39,382 nt of DNA, taken from the IMG/VR virus record IMGVR_UViG_3300048112_000053, positions 1 to 39,382 of that record; one strand, written 5' to 3'. Below are positions 1-39,382 of this stretch, piece after piece. Each line of letters begins with the position of its first letter. Positions within the stretch are counted from its first letter, which is position 1. The position numbers and the translations under genes were made by a program. The stretch is from a virus. Under the pieces are notes generated by a model. That model ran no database searches, was not told where the DNA came from, and saw only the letters and a list, made by a program, of their open reading frames with translations.

Positions 1-1595
1 CCGCCACACTAACAGAACGCATGCGCATAGACTCCTCTGGCAACGTGGGTATTGGGACGGATTCGCCTAGTGCTCCATTAGACGTAGTGTCTGCCTCAAG
101 CAGTACTGGTCTGAATATTAGAGGCAGGTCATCAGACAATATCGGGTCATTGTATTTTACTTCTAACGCAAGTGCGTCTACAGAGTATGGTTATATACAA
201 GGGCGGTCTACAGACCTAAGAATACAAGGGCTTAACAACGGTTTAATTTTAAACCCAAGTGGCGGCAACGTGGGTATTGGTACTAGTAGTCCTTCAGCTA
301 AATTAACAGTTGCTGGTGGTTCAGATATGGGTATTCGTATTATATCTGATGCTGATGGTTATGCTAGTTTGCAATTTGGAGATGTAGATGACTTTGTTCG
401 TGGTGGTATTAGTTATAACAGTGCAGATGATAGCCTACAACTAAGAGGTTACAACAACACAGAACGCCTCCGCATCGACGCCTCTGGCAATGTGTTGGTG
501 GGTAAGACTGCTACAGACAATACTACAGCAGGCACTAGAATACACCCTGCTGGTTACGCCTCATTCACAATTGCCAATGACTATCCAATAATTGCAAATC
601 GTTTAAGCTCTGACGGTGACATAGCAGTATTCCGCAAAGACGGCTCACCCGTAGGTAGTATTGGTAGTAGTTCTGGTGTTGTTTCCTATATCGTTTTAGA
701 CCCACGCACTGCATATAAAGGTGCTGGCTTGACTGGCGCTTCTTTAAGCACAAGTGTTGGCATACTAAATCCTACTGATAAAACCGGAGCAATTGCAGAC
801 AATGCAATAAATCTAGGTAATGACAGTGCAAGATTCCATGACTTCTACCTTGGTGGCGGTGTATACGCCAATAATGCCAGCGGTGCGTTTTTGTGGAATG
901 CAGAAAACGCACATATTGCTTTTGGCACAAACAACTCAGAACGCATGCGCATAGACTCATCAGGCAACCTGTTGGTTGGTAAGACTTCTGTCAGTGATTC
1001 TGTCGCAGGGGGCAGAATATCCTCCGATGGTCGGATGATTCAAGGGATAGATGGAACGGGAGCGGCTGACTTTCACGATTTTTATAGAGGGACAGTAGGT
1101 TCTTTAACTAGAGTAGGTAATATTAGGTCGTCTGGAACATCAGTTGCCTACAACACCTCATCAGACTACCGCCTCAAAGAAGATTGGCAACCTGTCGAGA
1201 ACGCAACCGATAGACTCAAAGAGTTAAAGCCATGCAACTTTGCGTGGAAAGTTGACGGTAGTCGCGTAGATGGCTTCTTAGCCCACGAACTACAGGAAGT
1301 TGTACCTGAAGCCGTAACAGGTGAAAAGGACGCAATGCAGACTGAAGAGTATGAAGTCACTCCTGCTGTCTATGAGGACGTTGTAATCCCTGCTACTGAA
1401 GAGGTATTAGACGAAGAAGGTAACTTAATCACTGAAGCCCAAGAAGAAAGCACAGAGCAACAGCTTGTCTCTGAAGCAGTCATGGGCGAGCGTGAAGTAC
1501 CTGACTATCAGGCTATTGATCAGTCTAAACTCGTACCGCTGTTGGTCGCAACCATACAAGAACTTGAAGCACGTATAAGCGCACTGGAGGCGTAA
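1..1595 (+). CDS. Long tail fibre, C-terminal part with peptidase S74 chaperone domain (5' end outside window start)
   Basis: The frame is open from base 3 and ends at TAA 1593-1595; an ATG at 21 is internal to the gene, not its start. The fibre shaft shows repeated ERMRIDSSGNVGIGT-type motifs that are common in phage fibres. From about base 1158 the motif SSDYRLKED opens a peptidase S74 (endosialidase-type intramolecular chaperone) domain, which in known fibres trimerises the fibre and is then cut off at its first Ser. The tail end (YQAIDQSKLVPLLVA, then ELEARISALEA) is the usual S74 helical end. The gene very likely continues from the ORF at the window's right end (36499 onward): if the ends are joined the frame is kept, giving a fibre of about 1490 residues. 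It is followed without a gap by a small membrane protein. The fibre would be part of the adsorption apparatus. Confidence 0.9.
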   Translation, partial: ATLTERMRIDSSGNVGIGTDSPSAPLDVVSASSSTGLNIRGRSSDNIGSLYFTSNASASTEYGYIQGRSTDLRIQGLNNGLILNPSGGNVGIGTSSPSAKLTVAGGSDMGIRIISDADGYASLQFGDVDDFVRGGISYNSADDSLQLRGYNNTERLRIDASGNVLVGKTATDNTTAGTRIHPAGYASFTIANDYPIIANRLSSDGDIAVFRKDGSPVGSIGSSSGVVSYIVLDPRTAYKGAGLTGASLSTSVGILNPTDKTGAIADNAINLGNDSARFHDFYLGGGVYANNASGAFLWNAENAHIAFGTNNSERMRIDSSGNLLVGKTSVSDSVAGGRISSDGRMIQGIDGTGAADFHDFYRGTVGSLTRVGNIRSSGTSVAYNTSSDYRLKEDWQPVENATDRLKELKPCNFAWKVDGSRVDGFLAHELQEVVPEAVTGEKDAMQTEEYEVTPAVYEDVVIPATEEVLDEEGNLITEAQEESTEQQLVSEAVMGEREVPDYQAIDQSKLVPLLVATIQELEARISALEA

Positions 1596-1787
1596 ATGAC
1601 TATATTACAAGCATTAAAATCAAAGACCGTACAGTTTAGTATTGCTCTAGCTGTACTCTCGCTATTGCAGGGCTACATAGGTTTTCTACCAGTTAGCCAA
1701 GCAGGGCAAGCGGTCATAGGTTCTGTTATTGCAGGGTGTATTGTTGTACTAAGGGCGGTGACTACTGTTCCGTTAAGTAAAAAGTAA
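1596..1787 (+). CDS. Small two-helix membrane protein, possible holin or lysis accessory
   Basis: 63 residues; the ATG follows the fibre stop codon directly, so translation is probably coupled. Two hydrophobic segments (about residues 13-32 and 36-55) are separated by a short polar turn and end in a basic LSKK tail. This is the size and topology of small phage holins, and the gene opens the block that contains the lysozyme. Similar small proteins next to tail fibres are known in marine phages, but I cannot assign a family. It could equally be a virion-associated membrane peptide. A second holin candidate lies at 2834. Confidence 0.6.
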   Translation: MTILQALKSKTVQFSIALAVLSLLQGYIGFLPVSQAGQAVIGSVIAGCIVVLRAVTTVPLSKK

Positions 1788-1800
1788 AAGGAATAAGAAT

Positions 1801-2127
1801 ATGGCAGTCACTTGGACAATCAATCAATTAGACCGTAGCAACGCAGATGGAGTTCTAGCAGTCCATTGGAGAGCCTCTGAAGTGTCAACCGTAGGTGATG
1901 TTGACCACACAGGGCAGTCCCACGGTACCTGCTCATTCACCCCCGACCCTGCAGCAGAAGGCTACATTCCTTGGTCTACGCTTTCAAAAGAAAATGTAGT
2001 TACATGGGTGAAAGAACAACTAGGCGAACAGGCAGTAGCTGCTATTGAAGCAAGTATTGCAGCACAGATAACTGAATCAAAAGAGCCCACAGTTCTATTT
2101 GGTTTTCCAGAAGGGTGGAGTGAATAA
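1801..2127 (+). CDS. Conserved phage hypothetical protein (DUF7936-like)
   Basis: 108 residues with a good ribosome binding site (AAAGGAA) 7-8 bases before the ATG. The N-terminal half is beta-rich and starts MAVTWTINQLDR; the C-terminal half contains a helix (VVTWVKEQLGEQAV) followed by AAIEASIAAQI. The pattern of a beta domain followed by a V-x-W-V-x-x-x-x-G helix is one I associate with DUF7936 proteins of marine phages; this is recognition from memory, not a search. There is no signal peptide or membrane segment. It sits between fibre and lysis genes, which suggests a virion or fibre-related role, but no function can be stated. Confidence 0.6.
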   Translation: MAVTWTINQLDRSNADGVLAVHWRASEVSTVGDVDHTGQSHGTCSFTPDPAAEGYIPWSTLSKENVVTWVKEQLGEQAVAAIEASIAAQITESKEPTVLFGFPEGWSE

Positions 2128-2130
2128 AAC

Positions 2131-2415
2131 ATGGTAAATGATAGAGAAGACCAGTGGCATTTGTCTAAAACAGTGCCCATTACATTTTTGTTAGCAATCT
2201 TGCTGCAGACGATTAGTCTCGTATGGTTTGTTGCTGAACTAGATTCAAGTATACAAGCCAATAGGCGCGACGTAGACCAACACCGTGTACGCCTGGACAC
2301 CCTCGAATCAAATGTCCAGGGCCAGGCGGTATCACTGGCTAGAATCGATGAAAACATTCGTCACATTAGAACTTATCTTGACCGTGTCCTGGACGACCAG
2401 ACAAAGAGAGAGTAG
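2131..2415 (+). CDS. Signal-anchor coiled-coil protein, spanin-like candidate
   Basis: 94 residues. One hydrophobic segment near the N terminus (about residues 15-33, TFLLAILLQTISLVWF) is followed by a long charged helix with heptad-like spacing to the end (residues 36-94). This N-in, C-out topology with a periplasmic coiled coil is that of inner-membrane spanins (Rz type), and the gene lies directly before the lysozyme. No separate outer-membrane lipoprotein (Rz1 type) with a lipobox was found inside or beside it, so the spanin call is only an inference. The gene begins 3 bases after the previous stop, with GGAG about 11 bases upstream. Confidence 0.55.
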   Translation: MVNDREDQWHLSKTVPITFLLAILLQTISLVWFVAELDSSIQANRRDVDQHRVRLDTLESNVQGQAVSLARIDENIRHIRTYLDRVLDDQTKRE

Positions 2416-2421
2416 CACATT

Positions 2422-2865
2422 ATGAATTTTGAAAACCTTAAGAACACACTGGTTAGACACGAAGGACTGTCGTTACGTTTATACCAGTGTACTTCAAACG
2501 CAAATACTATTGGCGTAGGTCACAACCTGGATGCCAAAGGTATTTCTGAAGCAGTAGCTGACTTGATGCTTGAAGAAGACATTGAAGATGCAGTGAAGGA
2601 CCTTAAGAGAAACATTGAAGGCTTCCAGGAGCTGCCTAATGAAATTCAAGAAGCCCTGGTCAACCTCTGTTTCAACATGGGTATTGCACGGTTGCTGCAG
2701 TTCAGAAAGACACTTGCTTACATCTATGAGGGTAAGTATCTAAAAGCAGCTAATGAGCTGTTAGATAGCCGCTATGCGTCCCAGGTTGGATACAGGGCCG
2801 TTGAAATAGCCCAACTCATAAGGAGCGCAGGTCATGTTCAAAGCACTGATAGCCCCCATCACTAA
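2422..2865 (+). CDS. Endolysin, T4-type lysozyme (GH24)
   Basis: 147 residues, close to the usual length of T4-like lysozymes. The GH24 signature is clear: RHEGLSLRLYQCT then TIGVGHN. By alignment with T4 lysozyme (E11, D20, T26) the catalytic positions are E14, C23 and T29, so the Asp is replaced by Cys, as in the E-C-T triad of phage P1 Lyz. The protein would cleave the MurNAc-GlcNAc bond of peptidoglycan at the end of infection. There is no N-terminal signal-arrest segment (residues 1-13 are polar), so export should depend on a holin. The last 32 bases overlap the next gene, the holin-like protein, which supports a lysis cassette. Confidence 0.92.
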   Translation: MNFENLKNTLVRHEGLSLRLYQCTSNANTIGVGHNLDAKGISEAVADLMLEEDIEDAVKDLKRNIEGFQELPNEIQEALVNLCFNMGIARLLQFRKTLAYIYEGKYLKAANELLDSRYASQVGYRAVEIAQLIRSAGHVQSTDSPHH

Positions 2866-3205
2866 CCTGGTTGGCAGCTATATGCAGCACCGGGCTGAAG
2901 AGAAACAAGCGAAGCATGAAGCTAAAATAGCGGTAATACAGAATGATGCTAATTGGGAAGAAACAATGGCAGCTGCGTCTGGTAACTCCTGGAAGGACGA
3001 GTTTTGGACCCTTATCTTGTCTATTCCTATCTTTATGGTCGGTTATGCCATTGCAGCAAATGACACTACTGTCATTGACCGGGTCCACCTAGGCTTTGCT
3101 GCGCTCTCTGAATTACCTGACTGGTATCAGTACCTACTCTTTATAGCAATCTCAAGTAGCTTTGGTATTCGAGGCGTTTCTAAACTCATGGAATTGCGTA
3201 AATAA
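2834..3205 (+). CDS. Holin-like protein (GTA_holin_3TM type)
   Basis: 123 residues. The ATG lies inside the lysozyme gene and is preceded by AAGGAG 9 bases upstream. The N-terminal 20 residues form an amphipathic helix, followed by a charged stretch (residues 20-55), then SWKDEFWTLILSIPIF leading into a membrane segment (about 57-78) and a second one (about 99-116). The motif W-K-D-E-F-W-T with two following hydrophobic segments is what I recall for holins of the gene-transfer-agent 3TM family. Overlap with the endolysin gene supports a role in forming the inner-membrane lesion. It is the last gene of the lysis block before promoter P1. Confidence 0.7.
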   Translation: MFKALIAPITNLVGSYMQHRAEEKQAKHEAKIAVIQNDANWEETMAAASGNSWKDEFWTLILSIPIFMVGYAIAANDTTVIDRVHLGFAALSELPDWYQYLLFIAISSSFGIRGVSKLMELRK

Positions 3206-3207
3206 AA

Positions 3208-3230
3208 ACTTCTGTCGTCCTCTTAGAGAA
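3208..3230 (+). promoter_or_regulatory. Phage RNA polymerase promoter P1
   Basis: Contains the invariant core TTCTGTCGTCCT preceded by AC and followed by CTTAGAGA. Five copies of this motif occur in the window, each in an intergenic region and all in + orientation, which matches the behaviour of T7-type late promoters. P1 starts 2 bases after the holin-like gene and reads into the 62-residue Cys-rich gene. Confidence 0.85.
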
Positions 3231-3258
3231 CCCCTATGCAAATCTAAGGAGATTGAGT

Positions 3259-3447
3259 ATGTCAGCAGGAAAAGGTTCTGCACCCCGACCTATCCCAAAC
3301 CGGGAACAATACGAAGCAAACTACGATGCCATCTTTGGTAATCAAAAAAAGAAACTCAAGTACAAAAAGTGTGGACTCTGTGGTAACTACTGGTTAGCAG
3401 AAAACCCTGGTAGAAACCACGAATGTCCATGTGATGGACCCCTATAA
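3259..3447 (+). CDS. Small Cys-rich (possible zinc-binding) hypothetical protein
   Basis: 62 residues. An upstream in-frame TTG at 3253 is possible, but ATG 3259 with AAGGAG 7 bases before it is much better. The N terminus SAGKGSAPRPIPNREQYE resembles a small protein family widespread in phages. The C-terminal half has CGLC (C38, C41) and HECPC (H54, C56, C58), enough ligands for one zinc ion. The gene has its own phage promoter (P1) and is followed by hairpins and a terminator, so it forms a one-gene transcription unit between the lysis genes and attP. Function unknown. Confidence 0.75.
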   Translation: MSAGKGSAPRPIPNREQYEANYDAIFGNQKKKLKYKKCGLCGNYWLAENPGRNHECPCDGPL

Positions 3448-3514
3448 GTGTGACCAGGTACCCCTCCTGAGTCACACGGTTTGGCAGCGGTTTGTCTCCC
3501 CTAGAGACCGCTGC
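3448..3514 (+). other. Two strong hairpins after the Cys-rich gene
   Basis: GTGTGAC (3448-3454) pairs perfectly with GTCACAC (3471-3477). GCAGCG (3484-3489) pairs with CGCTGC (3509-3514), enclosing a second helix GTCTC/GAGAC with loop CCCTA and a 4-base bulge. No U-run follows directly, so these are more likely RNA processing or transcript-end structures than simple terminators. The canonical terminator lies just downstream. Confidence 0.6.
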
Positions 3515-3535
3515 TCTATTGGCCTCTGGCTGCAT

Positions 3536-3564
3536 CAGTCGACTTTTGTTGACTGGTGTTTTTT
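3536..3564 (+). terminator. Rho-independent terminator
   Basis: Stem CAGTCGAC (3536-3543) / GTTGACTG (3548-3555), 8 pairs including one G-U, with a TTTT loop. It is followed by GTG and a run of six T (3559-3564). It closes the late/lysis transcript immediately before promoter P2. Confidence 0.75.
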
Positions 3565-3590
3565 GACTTCTGTCGTCCTATATATAAAGT
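3563..3590 (+). promoter_or_regulatory. Phage RNA polymerase promoter P2, with a possible overlapping sigma70-type promoter
   Basis: The phage motif ACTTCTGTCGTCCT begins at 3566 and is followed by ATATATAAAG. The same stretch holds TTGACT (3563-3568) and TAAAGT (3585-3590) with a 16-base spacer, a fair match to a host promoter. Together with P1, P3, P4 and P5 it defines the motif. It directs transcription across attP toward the tandem terminators at 3953-4002. Confidence 0.8.
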
Positions 3591-3611
3591 AGCACATTAT
3601 GGCAAGCTTTC

Positions 3612-3620
3612 TGCTATACT
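3612..3620 (+). promoter_or_regulatory. Possible extended -10 host promoter
   Basis: TGCTATACT has the extended -10 layout (TG, one base, then a TATAAT-like hexamer). No good -35 is present 17 bases upstream. If active it would start an RNA near 3627 that crosses attP. Weak evidence only. Confidence 0.3.
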
Positions 3621-3753
3621 AAGTATGTAGTTAAGGAGTGAGTGACTACCGGGTGGCCCCCGATTTCTAAGACAACAGCCTCTTGTCCCACTACGGTGGA
3701 CAGAACAAGGAAAGGGCCCTGTAATCCCACGCTACATTCGGGACGTGAAGGTC

Positions 3754-3790
3754 TTCTACGTCAATGTCGATTGATTTCCGTGACGTAGAA
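3754..3790. repeat. Inverted repeat next to attP, candidate integrase arm sites
   Basis: TTCTACGTCA (3754-3763) and TGACGTAGAA (3781-3790) are perfect 10-base inverted copies separated by 17 bases. A further partial copy, GACGTAGA, lies at 3925-3932 on the other side of the tRNA-like core. Sites flanking a core on both sides are what tyrosine integrases use as arm-type sites; binding is inferred. The segment GATTGAT recurs beside these copies (near 3769 and 3939). Confidence 0.5.
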
Positions 3791-3815
3791 ACTATAGCTA
3801 AAACGCCTTGTAAAA

Positions 3816-3876
3816 TGGTGGGCCCAGTAGGACTTGAACCTACGACCAATCGATTATGAGTCGACTGCTCTAACCA
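3816..3876 (-). other. attP: Candidate phage attachment site attP: 3' part of a tRNA gene with anticodon CAT
   Basis: Read on the - strand this is a tRNA from the D-loop (TGGTTA) and D-stem (GAGC) to the 3' CCA. The anticodon arm is GTCGA-CTCATAA-TCGAT (anticodon CAT), the variable loop TGGTC, the T-arm GTAGG-TTCAAGT-CCTAC (perfect stem), and the acceptor strand TGGGCCC is followed by ACCA. The 5' acceptor strand GGGCCCA and the normal 5' D-arm are missing upstream, so it cannot fold as a full tRNA. Integrases of temperate phages commonly use tRNA 3' halves as core sites, and the integrase gene begins 172 bases away. The target is a host tRNA-Met or tRNA-Ile2 (lysidine-modified CAT) gene; the two cannot be separated from this part alone. 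Confidence 0.85.
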
Positions 3877-3952
3877 GAGCGACAAGCAGCTCAATGGTTT
3901 CTACAGCATTGGTCAATTGATTAAGACGTAGATTTACCGATTGATAAACGAC

Positions 3953-3975
3953 AAGCACCTCCGGGTGCTTTTTTT
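3953..3975 (+). terminator. Rho-independent terminator upstream of int (first of two)
   Basis: AAGCACC (3953-3959), loop TCCG, GGTGCTT (3964-3970), with a T-run through 3975. It terminates + transcripts that have crossed attP. Confidence 0.88.
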
Positions 3976-3977
3976 AT

Positions 3978-4002
3978 GGGCCCCCGAAAGGGCCTTTTTT
4001 TT
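3978..4002 (+). terminator. Rho-independent terminator upstream of int (second of two)
   Basis: GGCCC (3979-3983), loop CCGAAA, GGGCC (3990-3994), followed by eight T. Two terminators in tandem insulate the integrase gene from read-through, so int must have its own start signal between 4003 and 4047; none stands out beyond TTATAT at 4031. Confidence 0.85.
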
Positions 4003-4047
4003 AAAACCTAAAGCAGCCTTGATGCTGCACTTATATAGGAGAACGAA

Positions 4048-4893
4048 ATGGAAACTTTAAATAGTTTTTTTGAGAAGTACGGCAGGAGGCTATGGCATGA
4101 CAAATACCTTAGTGACTGCCAGTTCATGGTTAACCGTCTAAGCAGTTTTAGCGACAACCATAGTAAACCCATTGGTGCATACACGGATGACGACATATAC
4201 GCCTTTATGGACCACCTCGAAGACCAGGGACTGAAAGACAACACTATCAACCGATACTTGGCAGCCTACTCTAAGCTCTTTAAGAAAGCAGCTAAGAAAA
4301 AGCTGATTGAGATAGTCCCTTCTGTCGAATGGAAGCCTGTCGGCAACGGCAGGAAACGATACTTTTCTGCTAAGGAGATTCAAGACTTGATTGAGTTTTT
4401 CTTGGATAGCGAACATCCCTGGATGGCAAACTTTGTCGTTTTAGGGGAGCAGACAGGTATGCGCTTAGGCGAGATTCTAGCGATTAACAACCTTAAGTCT
4501 AAAAAAACCCAGGGCAACTTAAGTGACTGTGGCTCATTTGTTGAGCTGACAGAAACTAAAAATGGTGAGCAACGCACAGTGCCTCTAACAGATGAAGCAC
4601 AAGAAGCTTTAGCCAGGCTAGACAACTGCCCGGCTGACTATCATTCACACCGCACTTTCTATGACACATGGGACCTTGCACGAGAGTGTATTGCACCCGG
4701 TGATGAGGACTTTGTGTTTCATGTGTTGAGACACACATGTGCTACCAGGTTAGCAATGGAGTTTGGTGTGGATACCCTGGTCGTTGGCAGCATCTTAGGA
4801 CACAAGTCTATTGCGACAACTAAGAAGTATGTGCAGAAAGACCGCCAGGCAATGCAAGCGGTAGTCAACAAACTAAAAAGGAGGGCAGCATGA
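4048..4893 (+). CDS. int: Tyrosine-family site-specific integrase
   Basis: 281 residues. The N-terminal half (about 1-95) is a SAM-like core-binding domain with a YTDDDIYAFMDHLED segment. The catalytic domain shows all expected residues: R139 (TGMRLGEIL), K171 in the beta-hairpin (TETKNGEQRTVPL), H225-V-L-R228-H, H252 (ILGHKS) and nucleophile Y261 (TTKKYV). It would integrate the phage at the tRNA-derived attP just upstream. The start has AGGAGA 9 bases before the ATG. A small hairpin (GCAGC/GCTGC, 4012-4027) lies in its short leader. It overlaps the next gene by ATGA. Integrases next to the RNA polymerase gene are known in temperate T7-like phages such as some pelagiphages. Confidence 0.96.
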   Translation: METLNSFFEKYGRRLWHDKYLSDCQFMVNRLSSFSDNHSKPIGAYTDDDIYAFMDHLEDQGLKDNTINRYLAAYSKLFKKAAKKKLIEIVPSVEWKPVGNGRKRYFSAKEIQDLIEFFLDSEHPWMANFVVLGEQTGMRLGEILAINNLKSKKTQGNLSDCGSFVELTETKNGEQRTVPLTDEAQEALARLDNCPADYHSHRTFYDTWDLARECIAPGDEDFVFHVLRHTCATRLAMEFGVDTLVVGSILGHKSIATTKKYVQKDRQAMQAVVNKLKRRAA

Positions 4894-5102
4894 TTAACTT
4901 TGACGAAGTAACTCTTGAGCAGTTTGAAACTCTTTGTATTGAGCATGACTGGACGTATCAATACGCAGATGACCACCGCGCTTGGCAGCGTGGTTCGGCA
5001 GAGGATGACTATCTGCGGAAGATACTCATGTTTCAGAAGGACACTGGATTTAGCCAGGTGTATGAACACTTTAAACGGATGTATTTGGGAGAAGCAGCAT
5101 GA
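4890..5102 (+). CDS. Hypothetical protein after integrase
   Basis: 70 residues, coupled to int by an ATGA overlap and preceded by AGGAGGG. The composition is acidic and aromatic (EHDWTYQYADDHRAWQRG), with no membrane segment and no recognisable DNA-binding motif. Its place between int and RNA polymerase suggests an early or lysogeny-related gene; an excisionase or regulator is conceivable but nothing in the sequence shows it. An overlapping frame beginning at 4915 is discarded because it lacks a ribosome binding site. Confidence 0.7.
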   Translation: MINFDEVTLEQFETLCIEHDWTYQYADDHRAWQRGSAEDDYLRKILMFQKDTGFSQVYEHFKRMYLGEAA

Positions 5103-5392
5103 AGAATCACAAACACGCTTGGAAAAGACATTTAGCTTTAGCTAATGACGTACTACCTGACAGAGTCCCAGAGTCTCAGGAAGACTTTGATTCTGTCAGA
5201 GAATGGGTGGCTGTTGCCTCTGAGAAGCTCTCAGGGGCCGTCACCGCACACTTAAATAACGTACAGGACGCAGGACTTATGGAAGATGAAAAACAAATAA
5301 TGACGCAAGCTATCCGCGATGGATTAGTGCTTATCAAACAAGCAGCTGTCATTTTAAGTGCATTAGAGCAAGACCTAAGCACAAAACATTAG
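5099..5392 (+). CDS. Hypothetical helical protein
   Basis: 97 residues, coupled by ATGA overlap to the gene before, with GGGAG upstream. It is predicted mostly helical: residues 30-48 and 58-90 have hydrophobics spaced as in a helical hairpin (VASEKLSGAVTAHLNNVQ, then AIRDGLVLIKQAAVILSALE). No family is recognised. It is the last gene of the integrase operon and is followed directly by a terminator. Confidence 0.7.
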   Translation: MKNHKHAWKRHLALANDVLPDRVPESQEDFDSVREWVAVASEKLSGAVTAHLNNVQDAGLMEDEKQIMTQAIRDGLVLIKQAAVILSALEQDLSTKH

Positions 5393-5402
5393 GTGTGGAC
5401 AG

Positions 5403-5432
5403 GGGTCCATTTCTTGGACCCTTCCTTTATTT
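5403..5432 (+). terminator. Terminator closing the integrase operon
   Basis: GGGTCCA (5403-5409) pairs perfectly with TGGACCC (5415-5421) around a TTTCT loop, followed by the T-rich tract TTCCTTTATTT. Confidence 0.8.
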
Positions 5433-5483
5433 CACAAAAAAAGCTGACAAACCGACAGAAATTTGTACCACGAAAGTTTCGCC

Positions 5484-5512
5484 TTGTGATATGCATAAGT
5501 GTGTATTAGAGT
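5484..5512 (+). promoter_or_regulatory. Possible host sigma70-type promoter before RNA polymerase gene
   Basis: TTGTGA (5484-5489), a 17-base spacer and TAGAGT (5507-5512). The match is only partial. A host-read promoter is expected here or further upstream, because a phage polymerase gene needs a first round of host transcription. Just downstream, TATTAG/CTAATA forms a small palindrome that could be an operator. Confidence 0.3.
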
Positions 5513-5542
5513 ATTAGAAACCCTAATAAAAGTAAGGTTAAA

Positions 5543-5565
5543 ACTTCTGTCGTCCTATTAGTAAT
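5543..5565 (+). promoter_or_regulatory. Phage RNA polymerase promoter P3
   Basis: ACTTCTGTCGTCCTATTAG matches the invariant core of the other four copies. It lies upstream of the RNA polymerase gene itself, so the polymerase should amplify its own transcription once made. Confidence 0.85.
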
Positions 5566-5583
5566 ACTACCGAGGGAAATAAC

Positions 5584-5709
5584 ATGAACATGAACATGGA
5601 CATGAAACATAGTAATTACCAAGAGTTGGTGGTCTTGAGTTGCCATCAAATGACAGACGAAATGCTCTGGTGGGCAAGTGATTATTTAGGAGGGCAATGC
5701 AATGGATAA
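5584..5709 (+). CDS. 41-codon small ORF preceding RNA polymerase
   Basis: Begins MNMNMDMK, with four ATG codons in the first seven positions, and ends at TAA 5707-5709, overlapping the RNA polymerase start (5702) by 8 bases in another frame. GAGGGA lies 8-12 bases upstream of the first ATG. The rest is NYQELVVLSCHQMTDEMLWW and a short tail. The stop/start overlap suggests translational coupling to the polymerase. No family is recognised; it may be a true microprotein or a regulatory leader. Confidence 0.55.
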   Translation: MNMNMDMKHSNYQELVVLSCHQMTDEMLWWASDYLGGQCNG

Positions 5710-8317
5710 TGCGACAGACCTATTGACCCAACAAGTTATTCGAGAAGACAAAATGTTTTCTGACGGCTTAAAACGATACACCAATCGTCAATTGCAAAAC
5801 AAACGTCCTTCTACTTCTGATACACCTCACTACTTAGTCACTAACTCACTACCTTTAGTATCTGAAGGTATGCAAGAGTGGTTGATGTACCAAAAGAATC
5901 TGGGAGGAAGACGACAAGATGCCTACTCTATACTTTCAACTTTAGATTGCGACCTAATAGCTTACATAGGTCTCAATACATGTATGGATGGTACAGCTTC
6001 AGGAGGCACTAGGACTGCCGTCATAACGAACATAGGTAAGCGAATAGAACTGGAGATTTGGGCAGCAGGTCTAAAAGACTTCAATCCCAAGATTGCAAAG
6101 AAAATCGAAAGTCACAAGAGTGTCAAAGAGCAAAGCGTACACTACTACAAAGTAAGGGCTCTTAAGAAAGTTGCCAAAAGGTATGAGTATGACGTTGAGC
6201 CTTGGTCCGATAGTCTTGTCTGCCATGTAGGCTCTCGTGTACTGAGTGTCGTTCTTGACAGGTCACAACTCTTTGAAGACTGGACTAAGAACACAACAAA
6301 AAAGACTACTAAGATGGTAGGTCTGACAGATGAGGCTAGTCAGCGATTAGCCGACCTTGATGTGAAGGCTGCCTGGCAAGAGCCAATGTTGAGCCCGATG
6401 ATTATGCCGCCAAAAGACTATGAAGATTTTGACACTGGGTGCTACCACTCAGCGGTGGCAGCAGCAATGGTACCTCTAGTACGTCAAGCAGGTTATGCTC
6501 AGAAAAAGGCAATCAAACACGACATAGCTAAAGCGAAGGCTAAAGGTGAAATCCCTGAGTACATGGAGGCTTTGAACATTCTCCAGTCCACTCCTTTAAC
6601 AATCAATGCTTATGTGAAAGACGCTGTGAAGTGGTGTTGGGACAATGGTTATACCAGTGATTTAAAAGCCAAAGCTATCAAAAAGTTCCCGGTGAAAGAA
6701 ATGTTGAAATTTAAGTCTCGACCTGAGAACTACAATGACCTTAGTCTTGCCGATCAAATTCTACACAAGCAGGACAACAATAAGATTCGTGCCAAGAACC
6801 TGGAAGTCAAAGGTGGTATTGCACTGATGTCTCAAGACCTGAGTACAGCAGATGAGATAGCCACTTATGACCAGTTTTATATTCCTTGGAACTTGGACTT
6901 CAGAGGCAGAGTCTACCCAGTGTCTAACTTCAGCTATCACAGAGATGACCATATCAAAGCGATGTTTTTACTGAAGAACACTAAGGCAATGGATGACGAT
7001 GCTGCCTTCTGGTTGGCGGTCCACATTGCCAACAACGGTGACTTTAACAGAGTTTCTAAAAAGTCTTTTGAAGCTAGAGCCGAATGGGTTGAGCGAAGAA
7101 AGATGCTCATTTATGCAATCGGTAGAGACTTTAAAAAGACTTACCGCATATGGTCTAAAGCTGACAAGCCATTTCAGTTTCTTGCAGCTTGTCATGAGTT
7201 TGCTAACTATATGGATTACGGCAATGAGTACCACTGTGGTCTACCCATTGGATTAGACGCAAGCTGCTCTGGGATTCAACACTACGCTGCTGCTTCTTTA
7301 GCTGAGAGCGATGGAGCCCAGGTCAATTTAGTTCCTGCAGCCGAACCCCAGGACATTTATGCTGCGGTAGCTGAAGTGTCTCGCACGATGGTACTTGAGG
7401 TTCTAAAGTCATATGTACCCCAAGATAAAATCAGCAAAGAGACAGGCAAGCTTGTTAAGGACAACACGCTGCTCTATGCAGCAGCTTGGCTCAAGATGGG
7501 TATAACCAGGGACAAGTGTAAGCGTAATGTTATGACGTTTGGATACAGCTCAAGCAAGTACGGTATGGGTATACAACTCTATGACGACTTCATGAAACCT
7601 CTAGAAGATTTGGTGATGCGAGGTGTCATTGACGTTCATCCATTTGGTGACACAGAGTACTCACAGAAGGCTGCTGCCCATTTTCTTGCAGACATTAACT
7701 ACAATGCTGTACGCCAGGTAACAAGTAGTTCTGCTGTTGGGATGAAGTTCTTTCAACGCCTAGTGGGTGAGTTGGCCCACGAAGGTAAACATCTACGTTT
7801 CAACAACCCGGTAGGTTTTCCGATGGTGCAAAACTACACCTTCTGGGATACAAAAAAGGTAGTTGTCTACATGTTTGATAGGGCAGCTGAGGTGGAAAAG
7901 CGTACGTCTATTAGTATTCGTCATCCACGACCCATTGATGCAGCAAAAAGAAGCAAAAGAAGTATCGTTGACAAGAAGAAGTCTAAAAGTTCTATTGCTC
8001 CTAATGTCATACACTCGATGGACTCAGCGCATTTACTCAAGACTGTCATCAAAGCAAAACGAGAGGGAGTAGTTGACTTCTTTTTGATACATGACAGCTT
8101 TGCAACTGTGCCTACTGATACTGATGCGATGTATCAGACGGTCCGTTCGACCTTTGTCGATTTGTACAAAGATTACTGCTTGTACAGTGACTTCAAGTCA
8201 CAAGTTCTAGATGTTCTCAGTGATGCAGGTATAGAACGACTGCAGGGTGTTGAGATACCTCCAAAAGGTACACTGGATATTACCCAGGTCCTGGATTCAG
8301 AATACTGTTTTTCTTAA
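5702..8317 (+). CDS. T7-type single-subunit DNA-directed RNA polymerase
   Basis: 871 residues (T7 gp1 has 883), with AGGAGG before the ATG. The palm motifs are intact: motif A D519 in LDASCSGIQHY, motif B K607 to Y615 in KCKRNVMTFGY, and motif C D798 in IHDSFATVP. These correspond to T7 D537, K631/Y639 and D812. The segment NLDFRGRVYPVSNFSYH is also typical. It transcribes the phage genome from the five promoters described here and makes middle and late transcription independent of the host polymerase. It is preceded by one of its own promoters (P3) and followed at once by P4, whose first base is the last base of the stop codon. Confidence 0.98.
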   Translation: MDNATDLLTQQVIREDKMFSDGLKRYTNRQLQNKRPSTSDTPHYLVTNSLPLVSEGMQEWLMYQKNLGGRRQDAYSILSTLDCDLIAYIGLNTCMDGTASGGTRTAVITNIGKRIELEIWAAGLKDFNPKIAKKIESHKSVKEQSVHYYKVRALKKVAKRYEYDVEPWSDSLVCHVGSRVLSVVLDRSQLFEDWTKNTTKKTTKMVGLTDEASQRLADLDVKAAWQEPMLSPMIMPPKDYEDFDTGCYHSAVAAAMVPLVRQAGYAQKKAIKHDIAKAKAKGEIPEYMEALNILQSTPLTINAYVKDAVKWCWDNGYTSDLKAKAIKKFPVKEMLKFKSRPENYNDLSLADQILHKQDNNKIRAKNLEVKGGIALMSQDLSTADEIATYDQFYIPWNLDFRGRVYPVSNFSYHRDDHIKAMFLLKNTKAMDDDAAFWLAVHIANNGDFNRVSKKSFEARAEWVERRKMLIYAIGRDFKKTYRIWSKADKPFQFLAACHEFANYMDYGNEYHCGLPIGLDASCSGIQHYAAASLAESDGAQVNLVPAAEPQDIYAAVAEVSRTMVLEVLKSYVPQDKISKETGKLVKDNTLLYAAAWLKMGITRDKCKRNVMTFGYSSSKYGMGIQLYDDFMKPLEDLVMRGVIDVHPFGDTEYSQKAAAHFLADINYNAVRQVTSSSAVGMKFFQRLVGELAHEGKHLRFNNPVGFPMVQNYTFWDTKKVVVYMFDRAAEVEKRTSISIRHPRPIDAAKRSKRSIVDKKKSKSSIAPNVIHSMDSAHLLKTVIKAKREGVVDFFLIHDSFATVPTDTDAMYQTVRSTFVDLYKDYCLYSDFKSQVLDVLSDAGIERLQGVEIPPKGTLDITQVLDSEYCFS

Positions 8318-8339
8318 GTTCTGTCGTCCTCTTAGAGAC
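8317..8339 (+). promoter_or_regulatory. Phage RNA polymerase promoter P4
   Basis: AGTTCTGTCGTCCTCTTAGAGA is identical to P1 over the core and the following ten bases, except that the second base is G instead of C. It drives the SSB-to-DUF3310 replication operon. Confidence 0.85.
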
Positions 8340-8410
8340 CTATAGCTCAATCTAGGCTAGATCGAAAAATTTACTTACTACTATAACCATGAAAAAAAGG
8401 AGAAGACCCT

Positions 8411-8956
8411 ATGGCTCAAGTAAAACGAGTCCCATTCAATAGTGGCTCAGGCCGAGCGCAATATCCCTGGTTAAACGAACCAGACACTGCCTTTGGTAAT
8501 GACCCACGCTACAAAACCAATCTAATAGCAGACGATGCTTCTGCGCTTATTGCAAAGATTGAGGCTCTAGCTGAAGAAGAATTTGGCAACGACTGGAAAA
8601 AGGTGCGAATGCCTTTCGTCAGAGATGAAGACACTGGCGAAGTGATACTCAAAACGAAGTCTAAATATGCACCACTCTTCTATGATTCCACAGGTTCTGA
8701 TCTGGTGGGCCAACAGGTACCGAAACTGTGGGGCGGCTCTGTCATCAAGATAGGTGGATACATGGTGCCTTATACCGTGAGCGGTTCTAAAGGTATCTCA
8801 CTACAACTTACCAAAATCCAGGTTATTAACCCGGTGTCTTCTGGTGAGAAGAAAGATGGTGGATTTGAGGCTGTTGAGGGCGGCTATGTTGCAGATGACA
8901 TAATGCAGGAAGCTTTCGACAATGACGAAGAGACGACCACCGCAGACCGCTTCTAG
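8411..8956 (+). CDS. Single-stranded DNA-binding protein, T7 gp2.5-like
   Basis: 181 residues (T7 gp2.5 has 232). The start has AAGGAG 8 bases upstream. The body is beta-rich, as expected of an OB fold, with FYDSTGSDLVG and KIGGYMVPY segments. The C terminus is strongly acidic and ends in an aromatic residue (FDNDEETTTADRF), the feature by which gp2.5 contacts the polymerase and primase-helicase. First gene of the replication operon after P4; its 3' end overlaps endonuclease I by 35 bases, the same order as T7 genes 2.5 and 3. Confidence 0.88.
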   Translation: MAQVKRVPFNSGSGRAQYPWLNEPDTAFGNDPRYKTNLIADDASALIAKIEALAEEEFGNDWKKVRMPFVRDEDTGEVILKTKSKYAPLFYDSTGSDLVGQQVPKLWGGSVIKIGGYMVPYTVSGSKGISLQLTKIQVINPVSSGEKKDGGFEAVEGGYVADDIMQEAFDNDEETTTADRF

Positions 8957-9350
8957 TAGAAGACAACGCGGAATAAAGCACGGCTATCGAAGTGGTCTCG
9001 AAGATAAAGCAGCTGCACAGATTAAAGCAGCAGGACTAGAGCTTCTCTATGAGACCGACAAGATTAGCTATGTAGTACCACAGAGCAATCACAAGTACAC
9101 ACCGGATTTTAAGCTGCCTAAGAAGGGTGGCTTTTTTTATGTCGAGACAAAGGGTATCTGGGATACGAAGGACAGACAGAAGCACGTCTTGATTCGTGAG
9201 CAATACCCAGACCTGGACATCCGGTTTGTATTTAGTAATTGCAATTCAAAACTCTACAAGGGGTCGAAAACGACATATGCATCCTTCTGCGATAAGCAGG
9301 GGTTTGTTTATGCCCACAAAACGATTCCTGATGAGTGGCTACGAGAGTAG
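8922..9350 (+). CDS. Endonuclease I (Holliday junction resolvase), T7 gp3-like
   Basis: 142 residues (T7 gp3 has 149). Catalytic residues line up with T7 E20, D55, E65 and K67: E27 (RSGLEDKAA), D62 (YTPDFKLP), E75 and K77 (YVETKGIWD). The enzyme resolves branched DNA and degrades host DNA during replication. The start lies inside the SSB gene, and the 15-25 residue basic N terminus (KRRPPQ, RRQRG) is partly encoded by the overlap. A terminator follows. Confidence 0.95.
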   Translation: MTKRRPPQTASSRRQRGIKHGYRSGLEDKAAAQIKAAGLELLYETDKISYVVPQSNHKYTPDFKLPKKGGFFYVETKGIWDTKDRQKHVLIREQYPDLDIRFVFSNCNSKLYKGSKTTYASFCDKQGFVYAHKTIPDEWLRE

Positions 9351-9363
9351 TTAAGGAGAGCTA

Positions 9364-9399
9364 AGGGTCATCCTCAGAAATGGGGGTGGCCCTTTTTTT
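9364..9399 (+). terminator. Rho-independent terminator between endonuclease I and primase-helicase
   Basis: AGGGTCA (9364-9370) pairs with TGGCCCT (9387-9393), one G-U, and is followed by a run of T through 9399. The 16-base loop is long, so termination may be partial. It lies inside an apparent N-terminal extension of the next reading frame, which argues that translation starts after it. Confidence 0.7.
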
Positions 9400-9418
9400 C
9401 GTTTGTGAGGGAAACCAA

Positions 9419-11032
9419 ATGTTAGCACCAACCACCGACCACAATGATTCTGAGTTCGTTATGCATGTGAGCTGCGAGTCATGTGGTTCCAAAGACAATG
9501 CTGCCATCTATGATGACGGTCACACCTATTGCTTTGGTTGCCAACTTTACACACCAGATGATTCAGTTGAAGTTGTTGCAGCCACCAAACCAAAAAAACT
9601 ACACAAAGATTTAATCCAGGGCACATACAGTGACTTGGTTGCCAGAGGTATTCGTGAAGACACCTGTCGAAAGTTTGACTACCAGGTAGGAGAGTACCAG
9701 GGCAGGGCAGTACAGATTGAGAACTACCGGGATGACAACGGTGAAATCAGAGTCCAAAAGACAAGAGACCAAGACAAGAACTTTACGGTCCTGGGTGACT
9801 CTAGTCACATGTGTCTTTTCGGGCAGCATTTGTGGACTACAGGTAAAAAACTCGTTGTTACAGAAGGGGCCATAGACTGCCTCTCAGTGTCTCAGGCACA
9901 AGGCAACAAGTGGCCTGTAGTGTCAGTCCCAAATGGAGCGCAATCAGCTAAGAAAGCCCTTATGAAAGCCTGGGACTTCTTAAATGGCTTTGAAGAAATC
10001 ATCTTGATGATGGACGGAGATGAGCCAGGCCAAAAGGCTGCATTAGAGTGCGCTGAGAGCCTTCCGGTTGGCAAATGTAAGATAGCCAAGCTTAGTGGTT
10101 ACAAAGACCCTAACGAGGCTCTACAGGCAGGAGGTGAGGCTGAAATAGTCAATGCCATATGGAGGGCGAAGGACTGGAGACCTGACGGCATTATCTCAAC
10201 TAAAGAGCTGAGAAGTATTGTCACAGAGACTGATGAACACTCTACGATTACTTATCCATACCCTCGACTGAATGAAATCACAAAAGGTATCCGACCATCT
10301 ACCCTGGTTACAATTTGTGCCGGGAGTGGCGTAGGTAAATCCACGTTAGTTACTGAGTTTGCATACCATCTGCACAAGTCTGAGCAACGCGTTGGAATGC
10401 TCATGTTAGAGGAGAACAACAAGCGTACTGTGAGGGGTCTCACTGGCCTCCACATCAACAAAAACATCGTCCAGGACCATGAGGCTGCAACGAAAGAAGA
10501 GGTCTTAGAAGCGTATGACGACCTGTTTAAAACGCAAGAGATTCAGCTGTTAGATTCTGGTGGCAGCCATAGTTTACCCATTGTGATTAACCGCATTCAG
10601 TACATGGCAAAAGCGATGGGATGTACCCATGTGTTTTTAGACCATTTGTCACTAGTCATAAGTTCCATGACCGGAAAGGTCACAGATGAAAGACGACTGA
10701 TTGATGACGCAATGACTCAATTGAGAACGATGGTCCAGGAGTTAGGCATAACACTGTTCCTGGTTAGCCACCTTACTCGTCCCCAGGGTAAAGGACATGA
10801 GGCAGGAGGAAAGGTGGAGCTTTCACAATTGAGAGGTTCACACGCGATTGCCCAATTAGCAGACCAATGTATTGGTCTCCAAATGGACGCTGAAGACCCT
10901 ACCAATGACTGCCGTGATTTAGTTGTTTTAAAGAACAGGTTTACTGGTCAAGTAGGTTGGGCAGGAAGACTACAGTATCACCGCGAATCAGGACGGCTCA
11001 TCGATGCCGATTCTGGTGACTCTCGCTTTTAA
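9419..11032 (+). CDS. Primase-helicase, T7 gp4A-like
   Basis: 537 residues from ATG 9419. The frame is open to an ATG at 9380, but that codon lies in the terminator hairpin. With 9419 the zinc ligands fall at C19, C22, C38 and C41, almost exactly the T7 positions (17, 20, 36, 39). The TOPRIM primase domain has E149 (VTEGAIDCLS) and D199/D201 (MMDGDEPGQ). The hexameric helicase domain has Walker A GSGVGKST (K307), Walker B THVFLDHLSL and motif QLRGSHAIAQLADQ. It unwinds DNA and primes lagging-strand synthesis. GAGG lies 9-12 bases upstream. Confidence 0.97.
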   Translation: MLAPTTDHNDSEFVMHVSCESCGSKDNAAIYDDGHTYCFGCQLYTPDDSVEVVAATKPKKLHKDLIQGTYSDLVARGIREDTCRKFDYQVGEYQGRAVQIENYRDDNGEIRVQKTRDQDKNFTVLGDSSHMCLFGQHLWTTGKKLVVTEGAIDCLSVSQAQGNKWPVVSVPNGAQSAKKALMKAWDFLNGFEEIILMMDGDEPGQKAALECAESLPVGKCKIAKLSGYKDPNEALQAGGEAEIVNAIWRAKDWRPDGIISTKELRSIVTETDEHSTITYPYPRLNEITKGIRPSTLVTICAGSGVGKSTLVTEFAYHLHKSEQRVGMLMLEENNKRTVRGLTGLHINKNIVQDHEAATKEEVLEAYDDLFKTQEIQLLDSGGSHSLPIVINRIQYMAKAMGCTHVFLDHLSLVISSMTGKVTDERRLIDDAMTQLRTMVQELGITLFLVSHLTRPQGKGHEAGGKVELSQLRGSHAIAQLADQCIGLQMDAEDPTNDCRDLVVLKNRFTGQVGWAGRLQYHRESGRLIDADSGDSRF

Positions 11033-11059
11033 TAAATCGACAAACCAAGGAGACATACA

Positions 11060-11314
11060 ATGTCACAGAAGCACGATTTACTTTCATACCTTCAAGAAGG
11101 TCACTCAATTACCTCTCTGGATGCCATTAGACATATGGGCATCACTCGTATCTCATCAATTATTCATAAGCTAAAGGCTGACGGTCACAACATAGTACGT
11201 TCAGATGTTGCTGTCGTTGACCGCCAAGGCAAAAAGAAGACTATAGGTAAATGGTGGCTGCACGGTCAGGAGCCTAACTTAGATTATGTGCAGCAGATAG
11301 AGATGCAGGTATGA
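11060..11314 (+). CDS. Small helix-turn-helix protein (HTH_39-like)
   Basis: 84 residues with AAGGAG 9 bases upstream. Residues 14-50 (HSITSLDAIRHMGITRISS, then IIHKLKADGHNIV) have the spacing of a winged helix-turn-helix, of the kind annotated HTH_39 in many phages, and the C-terminal GKWWLHG fits the wing region. It overlaps the DNA polymerase gene by ATGA. It could regulate transcription or assist replication; position inside the replication operon does not decide between these. Confidence 0.75.
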   Translation: MSQKHDLLSYLQEGHSITSLDAIRHMGITRISSIIHKLKADGHNIVRSDVAVVDRQGKKKTIGKWWLHGQEPNLDYVQQIEMQV

Positions 11315-13104
11315 GCCTGGTGTTTGACCTTGAGAGTAACGGTCTGCTCAAGGAACTAGACACAATTCACTGTATAGCAATTCTCGATACAGCAAGTGAG
11401 GACAGAAGAGTTAATGCTCTATCTATTTACTCTGGTCCTGATGGCATCAAAGAAGCCCTGGACCTACTTGCTGCAGCCGATGAAATCATAGGTCACAACG
11501 TCATTGGTTTTGACATCCCGGCAATACAAAAGGTTTATCCAGACTGGCAGCCAAAAGGCAAAGTGACAGACACACTTGTCATTAGTCGACTGGTCGCTGC
11601 TGACTTAATGAATGACGATGCAACCTCCCTTGGACTCCCTGATGACTTTAAGAAACGGATGTGGGGCAGTCACGCATTGAAAGCCTGGGGCCTACGAATG
11701 GGCACAATGAAAGGCGATTACGATGGAGGATGGGAGACCTGTAACCCGGAGATGCTTGAGTATTGTAAGCAAGACGTAGTTGTCACTTACAAGCTGTACA
11801 AGAAGCTGATGCAGATGGCTAAAGGTTTCTCTGAGCAGTCACTTGAGTTAGAACATGAGTTAGCTGAGATTTGCTACAGAGTTGGCAACAATGGGTGGAC
11901 GTTTGATGTTAAAGCAGCAGAGAGTTTATACGCTGATTTAGCTACCACCAGGATAGAGCTTGAGAAGGACTTAAATAAGCTGTTTGAGCCCTGGGAGATA
12001 CATACTGAGTTCATACCTAAAGCTAACAACAAGACTCGTGGATACGTCAAAGGAGAGCCGTTTACGAAGGTTAAGGTCGTTGAGTTCAATCCTAACTCTC
12101 GCAAGCACATTCACTATTGCCTAGTTAAAAAGTATGGGTGGAAGCCTAAGTCATTCACCCCCAGTGGTGATGCTAAGGTAGACGAGACTGTGTTGTCTAA
12201 GCTGCCATACCCAGAAGCTAGAAAACTAGCGAAATTCATGTTGGTACAAAAGAGAATCGCTCAGTTGGCCGAGGGTAGTCAAGCCTGGCTTAAGATGGTA
12301 GACACTGACGGCAAGCTCCGTCATACCATTATCTCTGGTGGCACTGTGTCAGGTAGAGCAAGCCATCGTAACCCTAACGTGGCCCAGACGGTTTCTGCTA
12401 GGGCAGCCTACGGTAAACCTATGAGAGAGTTATTCACTGTGCCCAACGGATGGCACCTCTGTGGTGGCGACTTAAGTCAATTGGAGCTTAGGTGTTTAGC
12501 CTATTTTCTTGATGATGGCGGTGAGTATGCCAAGCAAATCATGGAAGGAGACATTCATACCTTTAACCAGAAGGCAGCAGGTTTACCTACCAGGGATGCA
12601 GCCAAGACTTTCATCTATGCCACTACTTATGGGGGTGGAGACACTCTTATCGGCAAGCTAGTCGGTGGCTCTTCAAAAGATGGTAGGAGACTTAAGTCAG
12701 AGTTTGACAAGAATATACCTAGTTTTAAATCACTGAAGAGTGAACTTAATCAAGCATATAAGCGCGGATACCTCAAAGGTTTGGACGGCAGAAAGCTGTT
12801 CGTTAGGTCAGAGCATAAATGCCTTTCACAACTACTCCAGTCAGCAGGTGCCCTTCTTTGTAAGAAGTGGTTAGCCCTGGTTGACCAGGAGATTACAAGA
12901 CAACAACTACAGAACGATGCACTCATCTTGGCATGGGTACATGACGAACTGCAGATTGCTTGTAGAACCAAAGAGGTAGCAAACAATGTCGGTGACATAC
13001 TTATCCGAATGGCTAAAGAAGCAGGAGAACATTTCAGAATCTCAGAAAAACTCCCTATCGAAGCAGAGTTCAGCGTGGGACGTACCTGGTGCGAAACACA
13101 CTGA
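11311..13104 (+). CDS. Family A DNA polymerase with 3'-5' exonuclease, T7 gp5-like
   Basis: 597 residues (T7 gp5 has 704). Exonuclease motifs: D6/E8 (VFDLESNGLL), D68 (GHNVIGFDIPA) and Y151/D155 (YCKQDVVVTY). Polymerase motifs: A with D387 (GGDLSQLELR), B RDAAKTFIYATTYGGG, and C with H544-D545-E546 (AWVHDELQIA). The protein replicates the phage genome with the primase-helicase and SSB encoded upstream. The roughly 100-residue shortfall against T7 may mean that the thioredoxin-binding loop of the thumb is absent, but this was not aligned. The 3' end overlaps the next frame by 119 bases. Confidence 0.97.
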   Translation: MSLVFDLESNGLLKELDTIHCIAILDTASEDRRVNALSIYSGPDGIKEALDLLAAADEIIGHNVIGFDIPAIQKVYPDWQPKGKVTDTLVISRLVAADLMNDDATSLGLPDDFKKRMWGSHALKAWGLRMGTMKGDYDGGWETCNPEMLEYCKQDVVVTYKLYKKLMQMAKGFSEQSLELEHELAEICYRVGNNGWTFDVKAAESLYADLATTRIELEKDLNKLFEPWEIHTEFIPKANNKTRGYVKGEPFTKVKVVEFNPNSRKHIHYCLVKKYGWKPKSFTPSGDAKVDETVLSKLPYPEARKLAKFMLVQKRIAQLAEGSQAWLKMVDTDGKLRHTIISGGTVSGRASHRNPNVAQTVSARAAYGKPMRELFTVPNGWHLCGGDLSQLELRCLAYFLDDGGEYAKQIMEGDIHTFNQKAAGLPTRDAAKTFIYATTYGGGDTLIGKLVGGSSKDGRRLKSEFDKNIPSFKSLKSELNQAYKRGYLKGLDGRKLFVRSEHKCLSQLLQSAGALLCKKWLALVDQEITRQQLQNDALILAWVHDELQIACRTKEVANNVGDILIRMAKEAGEHFRISEKLPIEAEFSVGRTWCETH

Positions 13105-13354
13105 GGATGACTTCACGAACGATGTCGAGCAGCTGATTGCATTTTGGGCAGTCCTAGATAAAGCCGAACGTGAAGGGTTTACAGTCAAGAGTGGTTTCGC
13201 CAGAAAAGGTGCCTGGCATGTTGCTGTCCTGGCAAGTGGTGGACTCATAACAACTGAGATTGATATTGATGTCTTTGGACGTTACTGGCTAATCACTGAT
13301 GAAGGTCATGACTTTAAGGAGGCACTTGATGAACGTATTAAAGAGCTTCTCTAG
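12986..13354 (+). CDS. Hypothetical protein overlapping the 3' end of the DNA polymerase gene
   Basis: 122 residues from ATG 12986, preceded by GAGGT 8 bases upstream. No later ATG, GTG or TTG was seen before the protein-like region begins (about residue 38), so the long overlap with the polymerase is probably real. Residues 45-122 look like a compact alpha/beta domain (QLIAFWAVLDKAEREGF, ARKGAWHVAVLASGG, RYWLITDEGHDF). Family not recognised. It overlaps the exonuclease start by 26 bases. Confidence 0.65.
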   Translation: MSVTYLSEWLKKQENISESQKNSLSKQSSAWDVPGAKHTEDDFTNDVEQLIAFWAVLDKAEREGFTVKSGFARKGAWHVAVLASGGLITTEIDIDVFGRYWLITDEGHDFKEALDERIKELL

Positions 13355-14087
13355 TGACAAAACCACGCTGCTTATCGATGGTGACTTGTATCTTTACCAG
13401 GCAGCTGCAGCATCTGAGTCTGAAACAGACTGGGGAGACGATATATGGTCCCTCACCTGTGACGTAGGTGCTGCCAAGAAGATGTTTAACAGTCGTCTTG
13501 AGACTTTCAAAGAACGCCTAGATTCAGACGAAATTCTTGTTTGTTTCACGGTAGGTGAAAACTTTAGAAAGACTGTGCTGCCAGATTATAAAGGTGGACG
13601 AAAGAAGACCAGGAAACCAGTCGGTTATAAGTACCTGGTAGGTTGGGCTCAGGAAAACTATCCCTGCCATGTCCAAGACACCCTGGAAGCTGATGACATC
13701 ATGGGCATCCTCCAGTCATCCAAGACTCATCCAACTTGCATTGTGTCTGATGATAAGGACATGAAAACAATACCAGGCAAACTCTATAGACCTATGGCTG
13801 ATGAGCTGCTGCACATCAAAGATGCAGAGGCTAACTATTACTTCTTTACGCAGTGTCTTACCGGAGATGTCACAGATGGCTATAAGGGCCTACCTGGGAC
13901 TGGTCCAAAGAAAGCTGAAGGTATCTTAGGTAACCACCCAAGTTGGGACCAGGTTGCCCAGGCATACATTAAAGCAGGGTTAACCAGGGAGGATGCAATA
14001 GCCCAGAGTCGCTGTGCCAGGATACTTAGGAGCTGCGATTGGAACTGGGATACAGAGACGATAAACATGTGGGAGCCAGGACGATGA
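13329..14087 (+). CDS. 5'-3' exonuclease, T7 gp6-like (FEN/PIN fold)
   Basis: 252 residues from ATG 13329, chosen because AAGGAGG lies 8 bases before it; the longer frame from 13299 has no such site. Conserved acids: D17 and D19 (LLIDGDLY), the EADDIMGIL motif and VSDDKDMKTIPGKL. A helix-3-turn-helix region follows (GLPGTGPKKAEGILG). In T7 this enzyme removes RNA primers and helps to degrade host DNA for nucleotide reuse. Position after the polymerase matches T7 gene order (5 then 6). Confidence 0.93.
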   Translation: MNVLKSFSSDKTTLLIDGDLYLYQAAAASESETDWGDDIWSLTCDVGAAKKMFNSRLETFKERLDSDEILVCFTVGENFRKTVLPDYKGGRKKTRKPVGYKYLVGWAQENYPCHVQDTLEADDIMGILQSSKTHPTCIVSDDKDMKTIPGKLYRPMADELLHIKDAEANYYFFTQCLTGDVTDGYKGLPGTGPKKAEGILGNHPSWDQVAQAYIKAGLTREDAIAQSRCARILRSCDWNWDTETINMWEPGR

Positions 14088-14293
14088 TAGTACACAAGGT
14101 ATCTTCATTGACTGGTGTACTACACAGTCGAGACATCGATGTCACTGGTAAACAACTGACCCGACATGCCGAAGGTGAGCTGATACAAAATGTGTGTCCA
14201 GACCTTAGTGCAGAGGACCGGGAGTTTCTGATGACCGGAATTACCCAGGACGAGTGGCAGCGGTTTGCTGCTTGTCAGGAATGCGAGGTGTAA
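14084..14293 (+). CDS. Conserved phage hypothetical protein
   Basis: 69 residues from ATG 14084, which overlaps the exonuclease stop codon; the longer frame from 14039 runs within the exonuclease gene and is less likely. The pattern GELIQNV, then LSAEDREFLMTGITQDEWQRF, is one I recall in small proteins of marine phages of this type, where it ends in an ITPEEW-like motif. Acidic, no membrane segment. Function unknown. Confidence 0.65.
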   Translation: MIVHKVSSLTGVLHSRDIDVTGKQLTRHAEGELIQNVCPDLSAEDREFLMTGITQDEWQRFAACQECEV

Positions 14294-14297
14294 ACAA

Positions 14298-14534
14298 ATG
14301 ATATTAACTTGGAGAGAGAACCTGCAGCTGACTAAGCCAAGGAAGCTAATGCAGGAAACCCAGAGTACAGAGACTTGTACTAATTACTATGCAGGTCTTG
14401 AGGACGGCATCCAATACAAGCCAAGACGACACACAACTCATCGTGAACTCTATAGAGAAAACATGGCTAGGACTAACGGTATCAACAATCTAAATATAAA
14501 AGATAGGATTCTATATAAAGGAGACAACTCATGA
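14298..14534 (+). CDS. Hypothetical protein
   Basis: 78 residues from ATG 14298; the upstream ATG at 14265 in the same frame lies in the preceding gene. The protein is basic and polar (TKPRKLMQETQ, YKPRRHTTHRELYREN) with no recognisable domain. It has ATGA coupling to the next gene. No strong ribosome binding site precedes it, so translation probably depends on the upstream gene, which stops 5 bases before. Confidence 0.5.
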   Translation: MILTWRENLQLTKPRKLMQETQSTETCTNYYAGLEDGIQYKPRRHTTHRELYRENMARTNGINNLNIKDRILYKGDNS

Positions 14535-14731
14535 ACTCATTGATGAACGGTAGTGTAGCTGCAACTAACAATGATTTACATACGTTAGGACGTACGGTTG
14601 ATAAAGAAAGAGCTAACTGTAAAGCACTAATAAAAAAACTTGAGGCAGCTGAAGGTGCATTGGACAGAGCCTTACATGCCTATCATATTGAATTGAGAAG
14701 CCATTACACAGCAGATAAGGAGGTGAACTAA
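14531..14731 (+). CDS. Small helical hypothetical protein
   Basis: 66 residues with AGGAG 9 bases upstream. Residues 20-60 are predicted to form one long charged helix (DKERANCKALIKKLEAAEGA and onward). It overlaps the previous gene by ATGA and the next ATG by one base. Function unknown. Confidence 0.6.
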   Translation: MNSLMNGSVAATNNDLHTLGRTVDKERANCKALIKKLEAAEGALDRALHAYHIELRSHYTADKEVN

Positions 14732-14898
14732 TGGACCTTTTACTTAGTGTATTAATGGCTATATTTGCTACTCTTTTTGTTGCTGCAAGTACTCTCTATA
14801 TCTTTGCGATACTGTTCGAGGGTGTCTTTGGATACAGCTTTGGAGAAGAAAAAGAAGATAAGAAGAAGAAGAAGGAGGATACCTCAAATGAACACTAA
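14731..14898 (+). CDS. Small single-span membrane protein
   Basis: 55 residues. AAGGAGG lies 8 bases upstream of ATG 14731. Residues 2-28 form one hydrophobic segment (LLLSVLMAIFATLFVAASTL), followed by a short linker and a very charged tail (GEEKEDKKKKKED). The preceding stop codon shares its last A with the ATG, so translation is coupled. A similar frame reported on the same DNA from 14765 is a shadow; this frame has the ribosome binding site and membrane-protein composition. Role unknown; an early membrane-acting protein is possible. Confidence 0.7.
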   Translation: MDLLLSVLMAIFATLFVAASTLYIFAILFEGVFGYSFGEEKEDKKKKKEDTSNEH

Positions 14899-15262
14899 CA
14901 ATAGTAGAAGACTCAACGATGTACTTCCTGAAGAGTGGGATAGGATAGCCAAGGAAATACCTGCAATAGACAAGGTGTCACATGTCTACGAAAGGTTAGC
15001 TGAAGAAGAAGCTAAAGATATGGTTAACAGTCCAGACCACTACACTACAGCTAGTGGAATAGAATGTATTGCTGCCATTGAAGCATCCATGACACCTGAA
15101 GCATTCAAAGGTTACTGCAAAGGTAATGCACTAAAGTATCTCTGGAGATACGAGAAGAAGTCAAAGGATAAGTCAGTAGAGGATTTACGTAAGAGCCAGT
15201 GGTACCTGAGCAGACTCATTGATACAAGTGTTAGTAAAAGTACGGTGAGTAGTCCTAATTAA
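14888..15262 (+). CDS. DUF3310 protein (T7 gp1.7-like nucleotide kinase family)
   Basis: 124 residues from ATG 14888, with AGGAGG about 10 bases upstream, located inside the end of the membrane-protein gene. The DUF3310 core is clear: VNSPDHYTTASGIECIAAIE, then YCKGNALKYLWRYEKKSKD and LRKSQWYLSRLID. T7 gp1.7 carries this domain and has nucleotide kinase activity affecting dideoxythymidine sensitivity. A role in nucleotide supply is inferred from that. Last gene of the P4 operon. Confidence 0.88.
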   Translation: MNTNNSRRLNDVLPEEWDRIAKEIPAIDKVSHVYERLAEEEAKDMVNSPDHYTTASGIECIAAIEASMTPEAFKGYCKGNALKYLWRYEKKSKDKSVEDLRKSQWYLSRLIDTSVSKSTVSSPN

Positions 15263-15288
15263 ATCTTATACGCATAGAACTTACTGTT

Positions 15289-15394
15289 ATGGTGGGAAAG
15301 GAAGATGACCGAGGAACTAGGAGTTACCTTGAGTGGTAGTAACAAAAGACTACCGAGGTGACTACCTAGAACCCCGGACACCACTCCCTACCAT
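15289..15394 (+). ncRNA. 106-nt imperfect hairpin, candidate structured RNA
   Basis: ATGGTGGGA (15289-15297) pairs with TCCCTACCAT (15385-15394) with one bulged base. Further in, CTAG(G) (15317-15321) pairs with CCTAG (15365-15369), and GGTAGT (15335-15340) pairs with ACTACC (15349-15354) around loop AACAAAAG. Intermediate segments ACCT/AGGT also match, giving a long rod with internal loops. No U-run follows. It lies 26 bases after the DUF3310 gene and about 50 bases before promoter P5, so it would be at the 3' end of the replication transcript. It may be an RNase III-type processing site, a transcript-end stabiliser or a separate RNA. Confidence 0.55.
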
Positions 15395-15443
15395 ATCAAA
15401 CTCAACATCCTGTTGTAAACCAATCGATTTTACCCTAAGTAAA

Positions 15444-15466
15444 ACTTCTGTCGTCCTATAAGAGTA
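15444..15466 (+). promoter_or_regulatory. Phage RNA polymerase promoter P5
   Basis: ACTTCTGTCGTCCTATAAGAG matches the other four copies over the whole core. It is the only clear copy before the virion block, so P5 probably serves all genes from 16086 through the fibre and lysis genes as one long late transcript. Confidence 0.87.
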
Positions 15467-15491
15467 CTACATGGGGTAATGGCGGTCTTAT

Positions 15492-15617
15492 CAACACAAG
15501 GTCGCTGCTGACACTCTTTAGTATTCCACTTGTTTCTGCTGTCACATGTCATCTTGTGTTGTCCCCCTCACTACACAAGACAAGTGTTACTCATACACAG
15601 GTGGAATACTAAAGAGT
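15492..15617 (+). repeat. Nested inverted repeats in the late leader
   Basis: ACTCTTTAGTATTCCAC (15513-15529) and GTGGAATACTAAAGAGT (15601-15617) are perfect 17-base inverted copies with a 71-base spacer. Inside the spacer CTTGTGT (15553-15559) can pair with ACACAAG (15573-15579), or, extended to CTTGTGTTG, with CAACACAAG (15492-15500) upstream. The two pairings compete. The element lies in the 5' leader of the late transcript. It could shape RNA stability or be a DNA element such as an origin or packaging site. Confidence 0.7.
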
Positions 15618-15626
15618 CGTAAGACA

Positions 15627-15727
15627 TCACTACTGTCACTACTGTCAGCTCTTGTCACTACTGTTATATAAGGTAGTACCATAGAGACTATGGTGGACTA
15701 GAGTGGCTTAGGTGGCCTTAGGTGGGG
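15627..15727 (+). repeat. Short direct repeats and a hairpin in the late leader
   Basis: TCACTACTG occurs three times (15627-15635, 15636-15644, 15655-15663). ACCATAG (15678-15684), loop AGA and CTATGGT (15688-15694) form a perfect 7-pair hairpin. GTGGCTTAG and GTGGCCTTAG follow near 15703-15722. The rest of the gap up to 16085 shows no convincing gene; a 43-codon frame from 15800 lacks a ribosome binding site. Confidence 0.5.
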
Positions 15728-16085
15728 CGTAGGGGGTATTCATCCCTATTCTCACACAAAAGAAAGACCCTTAGCCCAACAAATTTCACAAGAAACCAAA
15801 TGTCTAACGACTGTCTGGTTGTCTACCCCCTGGGGTCAATCGATAACATATCGACTGATGTCTCCAGTTGGGATACAGGTCCGTATACGCAAATGTCTTA
15901 TGATTCCAGGGACTCCAGGCACAAAAAGTGACCCCAATGGGTCTAATGTCAATCCAATTTCAAAAACAAGGGTAAAGGGTTGTCTTGTTGTTGTTGTTGT
16001 CTGTCTCTTTTAACCAGAGTCTCCCCACGAAACACACAAGGTACTACTCCCTGTACCTACCTACACCTCTTATAGGAACAAACCA

Positions 16086-16880
16086 ATGGCACTCGAAACC
16101 GGGACTTACATTGATAGTCTAGTAGTGACTAATCCTGCTGCTACAGATGCATTATCACAGGCAGACGAACACCTAAGACTACTTAAGTCTACAATCAAGG
16201 CTACCTTCCCTAACGTAGCAGGAGCTATCACAGGGACTCATACAGCGATTAACACTAAGGTAGCTGAACCTGTGTCAGCTATCACCTCAGATGGTACTAC
16301 CCCTAGCTTAAACACAGCAGCAGGAGTCACCGCAGACAACCTTAGAACACTTATAGGTGTCTCTGGTTCTGCTATCACTACAGCTACAGATAGCGAAGGT
16401 GAAGTAACCCCTGCGTTGGCTACAGGTATTACTGCTGTAGAGGTATGGGACTTAGTGAAGTCTGCAGCCCTTGACTCTATTTATCCTGTAGGGGCTATCT
16501 ATACAGCTATAACCAGTGGTAGTCCTGAAACAGTCTTTGGTGGTACCTGGGTATCCTTTGGACAAGGTAGAGTCTTAGTAGGTCATGATGATGCAACTGA
16601 GCCAGACACTGACTTTGTAGCTTCCTCTACTGATGGTAGTTCTGTACTAGTAGGGGGTGCTAAGACGCACACATTGACTATAGATGAAATACCTGCACAC
16701 ACCCACAATGTCCAATACGATGATGAACTTAATATGGAAAAACAAGGAAGTGGGGGACATACAATCAGCGAACTAGATGGGACATCAAGTACCAGAGCAA
16801 CTACGTCTACTGGTGGTGGTCTAGCCCACAATAACTTACAGCCATATGTGGTGGTCTACATGTGGAAACGTACTGCATAG
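16086..16880 (+). CDS. Collar-type (T4 gp12-like) short tail fibre protein
   Basis: 264 residues. The N-terminal part is Thr/Ala-rich. The C-terminal half is a phage tail collar / receptor-binding domain: IYPVGAIYTAITSGSPETVF, GGTWVSFGQGRVLVG, the H-x-H metal motif (H205, H207 in IPAHTHNV), and the ending HNNLQPYVVVYMWKRTA. This architecture is shared by short tail fibres and many structural tip proteins. It is the first gene after P5 and likely a virion component contacting the host surface. ATAGGAAC precedes the start. Confidence 0.85.
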   Translation: MALETGTYIDSLVVTNPAATDALSQADEHLRLLKSTIKATFPNVAGAITGTHTAINTKVAEPVSAITSDGTTPSLNTAAGVTADNLRTLIGVSGSAITTATDSEGEVTPALATGITAVEVWDLVKSAALDSIYPVGAIYTAITSGSPETVFGGTWVSFGQGRVLVGHDDATEPDTDFVASSTDGSSVLVGGAKTHTLTIDEIPAHTHNVQYDDELNMEKQGSGGHTISELDGTSSTRATTSTGGGLAHNNLQPYVVVYMWKRTA

Positions 16881-16885
16881 ATAAA

Positions 16886-16946
16886 GATTATACGTCCTAG
16901 TAGACCCCCGGTGGACCCAGGTACCACTAAAGCTTACTGGGTCGTG
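16886..16946 (+). promoter_or_regulatory. Degenerate promoter-like motif and hairpin between two tail genes
   Basis: TTATACGTCCTAGTAGA shares CGTCCTA and the following TAG with the phage promoters, but not the CTGT part of the core. A hairpin GACCCAG/CTGGGTC with a 17-base loop follows. It may be a decayed or weak promoter plus an RNA processing structure; neither function is proven. Confidence 0.25.
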
Positions 16947-16983
16947 TAAGAAACACAATGTAAACACAATAAGGAACATAAGT

Positions 16984-18600
16984 ATGGGACAACTTATCCC
17001 TGTCAGAGATGTCGGTAGCGTAGGCGTAGTGACAGATATACGTCCTGCATCTCTCCCGACAAATGCTTTTACTAAAGCTAAGAATGTCAGGTTTGACGAA
17101 GGTAAAGTCGCACGTTCCCCTGTGTTTAGAAATGTAAAAGACAGCCTTGGATTCAGCCCTAGATTTACCTATGCTATTCCTTCCAATGCAAGCGGTAGTT
17201 TTGCAGAGGTTGCTATTGTTTCTGACACCTTTGATATTAAGGCATATGCCAATGGCAGTATCGTATCTAAGATAGGTACTCTATCAACTACCTCCTCTAG
17301 AGCTTTTCCCTTCACTGGGACTAATTTAGCTGACATTACCTATTTGAATCGTTTTGATAAAGTTCCTGTGTATATGGCTAACGGTGGTACTAGTTTTGCT
17401 ACCTTACCTAACTGGGATAGTACTTGGCGTACTGTCTCTTTAAGAGCCTACGGTGATTTTCTTATTGCATTAAATACGACAGAAGGAATAACCAGTTACC
17501 CCTCTAGAGTACGCTTTAGTAACTTAGCTTTGGCTAACTCAGTGCCTGACAGTTGGGATGCATCAGATGCAACTAAGTCTGCAGGATTCAATGATTTAGT
17601 ACAAATGAAGACAGGTATAGTCGATGGTCTAACCCTGGGTACTAACTTTATTATTTACTCAAAAGACCAAGTATGGCTAATGGAATTCGTGGGTGGCACC
17701 TTTATACACAACTTTAGAAAACTCTTTAGTGACTGCGGTGTCATCAACCAGAACTGTATCGTAGAAGTCGAAGGGGCTCATTACGTCTTTGACCATAACG
17801 ACATTTATATTCACGACACTCACATGCAGCAATCTATATGTGATGAAAGAGTTAAAACCTACATATTTGGTGGTTTAAACACATCGAAAACAGATAGATG
17901 CTTTGTCCATCACAATGCTGCTTTAGACGAAGTTATGTTCTGCTACATATCCGGCGATGACATGTCTGAATACACTAGTGGTGATAGATGCAATAGAGCT
18001 GCTGTGTATAACTACAAAAGTCAAACCTGGTCATTTATGGATATACCGAATGTATCTAGTGCGACTGTTGGAACAGTTAGCTCATCTGCTACCTATGCAT
18101 CAACTACTACCAGTTATGAAATCGGTGGTAGCTACTACACTCAGGAAGCAGGATTTGACAGTCATAGTCTATTTGTAGGCGAATCATCCAGTACTGATGG
18201 TATTACCTCAGATAAGCTGTATGGGCTTGATTTAAGTGACTCAGGGGCTCTTTCGTTTCCTCTAGATACCCAGGCTAACAAAAGCCCTTTCTTAGAAAGA
18301 GTCGGTATAGACTTAGACGAAATATCTCCTTTGACAGGCTATAAAGTTATTTCACGGATAGTGCCCCAGGTAGATACAAACAACAGTAATAAGGTCTTTG
18401 ATTTTACCTTTGGTTCTTCAGACCTTCTGGGTAACACGCCAGTCTACGGAGTTACTACCGCTTTTGATGGTGCTATCGATTACAAGATAGATACAAGAGC
18501 AGCCGGGAGATACTTGTCTTACAAAATGACTGTCCCCGACACAAAAGATTTTAACTTTCTTGGTTTCGATGTAGACGTTGTAACCACTGGTAGGAGGTAG
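16984..18600 (+). CDS. Tail hub / packaged-DNA stabilisation-like protein (P22 gp10-like)
   Basis: 538 residues. The N terminus resembles P22 gp10-type stabilisation proteins: VRDVGSVGVVTDIRP, then LPTNAFTKAKNVRFDEGKV. The remainder is beta-rich with repeated Gly/Ser/Thr stretches, consistent with a beta-propeller-like tail nozzle protein. In P22 the homologous protein closes the portal channel after packaging. The family call rests on the N-terminal pattern and the P22-like portal and adaptor elsewhere in the window; it could also be a generic tail tubular protein. AAGGAA precedes the start by about 11 bases. Confidence 0.6.
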   Translation: MGQLIPVRDVGSVGVVTDIRPASLPTNAFTKAKNVRFDEGKVARSPVFRNVKDSLGFSPRFTYAIPSNASGSFAEVAIVSDTFDIKAYANGSIVSKIGTLSTTSSRAFPFTGTNLADITYLNRFDKVPVYMANGGTSFATLPNWDSTWRTVSLRAYGDFLIALNTTEGITSYPSRVRFSNLALANSVPDSWDASDATKSAGFNDLVQMKTGIVDGLTLGTNFIIYSKDQVWLMEFVGGTFIHNFRKLFSDCGVINQNCIVEVEGAHYVFDHNDIYIHDTHMQQSICDERVKTYIFGGLNTSKTDRCFVHHNAALDEVMFCYISGDDMSEYTSGDRCNRAAVYNYKSQTWSFMDIPNVSSATVGTVSSSATYASTTTSYEIGGSYYTQEAGFDSHSLFVGESSSTDGITSDKLYGLDLSDSGALSFPLDTQANKSPFLERVGIDLDEISPLTGYKVISRIVPQVDTNNSNKVFDFTFGSSDLLGNTPVYGVTTAFDGAIDYKIDTRAAGRYLSYKMTVPDTKDFNFLGFDVDVVTTGRR

Positions 18601-18603
18601 CCA

Positions 18604-21198
18604 ATGTCGCAGCTGCCTATACTAGGTTACAAGAGACACGCTAAACCTGTCTTAATAAAAAATGGTAGGACTACGCTAACCACAAAAGCAAGCGAAAAGT
18701 ATTTAGAGAGTGAGCTACAGCGTATTGAAAACGCCCTGGCAACGCAAAAGGAAGCTACCGACACTAACAATGAATCAGTAGAAGATTTAGGAGAAAATGT
18801 TTCCTCGCCTGTCACTGACGCAATAGATGCATCTGCTGACGACCTTTCAGCAACCATCCTAGCAAATGCTATAAGTATAACGTCAATTACCGATGGTTTA
18901 GCTGCAGACATCATAGCGAACGCTTCCTCAATTACTTCCGTAACCGATGGTTTAGCTGCAGATATCATAGCTAATGCTGCAGCTGCCACTACTATTACTG
19001 ATGGTTTAGCTACCGACATCCTGACAGAAGCTACAGCTAGAGCTAACGCTATTTCAGCTATTCTTGCAGGGTCTTTCTCTGGTACTGGTTTAGAAACTTT
19101 GTTTACTAACGAATCTAGTCAGAGAATTGCAGGGGACACGGCAATAACTACAACCTTATCTCTCCTGGGTTCAACCAATGGAGCAGGGGATGCTTTTGTC
19201 TTAGATACATCGACTACGCAAGTAAGCGCAACAGAATCTCTAGGTACTCGCCTAACAGCTATACAGACAACAACAGATGCTAACGCGGCATCTATATCGT
19301 CAGAGACTACAGCGAGAACTACAGCTATTAGCGCACTGACTACCCAAGTTAACAACATGGTTGCTACGGTTAACAACGCTTCAGGCAACCAAGCGACACA
19401 AGTCAATGCTGCAGCTATTGCATCAGAGGCAACTGTAAGAGCTAATGCTGACACTGCTATCTCTAATACCGTAACAGCGTTGACTTCAACTGTAGCAGGT
19501 AATGCGGCTGCACTTTTATCTGAGCAAACAACAAGAAGCACTGCTGATAGTTCCTTAGCTTCAGACATTACGGCTCTTACCGCTACTGTCTCCGGAAATG
19601 CTGCTGATATCGTTACTGAAACTACAGCCAGGGCTAATGCTGATACCTCCCTTGCATCAGATATTACGGCTTTAACAGCCACGGTAGGGAGTAATACAGC
19701 TGCTGTAGTGGCAGAGACTGCAGCTAGAACTACCGCAGATTCCTCATTAGCGTCTGATATCACGTCTTTAGCAACAACAGTAGGTAATAACACTGCGGCA
19801 ATAACTTCAGAGTCAACTGCCCGGTCTACAGCTGATGCTTCATTAGCCTCTGACATAACAGCGTTAACTGCCACTGTAGGCACTAATGCAGCGGCAATTG
19901 TTACTGAGGCTGCAGCTAGAACTACAGCTGACACCTCTTTAGCAAGCGATATTACAGCTGTGCTTACTACTGTAGGAAACAATGCTGCTGCAATTGTCAC
20001 CGAATCTTCAGCTAGAACTACTGCTGATAATTCTTTAGCTGCAGACATTACTTCCTTAGCAACAACGGTAGGTAATAATACTTCTGCCATTACTAGTGAA
20101 TCCACTGCCAGGTCTAATGCTGACACTTCTTTAGCTTCTGACATCACTGCTTTAACAGCGACAGTAGGCACGAATGCTGCTGCCATTGTTTCTGAAGCTG
20201 CAACCAGGGCTACAGAAGACACCTCCTTAGCTGCCGACATCACTGCTTTACTTACTAGTGTAGGTAATAATGCTGCTGCGATTGTTTCTGAGGCGGCAAC
20301 TAGAACAACTAATGACTCGTCTCTTGCTTCAGACATTACTGGACTCACAGCAGTCGTTGGTACTAATACTTCTGCTATACAAACAGAGGCTACAGCTAGA
20401 GCTAACGCTGACACCTCTTTAGCTTCTAGTATTACAAGTCTAGTTACTACTGTAGGAGACAATACGACTGCTATTACTAATGAGGTAACGGCTAGAACTA
20501 CGGCTGATAACTCCATAGCAGCAGATATTTCTACCTTAACTTCATCTGTTAACGGTGTGTCAGCAGCCGTGACTACTGAAGCTAGTACTCGCGCTAGTGC
20601 TGTATCGGCATTAGAAGCCAGATACGGTGTAACCCTTAACGCTAACGGCTATGTGACTGGCTTTTCTCAAAACAATGACGGAACTACTGGTAGCTTTAAA
20701 ATAATAGCAGACGATTTCCGCATCATTGACCCCAGTGATAGTTCAGGCGAAACAGGGACTCAAGTTTTCTCTGTAATTAACGGTGTAGTGACAATGGGCG
20801 ATGCCCATATCGGTAACCTATCTATAGGTACTGGTAAAATGGTTGATAACGCAATAACCACTGTTGCTACCGCAGGTTATGGCACTACCTCAGGCGTAGT
20901 TGTCGGAACTACCGAAATGACACTTCTCACAATTAACTTTACGGGTACAGGCGCTACTGCGGAAGTAGTGGGTAACGTAGGTGTCGGAGGCCAACCAACT
21001 GGATTATTTATTCAGTACTACTTAAATGGCACTGCTGTCTCAGTGAGGAATTTTGCTTACGGAGGTGTCCATGTCTTCCAATGCACCACTGCTGTTGGCT
21101 CAAACTCCTTGGTTATGAAAGGCTACAAACTTTTTTCCTCGCAAGGTAATGCTTATGTAGCCCCTGCTTACATGAGAATTTTGGAGCTAAAAAAATGA
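18604..21198 (+). CDS. Repeat-rich tail fibre / tail tip protein with DUF1983-like C terminus
   Basis: 864 residues with AGGAGG 9 bases before the ATG. The N-terminal 60 residues are basic (GYKRHAKPVLIKNGRTTL). A long central section consists of Ala/Thr/Ser repeats predicted to form a trimeric coiled coil, including twelve 32-residue units. The C-terminal region reads YGVTLNANGYVTGF, FKIIADDFRIIDP and VFSVINGVVTMGDAHIGNL, which resembles the DUF1983 / lambda J-type central fibre domain. It would be a second fibre, independent of the S74 fibre. It overlaps the following chaperone gene by ATGA. Confidence 0.8.
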   Translation: MSQLPILGYKRHAKPVLIKNGRTTLTTKASEKYLESELQRIENALATQKEATDTNNESVEDLGENVSSPVTDAIDASADDLSATILANAISITSITDGLAADIIANASSITSVTDGLAADIIANAAAATTITDGLATDILTEATARANAISAILAGSFSGTGLETLFTNESSQRIAGDTAITTTLSLLGSTNGAGDAFVLDTSTTQVSATESLGTRLTAIQTTTDANAASISSETTARTTAISALTTQVNNMVATVNNASGNQATQVNAAAIASEATVRANADTAISNTVTALTSTVAGNAAALLSEQTTRSTADSSLASDITALTATVSGNAADIVTETTARANADTSLASDITALTATVGSNTAAVVAETAARTTADSSLASDITSLATTVGNNTAAITSESTARSTADASLASDITALTATVGTNAAAIVTEAAARTTADTSLASDITAVLTTVGNNAAAIVTESSARTTADNSLAADITSLATTVGNNTSAITSESTARSNADTSLASDITALTATVGTNAAAIVSEAATRATEDTSLAADITALLTSVGNNAAAIVSEAATRTTNDSSLASDITGLTAVVGTNTSAIQTEATARANADTSLASSITSLVTTVGDNTTAITNEVTARTTADNSIAADISTLTSSVNGVSAAVTTEASTRASAVSALEARYGVTLNANGYVTGFSQNNDGTTGSFKIIADDFRIIDPSDSSGETGTQVFSVINGVVTMGDAHIGNLSIGTGKMVDNAITTVATAGYGTTSGVVVGTTEMTLLTINFTGTGATAEVVGNVGVGGQPTGLFIQYYLNGTAVSVRNFAYGGVHVFQCTTAVGSNSLVMKGYKLFSSQGNAYVAPAYMRILELKK
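19456..20607 (+). repeat. Twelve tandem 32-residue (96-base) repeats
   Basis: Unit consensus SLASDITALTATVGTNAAAI followed by VTEAAARTTADT. Twelve units in strict 96-base register run from 19456 to 20607; the first and last are the most divergent. Hydrophobic residues at fixed positions suit a coiled-coil shaft. Codons differ between units even where residues are identical, so the repeats are old and kept at the protein level. Confidence 0.9.
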
Positions 21199-21539
21199 CA
21201 AAAGACTATACAATTATAGACTCCAATACCAAAGCTATTGTTCGATACATTAGCTGTCTACCGTGTGATGTTGAAGCTAATTGTGCAGAAAATGAGTCGG
21301 TTGTTGAGGGGACAGTTAAAAGTGAAACTTCTGCCCAAGACATACTAGTTGAAATACGTCAGATGAGGGATTCTGCTCTAGCGTTCTGCGATTGGACTCA
21401 ATTGTCTGACAGTCCTTTTACAAAATCTCAAAAAGAAGAGTGGGCTGTCTACAGGCAATCTTTAAGAGACTTACCCTCCACACAGTTAGGTGTAGAGTCT
21501 TTAAGCGATGTTAACTGGCCTTCAGAGCCAGGTACTTGA
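21195..21539 (+). CDS. Tail assembly chaperone-like protein (pfam16778 type)
   Basis: 114 residues, starting in the stop codon of the fibre gene (ATGA). The C-terminal half has the family pattern: IRQMRDSALAFCDWTQLSDS, PFTKSQKEEWAVYRQSLRDL and WPSEP. Such proteins sit next to fibre genes and assist fibre or tail assembly. The N-terminal half contains three Cys in a short stretch (SCLPCDVEANC) without a clear metal motif. Confidence 0.8.
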   Translation: MTKDYTIIDSNTKAIVRYISCLPCDVEANCAENESVVEGTVKSETSAQDILVEIRQMRDSALAFCDWTQLSDSPFTKSQKEEWAVYRQSLRDLPSTQLGVESLSDVNWPSEPGT

Positions 21540-21540
21540 T

Positions 21541-21831
21541 ATGAAAACACCAGTCATAGAAACCGATGATTTCACAGCGTACTACGACCAACACGAAGAC
21601 CACACGTTTTTACATTGTGATGTCTACCGTTACAACAAATCAGTAAAAAAAGACTTACAACAAGGTTTAAAACTCTTGTTAGCTATTCGTAAATCACCCT
21701 TGTTTGCTATCCATGAACTCCACGACAGTAAGCACCTTAAATTTATAACAATGCTAGGTTTTAAATACCTAGAAACCAGACTTTGTCTCGACAACCGTGA
21801 AAGAGACATCTATGTAACAGAGGAAAAATAA
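21541..21831 (+). CDS. Small protein with GNAT-like C-terminal pattern
   Basis: 96 residues from ATG 21541, one base after the preceding stop; a longer frame from 21508 would overlap that gene. The C-terminal part (SPLFAIHELHDSKHLKFITM then LGFKYLETRLCLD) resembles the last strand-helix-strand of GNAT acetyltransferase-like phage proteins such as T7 gp13-type internal virion proteins. The acetyl-CoA binding loop is not evident, so catalysis is doubtful. It sits directly before the ejection protein genes. Confidence 0.5.
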   Translation: MKTPVIETDDFTAYYDQHEDHTFLHCDVYRYNKSVKKDLQQGLKLLLAIRKSPLFAIHELHDSKHLKFITMLGFKYLETRLCLDNRERDIYVTEEK

Positions 21832-21832
21832 C

Positions 21833-22804
21833 ATGGGTATTGAAGCAGCAATCATAGGTTCAGCAGTAGCAGGTGGGGCTGCTAGTATGTATGGTGCAAA
21901 CCAAGCATCAAGCGCACAAGATAGGGCAACTGCAGCTAACGCAGAGGCATTCCGCTTTTCTAAACCTTACATACAGCGTTCATATGATGCTGCTGAAGGT
22001 TATCTTGCAGATTCACAAGCTATGGGAGCCTACACTGGAGACACCTATGCAGGACCTAACGCATATCAGCTTGCAGGTAACCAGTACATAGGCAACATGG
22101 GTGCGATGGGGGCACAAGGAGCGTTTGACCTGTCTCAGATAGGACAGAACTTTGGTCAAAACTATGCAGATTTGTACGAAGCAGGAAGTGCAGACCGTAT
22201 GGGTCAGGCACAACAGTATGCTTTAGACAACTCTCAGCCACTTATCGATGCAGCAATGCGCGGTGACTACAGAAATCTTACAGAACAGACATTACCTGGC
22301 ATAAACATGGCCTCTTCTGGTGGAGGAAACATTAACAGCTCTCGTGCCGGGGTTGCAGATGCTCTTGCAACTCGTGGTTACAACGATAGAAAAGCTGATG
22401 TGTCTGCAGGAATTAACCAAAGCCTGATGGACCAATCCCTTAACCAACAAAACCGCCAGTTTAAAGACATGATGAATGCTAACGAAGGCATAAACCGCTC
22501 TTACCTACAAGGTATTAATGCGATGGGTTCTATGGGTGACTTTATGACTGGAGCAGGGCGTAATTTACAAGGTTATGACCAGGCTTATCTAAACGACCAA
22601 CGTGCGCGGTTTGAAGACCAACGTGATTTTGGTCTTGACCAACAAATCAAGTATCAGCAAGGCATCTTAGGACAGGCCGTCTATAACAACCCACAGCAGC
22701 AGCCTAACTACCATAGTCCTGGTTCAGCTGCCTTTGGTGGCGCGATGCAGGGTGCAGGGATGGGAATGGATTTCGCTAAATTTTTGAAAGAATATGGAGA
22801 GTAA
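21833..22804 (+). CDS. Internal virion / DNA ejection protein (first of three)
   Basis: 323 residues. The N terminus is hydrophobic and Gly/Ala-rich (IGSAVAGGAASMYGANQASS), followed by Gln/Asn/Gly-rich helical sequence with many DQQ/NQQ motifs. This is the typical look of small ejection proteins (P22 gp7/gp20-like role), which leave the head and form a conduit across the envelope. The call is from composition and position. GAGG precedes the start by about 9 bases. Confidence 0.65.
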   Translation: MGIEAAIIGSAVAGGAASMYGANQASSAQDRATAANAEAFRFSKPYIQRSYDAAEGYLADSQAMGAYTGDTYAGPNAYQLAGNQYIGNMGAMGAQGAFDLSQIGQNFGQNYADLYEAGSADRMGQAQQYALDNSQPLIDAAMRGDYRNLTEQTLPGINMASSGGGNINSSRAGVADALATRGYNDRKADVSAGINQSLMDQSLNQQNRQFKDMMNANEGINRSYLQGINAMGSMGDFMTGAGRNLQGYDQAYLNDQRARFEDQRDFGLDQQIKYQQGILGQAVYNNPQQQPNYHSPGSAAFGGAMQGAGMGMDFAKFLKEYGE

Positions 22805-22805
22805 G

Positions 22806-24014
22806 ATGTACGATTATAACAACCCCCCTTACGGTACTCCTGCCTACTTTGAGAAGATGAAAAGACTTAAGAACGCACACAAAGCTCCTGACCCGATACT
22901 AGCGCAGCAGCAAATAGCCGCAGCGCAGCCCCCGGCACTTTCAGCAGCTAACCCCTTACCTACTACAGCTATTCCTCCAGGCACACAGGTAAACCCAAGA
23001 CAAGGGCCTACGCCTGGTCAACGGTTTGTCAACGGAGCTACAGGTATCTTAGGTCAAATGACTAGTGGTCCTAACGGTAGGATGATGGGCCAGTATGGAC
23101 AGCAGTCTCCAGTAGAAGCTGCTACCCAAGAATTCAACATGACTTCACCAGAAAATCTCCAACATAGAGGTCCAGAACGCTATGTCCCTGCACCTGTCGA
23201 AGAGAATCTAGGCATGGACCCAATGACCCCTGAAGAAAGTGCTGCCTTTAGACTCACTCCTGCAGGTCAAAGAATCCACGCAGCGCAGTCAATGGACCCT
23301 GAATTGAAACAGCCAAACCAAACTGACAAAAGAAGAGATAAAACGAGCTTTGGTGATTACCTAAAGAAAAAGATATATGAGGATGACCCAAGAGGCGGCA
23401 ACAGTTTAAGCAGTAAGCTCATCCGTATGGGTGCAGCAATGCAGGGCTCTTCTCATCAAGGTCTGAACGCTGCTATGGCAGCTATGGGTGGAGAGTATGG
23501 AAACATACAGAGAGAAGACCAGGCAGCAGAGCAAGCTTTCATGGAGCAGCAGTTTGAACAGCAGAAAGCACAGCAAGAGCATCACGCTGAATTCGAGGGA
23601 ATCATCAGCGAGTACGATTCTGCAATAGCACAGATGGATACGCTATATGGAGATGTTGAAGCAGGTGGAGGGTCTTTAACAGGTCCATTCTCTGGAACTT
23701 TAGGAGCTTGGTGGGACACCTTACAAGGAAACCCCGAAGCTTACACCAGACTAGCCATGGACCAGTTCAAAGTCGATGAAATCCTAAAGAATGTAGCAAA
23801 AACGAAGGGTGCAATCTCCGATAGAGAAATGGCTACTTTTGAACGTCCTATGCCTAGCATGATGGCTGATGAAAAAGTCTGGTTAGATTGGATTTACGAG
23901 AAGAGAGCAGCTGCAGTAAGTGTAAGAAATAAACTACGAGCCATGCAAGGTGGCGGTGGTCCTTCTAACTATAGTCCTGAAGACCAAGCTCTTATAGACC
24001 AATACTCTAAGTAA
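22806..24014 (+). CDS. Internal virion protein (second of three)
   Basis: 402 residues from ATG 22806, with GGAGA 5-9 bases upstream; the same frame has an ATG at 22794 overlapping the previous gene. It starts MYDYNNPPYGTPAYFEKMKR. A Pro/Gln-rich, probably disordered region covers residues 30-100; later parts are helical with a Gln-rich stretch (EQQFEQQKAQQEHHAEFE). The position between two ejection-type proteins suggests it is ejected with the DNA. No family recognised. Confidence 0.6.
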   Translation: MYDYNNPPYGTPAYFEKMKRLKNAHKAPDPILAQQQIAAAQPPALSAANPLPTTAIPPGTQVNPRQGPTPGQRFVNGATGILGQMTSGPNGRMMGQYGQQSPVEAATQEFNMTSPENLQHRGPERYVPAPVEENLGMDPMTPEESAAFRLTPAGQRIHAAQSMDPELKQPNQTDKRRDKTSFGDYLKKKIYEDDPRGGNSLSSKLIRMGAAMQGSSHQGLNAAMAAMGGEYGNIQREDQAAEQAFMEQQFEQQKAQQEHHAEFEGIISEYDSAIAQMDTLYGDVEAGGGSLTGPFSGTLGAWWDTLQGNPEAYTRLAMDQFKVDEILKNVAKTKGAISDREMATFERPMPSMMADEKVWLDWIYEKRAAAVSVRNKLRAMQGGGGPSNYSPEDQALIDQYSK

Positions 24015-24052
24015 GTACGTCCCTAGTTCCCTCTATTTTTCAAGGTATCTCT

Positions 24053-27000
24053 ATGTCTGCACAGTTGCAACAAGCCATTATTAACGCCCATAACGCAGGT
24101 GATGTTGCTGCAGCTCAACGATTGGGACAGCTACTGAAACAGCAAAAACAAGCAGCACCCCCACAAGCGGCTAGTCCTCGAAGTGTTCCTCCTCATAGAC
24201 GTAATCAGCCAAAGCCTGGTGCAGACAACGCTTTTGATTACGGTATAGACCAGGCTCAGTCTCTTGGTGGTGGTTTAATTGAGGGCATTGGTAAAAAAGT
24301 TAATAGTCCATCGATGCAGCAATACGGACAAGATGTCCAGAAACAGCAAGAAAAAGACATGGCTGAAGGAGGCTATCAGTTTAAATATGATAGCTTCAGA
24401 GATGCCTATGAGAAAAATGGTTTATCTGGAGCTATCTCTCATGGGGGCTCTTCAGTTGCAGCAGGATTACCTACTACTGGAGCAACTCTGATAGGTGGAG
24501 GAGCTACAGCTCTTGCAACAATGTATGGTGCCCCTGCGTGGGCAGTAGCTACGCTAGGTGCTGCTACCACAGCTACAGGCGTAGGTCTTGGTATAGGTGA
24601 GAGCGTACTAGAGCAAAAAGAAAAGACTGGTAATTTTAATGCAGACTTAGCCATGGGTGTTGGTATAGTTTCTGGAGCTTTAGACCGTCTTGGTGTTCGT
24701 AAACTTTTTAATTTAAAGCAGCTTAAAGAGATGTCTGCTGACCAGATTGCAGAAGTACTCCGTAAGAAAGGTAAAGGACAGAAGGCTAAAGAATTTCTTA
24801 AAGGTCTTGGAATTGAAGGGGGCACAGAAACAGCTCAAGAAGCTACACAGATGGCTTCTACAGCTGCAGTCGGTGGGCAGTATGAAGGCCAAGAAGTACA
24901 AGACCGCCTAACAGACGCTTTTATAACTGGTGGACTTATGTCTGCTACGATTAAAACCGGAACAGGTACCGTCCAAGCGGCAACAAACCTGGTCCGTGGT
25001 AACAGTAAGAGCATAAAGAACGAAGGCGATGTAGAAGCAGCAGCTAGTTTTGCACAGCGTATGGCTAATATTGCAAATGCAAATGGCTATGACCTTAAAG
25101 ATATTGACAAGATGTCTACGAAAGGTGCTAGAGAGACCGTAGACAAAGCACACGTTCAATACACAGAAGAACTCAAGCAAAAGTTTGCAGACTTAAAGTC
25201 TCGTGTCAAAGTGACTGACCAAGACAGTCTTGCAGAAGTAGAAGACAAGATTATGACTGCTGCTGCCTATAGAGAAGGTCGCAACAAAACAAAGAACACT
25301 GTCGGCAACCAAGAGATGGCTGCTTTAGAAAGACTGACCGGGGACACACGCGAAGGTCAAGAAGCAATGTCTATCCTAAGACAATTAAATCAGCTGACCC
25401 AGGTCCACAACGATGGTTACCAAGGTGGTGTCTCCCAGATTACAGACCAATTTGCTCCCTTTGGTGCTTCTGTTGGGTATGACAAGGGTGCTGTAGCTAC
25501 AGAAAGACTATTAAGACCCTTAGCTTCAGGAAGTGCTGCTATTACTACTGGTGGAACCTCACTGTTGGCCCAAGCAGCAGCTCAAGGTACAGGTAGATTA
25601 ATAGACAAGGCAACTGGCAAGCGTTCTAAGATTGCTAACTACGTCAAAGAAAACGCAGGTAACCAGGGCATCCCTGGTTCTAATGCGGAAAGTCTCCGTG
25701 AGACTAACATAGCAGCACAGGAAGCAGTTGCAACACAGGAAGAAGAAGCTCGTCTACGACAAGAACAAATGGCACAGGAAGAAAGAGAAGCCTCTCTTGA
25801 ATCTGCTCAGAATAACGACCCTGCGAACCCAGAGTCTCCTCAAGGAATCTTTGAGTTAGGCACAGCCTTAGACCGCAGTGGTATTGCCCAGATTCTTAGA
25901 ATCATGAAGCGTAATCCGTCTACAAAACCTGCCACTCTACGCATGATAGAAGCTTATGAGACAAGTGTAGCTACAGGTGGTCAAGTAGACTTTGCACTTG
26001 TCCGTAAAATCAATGGATTCGTAGACAGGAACCCAGTGTACAAAGGACTTATGGGTAACCGCGTTCGCAACCAGGGCTTAGTACAACAAGCATCTCAACA
26101 GCAGCTCTCACAAAAAGAACAAAATTATGAACGTGGCAGAAAGGATAATCTTGCAGAAGCAGCTCGTATTGCTGACGCAGTTAGCCAGGACAAAACTATA
26201 GATGTGAAGCACAAGGCCCACTTGTTACATACCCTAAAACAGATGTCCCTAGACTTAGGAATTGACCCGGTCTCTAGCCTTAAAACGATGGCAAAGCGTT
26301 TGGAAGAAAAAGGCGTTCCCGGTCCTACCGTAGAGAAGTACTTAGGCCAGTACTTACAGAGAGTTATGGCACAGCAGGGAGCTAAAGCAGAACGCGATGC
26401 AGCTCAAGATGATGTAGATGAAATCAATGAGTCTAGAGAGATGTCGCTTACAGACGGTCCTGCATTAGCTTTTGACACGAGCCCTAACGTCAATGCAATA
26501 AATGACGGCAGCGAAACATTTCCAAAAATGAAGGGTAAGACCGAAGTTGCAAAATTCCTAGAAGCCAGAGCCTTAAATAAGATTGGCGGCACTGTAAGAG
26601 ATATTGCTGACCCTGCAGACCGTGAGTTAATTGCTAATGATTTAGTAGCTGAAGCTATCTACGAAATGAATAGTCAGGACGAAGGCAGCGCAATGGACTG
26701 GTATGACCTAACCATTGAAAAAATGCTGAGTATGATGTCTTTGAAGTATCCAGAAATAGCTACTGACGTAAACGCAAAGACTCCAATGCTAGTCGCCCTT
26801 TCTATCATGTCCCAGAATATGGACGTACCGACTAACCTTAAAATTGCAGAAAAAGCCTACGAATATTTTAGAGATAAGGGACAGTTTGAGGTCATTGGGC
26901 AAGGTAAAAGCCAGGCGGTTATGGAGCTGAACTTCAAAAAAGCAAATATGTTGCTTAATAAGCTTGGCTCGATGGAAGCTCTAGCTGATTTCTTACAAAC

Positions 27001-28846
27001 AAAATTTACAGTAAAAGAGTTAAACCCAGTTTTACAAAACTACTTGGGAGAGGAAGGTAAAGTTGGAGGCGAGAACGTAGATACGGTTGTTTACGGCTCT
27101 GCAGTATTTGGTCCTAAAGTTGGAAATGGTTTCTACACTAATCTAAGAGGCGATTTTAGCCCAGTTACAATGGATATGTGGTTTATGAGAACCGTAGGCC
27201 GTCTTAAAGGTAAACTGATGGAGTTCGATGAAAAGAAGTTCCAGAACCAGTTGAACCGCCTTAAAAAAGCATTAGGCCGCAAGCGTATATCTAAAGAACA
27301 GCTCATTGATAAAGCATTTGAATTAATTAAACTACATGAAGCTGATTACAAAAAAAATAGAAAACTCTATGATTTGAAAAAGGGTGACCCAAAGAGAAAA
27401 GTCAAAAGCGAGGCTACTAAAGCAGCTTTTACAATTAAAGGTTCGCTAAAGAACACTATTGATTCACCAACTAATGGAACAGAGCGTAATCACTTACGTT
27501 CCCTGGTACAAACAGCCGTTACAAAGTTCAATCAACAGACTGGACTTAGCATTGAACCTGCTGCATTCCAAGCCCTAATATGGTATCCTGAACAAGATTT
27601 ATATAAGAAGTTAGGCGTTCCACTTAAGAATGTTAGAAAAGACTTTGCAACGAGCCTAAAAGAACTATTAATTAAGGAAGGATTCAATGAACAAGACCTC
27701 AACGCAGCAATCGACCGAGTTCAGCCGCGCCCAAAACTTGGACCAGGAGAAGTTCGACAAAGCACAGTTGTCCCTGAACAAGGAGCAGCTAGAAGCGCAG
27801 ATGAACGGCCTGGTAGACCTCTACAACGAGAAGAAAGCGCAGCAGAAGTAAATTTATCCAAAGCCCCAGGCTCAGGAGCATTAACGCAGCCTGAGTCTCC
27901 ACAAATACCATTCGACTTCACTACACCTACCGTTGGTCAAATCAAGGATAAACTTGAGGATGCCAAGGGTGCAGTGCAGATGGTCATTGGTAAGCCTGGC
28001 ACTAAGTTTGAGAAAGGCTTGTCTAGCTATGAAGACTACAAGCAACTCGCAGACCTACTTGATGTATCTATAGGTGTCTACGACAGTCAAAAAGAATTTA
28101 TGAAGGACTACCCTGTAGGAGAGGGCACCCTTGGTGTGTTTGGTGTTGCTAAAGGTGGAGTTTCAGGTCAAGTAGGACTTATACGAGGGAACAAAGAGCA
28201 GGACTTTATACAGACTTTAGCTCACGAAGTAAGTCACGCACTTGAGTCTCGTCCACAAAGTAATCAAGAGTCTCCTTTAGTACAAGGTAGGAAATTATCT
28301 CAGAGGCACGAGCAAGCCGCAGCTGACAAAAAGTCTAGCGTCTATCTAGGTAGCTTAAGGTCTAAAATAAGAAAAGAAATATTCAATGAGACACCTGTTA
28401 AAGATGAAATAGAAGTTCTACAGGACGGTACTGTTGTATCTATAGCAGCTCGTCCTGATTTACCTGGAAGACCTATACGCTTAAATGTAGAAAACTCCAT
28501 CGACACGTACTCTGCTAATAATCCAGATGCAACTGTTGTTGAACTGTTTAGTGGCGTAGTACCTCAGTTTAGACAATACCAAAGCTACATCAAAGGCGAT
28601 GCTGAGTTTGCTGTAGACCCAGTTATGTACTATCTGATAAATCCTAAAGCTATGAAAAAGGATATGCCTAATACATTTAAGTTTATTCAAGGACACTTCA
28701 ACGCAAGTAACATCCCTATCGAAATTCACGCTAATCCGCTCGTTACTATTGTTGCTATTTTGATGGCAGGAATAATGGGTGGCGGTGAAGAGGAAGAGGA
28801 GAATCCAGGAGTTCTTTCGCCTGGACCCGGATTGTTAACAGTCTAA
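24053..28846 (+). CDS. Giant internal virion / ejection protein with metallopeptidase-like motif
   Basis: 1597 residues, the largest gene. A Gln-rich N terminus is followed by a glycine-rich hydrophobic region (about 125-185: TTGATLIGGGATALATMYGA, then VGLGIGESVLEQKEK) like the membrane-active segments of T7 gp16 or P22 gp16. A mostly helical middle follows, then a disordered Pro-rich linker (about 1222-1285). Near the C terminus is H1391-E-V-S-H1395-A-L-E1398, the HExxHxxE zinc metallopeptidase motif. A hydrophobic segment lies at about 1564-1580 (LVTIVAILMAGIMGGG), followed by an acidic run. The protein is probably packaged in the head and ejected; enzyme activity is inferred from the motif only. 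Confidence 0.75.
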   Translation: MSAQLQQAIINAHNAGDVAAAQRLGQLLKQQKQAAPPQAASPRSVPPHRRNQPKPGADNAFDYGIDQAQSLGGGLIEGIGKKVNSPSMQQYGQDVQKQQEKDMAEGGYQFKYDSFRDAYEKNGLSGAISHGGSSVAAGLPTTGATLIGGGATALATMYGAPAWAVATLGAATTATGVGLGIGESVLEQKEKTGNFNADLAMGVGIVSGALDRLGVRKLFNLKQLKEMSADQIAEVLRKKGKGQKAKEFLKGLGIEGGTETAQEATQMASTAAVGGQYEGQEVQDRLTDAFITGGLMSATIKTGTGTVQAATNLVRGNSKSIKNEGDVEAAASFAQRMANIANANGYDLKDIDKMSTKGARETVDKAHVQYTEELKQKFADLKSRVKVTDQDSLAEVEDKIMTAAAYREGRNKTKNTVGNQEMAALERLTGDTREGQEAMSILRQLNQLTQVHNDGYQGGVSQITDQFAPFGASVGYDKGAVATERLLRPLASGSAAITTGGTSLLAQAAAQGTGRLIDKATGKRSKIANYVKENAGNQGIPGSNAESLRETNIAAQEAVATQEEEARLRQEQMAQEEREASLESAQNNDPANPESPQGIFELGTALDRSGIAQILRIMKRNPSTKPATLRMIEAYETSVATGGQVDFALVRKINGFVDRNPVYKGLMGNRVRNQGLVQQASQQQLSQKEQNYERGRKDNLAEAARIADAVSQDKTIDVKHKAHLLHTLKQMSLDLGIDPVSSLKTMAKRLEEKGVPGPTVEKYLGQYLQRVMAQQGAKAERDAAQDDVDEINESREMSLTDGPALAFDTSPNVNAINDGSETFPKMKGKTEVAKFLEARALNKIGGTVRDIADPADRELIANDLVAEAIYEMNSQDEGSAMDWYDLTIEKMLSMMSLKYPEIATDVNAKTPMLVALSIMSQNMDVPTNLKIAEKAYEYFRDKGQFEVIGQGKSQAVMELNFKKANMLLNKLGSMEALADFLQTKFTVKELNPVLQNYLGEEGKVGGENVDTVVYGSAVFGPKVGNGFYTNLRGDFSPVTMDMWFMRTVGRLKGKLMEFDEKKFQNQLNRLKKALGRKRISKEQLIDKAFELIKLHEADYKKNRKLYDLKKGDPKRKVKSEATKAAFTIKGSLKNTIDSPTNGTERNHLRSLVQTAVTKFNQQTGLSIEPAAFQALIWYPEQDLYKKLGVPLKNVRKDFATSLKELLIKEGFNEQDLNAAIDRVQPRPKLGPGEVRQSTVVPEQGAARSADERPGRPLQREESAAEVNLSKAPGSGALTQPESPQIPFDFTTPTVGQIKDKLEDAKGAVQMVIGKPGTKFEKGLSSYEDYKQLADLLDVSIGVYDSQKEFMKDYPVGEGTLGVFGVAKGGVSGQVGLIRGNKEQDFIQTLAHEVSHALESRPQSNQESPLVQGRKLSQRHEQAAADKKSSVYLGSLRSKIRKEIFNETPVKDEIEVLQDGTVVSIAARPDLPGRPIRLNVENSIDTYSANNPDATVVELFSGVVPQFRQYQSYIKGDAEFAVDPVMYYLINPKAMKKDMPNTFKFIQGHFNASNIPIEIHANPLVTIVAILMAGIMGGGEEEEENPGVLSPGPGLLTV
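27687..27851 (+). CDS. Possible overprinted 54-codon ORF inside the ejection protein gene
   Basis: In the +1 frame relative to the host gene. ATG 27687 is preceded by AAGGAAGGA ending 5 bases upstream, and the frame runs 54 codons to TAA 27849-27851. The product would be a polar helix: NLDQEKFDKAQLSLNKEQLE continuing to NEKKAQQK. The host frame here encodes a Pro/Arg/Glu-rich linker with ordinary A/T-ending codons, and shifting such codons naturally produces K/E/Q/N-rich sequence, so the ORF may be a by-product. It is listed because start, ribosome binding site and composition agree. Confidence 0.3.
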   Translation: MNKTSTQQSTEFSRAQNLDQEKFDKAQLSLNKEQLEAQMNGLVDLYNEKKAQQK

Positions 28847-28858
28847 AAAGGAACCACC

Positions 28859-29134
28859 ATGAAAGTGAGAGCATATGACCTGGTCAACATTTTGAGCCAG
28901 GTAGACCTAGTTAAATCCTCAAAACTACTGTCCCAAGAACAAAAGCAGCTTGTATTCAAAGACATGCTGTCTGACCTTCCTATGGACATGTTTTGTAGCA
29001 GCTTTAAGAACACCAGGGCTGCAGTTACTGAGGTTTTACACAAGGAAATAAAAAGTCATGAAAAAGCAAAGAGTCCAAAGAAAAAAGCTACCCCCAAAGC
29101 CAAAAGTGATGCCCCAAAAGGCTCCAAAAAATAA
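28859..29134 (+). CDS. Hypothetical protein with Lys-rich tail
   Basis: 91 residues with AAGGAA 8 bases upstream. The N-terminal 65 residues look helical (LSQVDLVKSSKLLSQEQKQ, then FKDMLSDLPMDMF). The last 25 residues are lysine-rich (KSPKKKATPKAKSDAPKGSK) and probably disordered and nucleic-acid binding. Its last 77 bases overlap the terminase small subunit candidate. It may be packaged with DNA or assist packaging; unproven. Confidence 0.6.
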   Translation: MKVRAYDLVNILSQVDLVKSSKLLSQEQKQLVFKDMLSDLPMDMFCSSFKNTRAAVTEVLHKEIKSHEKAKSPKKKATPKAKSDAPKGSKK

Positions 29135-29570
29135 TTACTTTGCAAACTTAATGTCAACCCCAGAGGGAAGGGCACTTAGAAAAGAATGGTCCACTAAACC
29201 TCGAAAGAACCCTGGTAGGCCGATGGGTGTTCCTGATGGGCATACAAAAGAAACAATTGCCCCAATTCGAGCACAAGCCAAAAAAGACGCAATAAAGGTA
29301 GTCAAAATTATGTCAGATAAATACAACATCGAAGACGAGTATCAAAAAGAAGCTCTTACCACCGCAGTCGAAGTTATGCGCTTGGACGGACAGTCCAGAG
29401 AACGATTGGCAGCTGCCAGGTTAGTCCTGGATTTTACTAAGAGTAAACCTGCGACTAAGTCGGATGTAAGCATTAGCCGGGCTGAAGACTTCCTGGCATC
29501 CCTTTTAACTGAAGAAGAGAGCAATGATGGACAAGCAGCTGAAGGAAATACGGAAGAGACTGCTAACTGA
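29058..29570 (+). CDS. terS: Terminase small subunit candidate
   Basis: 170 residues. The N terminus is very basic (KKQRVQRKKLPPKPK) and the middle contains helices with a pattern seen in small terminases (EALTTAVEVMRLDGQSRERL, then AAARLVLDFTKSKP). The C terminus is acidic and overlaps the large subunit gene by 47 bases. Small terminases recognise the packaging site and often precede terL in this way. The identification is by position and general composition rather than a strict motif. AAGGA lies 11 bases before ATG 29058; a later ATG at 29109 lacks one. Confidence 0.6.
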   Translation: MKKQRVQRKKLPPKPKVMPQKAPKNNYFANLMSTPEGRALRKEWSTKPRKNPGRPMGVPDGHTKETIAPIRAQAKKDAIKVVKIMSDKYNIEDEYQKEALTTAVEVMRLDGQSRERLAAARLVLDFTKSKPATKSDVSISRAEDFLASLLTEEESNDGQAAEGNTEETAN

Positions 29571-31098
29571 TTTTAATTTTTACTCCAAGTCTGCCCTCAA
29601 GATAAGAACTAAAGAAGGCAAAATAAAACCCCTCAAGTTAAATGCTGCACAGACAATACTTAACAAAGCTGTTGAAGACCAATTGTCTACCGAAGGTAAA
29701 ATACGCATTATTATTCTTAAAGCTAGGCAGCAGGGCCTTAGTACCTACACTGGTGGATACCTTTACTATTCAGTAAGTCAGCAAGCAGCTCGAAAAGCTA
29801 TGGTCATTACACACCATGCCGATTCGACCAGGGCTCTCTTTGATATGACCAAGAGATTCCACGAACACTGTCCAGATATTTTGAAACCACACACTAAGTA
29901 TAGTTCTCGAAGGGAGATTAGTTTTGATGTTCTTGATTCATCTTTTGTGGTTGCAACGGCAGGTGGTGAAAGCATTGGTCGTGGTGAAACACTCACTCAC
30001 GTCCACGCTTCAGAACTTGCGTTCTGGCAGAAGTCCACGGCACTCGACAACTGGAATGGATTGGTACAAGCAGTTCCTAACTCCCCAGGTACTGCAATTT
30101 TTGTCGAAAGCACGGCAAATGGCGTTAACGGTATATTTTACGATTTATGGCGTGGTGCTGTTGATGGTACTAATGGCTATATACCTGTCTTCATTCCTTG
30201 GTTTACTGATGATTCGTACCGGGAGAAAGTTACAGATAGTTTTGAAAGGACTCCTGAAGAAGAAGACCTAGTAGAAAAATATGACCTGGAAGACGAGCAG
30301 CTCATGTTCAGAAGACGTAAGGTTGCTCAGAACGGCTTAGATTTATGGAACCAGGAGTATCCTGCGACTCCAGAAGATGCCTGGTTAACTACAGGTCGTC
30401 CTGTGTTTAATCCCCAACAGCTTGTTGAGCAATTAGATGACACCAGGGACCTGGAGTCTCGTCTTGCCCTAGAAGGTGACGACTTTGAGAACAACCATCG
30501 TGGTGAGCTATTTACATTTAGACCTCATGTCCCTGGTGAGCAGTATGTCATTGGAGCTGATGTTGCTATGGGTGTCCGTAATGGTGATTACTCAGTAGCT
30601 CAAATCCTGGACTCAAAGAAGCGACAAGTAGCAATCTGGCGAGGTCATGTTCACCCAGATTACTTTGCTACTGTCTTATTTAAGTTAGGAGAGTATTACA
30701 ACACTGCCCATATCTGTGTTGAAAACAACAGTCATGGAATTCTAACCTGTACCAGGCTAGGCAAGGACATGGCATACCCTAATTTTTACACTGAAATACA
30801 GCACGACAAAGTGACGGATAGAGAGACTGTAAAACTAGGTTTCTCCACCACAGCTAAAACTAAACCCTTAATCATTGACCAACTCAGAGCAGCCATGCGT
30901 GAAAACGAGTTGGAGCTTAATGACAAAGTCACAATCCGAGAAATGCTTTCATACATCGTCACTGAATCTGGTGCGATGCAAGCCGAATCTGGCTGTTTTG
31001 ATGATTGCGTGATGTCCCTGGCACTAGCTAATTATGTACACCAGGGTGCTTGGGACCCAATTGAATCAACAGATAACTACTACATTGAGATGGTATAA
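29524..31098 (+). CDS. terL: Terminase large subunit
   Basis: 524 residues. ATPase motifs: Walker A-like ILKARQQGLST (about 64-74) and a Walker B-like LTHVHASELAFW region. The nuclease domain shows GADVAMGVRNGDYSVAQI with its Asp, CVENNSHGI, and FDDCVMSLALA near the end. The KARQQGLST form is found in terminases of phages unlike T7 (T7 gp19 is different in sequence and 586 residues long). It drives DNA into the head and cuts it. ATG 29524 is immediately followed by a second ATG. It precedes the portal gene by 2 bases. Confidence 0.92.
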   Translation: MMDKQLKEIRKRLLTDFNFYSKSALKIRTKEGKIKPLKLNAAQTILNKAVEDQLSTEGKIRIIILKARQQGLSTYTGGYLYYSVSQQAARKAMVITHHADSTRALFDMTKRFHEHCPDILKPHTKYSSRREISFDVLDSSFVVATAGGESIGRGETLTHVHASELAFWQKSTALDNWNGLVQAVPNSPGTAIFVESTANGVNGIFYDLWRGAVDGTNGYIPVFIPWFTDDSYREKVTDSFERTPEEEDLVEKYDLEDEQLMFRRRKVAQNGLDLWNQEYPATPEDAWLTTGRPVFNPQQLVEQLDDTRDLESRLALEGDDFENNHRGELFTFRPHVPGEQYVIGADVAMGVRNGDYSVAQILDSKKRQVAIWRGHVHPDYFATVLFKLGEYYNTAHICVENNSHGILTCTRLGKDMAYPNFYTEIQHDKVTDRETVKLGFSTTAKTKPLIIDQLRAAMRENELELNDKVTIREMLSYIVTESGAMQAESGCFDDCVMSLALANYVHQGAWDPIESTDNYYIEMV

Positions 31099-31100
31099 AA

Positions 31101-33134
31101 ATGGCAAAGAAGCTAAAAGAGAAAAAACTCTCTGACGACAATATTGTCGCTCTAATAGACGAGCAAATAGGCTTGTCTGTCGGATACGCAGACTCAGAGT
31201 TATCTACTGAACGCGCCAAAATAATCGATTACTACAACGGAACTCTACCAAAGCCAGTACATGAGGGTAACTCAAAGTATGTATCTCTAGATGTATATGA
31301 TGCCGTAGAGAGCCTTAAGGCGGCTCTTCTTGAAACATTCTCAGCAGGAAACAGGACAGTACGTTTTGCTGCACAAAATGAAGATGACGTAGAGAAGGCC
31401 AAAGTCTGCACAGAGTACACAGACTACGTTGTACATCGTCAAAATGACATCTACACAGTGATGTCTGAGGCGATACATGACGGTCTAATTGCTCGTGCAG
31501 GGGTTGTCAAAGTGTTTTGGGAAGACTCTGTAGAGTATGACTATGAAGAGTTTACGGACATTACGGACTCAGAGCTCAATATGCTGCTTGCTCAAGATGG
31601 CGTGGAGCTGACTGACAGTAAAACTGACGAACTTGGTCTTATCTCAGGAACTATCAGTATTGAGCAAGACACATCACAAGTTGTCATTGAGAATGTAGCT
31701 CCAGAAGAGTTTCTTATTGAGACACAAGCGAAGAGCCTAGACGATGTAAACTTTTGTGCCCACCGAACTAAAAAGACATTGTCAGATTTACGTTTAGAAG
31801 GGTACTCAGAGAAGCTACTTAATAAGATAGGTGAGCATAGTGATGTTGACCTGGATACCTCACCAGAAGTACTCGCTAGGTTCGACAATGTAGGTAACTT
31901 CCGTGGTACTAAAAGCGGTGGATACCAGGAGCAAGTTCGCAGCGTGATGGTACACGAAGCTTACATCATGCTCGATGTTGAAGGCTCAGGTGTTGCTGAG
32001 TTACACCGGGTTATTAAGGCAGGTAATGTCTTACTGCTTAAAGAGAAGACTAACAGAAAGCCTTTTGTTACCTTTGTGCCTCTCCCAGTACCTCACAGCT
32101 TCTATGGTAACAACTATGCAGACAAAGTAGTTGCTACTCAGAACGCCAGGACCATCTTAACCAGGTCTATTCTGGACCACGCAATGATAACTAATAACCC
32201 ACGTTACACAGTGGTTAAAGGTGGTCTAACGAACCCTCGTGAGCTTATAGATAATAGAGTAGGCGGTATTGTAAACGTAAGTCGTGCAGATGCCATTGCA
32301 CCCATGATGCAAGCCCCTCTAAACCCTTATGTCTACCAGACTATTCAGATGCTAGATGAAGACAAAGAAGACACGACAGGCGTGTCTAAGATGTCTCAAG
32401 GGCTAAATAAAGACGCTATCAGCAAGCAAAACTCTGCAGCAATGGTTGAGCAACTTGCGACCATGTCTCAGCAGCGTCAAAAGATTATAGCTCGTAACTT
32501 TGCGACTCAATTTGTTAAACCTTTGTTCCAGGAAGTCTATCAGCTAGTTTGTGAGAACGAGCAGCAAGAACGCATTGTCGAGTTGTCAGGTAACTATGTC
32601 CCATGCAACCCACGCGACTGGAAAGAGAAGCGAGATGTTGTCATAGAGTTGAACCTGGGATATGGAGAGCAAGAGAAAGAGTCTCAGAAGTACCTGGCAC
32701 TACACTCAATGATGACTAATGACCCTAACCTATCAAAGATGTACCAGGCACCTAACCAGTATGCTTTAGCGTCCAAGATTATGGAGCTAACAGGCATCAA
32801 GGAAGTCAGTGCCTACCTAACTAATCCTCAGAACCTACCACCTGAGAAACCAGACCCTGCACAAGAGATGCAGATGCAAATGGCTCAGAAGCAGCTCGAA
32901 ATACAAGAGCGGCAGACAGCTCTGGCAGAAGCTAAGGCTCAGGTAGAAGCACAGATTAGTAAAATGAAGCTAGAGCTTGAGAAAGCGAAAGCTGAGAACC
33001 AACACGCTATTCAGTCTGACAACCTTGACCTTAAGGAAGAGCAGCTGAAGCACAAGAAGTTAATCGCTGCAGCGGAGCTACTACTGGCTCAACAAGCTGA
33101 AGAGATTACCGCCATTGCATCACCTAATGGTTGA
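31101..33134 (+). CDS. Portal protein, P22-like
   Basis: 677 residues (P22 gp1 has 725). Features of P22-type portals: VHEGNSKYVSLDVYDAVESL near the N terminus, WEDSVEYDYEEF, VAPEEFLI, and the segment TTGVSKMSQGLNKDAISKQN. The C-terminal 95 residues are an uninterrupted charged helix (QMQMAQKQLEIQERQTALAE onward) resembling the barrel of long portals. It forms the dodecameric DNA channel at one head vertex and the docking site for the terminase. Confidence 0.88.
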   Translation: MAKKLKEKKLSDDNIVALIDEQIGLSVGYADSELSTERAKIIDYYNGTLPKPVHEGNSKYVSLDVYDAVESLKAALLETFSAGNRTVRFAAQNEDDVEKAKVCTEYTDYVVHRQNDIYTVMSEAIHDGLIARAGVVKVFWEDSVEYDYEEFTDITDSELNMLLAQDGVELTDSKTDELGLISGTISIEQDTSQVVIENVAPEEFLIETQAKSLDDVNFCAHRTKKTLSDLRLEGYSEKLLNKIGEHSDVDLDTSPEVLARFDNVGNFRGTKSGGYQEQVRSVMVHEAYIMLDVEGSGVAELHRVIKAGNVLLLKEKTNRKPFVTFVPLPVPHSFYGNNYADKVVATQNARTILTRSILDHAMITNNPRYTVVKGGLTNPRELIDNRVGGIVNVSRADAIAPMMQAPLNPYVYQTIQMLDEDKEDTTGVSKMSQGLNKDAISKQNSAAMVEQLATMSQQRQKIIARNFATQFVKPLFQEVYQLVCENEQQERIVELSGNYVPCNPRDWKEKRDVVIELNLGYGEQEKESQKYLALHSMMTNDPNLSKMYQAPNQYALASKIMELTGIKEVSAYLTNPQNLPPEKPDPAQEMQMQMAQKQLEIQERQTALAEAKAQVEAQISKMKLELEKAKAENQHAIQSDNLDLKEEQLKHKKLIAAAELLLAQQAEEITAIASPNG

Positions 33135-33178
33135 TGTTTTACCCCCTAACTTGTTGTTCTTAAAGGAGAGCAAAAGAT

Positions 33179-33460
33179 ATGAACGAAGAAGAACTTACTT
33201 TACTTGGTAATGACGCTGAAGCACTACTTAGCACAGAGTCTTTTACACGCATTATGAATGTCATGGTGGACTCCACTGTCCAATCATTCTTAGCTTCTGG
33301 ACCTGATGAGTCAGACAAAAGAAATCAAGCCTATGGGCACTACCGTGCCTTGGTAGACATTATGAATACTCTACGTCAGCAAGTAGAAGTACGCGACCAG
33401 ATTGACGCTAAAGTCAATGAAACCAACGATGAAGAAGAAGTAACCACTGAAGAGGAATAA
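33179..33460 (+). CDS. Hypothetical protein between portal and scaffold
   Basis: 93 residues with AAAGGAG 10 bases upstream. The N-terminal two thirds are helical; the C-terminal end is acidic (NETNDEEEVTTEEE). Its position between portal and scaffold suggests a head-assembly role, possibly a scaffold partner. No family recognised. Confidence 0.7.
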   Translation: MNEEELTLLGNDAEALLSTESFTRIMNVMVDSTVQSFLASGPDESDKRNQAYGHYRALVDIMNTLRQQVEVRDQIDAKVNETNDEEEVTTEEE

Positions 33461-33466
33461 GCGACC

Positions 33467-34519
33467 ATGTCATTTAATGATAACGTCAAAAGCGACAATT
33501 CCAACTCGCAAGCAGCCCTCACTTTAGATGATGCTGCAGAAAGCATACTTGGAAATTGGGAGGACCCGGAAACGGTATCCGAAGATGAACAAGAGGCAAC
33601 AGATGAAACTACGAGCGATGAGACTGAAGTAGAAGAATCTGTCGAAACTGAAGATGAAACTGAAGACTTAGAATCCGATGAGGACGATGAGGACCCTGAA
33701 GAAGAGGAACCTGAAGATACTGAAGATGACCAGGAAGAAGAAGAACAAGACGAAGACAGTGAAGAAGCTGAAGTCGTTGCGTTTGATGATGAAACCCTGG
33801 TAGACATAAGTGTCGATGGTGAAACAAAACAGGCATCCATCAAAGACCTTAAAAGACTCTATGGTCAAGAAGCATCTTTAACTAGAAAGTCTCAAGAAAC
33901 AGCATCACAACGTAAAACGGCAGATGAACAACTGCAAAAAGCTGATGCGTCATTACAGGCTATGATTAGTCGAGCCCAGGAGCGGTTTAAACCTTACTCT
34001 GAAGTAGACATGTTAGTAGCGTCTAAAAATATGAGTGCCGAGGATTTTACTCAGCTCCGAGCAGAAGCTAAACAAGCCGAAGATGACCTGAAGTTTTTAA
34101 CTGAAGAAGCTGATGGTTTCTACGGATACGTTAAGCAGCAGCAAGCACAAGCTCAACAAGAGCAAGCAAAAGAATGTGTCAAAGTGCTGCAGCGTGAAAT
34201 TCCAGATTGGAACAACGCGCTATATAACGATATTCGCCAGTACGCCATCACCAACGGTCTCCCTGAAGAAGCCGTCAATCAATATGTCGACCCGAATGTA
34301 CTTATGTTACTGAATAAGGCTCGAATGTTTGACCAAACTACGAAGGTAGCTACTGTTAAAAAGGCTAAAGCAGCTAAGAAGGTCTTGCGAACTAAGAAGG
34401 CTCCACCAACCAAATCTGACATTAAGCGTGACCGTCAGAGAAAGAATGTGGAACGACTTAGGTCAGCAAATAACGACCTGGACAATATTGCAGATGTGAT
34501 TATGTCGAATTGGGAATGA
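33467..34519 (+). CDS. Scaffolding protein
   Basis: 350 residues. Residues about 33-105 are one of the most acidic stretches in the window, largely Asp/Glu (for example EDETEDLESDEDDEDPEEEE). A conserved-looking domain follows (VDISVDGETKQASIKDLKRL, then YGQEASLTRKSQETA), then long helices and a basic end (KKAKAAKKVLRTKKA). A mostly helical protein directly before the capsid gene, with a basic C terminus able to bind coat protein, is the usual scaffold layout. It would be lost from the prohead during DNA packaging. Confidence 0.85.
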   Translation: MSFNDNVKSDNSNSQAALTLDDAAESILGNWEDPETVSEDEQEATDETTSDETEVEESVETEDETEDLESDEDDEDPEEEEPEDTEDDQEEEEQDEDSEEAEVVAFDDETLVDISVDGETKQASIKDLKRLYGQEASLTRKSQETASQRKTADEQLQKADASLQAMISRAQERFKPYSEVDMLVASKNMSAEDFTQLRAEAKQAEDDLKFLTEEADGFYGYVKQQQAQAQQEQAKECVKVLQREIPDWNNALYNDIRQYAITNGLPEEAVNQYVDPNVLMLLNKARMFDQTTKVATVKKAKAAKKVLRTKKAPPTKSDIKRDRQRKNVERLRSANNDLDNIADVIMSNWE

Positions 34520-34560
34520 TGCTCATTTAATCTCAATTTTTTAATAAAAAGGAAAATATC

Positions 34561-35442
34561 ATGACAGGTCTAGTTTCGTACGCAACGGTTGGTCTCGCTG
34601 AAGACGTGAGCCAAACCATTGCAAACATTAGCCCCACATCCACCCCTTGGCAATCAATGATTAAAAGCGAGAAGGTCTCTGCGCGTTCATTTGAATTCCT
34701 AGAAGATTCAATTCGTGCTGCAGGAGTCAATGCTTTAGTAGAAGGAGCTGACGCTTCAACTACAGCTATTGGTCAGCCAACTGTACGTTCTAACACGACT
34801 CAAATCATCGGTGAAGCATTTAAAGTTGCTGCTACTGTTGATGCAGTTAAGACGCATGGTCGTGCAAAAGAAACAGCTTACGCTCTTGCTAAGACACTAA
34901 AAGCAATCAAGCTTGACGTGGAAAAAGCAAACATAGGTGTCGACCAGGCAGCTGTTACAGGTAGTGCAAGTGCTGCTCGTAAGATGGCTTCCATCTCTCA
35001 GCAGATTTCTACTAGCGTAGATGCAGGTTCTAACTCAACTGACGCTTTAACTGAAGCCAAGTTACTTGAGCTGCACCAGGACTGCTATGAGAATGGTTCG
35101 GACGTAAGTGTCCTTATGATTAAACCTGCAGATGCCACTATTGTGGCCAACTTTGCTACGGCTACTGGTCGTAACCGTGAAGTTGACGCTAAAACATTGG
35201 TCAATGTTATTGACGTAATACTCACGCCTTTTGGCGAGGTACGTACTGTCATCAACAGAAATCAGTTAAGCACTCACGCTTTCTTGGTTGACCCATCAAT
35301 GTTTAAGCAATGTGTACTGCGTCCGTTTACTCGCACTTTGTTAGCGAAGAATGGCGATTCAGATACTCATTTCGTAGTGGGTGAAGTAAGTAATAAGCAC
35401 GTCAACTATTCCGATTCTGGAATGATTACTGGTCTGTCTTGA
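34561..35442 (+). CDS. Major capsid protein, SU10 / DUF5309-like
   Basis: 293 residues with AAGGAA 8-9 bases upstream. The pattern NISPTSTPWQSMIKSEKV, NALVEGADAST, TQIIGEAFKVAATVDAV, GRAKETAYALAKTLKAIKLD and later AARKMASI matches the SU10 major head protein family (DUF5309) as I know it, and not the T7 gp10 capsid. The last part (RPFTRTLLAKNGDSDTHFVV) is also typical. A structured terminator-like element follows directly, as after T7 gene 10. Confidence 0.85.
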   Translation: MTGLVSYATVGLAEDVSQTIANISPTSTPWQSMIKSEKVSARSFEFLEDSIRAAGVNALVEGADASTTAIGQPTVRSNTTQIIGEAFKVAATVDAVKTHGRAKETAYALAKTLKAIKLDVEKANIGVDQAAVTGSASAARKMASISQQISTSVDAGSNSTDALTEAKLLELHQDCYENGSDVSVLMIKPADATIVANFATATGRNREVDAKTLVNVIDVILTPFGEVRTVINRNQLSTHAFLVDPSMFKQCVLRPFTRTLLAKNGDSDTHFVVGEVSNKHVNYSDSGMITGLS

Positions 35443-35474
35443 GTTCTATAGATAGCTAGTATTTTGTAGTACTT

Positions 35475-35538
35475 GCGGTGGGGCCTGGGTAACCAGGTTC
35501 CGCTCTCCTTACTGGAGCCTGGGTCCCACTGCATTTTA
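35475..35538 (+). terminator. Branched terminator-like RNA structure after capsid gene
   Basis: The outer stem GCGGTGGG (35475-35482) pairs with CCCACTGC (35525-35532), one G-U. Inside are two hairpins: CCTGG-GTAA-CCAGG (35484-35497, a GNRA tetraloop) and CTCC-TTACT-GGAG (35505-35517). The tract ATTTTATATTTAT follows. The position equals that of the T7 late terminator after the capsid gene. Partial termination would raise capsid over downstream products. Confidence 0.65.
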
Positions 35539-35559
35539 TATTTATCAAAGGAGAAGCCA

Positions 35560-35877
35560 GTGTCTGACTTTCAAGACAAAACCCCGATACATGATTTACA
35601 AACAGGTGTCCTCCGGGACAACGATGATAGAAACTTTACTATCAAGCAAACACAACATATTCCCCAAGGGTTTCTCGACACTCTTAAGAGACAAAGAGAT
35701 AGCTCTTTAGACTTCAAAGAAAAAGAATACATGACAGTCGCAAGTGTGCCTGTCTCAGTCCACGAGAAGTGGCTACGCGAAGGTTTTGATATGCTCAAAG
35801 AACCTGCATATGCAATTGTCGCCAGGTTAAAACAAGAGAACCTGGACGCATTCCTCACAACTAAAAAGAAGGTATAA
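35560..35877 (+). CDS. Hypothetical protein between capsid and adaptor
   Basis: 105 residues from GTG 35560, chosen because AAGGAG lies 6 bases upstream; the frame is open to an ATG at 35473, but that part is the terminator structure. The sequence is polar and helical (FLDTLKRQRDSSLDFKEKEY, then VHEKWLREGFDMLKE). Probably a virion or head-assembly protein by position. No family recognised. Confidence 0.75.
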   Translation: MSDFQDKTPIHDLQTGVLRDNDDRNFTIKQTQHIPQGFLDTLKRQRDSSLDFKEKEYMTVASVPVSVHEKWLREGFDMLKEPAYAIVARLKQENLDAFLTTKKKV

Positions 35878-35881
35878 ACCT

Positions 35882-36484
35882 ATGAACAAGGGTAGTTTAA
35901 GGACCCATTTCAAGGCTGTTCTAAACCGCAGCGACATCACGGATGCTCTTGCAGATACCTTTATTGACCAGGGAATTGCTAGAATACAAAGGTCACTAAG
36001 AGTCCCATCAATGGAGACTCAAAGCACGTATAGTTTTTCAACACAAACGGCAAAGGTAACTTTACCTAGTAACTTCCTTGAGGCTATAGATGTCTACTAC
36101 GGTAACAGGGCGTTGACCAGGTTGCCCATGCGCGATATCCAGGAGCATCTAAAAGGGGGTGAAGCCGGGAGTCCTTATCACTTTGCAAGAGAAGGCAGCA
36201 GTCTTTTACTACACCCGAAGCCCTCAAGTGGCACCTTAGTTCTTAACTACTACGCCTCTTTTGAAGAGATGACAACAGACTCTTCAGAAAACCTTTTAGC
36301 ACAAATAGCTCCTGACTTAATTATCTACGCTGCACTTACGTATGCTTCTGATTATTACTTAGATGAGCGTTCACCTGTGTTTGACAACAAGTACATGATG
36401 TTTATGTCAGAAATCCAAGAACAAGCAAATGACCAGGAGCTTACTGGAACAATTCAAAGCATACGCCCCTCATACAGACTCTAG
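35882..36484 (+). CDS. Head-tail adaptor (P22 gp4-like / phage adaptor family)
   Basis: 200 residues. The N-terminal helical part (FIDQGIARIQRSLRVPSMET), then STQTAKVTLPSNFLEAIDVY, and the late section DLIIYAALTYASDYYLDERS follow the pattern of phage adaptor proteins that bind below the portal. Following the capsid gene, before the long fibre, is a normal place for it. It would close the connector and offer a platform for tail proteins. Confidence 0.75.
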   Translation: MNKGSLRTHFKAVLNRSDITDALADTFIDQGIARIQRSLRVPSMETQSTYSFSTQTAKVTLPSNFLEAIDVYYGNRALTRLPMRDIQEHLKGGEAGSPYHFAREGSSLLLHPKPSSGTLVLNYYASFEEMTTDSSENLLAQIAPDLIIYAALTYASDYYLDERSPVFDNKYMMFMSEIQEQANDQELTGTIQSIRPSYRL

Positions 36485-36498
36485 TAGGTATCTAAAAC

Positions 36499-39382
36499 AT
36501 GGCTAAATCATCTTTCTTTAGTGACACTGGTGTTTCTACAACGCACATTAATAATATAGAAAACTCAGTAGAATCCGCAGCCACTTCAGCCTCAGAAGCA
36601 GCCACTTCAGCTTCTGCTGCTGCTGCTAGTGCAACTCAGGCTAATGCTAATATTACGGCTAACCAAACGGCTGCTGCGGCTTCAGAGACATCTAAGGTGG
36701 CTTCTGTGGCAGCTCAGGCAGCAGCAGAGGCAGCTCAAGCAGCGTCTTTAACTAGTGCTAATAACTCAGCTACTTCAGCTACAGCCTCAGAAACATCTAA
36801 GGTCGCTTCTGTAGCGGCACAGACTTCAGCCACAGCGTCTGCTGCTAGTGCTACTGCTTCAGCTACCAGTGCATCATCTAGCGCAAGCACAGCGACAACT
36901 AAGGCTTCTGCTGCAAGTATTTCTCAAGCTGCTGCGGCTACTTCAGCGGCTGATGCCCAAAGCTACGCAGCGTCATCCCTGCCTTTAAGTGGTGGGAACA
37001 TGACAGGGGACCTTGGGATAGCCACTAATAAAAAAGCTATCTTTGGAAGTAGTACAAGTAGTTCGTTACAAATATATAACGATGGTGCAAATTCTATTTT
37101 AACCGAAAACTCATCTGGAAGCCTGGTGCTTAGAGGTACTAATTTATCTCTGCAAGATGTATCTAATAACAACTATGTACAAGCAGTCTCAGGTGGTGCA
37201 GTAACTATATATGACAACACTGGTGGTTCACCTAGCCCCAAGATTACAACGACAAGTTCTGGTGCAAGCATATCAGGTAATATCGCTGTCACAGGTACGG
37301 TAGACGGACGAGATGTTGCTACAGACGGCACTAAGCTTGATGGTATAGCTACAAACGCAAACAACTATGTCCTTCCGTCTGGTTATGCAACGGAGACCTA
37401 CGTAAATACTCAAGTAACTAACCTGGTTGATTCCTCTCCTGCCACTCTCAACACACTAAATGAACTAGCGGCTGCGTTGGGGGATGACCCGAACTTTGCT
37501 ACAACGACAGCTAACTCAATTGGGACTAAGGCGGCTTTGTCTGGTGCGGCTTTTACTGGTGCGATAACCACTAACTCTACTATAGATGGTAGAGACATTG
37601 CTACAGACGGTACTAAGCTAGACGGCATAGAGTCAGGCGCTACTGCTGATCAAACTGCGGCTCAGATAAAGACTGCGTATGAAAGCAATTCAGATACGAA
37701 CGCTTTCACTGATGCCGATGAATCTAAACTAGACGGTATAGAAGCCAGTGCAGATGTCACTGATACAGCTAATGTCACAGCGGCAGGTGCATTAATGGAT
37801 AGCGAGTTGACTTCCATTGCAAGCGTTAAGGCTTTAAATCAGGGCGTTTCTACTGGTGATAGTCCTACGTTTGCGGCACTTACAAGCACAGGCGAAATCA
37901 CAGCTAACGGCGGCATTGCGCTAGGTGACAATGACAAGGCTACGTTTGGTGCTGGTGATGACCTACAGATTTACCATGATGGTGGACATAGCTATATAAG
38001 GGATGCAGGGACAGGCGATTTAAACTTGCGTGGTGACGGCTATGTTCGTGTGCAATCCCAAACAAGTGGGACATCTTTAGCGCATTTTCATGCTGATGCA
38101 GAAGTGGCTCTTTATTATAACAATTCAAACAAACTGGTTACCACCTCCACAGGCATAGACGTTACTGGCTCAGTGACAGCAGATTCGCTTACTGTTGATA
38201 CTTCCGCAGGGCAACTTGACGTAGAGGCTCTTGGCGGTTCATCGGTAAAAGTTAAATCTAGCGGAAGTTTGAAGTTGCAGGGAACAGGAGGGTCGGTTGA
38301 TTTAATTAACGGTTCAACCGAAGTCTTATCTACCACTTCTAGCGGAATTTCAGTCAACGGCACAGCCACGATGGATGGGCTTACTGTAGATGGTGCGGCT
38401 GACATAGATTATCAATCTGGCGCAACAAACAACACCGCCCCAGATACGTTGAAAGTATCAAACAAAACCACTGGCGTACATGCCGCAGGTTTAGGGGCGT
38501 CTATTAAGTTTGAGCATACAAACTCTTCCGCTAGTTATGCTGGGTCAAGAATATCTAACGTATCAAATGCAGACCCCTTTACGTCTAACTTATCCTTTTA
38601 CCCATATAATTATGGTTACAAAGAGGCTATGCGAATATCCAACAACGGAGACATCAGCTTCTACGAGGACACAGGTACAACGGCTAAGTTGTTCTGGGAT
38701 GCTAGTACAGAACGATTGGGATTAACAGGCAGTGACTATCAGTTTTATATTCAACAGGGTTCTAATCAGCCTTGGTATCACAGGGCTATTTCTAACGGTA
38801 ACTACGCACTGCACCTAAATGGTACTGGCGATGTTGTTACGTTGAGTAGCGCAGGCAACGTGGGCATCGGGACTTCTAGCCCAAATAACTACAGTGGTTA
38901 TTCAGCATTAACATTAAACAATGCAACTAATGGCGGTTTAATTGATTTTGAATCCAACGGTACTAGAGTTTCAACATTTTTTGGAAACGCAAGTCAGACT
39001 AATTTTGGAACAGTTACCGCTACACCTTTAGTTCTGTTAAGTAACAACACAGAACGTATGCGCATAGACTCCTCTGGCAACGTGGGTATTGGTACGAGTT
39101 CGCCTACGGCTAACACAATTCTACACCTAAAGGATACTGATGCGCAGATTGAGCTAGAAAGCACAAATGGTTCAAATAGTGCATTCATAGATTTTGATGG
39201 CACTAACCTTCAGTTAAGCACTAACCGCAATATGATTGACGGAGCTTTTTCTAATACTGGAAAGAGTGCCGCAGGTATTTTTATGTTTGGCCCTAGTGGG
39301 GGTTCGCACATAACATTTGCTACAGCTTCAGCTAATAATACAACACCAACGGAGAAGGTTCGCATAGACTCATCAGGCAACC
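36499..39382 (+). CDS. Long tail fibre, N-terminal part (runs off the window end)
   Basis: Starts MAKSSFFSDTGVSTTHINN and is open for 961 codons to the last base. Residues 14-155 are an Ala/Ser-rich coiled-coil-like shaft with a repeated ETSKVASVAAQ motif. Next comes LPLSGGNMTGDLGI and fibre modules containing GRDVATDGTKLDGIA and later SESKLDGIE-like repeats, then beta-rich modules with QIYHDGGHSYIRD, and finally ERMRIDSSGNVGIGTSSP repeats. The frame joins exactly to the S74-ended ORF at 1-1595. Such Ala-rich starts attach to the tail; the distal part decides host recognition. No stop codon in the window, so it is partial here. Confidence 0.92.
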   Translation, partial: MAKSSFFSDTGVSTTHINNIENSVESAATSASEAATSASAAAASATQANANITANQTAAAASETSKVASVAAQAAAEAAQAASLTSANNSATSATASETSKVASVAAQTSATASAASATASATSASSSASTATTKASAASISQAAAATSAADAQSYAASSLPLSGGNMTGDLGIATNKKAIFGSSTSSSLQIYNDGANSILTENSSGSLVLRGTNLSLQDVSNNNYVQAVSGGAVTIYDNTGGSPSPKITTTSSGASISGNIAVTGTVDGRDVATDGTKLDGIATNANNYVLPSGYATETYVNTQVTNLVDSSPATLNTLNELAAALGDDPNFATTTANSIGTKAALSGAAFTGAITTNSTIDGRDIATDGTKLDGIESGATADQTAAQIKTAYESNSDTNAFTDADESKLDGIEASADVTDTANVTAAGALMDSELTSIASVKALNQGVSTGDSPTFAALTSTGEITANGGIALGDNDKATFGAGDDLQIYHDGGHSYIRDAGTGDLNLRGDGYVRVQSQTSGTSLAHFHADAEVALYYNNSNKLVTTSTGIDVTGSVTADSLTVDTSAGQLDVEALGGSSVKVKSSGSLKLQGTGGSVDLINGSTEVLSTTSSGISVNGTATMDGLTVDGAADIDYQSGATNNTAPDTLKVSNKTTGVHAAGLGASIKFEHTNSSASYAGSRISNVSNADPFTSNLSFYPYNYGYKEAMRISNNGDISFYEDTGTTAKLFWDASTERLGLTGSDYQFYIQQGSNQPWYHRAISNGNYALHLNGTGDVVTLSSAGNVGIGTSSPNNYSGYSALTLNNATNGGLIDFESNGTRVSTFFGNASQTNFGTVTATPLVLLSNNTERMRIDSSGNVGIGTSSPTANTILHLKDTDAQIELESTNGSNSAFIDFDGTNLQLSTNRNMIDGAFSNTGKSAAGIFMFGPSGGSHITFATASANNTTPTEKVRIDSSGN
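39052..39382 (+). repeat. Fibre repeat units shared with the start of the window
   Basis: The unit coding ERMRIDSSGN is near identical at 15-55, 939-969 and 39052-39092, with a more divergent copy at 464-495. The last 22 bases of the window (39361-39382) are identical to 948-969. Such repeats explain why the sequence was opened here. Confidence 0.85.

Follow-up and report, generated by a model that had tools for sequence, protein, structure and literature searches.

A tRNA-Ile2 fragment as probable attP of an uncultured podophage with a T7-type RNA polymerase, and its varying extent among relatives

Phages that combine T7-like genes with an integrase have been described in several bacterial groups. 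The T7-like cyanophages P-SSP7 and S-TIP37 possess T7-like RNA polymerase and replication genes, an integrase and an attP derived from a host tRNA gene; such phages integrate and form no lysogens, and no stable prophages are reported (PMC8776855). In the integrase-bearing T7-like pelagiphages (HTVC019P, HTVC201P and others) and in the T7-like Pseudomonas phage LUZ100, the integrase is encoded close to where the early region begins. LUZ100 shows temperate features (PMC10134795) and, together with vB_PaeM-G11, also T7-like, is reported as temperate-featured or lysogenic (PMC10134795, PMC10142737). Outside phages, the subsite A islands of the Islander collection, with crossover in the anticodon loop, associate a tRNA fragment with an integrase and with restoration of the target (PMC4383910). 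In the Islander collection, 3760 of 3919 islands are of the 3′-fragment type and 159 of 3919 of the 5′-fragment type (PMC4383910); for bacteria, the 5′ type is said to be a rare sight (PMC8371274). With pTN3-like archaeal integrases the element provides the 5′ half, so that the restored tRNA has to be transcribed from the element (PMC8371274). A limited set of search terms retrieved no paper on integrase-bearing phages of the SAR92 or OM60 clades.

We analysed a stretch of 39,382 nucleotides of viral DNA, called the window below. It had initially been annotated as a T7-type phage, which holds for one part of the genome only: the RNA polymerase is of T7 type, the DNA polymerase is T7-like (about 45% identical to those of the Roseobacter CRP phages), and the primase-helicase is assigned to the T7 type from its place among the genes and its motifs. 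A T7-type portal and capsid, on the other hand, were not found, as portal, capsid and adaptor are of the SU10/LUZ24/phiEco32 type, and no recognisably T7-type (Autographiviridae) phage was present among the matches listed for the portal. The genome therefore appears to be a hybrid, in which T7-type RNA polymerase and replication genes (5702-15262) are joined to a SU10/LUZ24-type head module (29058-36484). Because the tail-fibre frame runs off the right end (36499-39382) and resumes in frame at 1-1595, with CCC as the junction codon, the contig is probably a complete 39-kb genome, circularly permuted or circularised, without end repeat. Coordinates are collected in Table 1.

Table 1. Features of the window, and tRNA pieces found in relatives (numbered by tRNA position)
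Feature	Positions	Strand	Basis or remark
Small conserved ORF, far-side border of the attP region in relatives	3253-3447	+	
Outer inverted-repeat arm, with GACGTAGA	3755-3774	+	partner 3913-3932
Inverted repeat around the core, left arm GTAGAAACTAT	3785-3795	+	partner 3894-3904
tRNA-Ile2(CAT) 3′ fragment, tRNA positions 17-77 (D-loop to CCA)	3816-3876	-	attP identity segment; exact match inside complete host tRNA genes
Anticodon stem-loop TCGA-CTCATAA-TCGA, inferred core-type sites around a 7-nt overlap	3850-3864 (loop 3854-3860)	-	relatives
C matching hosts with C at tRNA position 16	3877	-	host alignment
Inverted repeat, right arm ATGGTTTCTAC	3894-3904	+	partner 3785-3795
Outer inverted-repeat arm	3913-3932	+	partner 3755-3774
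Terminator-like hairpin, attP-integrase gap	3953-3970	+	
Second terminator-like hairpin, T run after	3978-3995	+	
Tyrosine integrase, 281 aa, two-domain (SAM-like + catalytic)	4048-4893	+	Pfam, PHROG, catalytic residues
Single-subunit T7-type RNA polymerase	5702-8317	+	PF00940, 2e-78
SU10/LUZ24-type portal	31101-33134	+	PF23899, 3.2e-180
SU10-type major capsid protein	34561-35442	+	PF17236, 3.2e-68
Class A (3′ part)	window 16-77; L084 27-77; L085 9-77; L183, L186, L187 17-77; L188-L193 ~21-77; L199		
Class B (5′ only)	1-53: L090, L092, L093, L099, L195-L198, L202, L204, L205		
Class B (5′ only), shorter or longer	1-48: L208, L210, L211; 1-55: L209; ~1-43 of a variant tRNA: L212		
Class C (whole gene)	L075, L076, L079, L082, L083, L088		
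L078	4-77		orientation opposite relative to integrase

The window differs from each of the described systems. The attP of P-SSP7 and S-TIP37 matches a host tRNA-Leu, in another host phylum (PMC8776855), and their likeness to the window stops at its SU10/LUZ24-like head module and at its relatives, which have 5′, 3′ and full-length versions of the tRNA. The same virion module separates the window from the pelagiphages and LUZ100, to which it is moreover distant in sequence and different in host. Conversely, the LUZ24/phiEco32/SU10 podoviruses, a lineage abundant in ocean metagenomes, share its portal, major capsid and adaptor families (PMC10386132), and the window adds to these a T7-type RNA polymerase, replication genes and an integrase. 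Compared to the Islander islands, it is of the common 3′-fragment type, whereas its relatives also use the rare 5′ type with related integrases and the same tRNA. The 5′ type resembles the pTN3-like arrangement, but occurs here in a bacterial phage, with 5′ and 3′ types in one integrase group and on an unrelated replicon.

The segment next to the integrase (minus strand, 61 nt: TGGTTAGAGCAGTCGACTCATAATCGATTGGTCGTAGGTTCAAGTCCTACTGGGCCCACCA) is the 3′ tRNA fragment that the initial annotation had described, as confirmed by its sequence, by Rfam (41.2 bits, with the acceptor pairs marked broken or unpaired) and by host tRNA genes. Both arms had been called perfect: the T-arm is perfectly paired (GTAGG/CCTAC), and the anticodon arm is complete (GTCGA/TCGAT, loop CTCATAA, anticodon CAT) but includes one G-U pair. 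The 3′ acceptor strand, TGGGCCC, is indeed without a 5′ partner, the bases upstream of the fragment being gagctgcttgtcgct in the window against GGGCCCATAGCTCAG in hosts. A full tRNA fold was looked for with ARAGORN, which accepted no tRNA in the window; no complete tRNA is encoded there, and the fragment does not form the complete cloverleaf with paired acceptor stem of a functional phage tRNA.

The search for bacterial tRNA genes containing the exact 61-mer, proposed with the initial annotation, was run and returned 73 genome loci, nearly all in Halieaceae or Porticoccaceae, which excludes a chance match. A complete tRNA surrounds the 61-mer in all but three of them, namely a second copy in L027, L036 (altered acceptor bases) and L068 (cut by the contig end). 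Within complete tRNA genes, the 61-mer was present in 33 of 110 Porticoccaceae (SAR92) and 31 of 140 Halieaceae genomes, and it occurred in only 1 of 368 further genomes sampled from the Gammaproteobacteria. Either tRNA-Met or tRNA-Ile2 had been predicted as target from the CAT anticodon; the E. coli genes closest to the full host gene are annotated tRNA-Ile, and since the anticodon is CAT, we retain tRNA-Ile2. For hosts carrying the AGC-TGG allele, the match reaches 62 nt rather than 61, through the C at base 3877. This C, at tRNA position 16, is mostly the Porticoccaceae form among the loci inspected, and may give a mild preference for SAR92 over OM60. As anticipated, the sequence identifies the host lineage: the host is most likely a member of the Porticoccaceae (SAR92 clade), otherwise of the Halieaceae (OM60/NOR5). 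A near-DNA search of phages gave matches only to tRNA genes of other phages.

Two observations concern the host loci themselves. In about 10 of the 73 (L009, L014, L015, L019, L020, L025, L034, L044, L056, L068), a contig end lies at most 45 bases from the tRNA-Ile2 gene, as if a sequence sharing the tRNA, phage or prophage, had broken the assembly. In a Luminiphilus genome (L027:636-5260), the same tRNA-Ile2 core, repeated directly over 66 bp, encloses a 4.5-kb element that has a different integrase; another integrase thus appears to use the same attB.

The integrase matches PF00589 (6.8e-19) and, over residues 6-91, PF13102, and its PHROG assignment is integrase. All catalytic residues are present, as first noted: R139, K171, H225-x-x-R228, H252 and Y261 are invariant across the protein and ten relatives. 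Its nearest solved chains are Int, XerA and XerD. A structure model of the protein had modest confidence (mean pLDDT 66). No separate arm-binding domain was recognised, the SAM-like domain starting at residue 6. Patterns made from the single sequence retrieved no close relatives, and a profile search found many; the nearest pelagiphage and LUZ100 integrases are about 31-35% identical to it and, like it, are encoded early in the early region. The gene adjoins the fragment as annotated, with a gap of 171 bases, not 172.

Given the exact match to host tRNA genes and the intact integrase, which both support the earlier proposal of an attP core at this place, segment 3816-3876 is very probably recombined by this integrase with the tRNA-Ile2(CAT) gene of a marine gammaproteobacterium. 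Strand exchange would most likely occur in the 7-nt anticodon loop, CTCATAA, between TCGA half-sites, which is the form of tyrosine-integrase core sites at anticodon loops (PMC8371274, PMC4383910). The anticodon stem-loop is present in every tRNA-Ile2 attP of the relatives, whether they carry the 3′ or the 5′ part (L212 holding a variant tRNA). The host would keep its promoter and 5′ half, the phage would supply an identical 3′ half, and the displaced host 3′ half would go to the integrase end. Because it carries an exact copy of the tRNA 3′ end, the phage could insert with the host tRNA still working; junctions built in silico have a complete tRNA at attL, and none at attR or attP. Several points count against this reading: on integration the integrase gene would lie at the junction opposite to that with the restored tRNA, which differs from the usual arrangement, and, as described below, the searches revealed neither an intact prophage of the group nor a recognisable repressor.

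Repeats surround the core. The GTAGAAACTAT/ATGGTTTCTAC inverted repeat of the window is not significant alone (26 of 200 shuffles were equally good), but the homologous arms in relatives of its subgroup (for instance L084 and L188) outdo 200 of 200 shuffles; these significant repeats lie at the same place, centred on tRNA position 48.5-49.5. In addition to the outer arm, GACGTAGA is found at 3782-3789. It has 7 sites in the window, 3 of them within 3755-3932, for 0.6 expected in the whole window. The small ORF on the far side gave no family match.

Metagenomic relatives with related integrases (52-65% identical) carry at the same place a piece of the same tRNA gene, of varying extent (Table 1). 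Those with closely related integrases share the gene order endolysin, small ORF, tRNA piece, integrase, RNA polymerase, and all close relatives with enough sequence between small ORF and integrase have a piece of tRNA-Ile2 or, in a few, of another tRNA. The anticodon stem-loop region is common to all pieces. With a class B attP, the tRNA is rebuilt on paper from the phage 5′ and host 3′ halves; as the 5′ half then comes from the phage, the restored tRNA would be under a phage promoter. A scan of 110 bases upstream for sigma-70-like promoters was uninformative, such promoters being mostly absent for 5′-type tRNAs and likewise for most host genes. No second copy of the missing tRNA half was found elsewhere in the 5′- or 3′-type contigs. 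In L095 (8544-9373), a frameshift or a sequencing error interrupts the integrase frame around residues 167-170. Phages further removed, whose integrases are still related (L214, L215, L219, L223, L237), have pieces of tRNA genes other than tRNA-Ile2 (Phe, Lys, Thr-like, another CAT); in most cases the piece is the 3′ part and sense to the integrase.

In the integrase tree, the clade of the window has 3′ pieces in all labelled rows, and 5′ pieces fall in separate clades. A single clade of 5′-type attPs was rejected with a p-AU of 2.4e-7, a value that is indicative only, the attP-type labels having been named after the data were seen. L084 and L085, each from its own metagenome, share 99.9% identity over 15,528 bases. 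Of the differences within 8.3 kb of sequence around the site, 13 fall in L084:2475-2490 and one lies elsewhere. Positions 9-26 of the host tRNA, present in L085, are replaced in L084 by an unrelated stretch of the same length, in register over 18 nt, and the 5′ boundary of the tRNA copy thus differs within a species. An assembly chimera in L085 is unlikely, as there is no shared stretch between the phage flank and host position 9 through which the two could have been joined. The subclade formed by L084, L085, L183, L186 and L187 has a tRNA allele with GC at 27-28 and C at 45. We had considered these letters as phage mutations, with a patch in L085, and rejected this, the host allele having the same letters; the L085 piece is one continuous copy of positions 9-77. 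The C45 form exists in 5 of 108 Porticoccaceae and 0 of 140 Halieaceae genomes, and the four host loci that were read had all three subclade differences. Since these differences are those of a Porticoccaceae tRNA allele, the phage copies follow host alleles. Across the group at large, the phage tRNA copy would be repeatedly renewed from the host gene, its extent shifting around a fixed anticodon core. We give an even chance to the proposal that the tRNA piece of attP is an exchangeable patch: in-register copying from the host around integration would switch a phage between a 3′ half, a 5′ half placed behind a phage promoter, and the complete gene, L084/L085 being one step. Copying may proceed by heteroduplex repair at the Holliday junction, or by phage recombination with the host gene.

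Could the fragment simply be what is left of a phage tRNA gene once useful for translation or counter-defence, and lie near the integrase by coincidence? Sister phages (L075-L083, L088, L095) do have a full-length tRNA at the same place, and CAT tRNAs are genuine tRNA genes in other phages. Decay would nevertheless hardly leave the retained part letter-perfect with respect to host genes, nor would it truncate certain phages' copies at the 5′ end and those of others at the 3′ end while always sparing the anticodon core; moreover, the copies track host alleles, and one relative has the piece inverted. We regard this origin as very improbable. The full-length tRNA-Ile2 of class C, together with the tRNA-Ile2 phages that figure in PMC10865867, might also evoke a tRNA-dependent lysogeny, in which the host tRNA is destroyed on integration and replaced by that of the phage. 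This is hardly credible for the window: it offers no complete tRNA as a replacement, its attP shares 61 nt with attB, not about 10, and one of the in-silico junctions regains a complete tRNA.

A different question, which refines the attP reading rather than competes with it, is whether the phage is essentially lytic, its functional attP serving integration during infection without stable lysogeny. The phage had initially been called temperate, and this is not established. No intact prophage of the group was found in 50 attB-bearing, 140 Halieaceae, 112 Porticoccaceae and 294 order-level genomes (sets that partly overlap), searches of the host families giving a few integrase matches, all short of an intact prophage; no repressor was recognised among the small ORFs near the integrase; and P-SSP7 and S-TIP37 provide a precedent (PMC8776855). 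The reported temperate features or lysogeny of LUZ100 and vB_PaeM-G11 point the other way, and so does the perfect state of the tRNA copy, which implies selection on surviving integrants. Also on this side, a decayed element lies in a Porticoccaceae genome (G252, L260:1980-10153), at a site different from tRNA-Ile2; its integrase shows 36% identity to that of the window, and its truncated T7-type primase-helicase 51%. From the ORFs, we take the neighbours of this element to be rpiA and ilvA. Some relative has thus probably integrated, though not at tRNA-Ile2, in a member of the predicted host family. Altogether, an essentially lytic life is a real possibility, to which we give a little less than an even chance, and stable lysogeny, considered apart from attP function, is about even.

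If segment 3816-3876 is the attP core, as we think very probable, its 61-nt identity would tie an uncultured podophage group to abundant coastal bacteria (SAR92/OM60). Its relatives form a natural series (3′, 5′, whole, inverted) around one fixed anticodon core. How phages acquire and alter the tRNA portion of an attachment site has been called unclear (PMC10865867); this may now be studied within a single integrase group, down to pairs of almost identical genomes.
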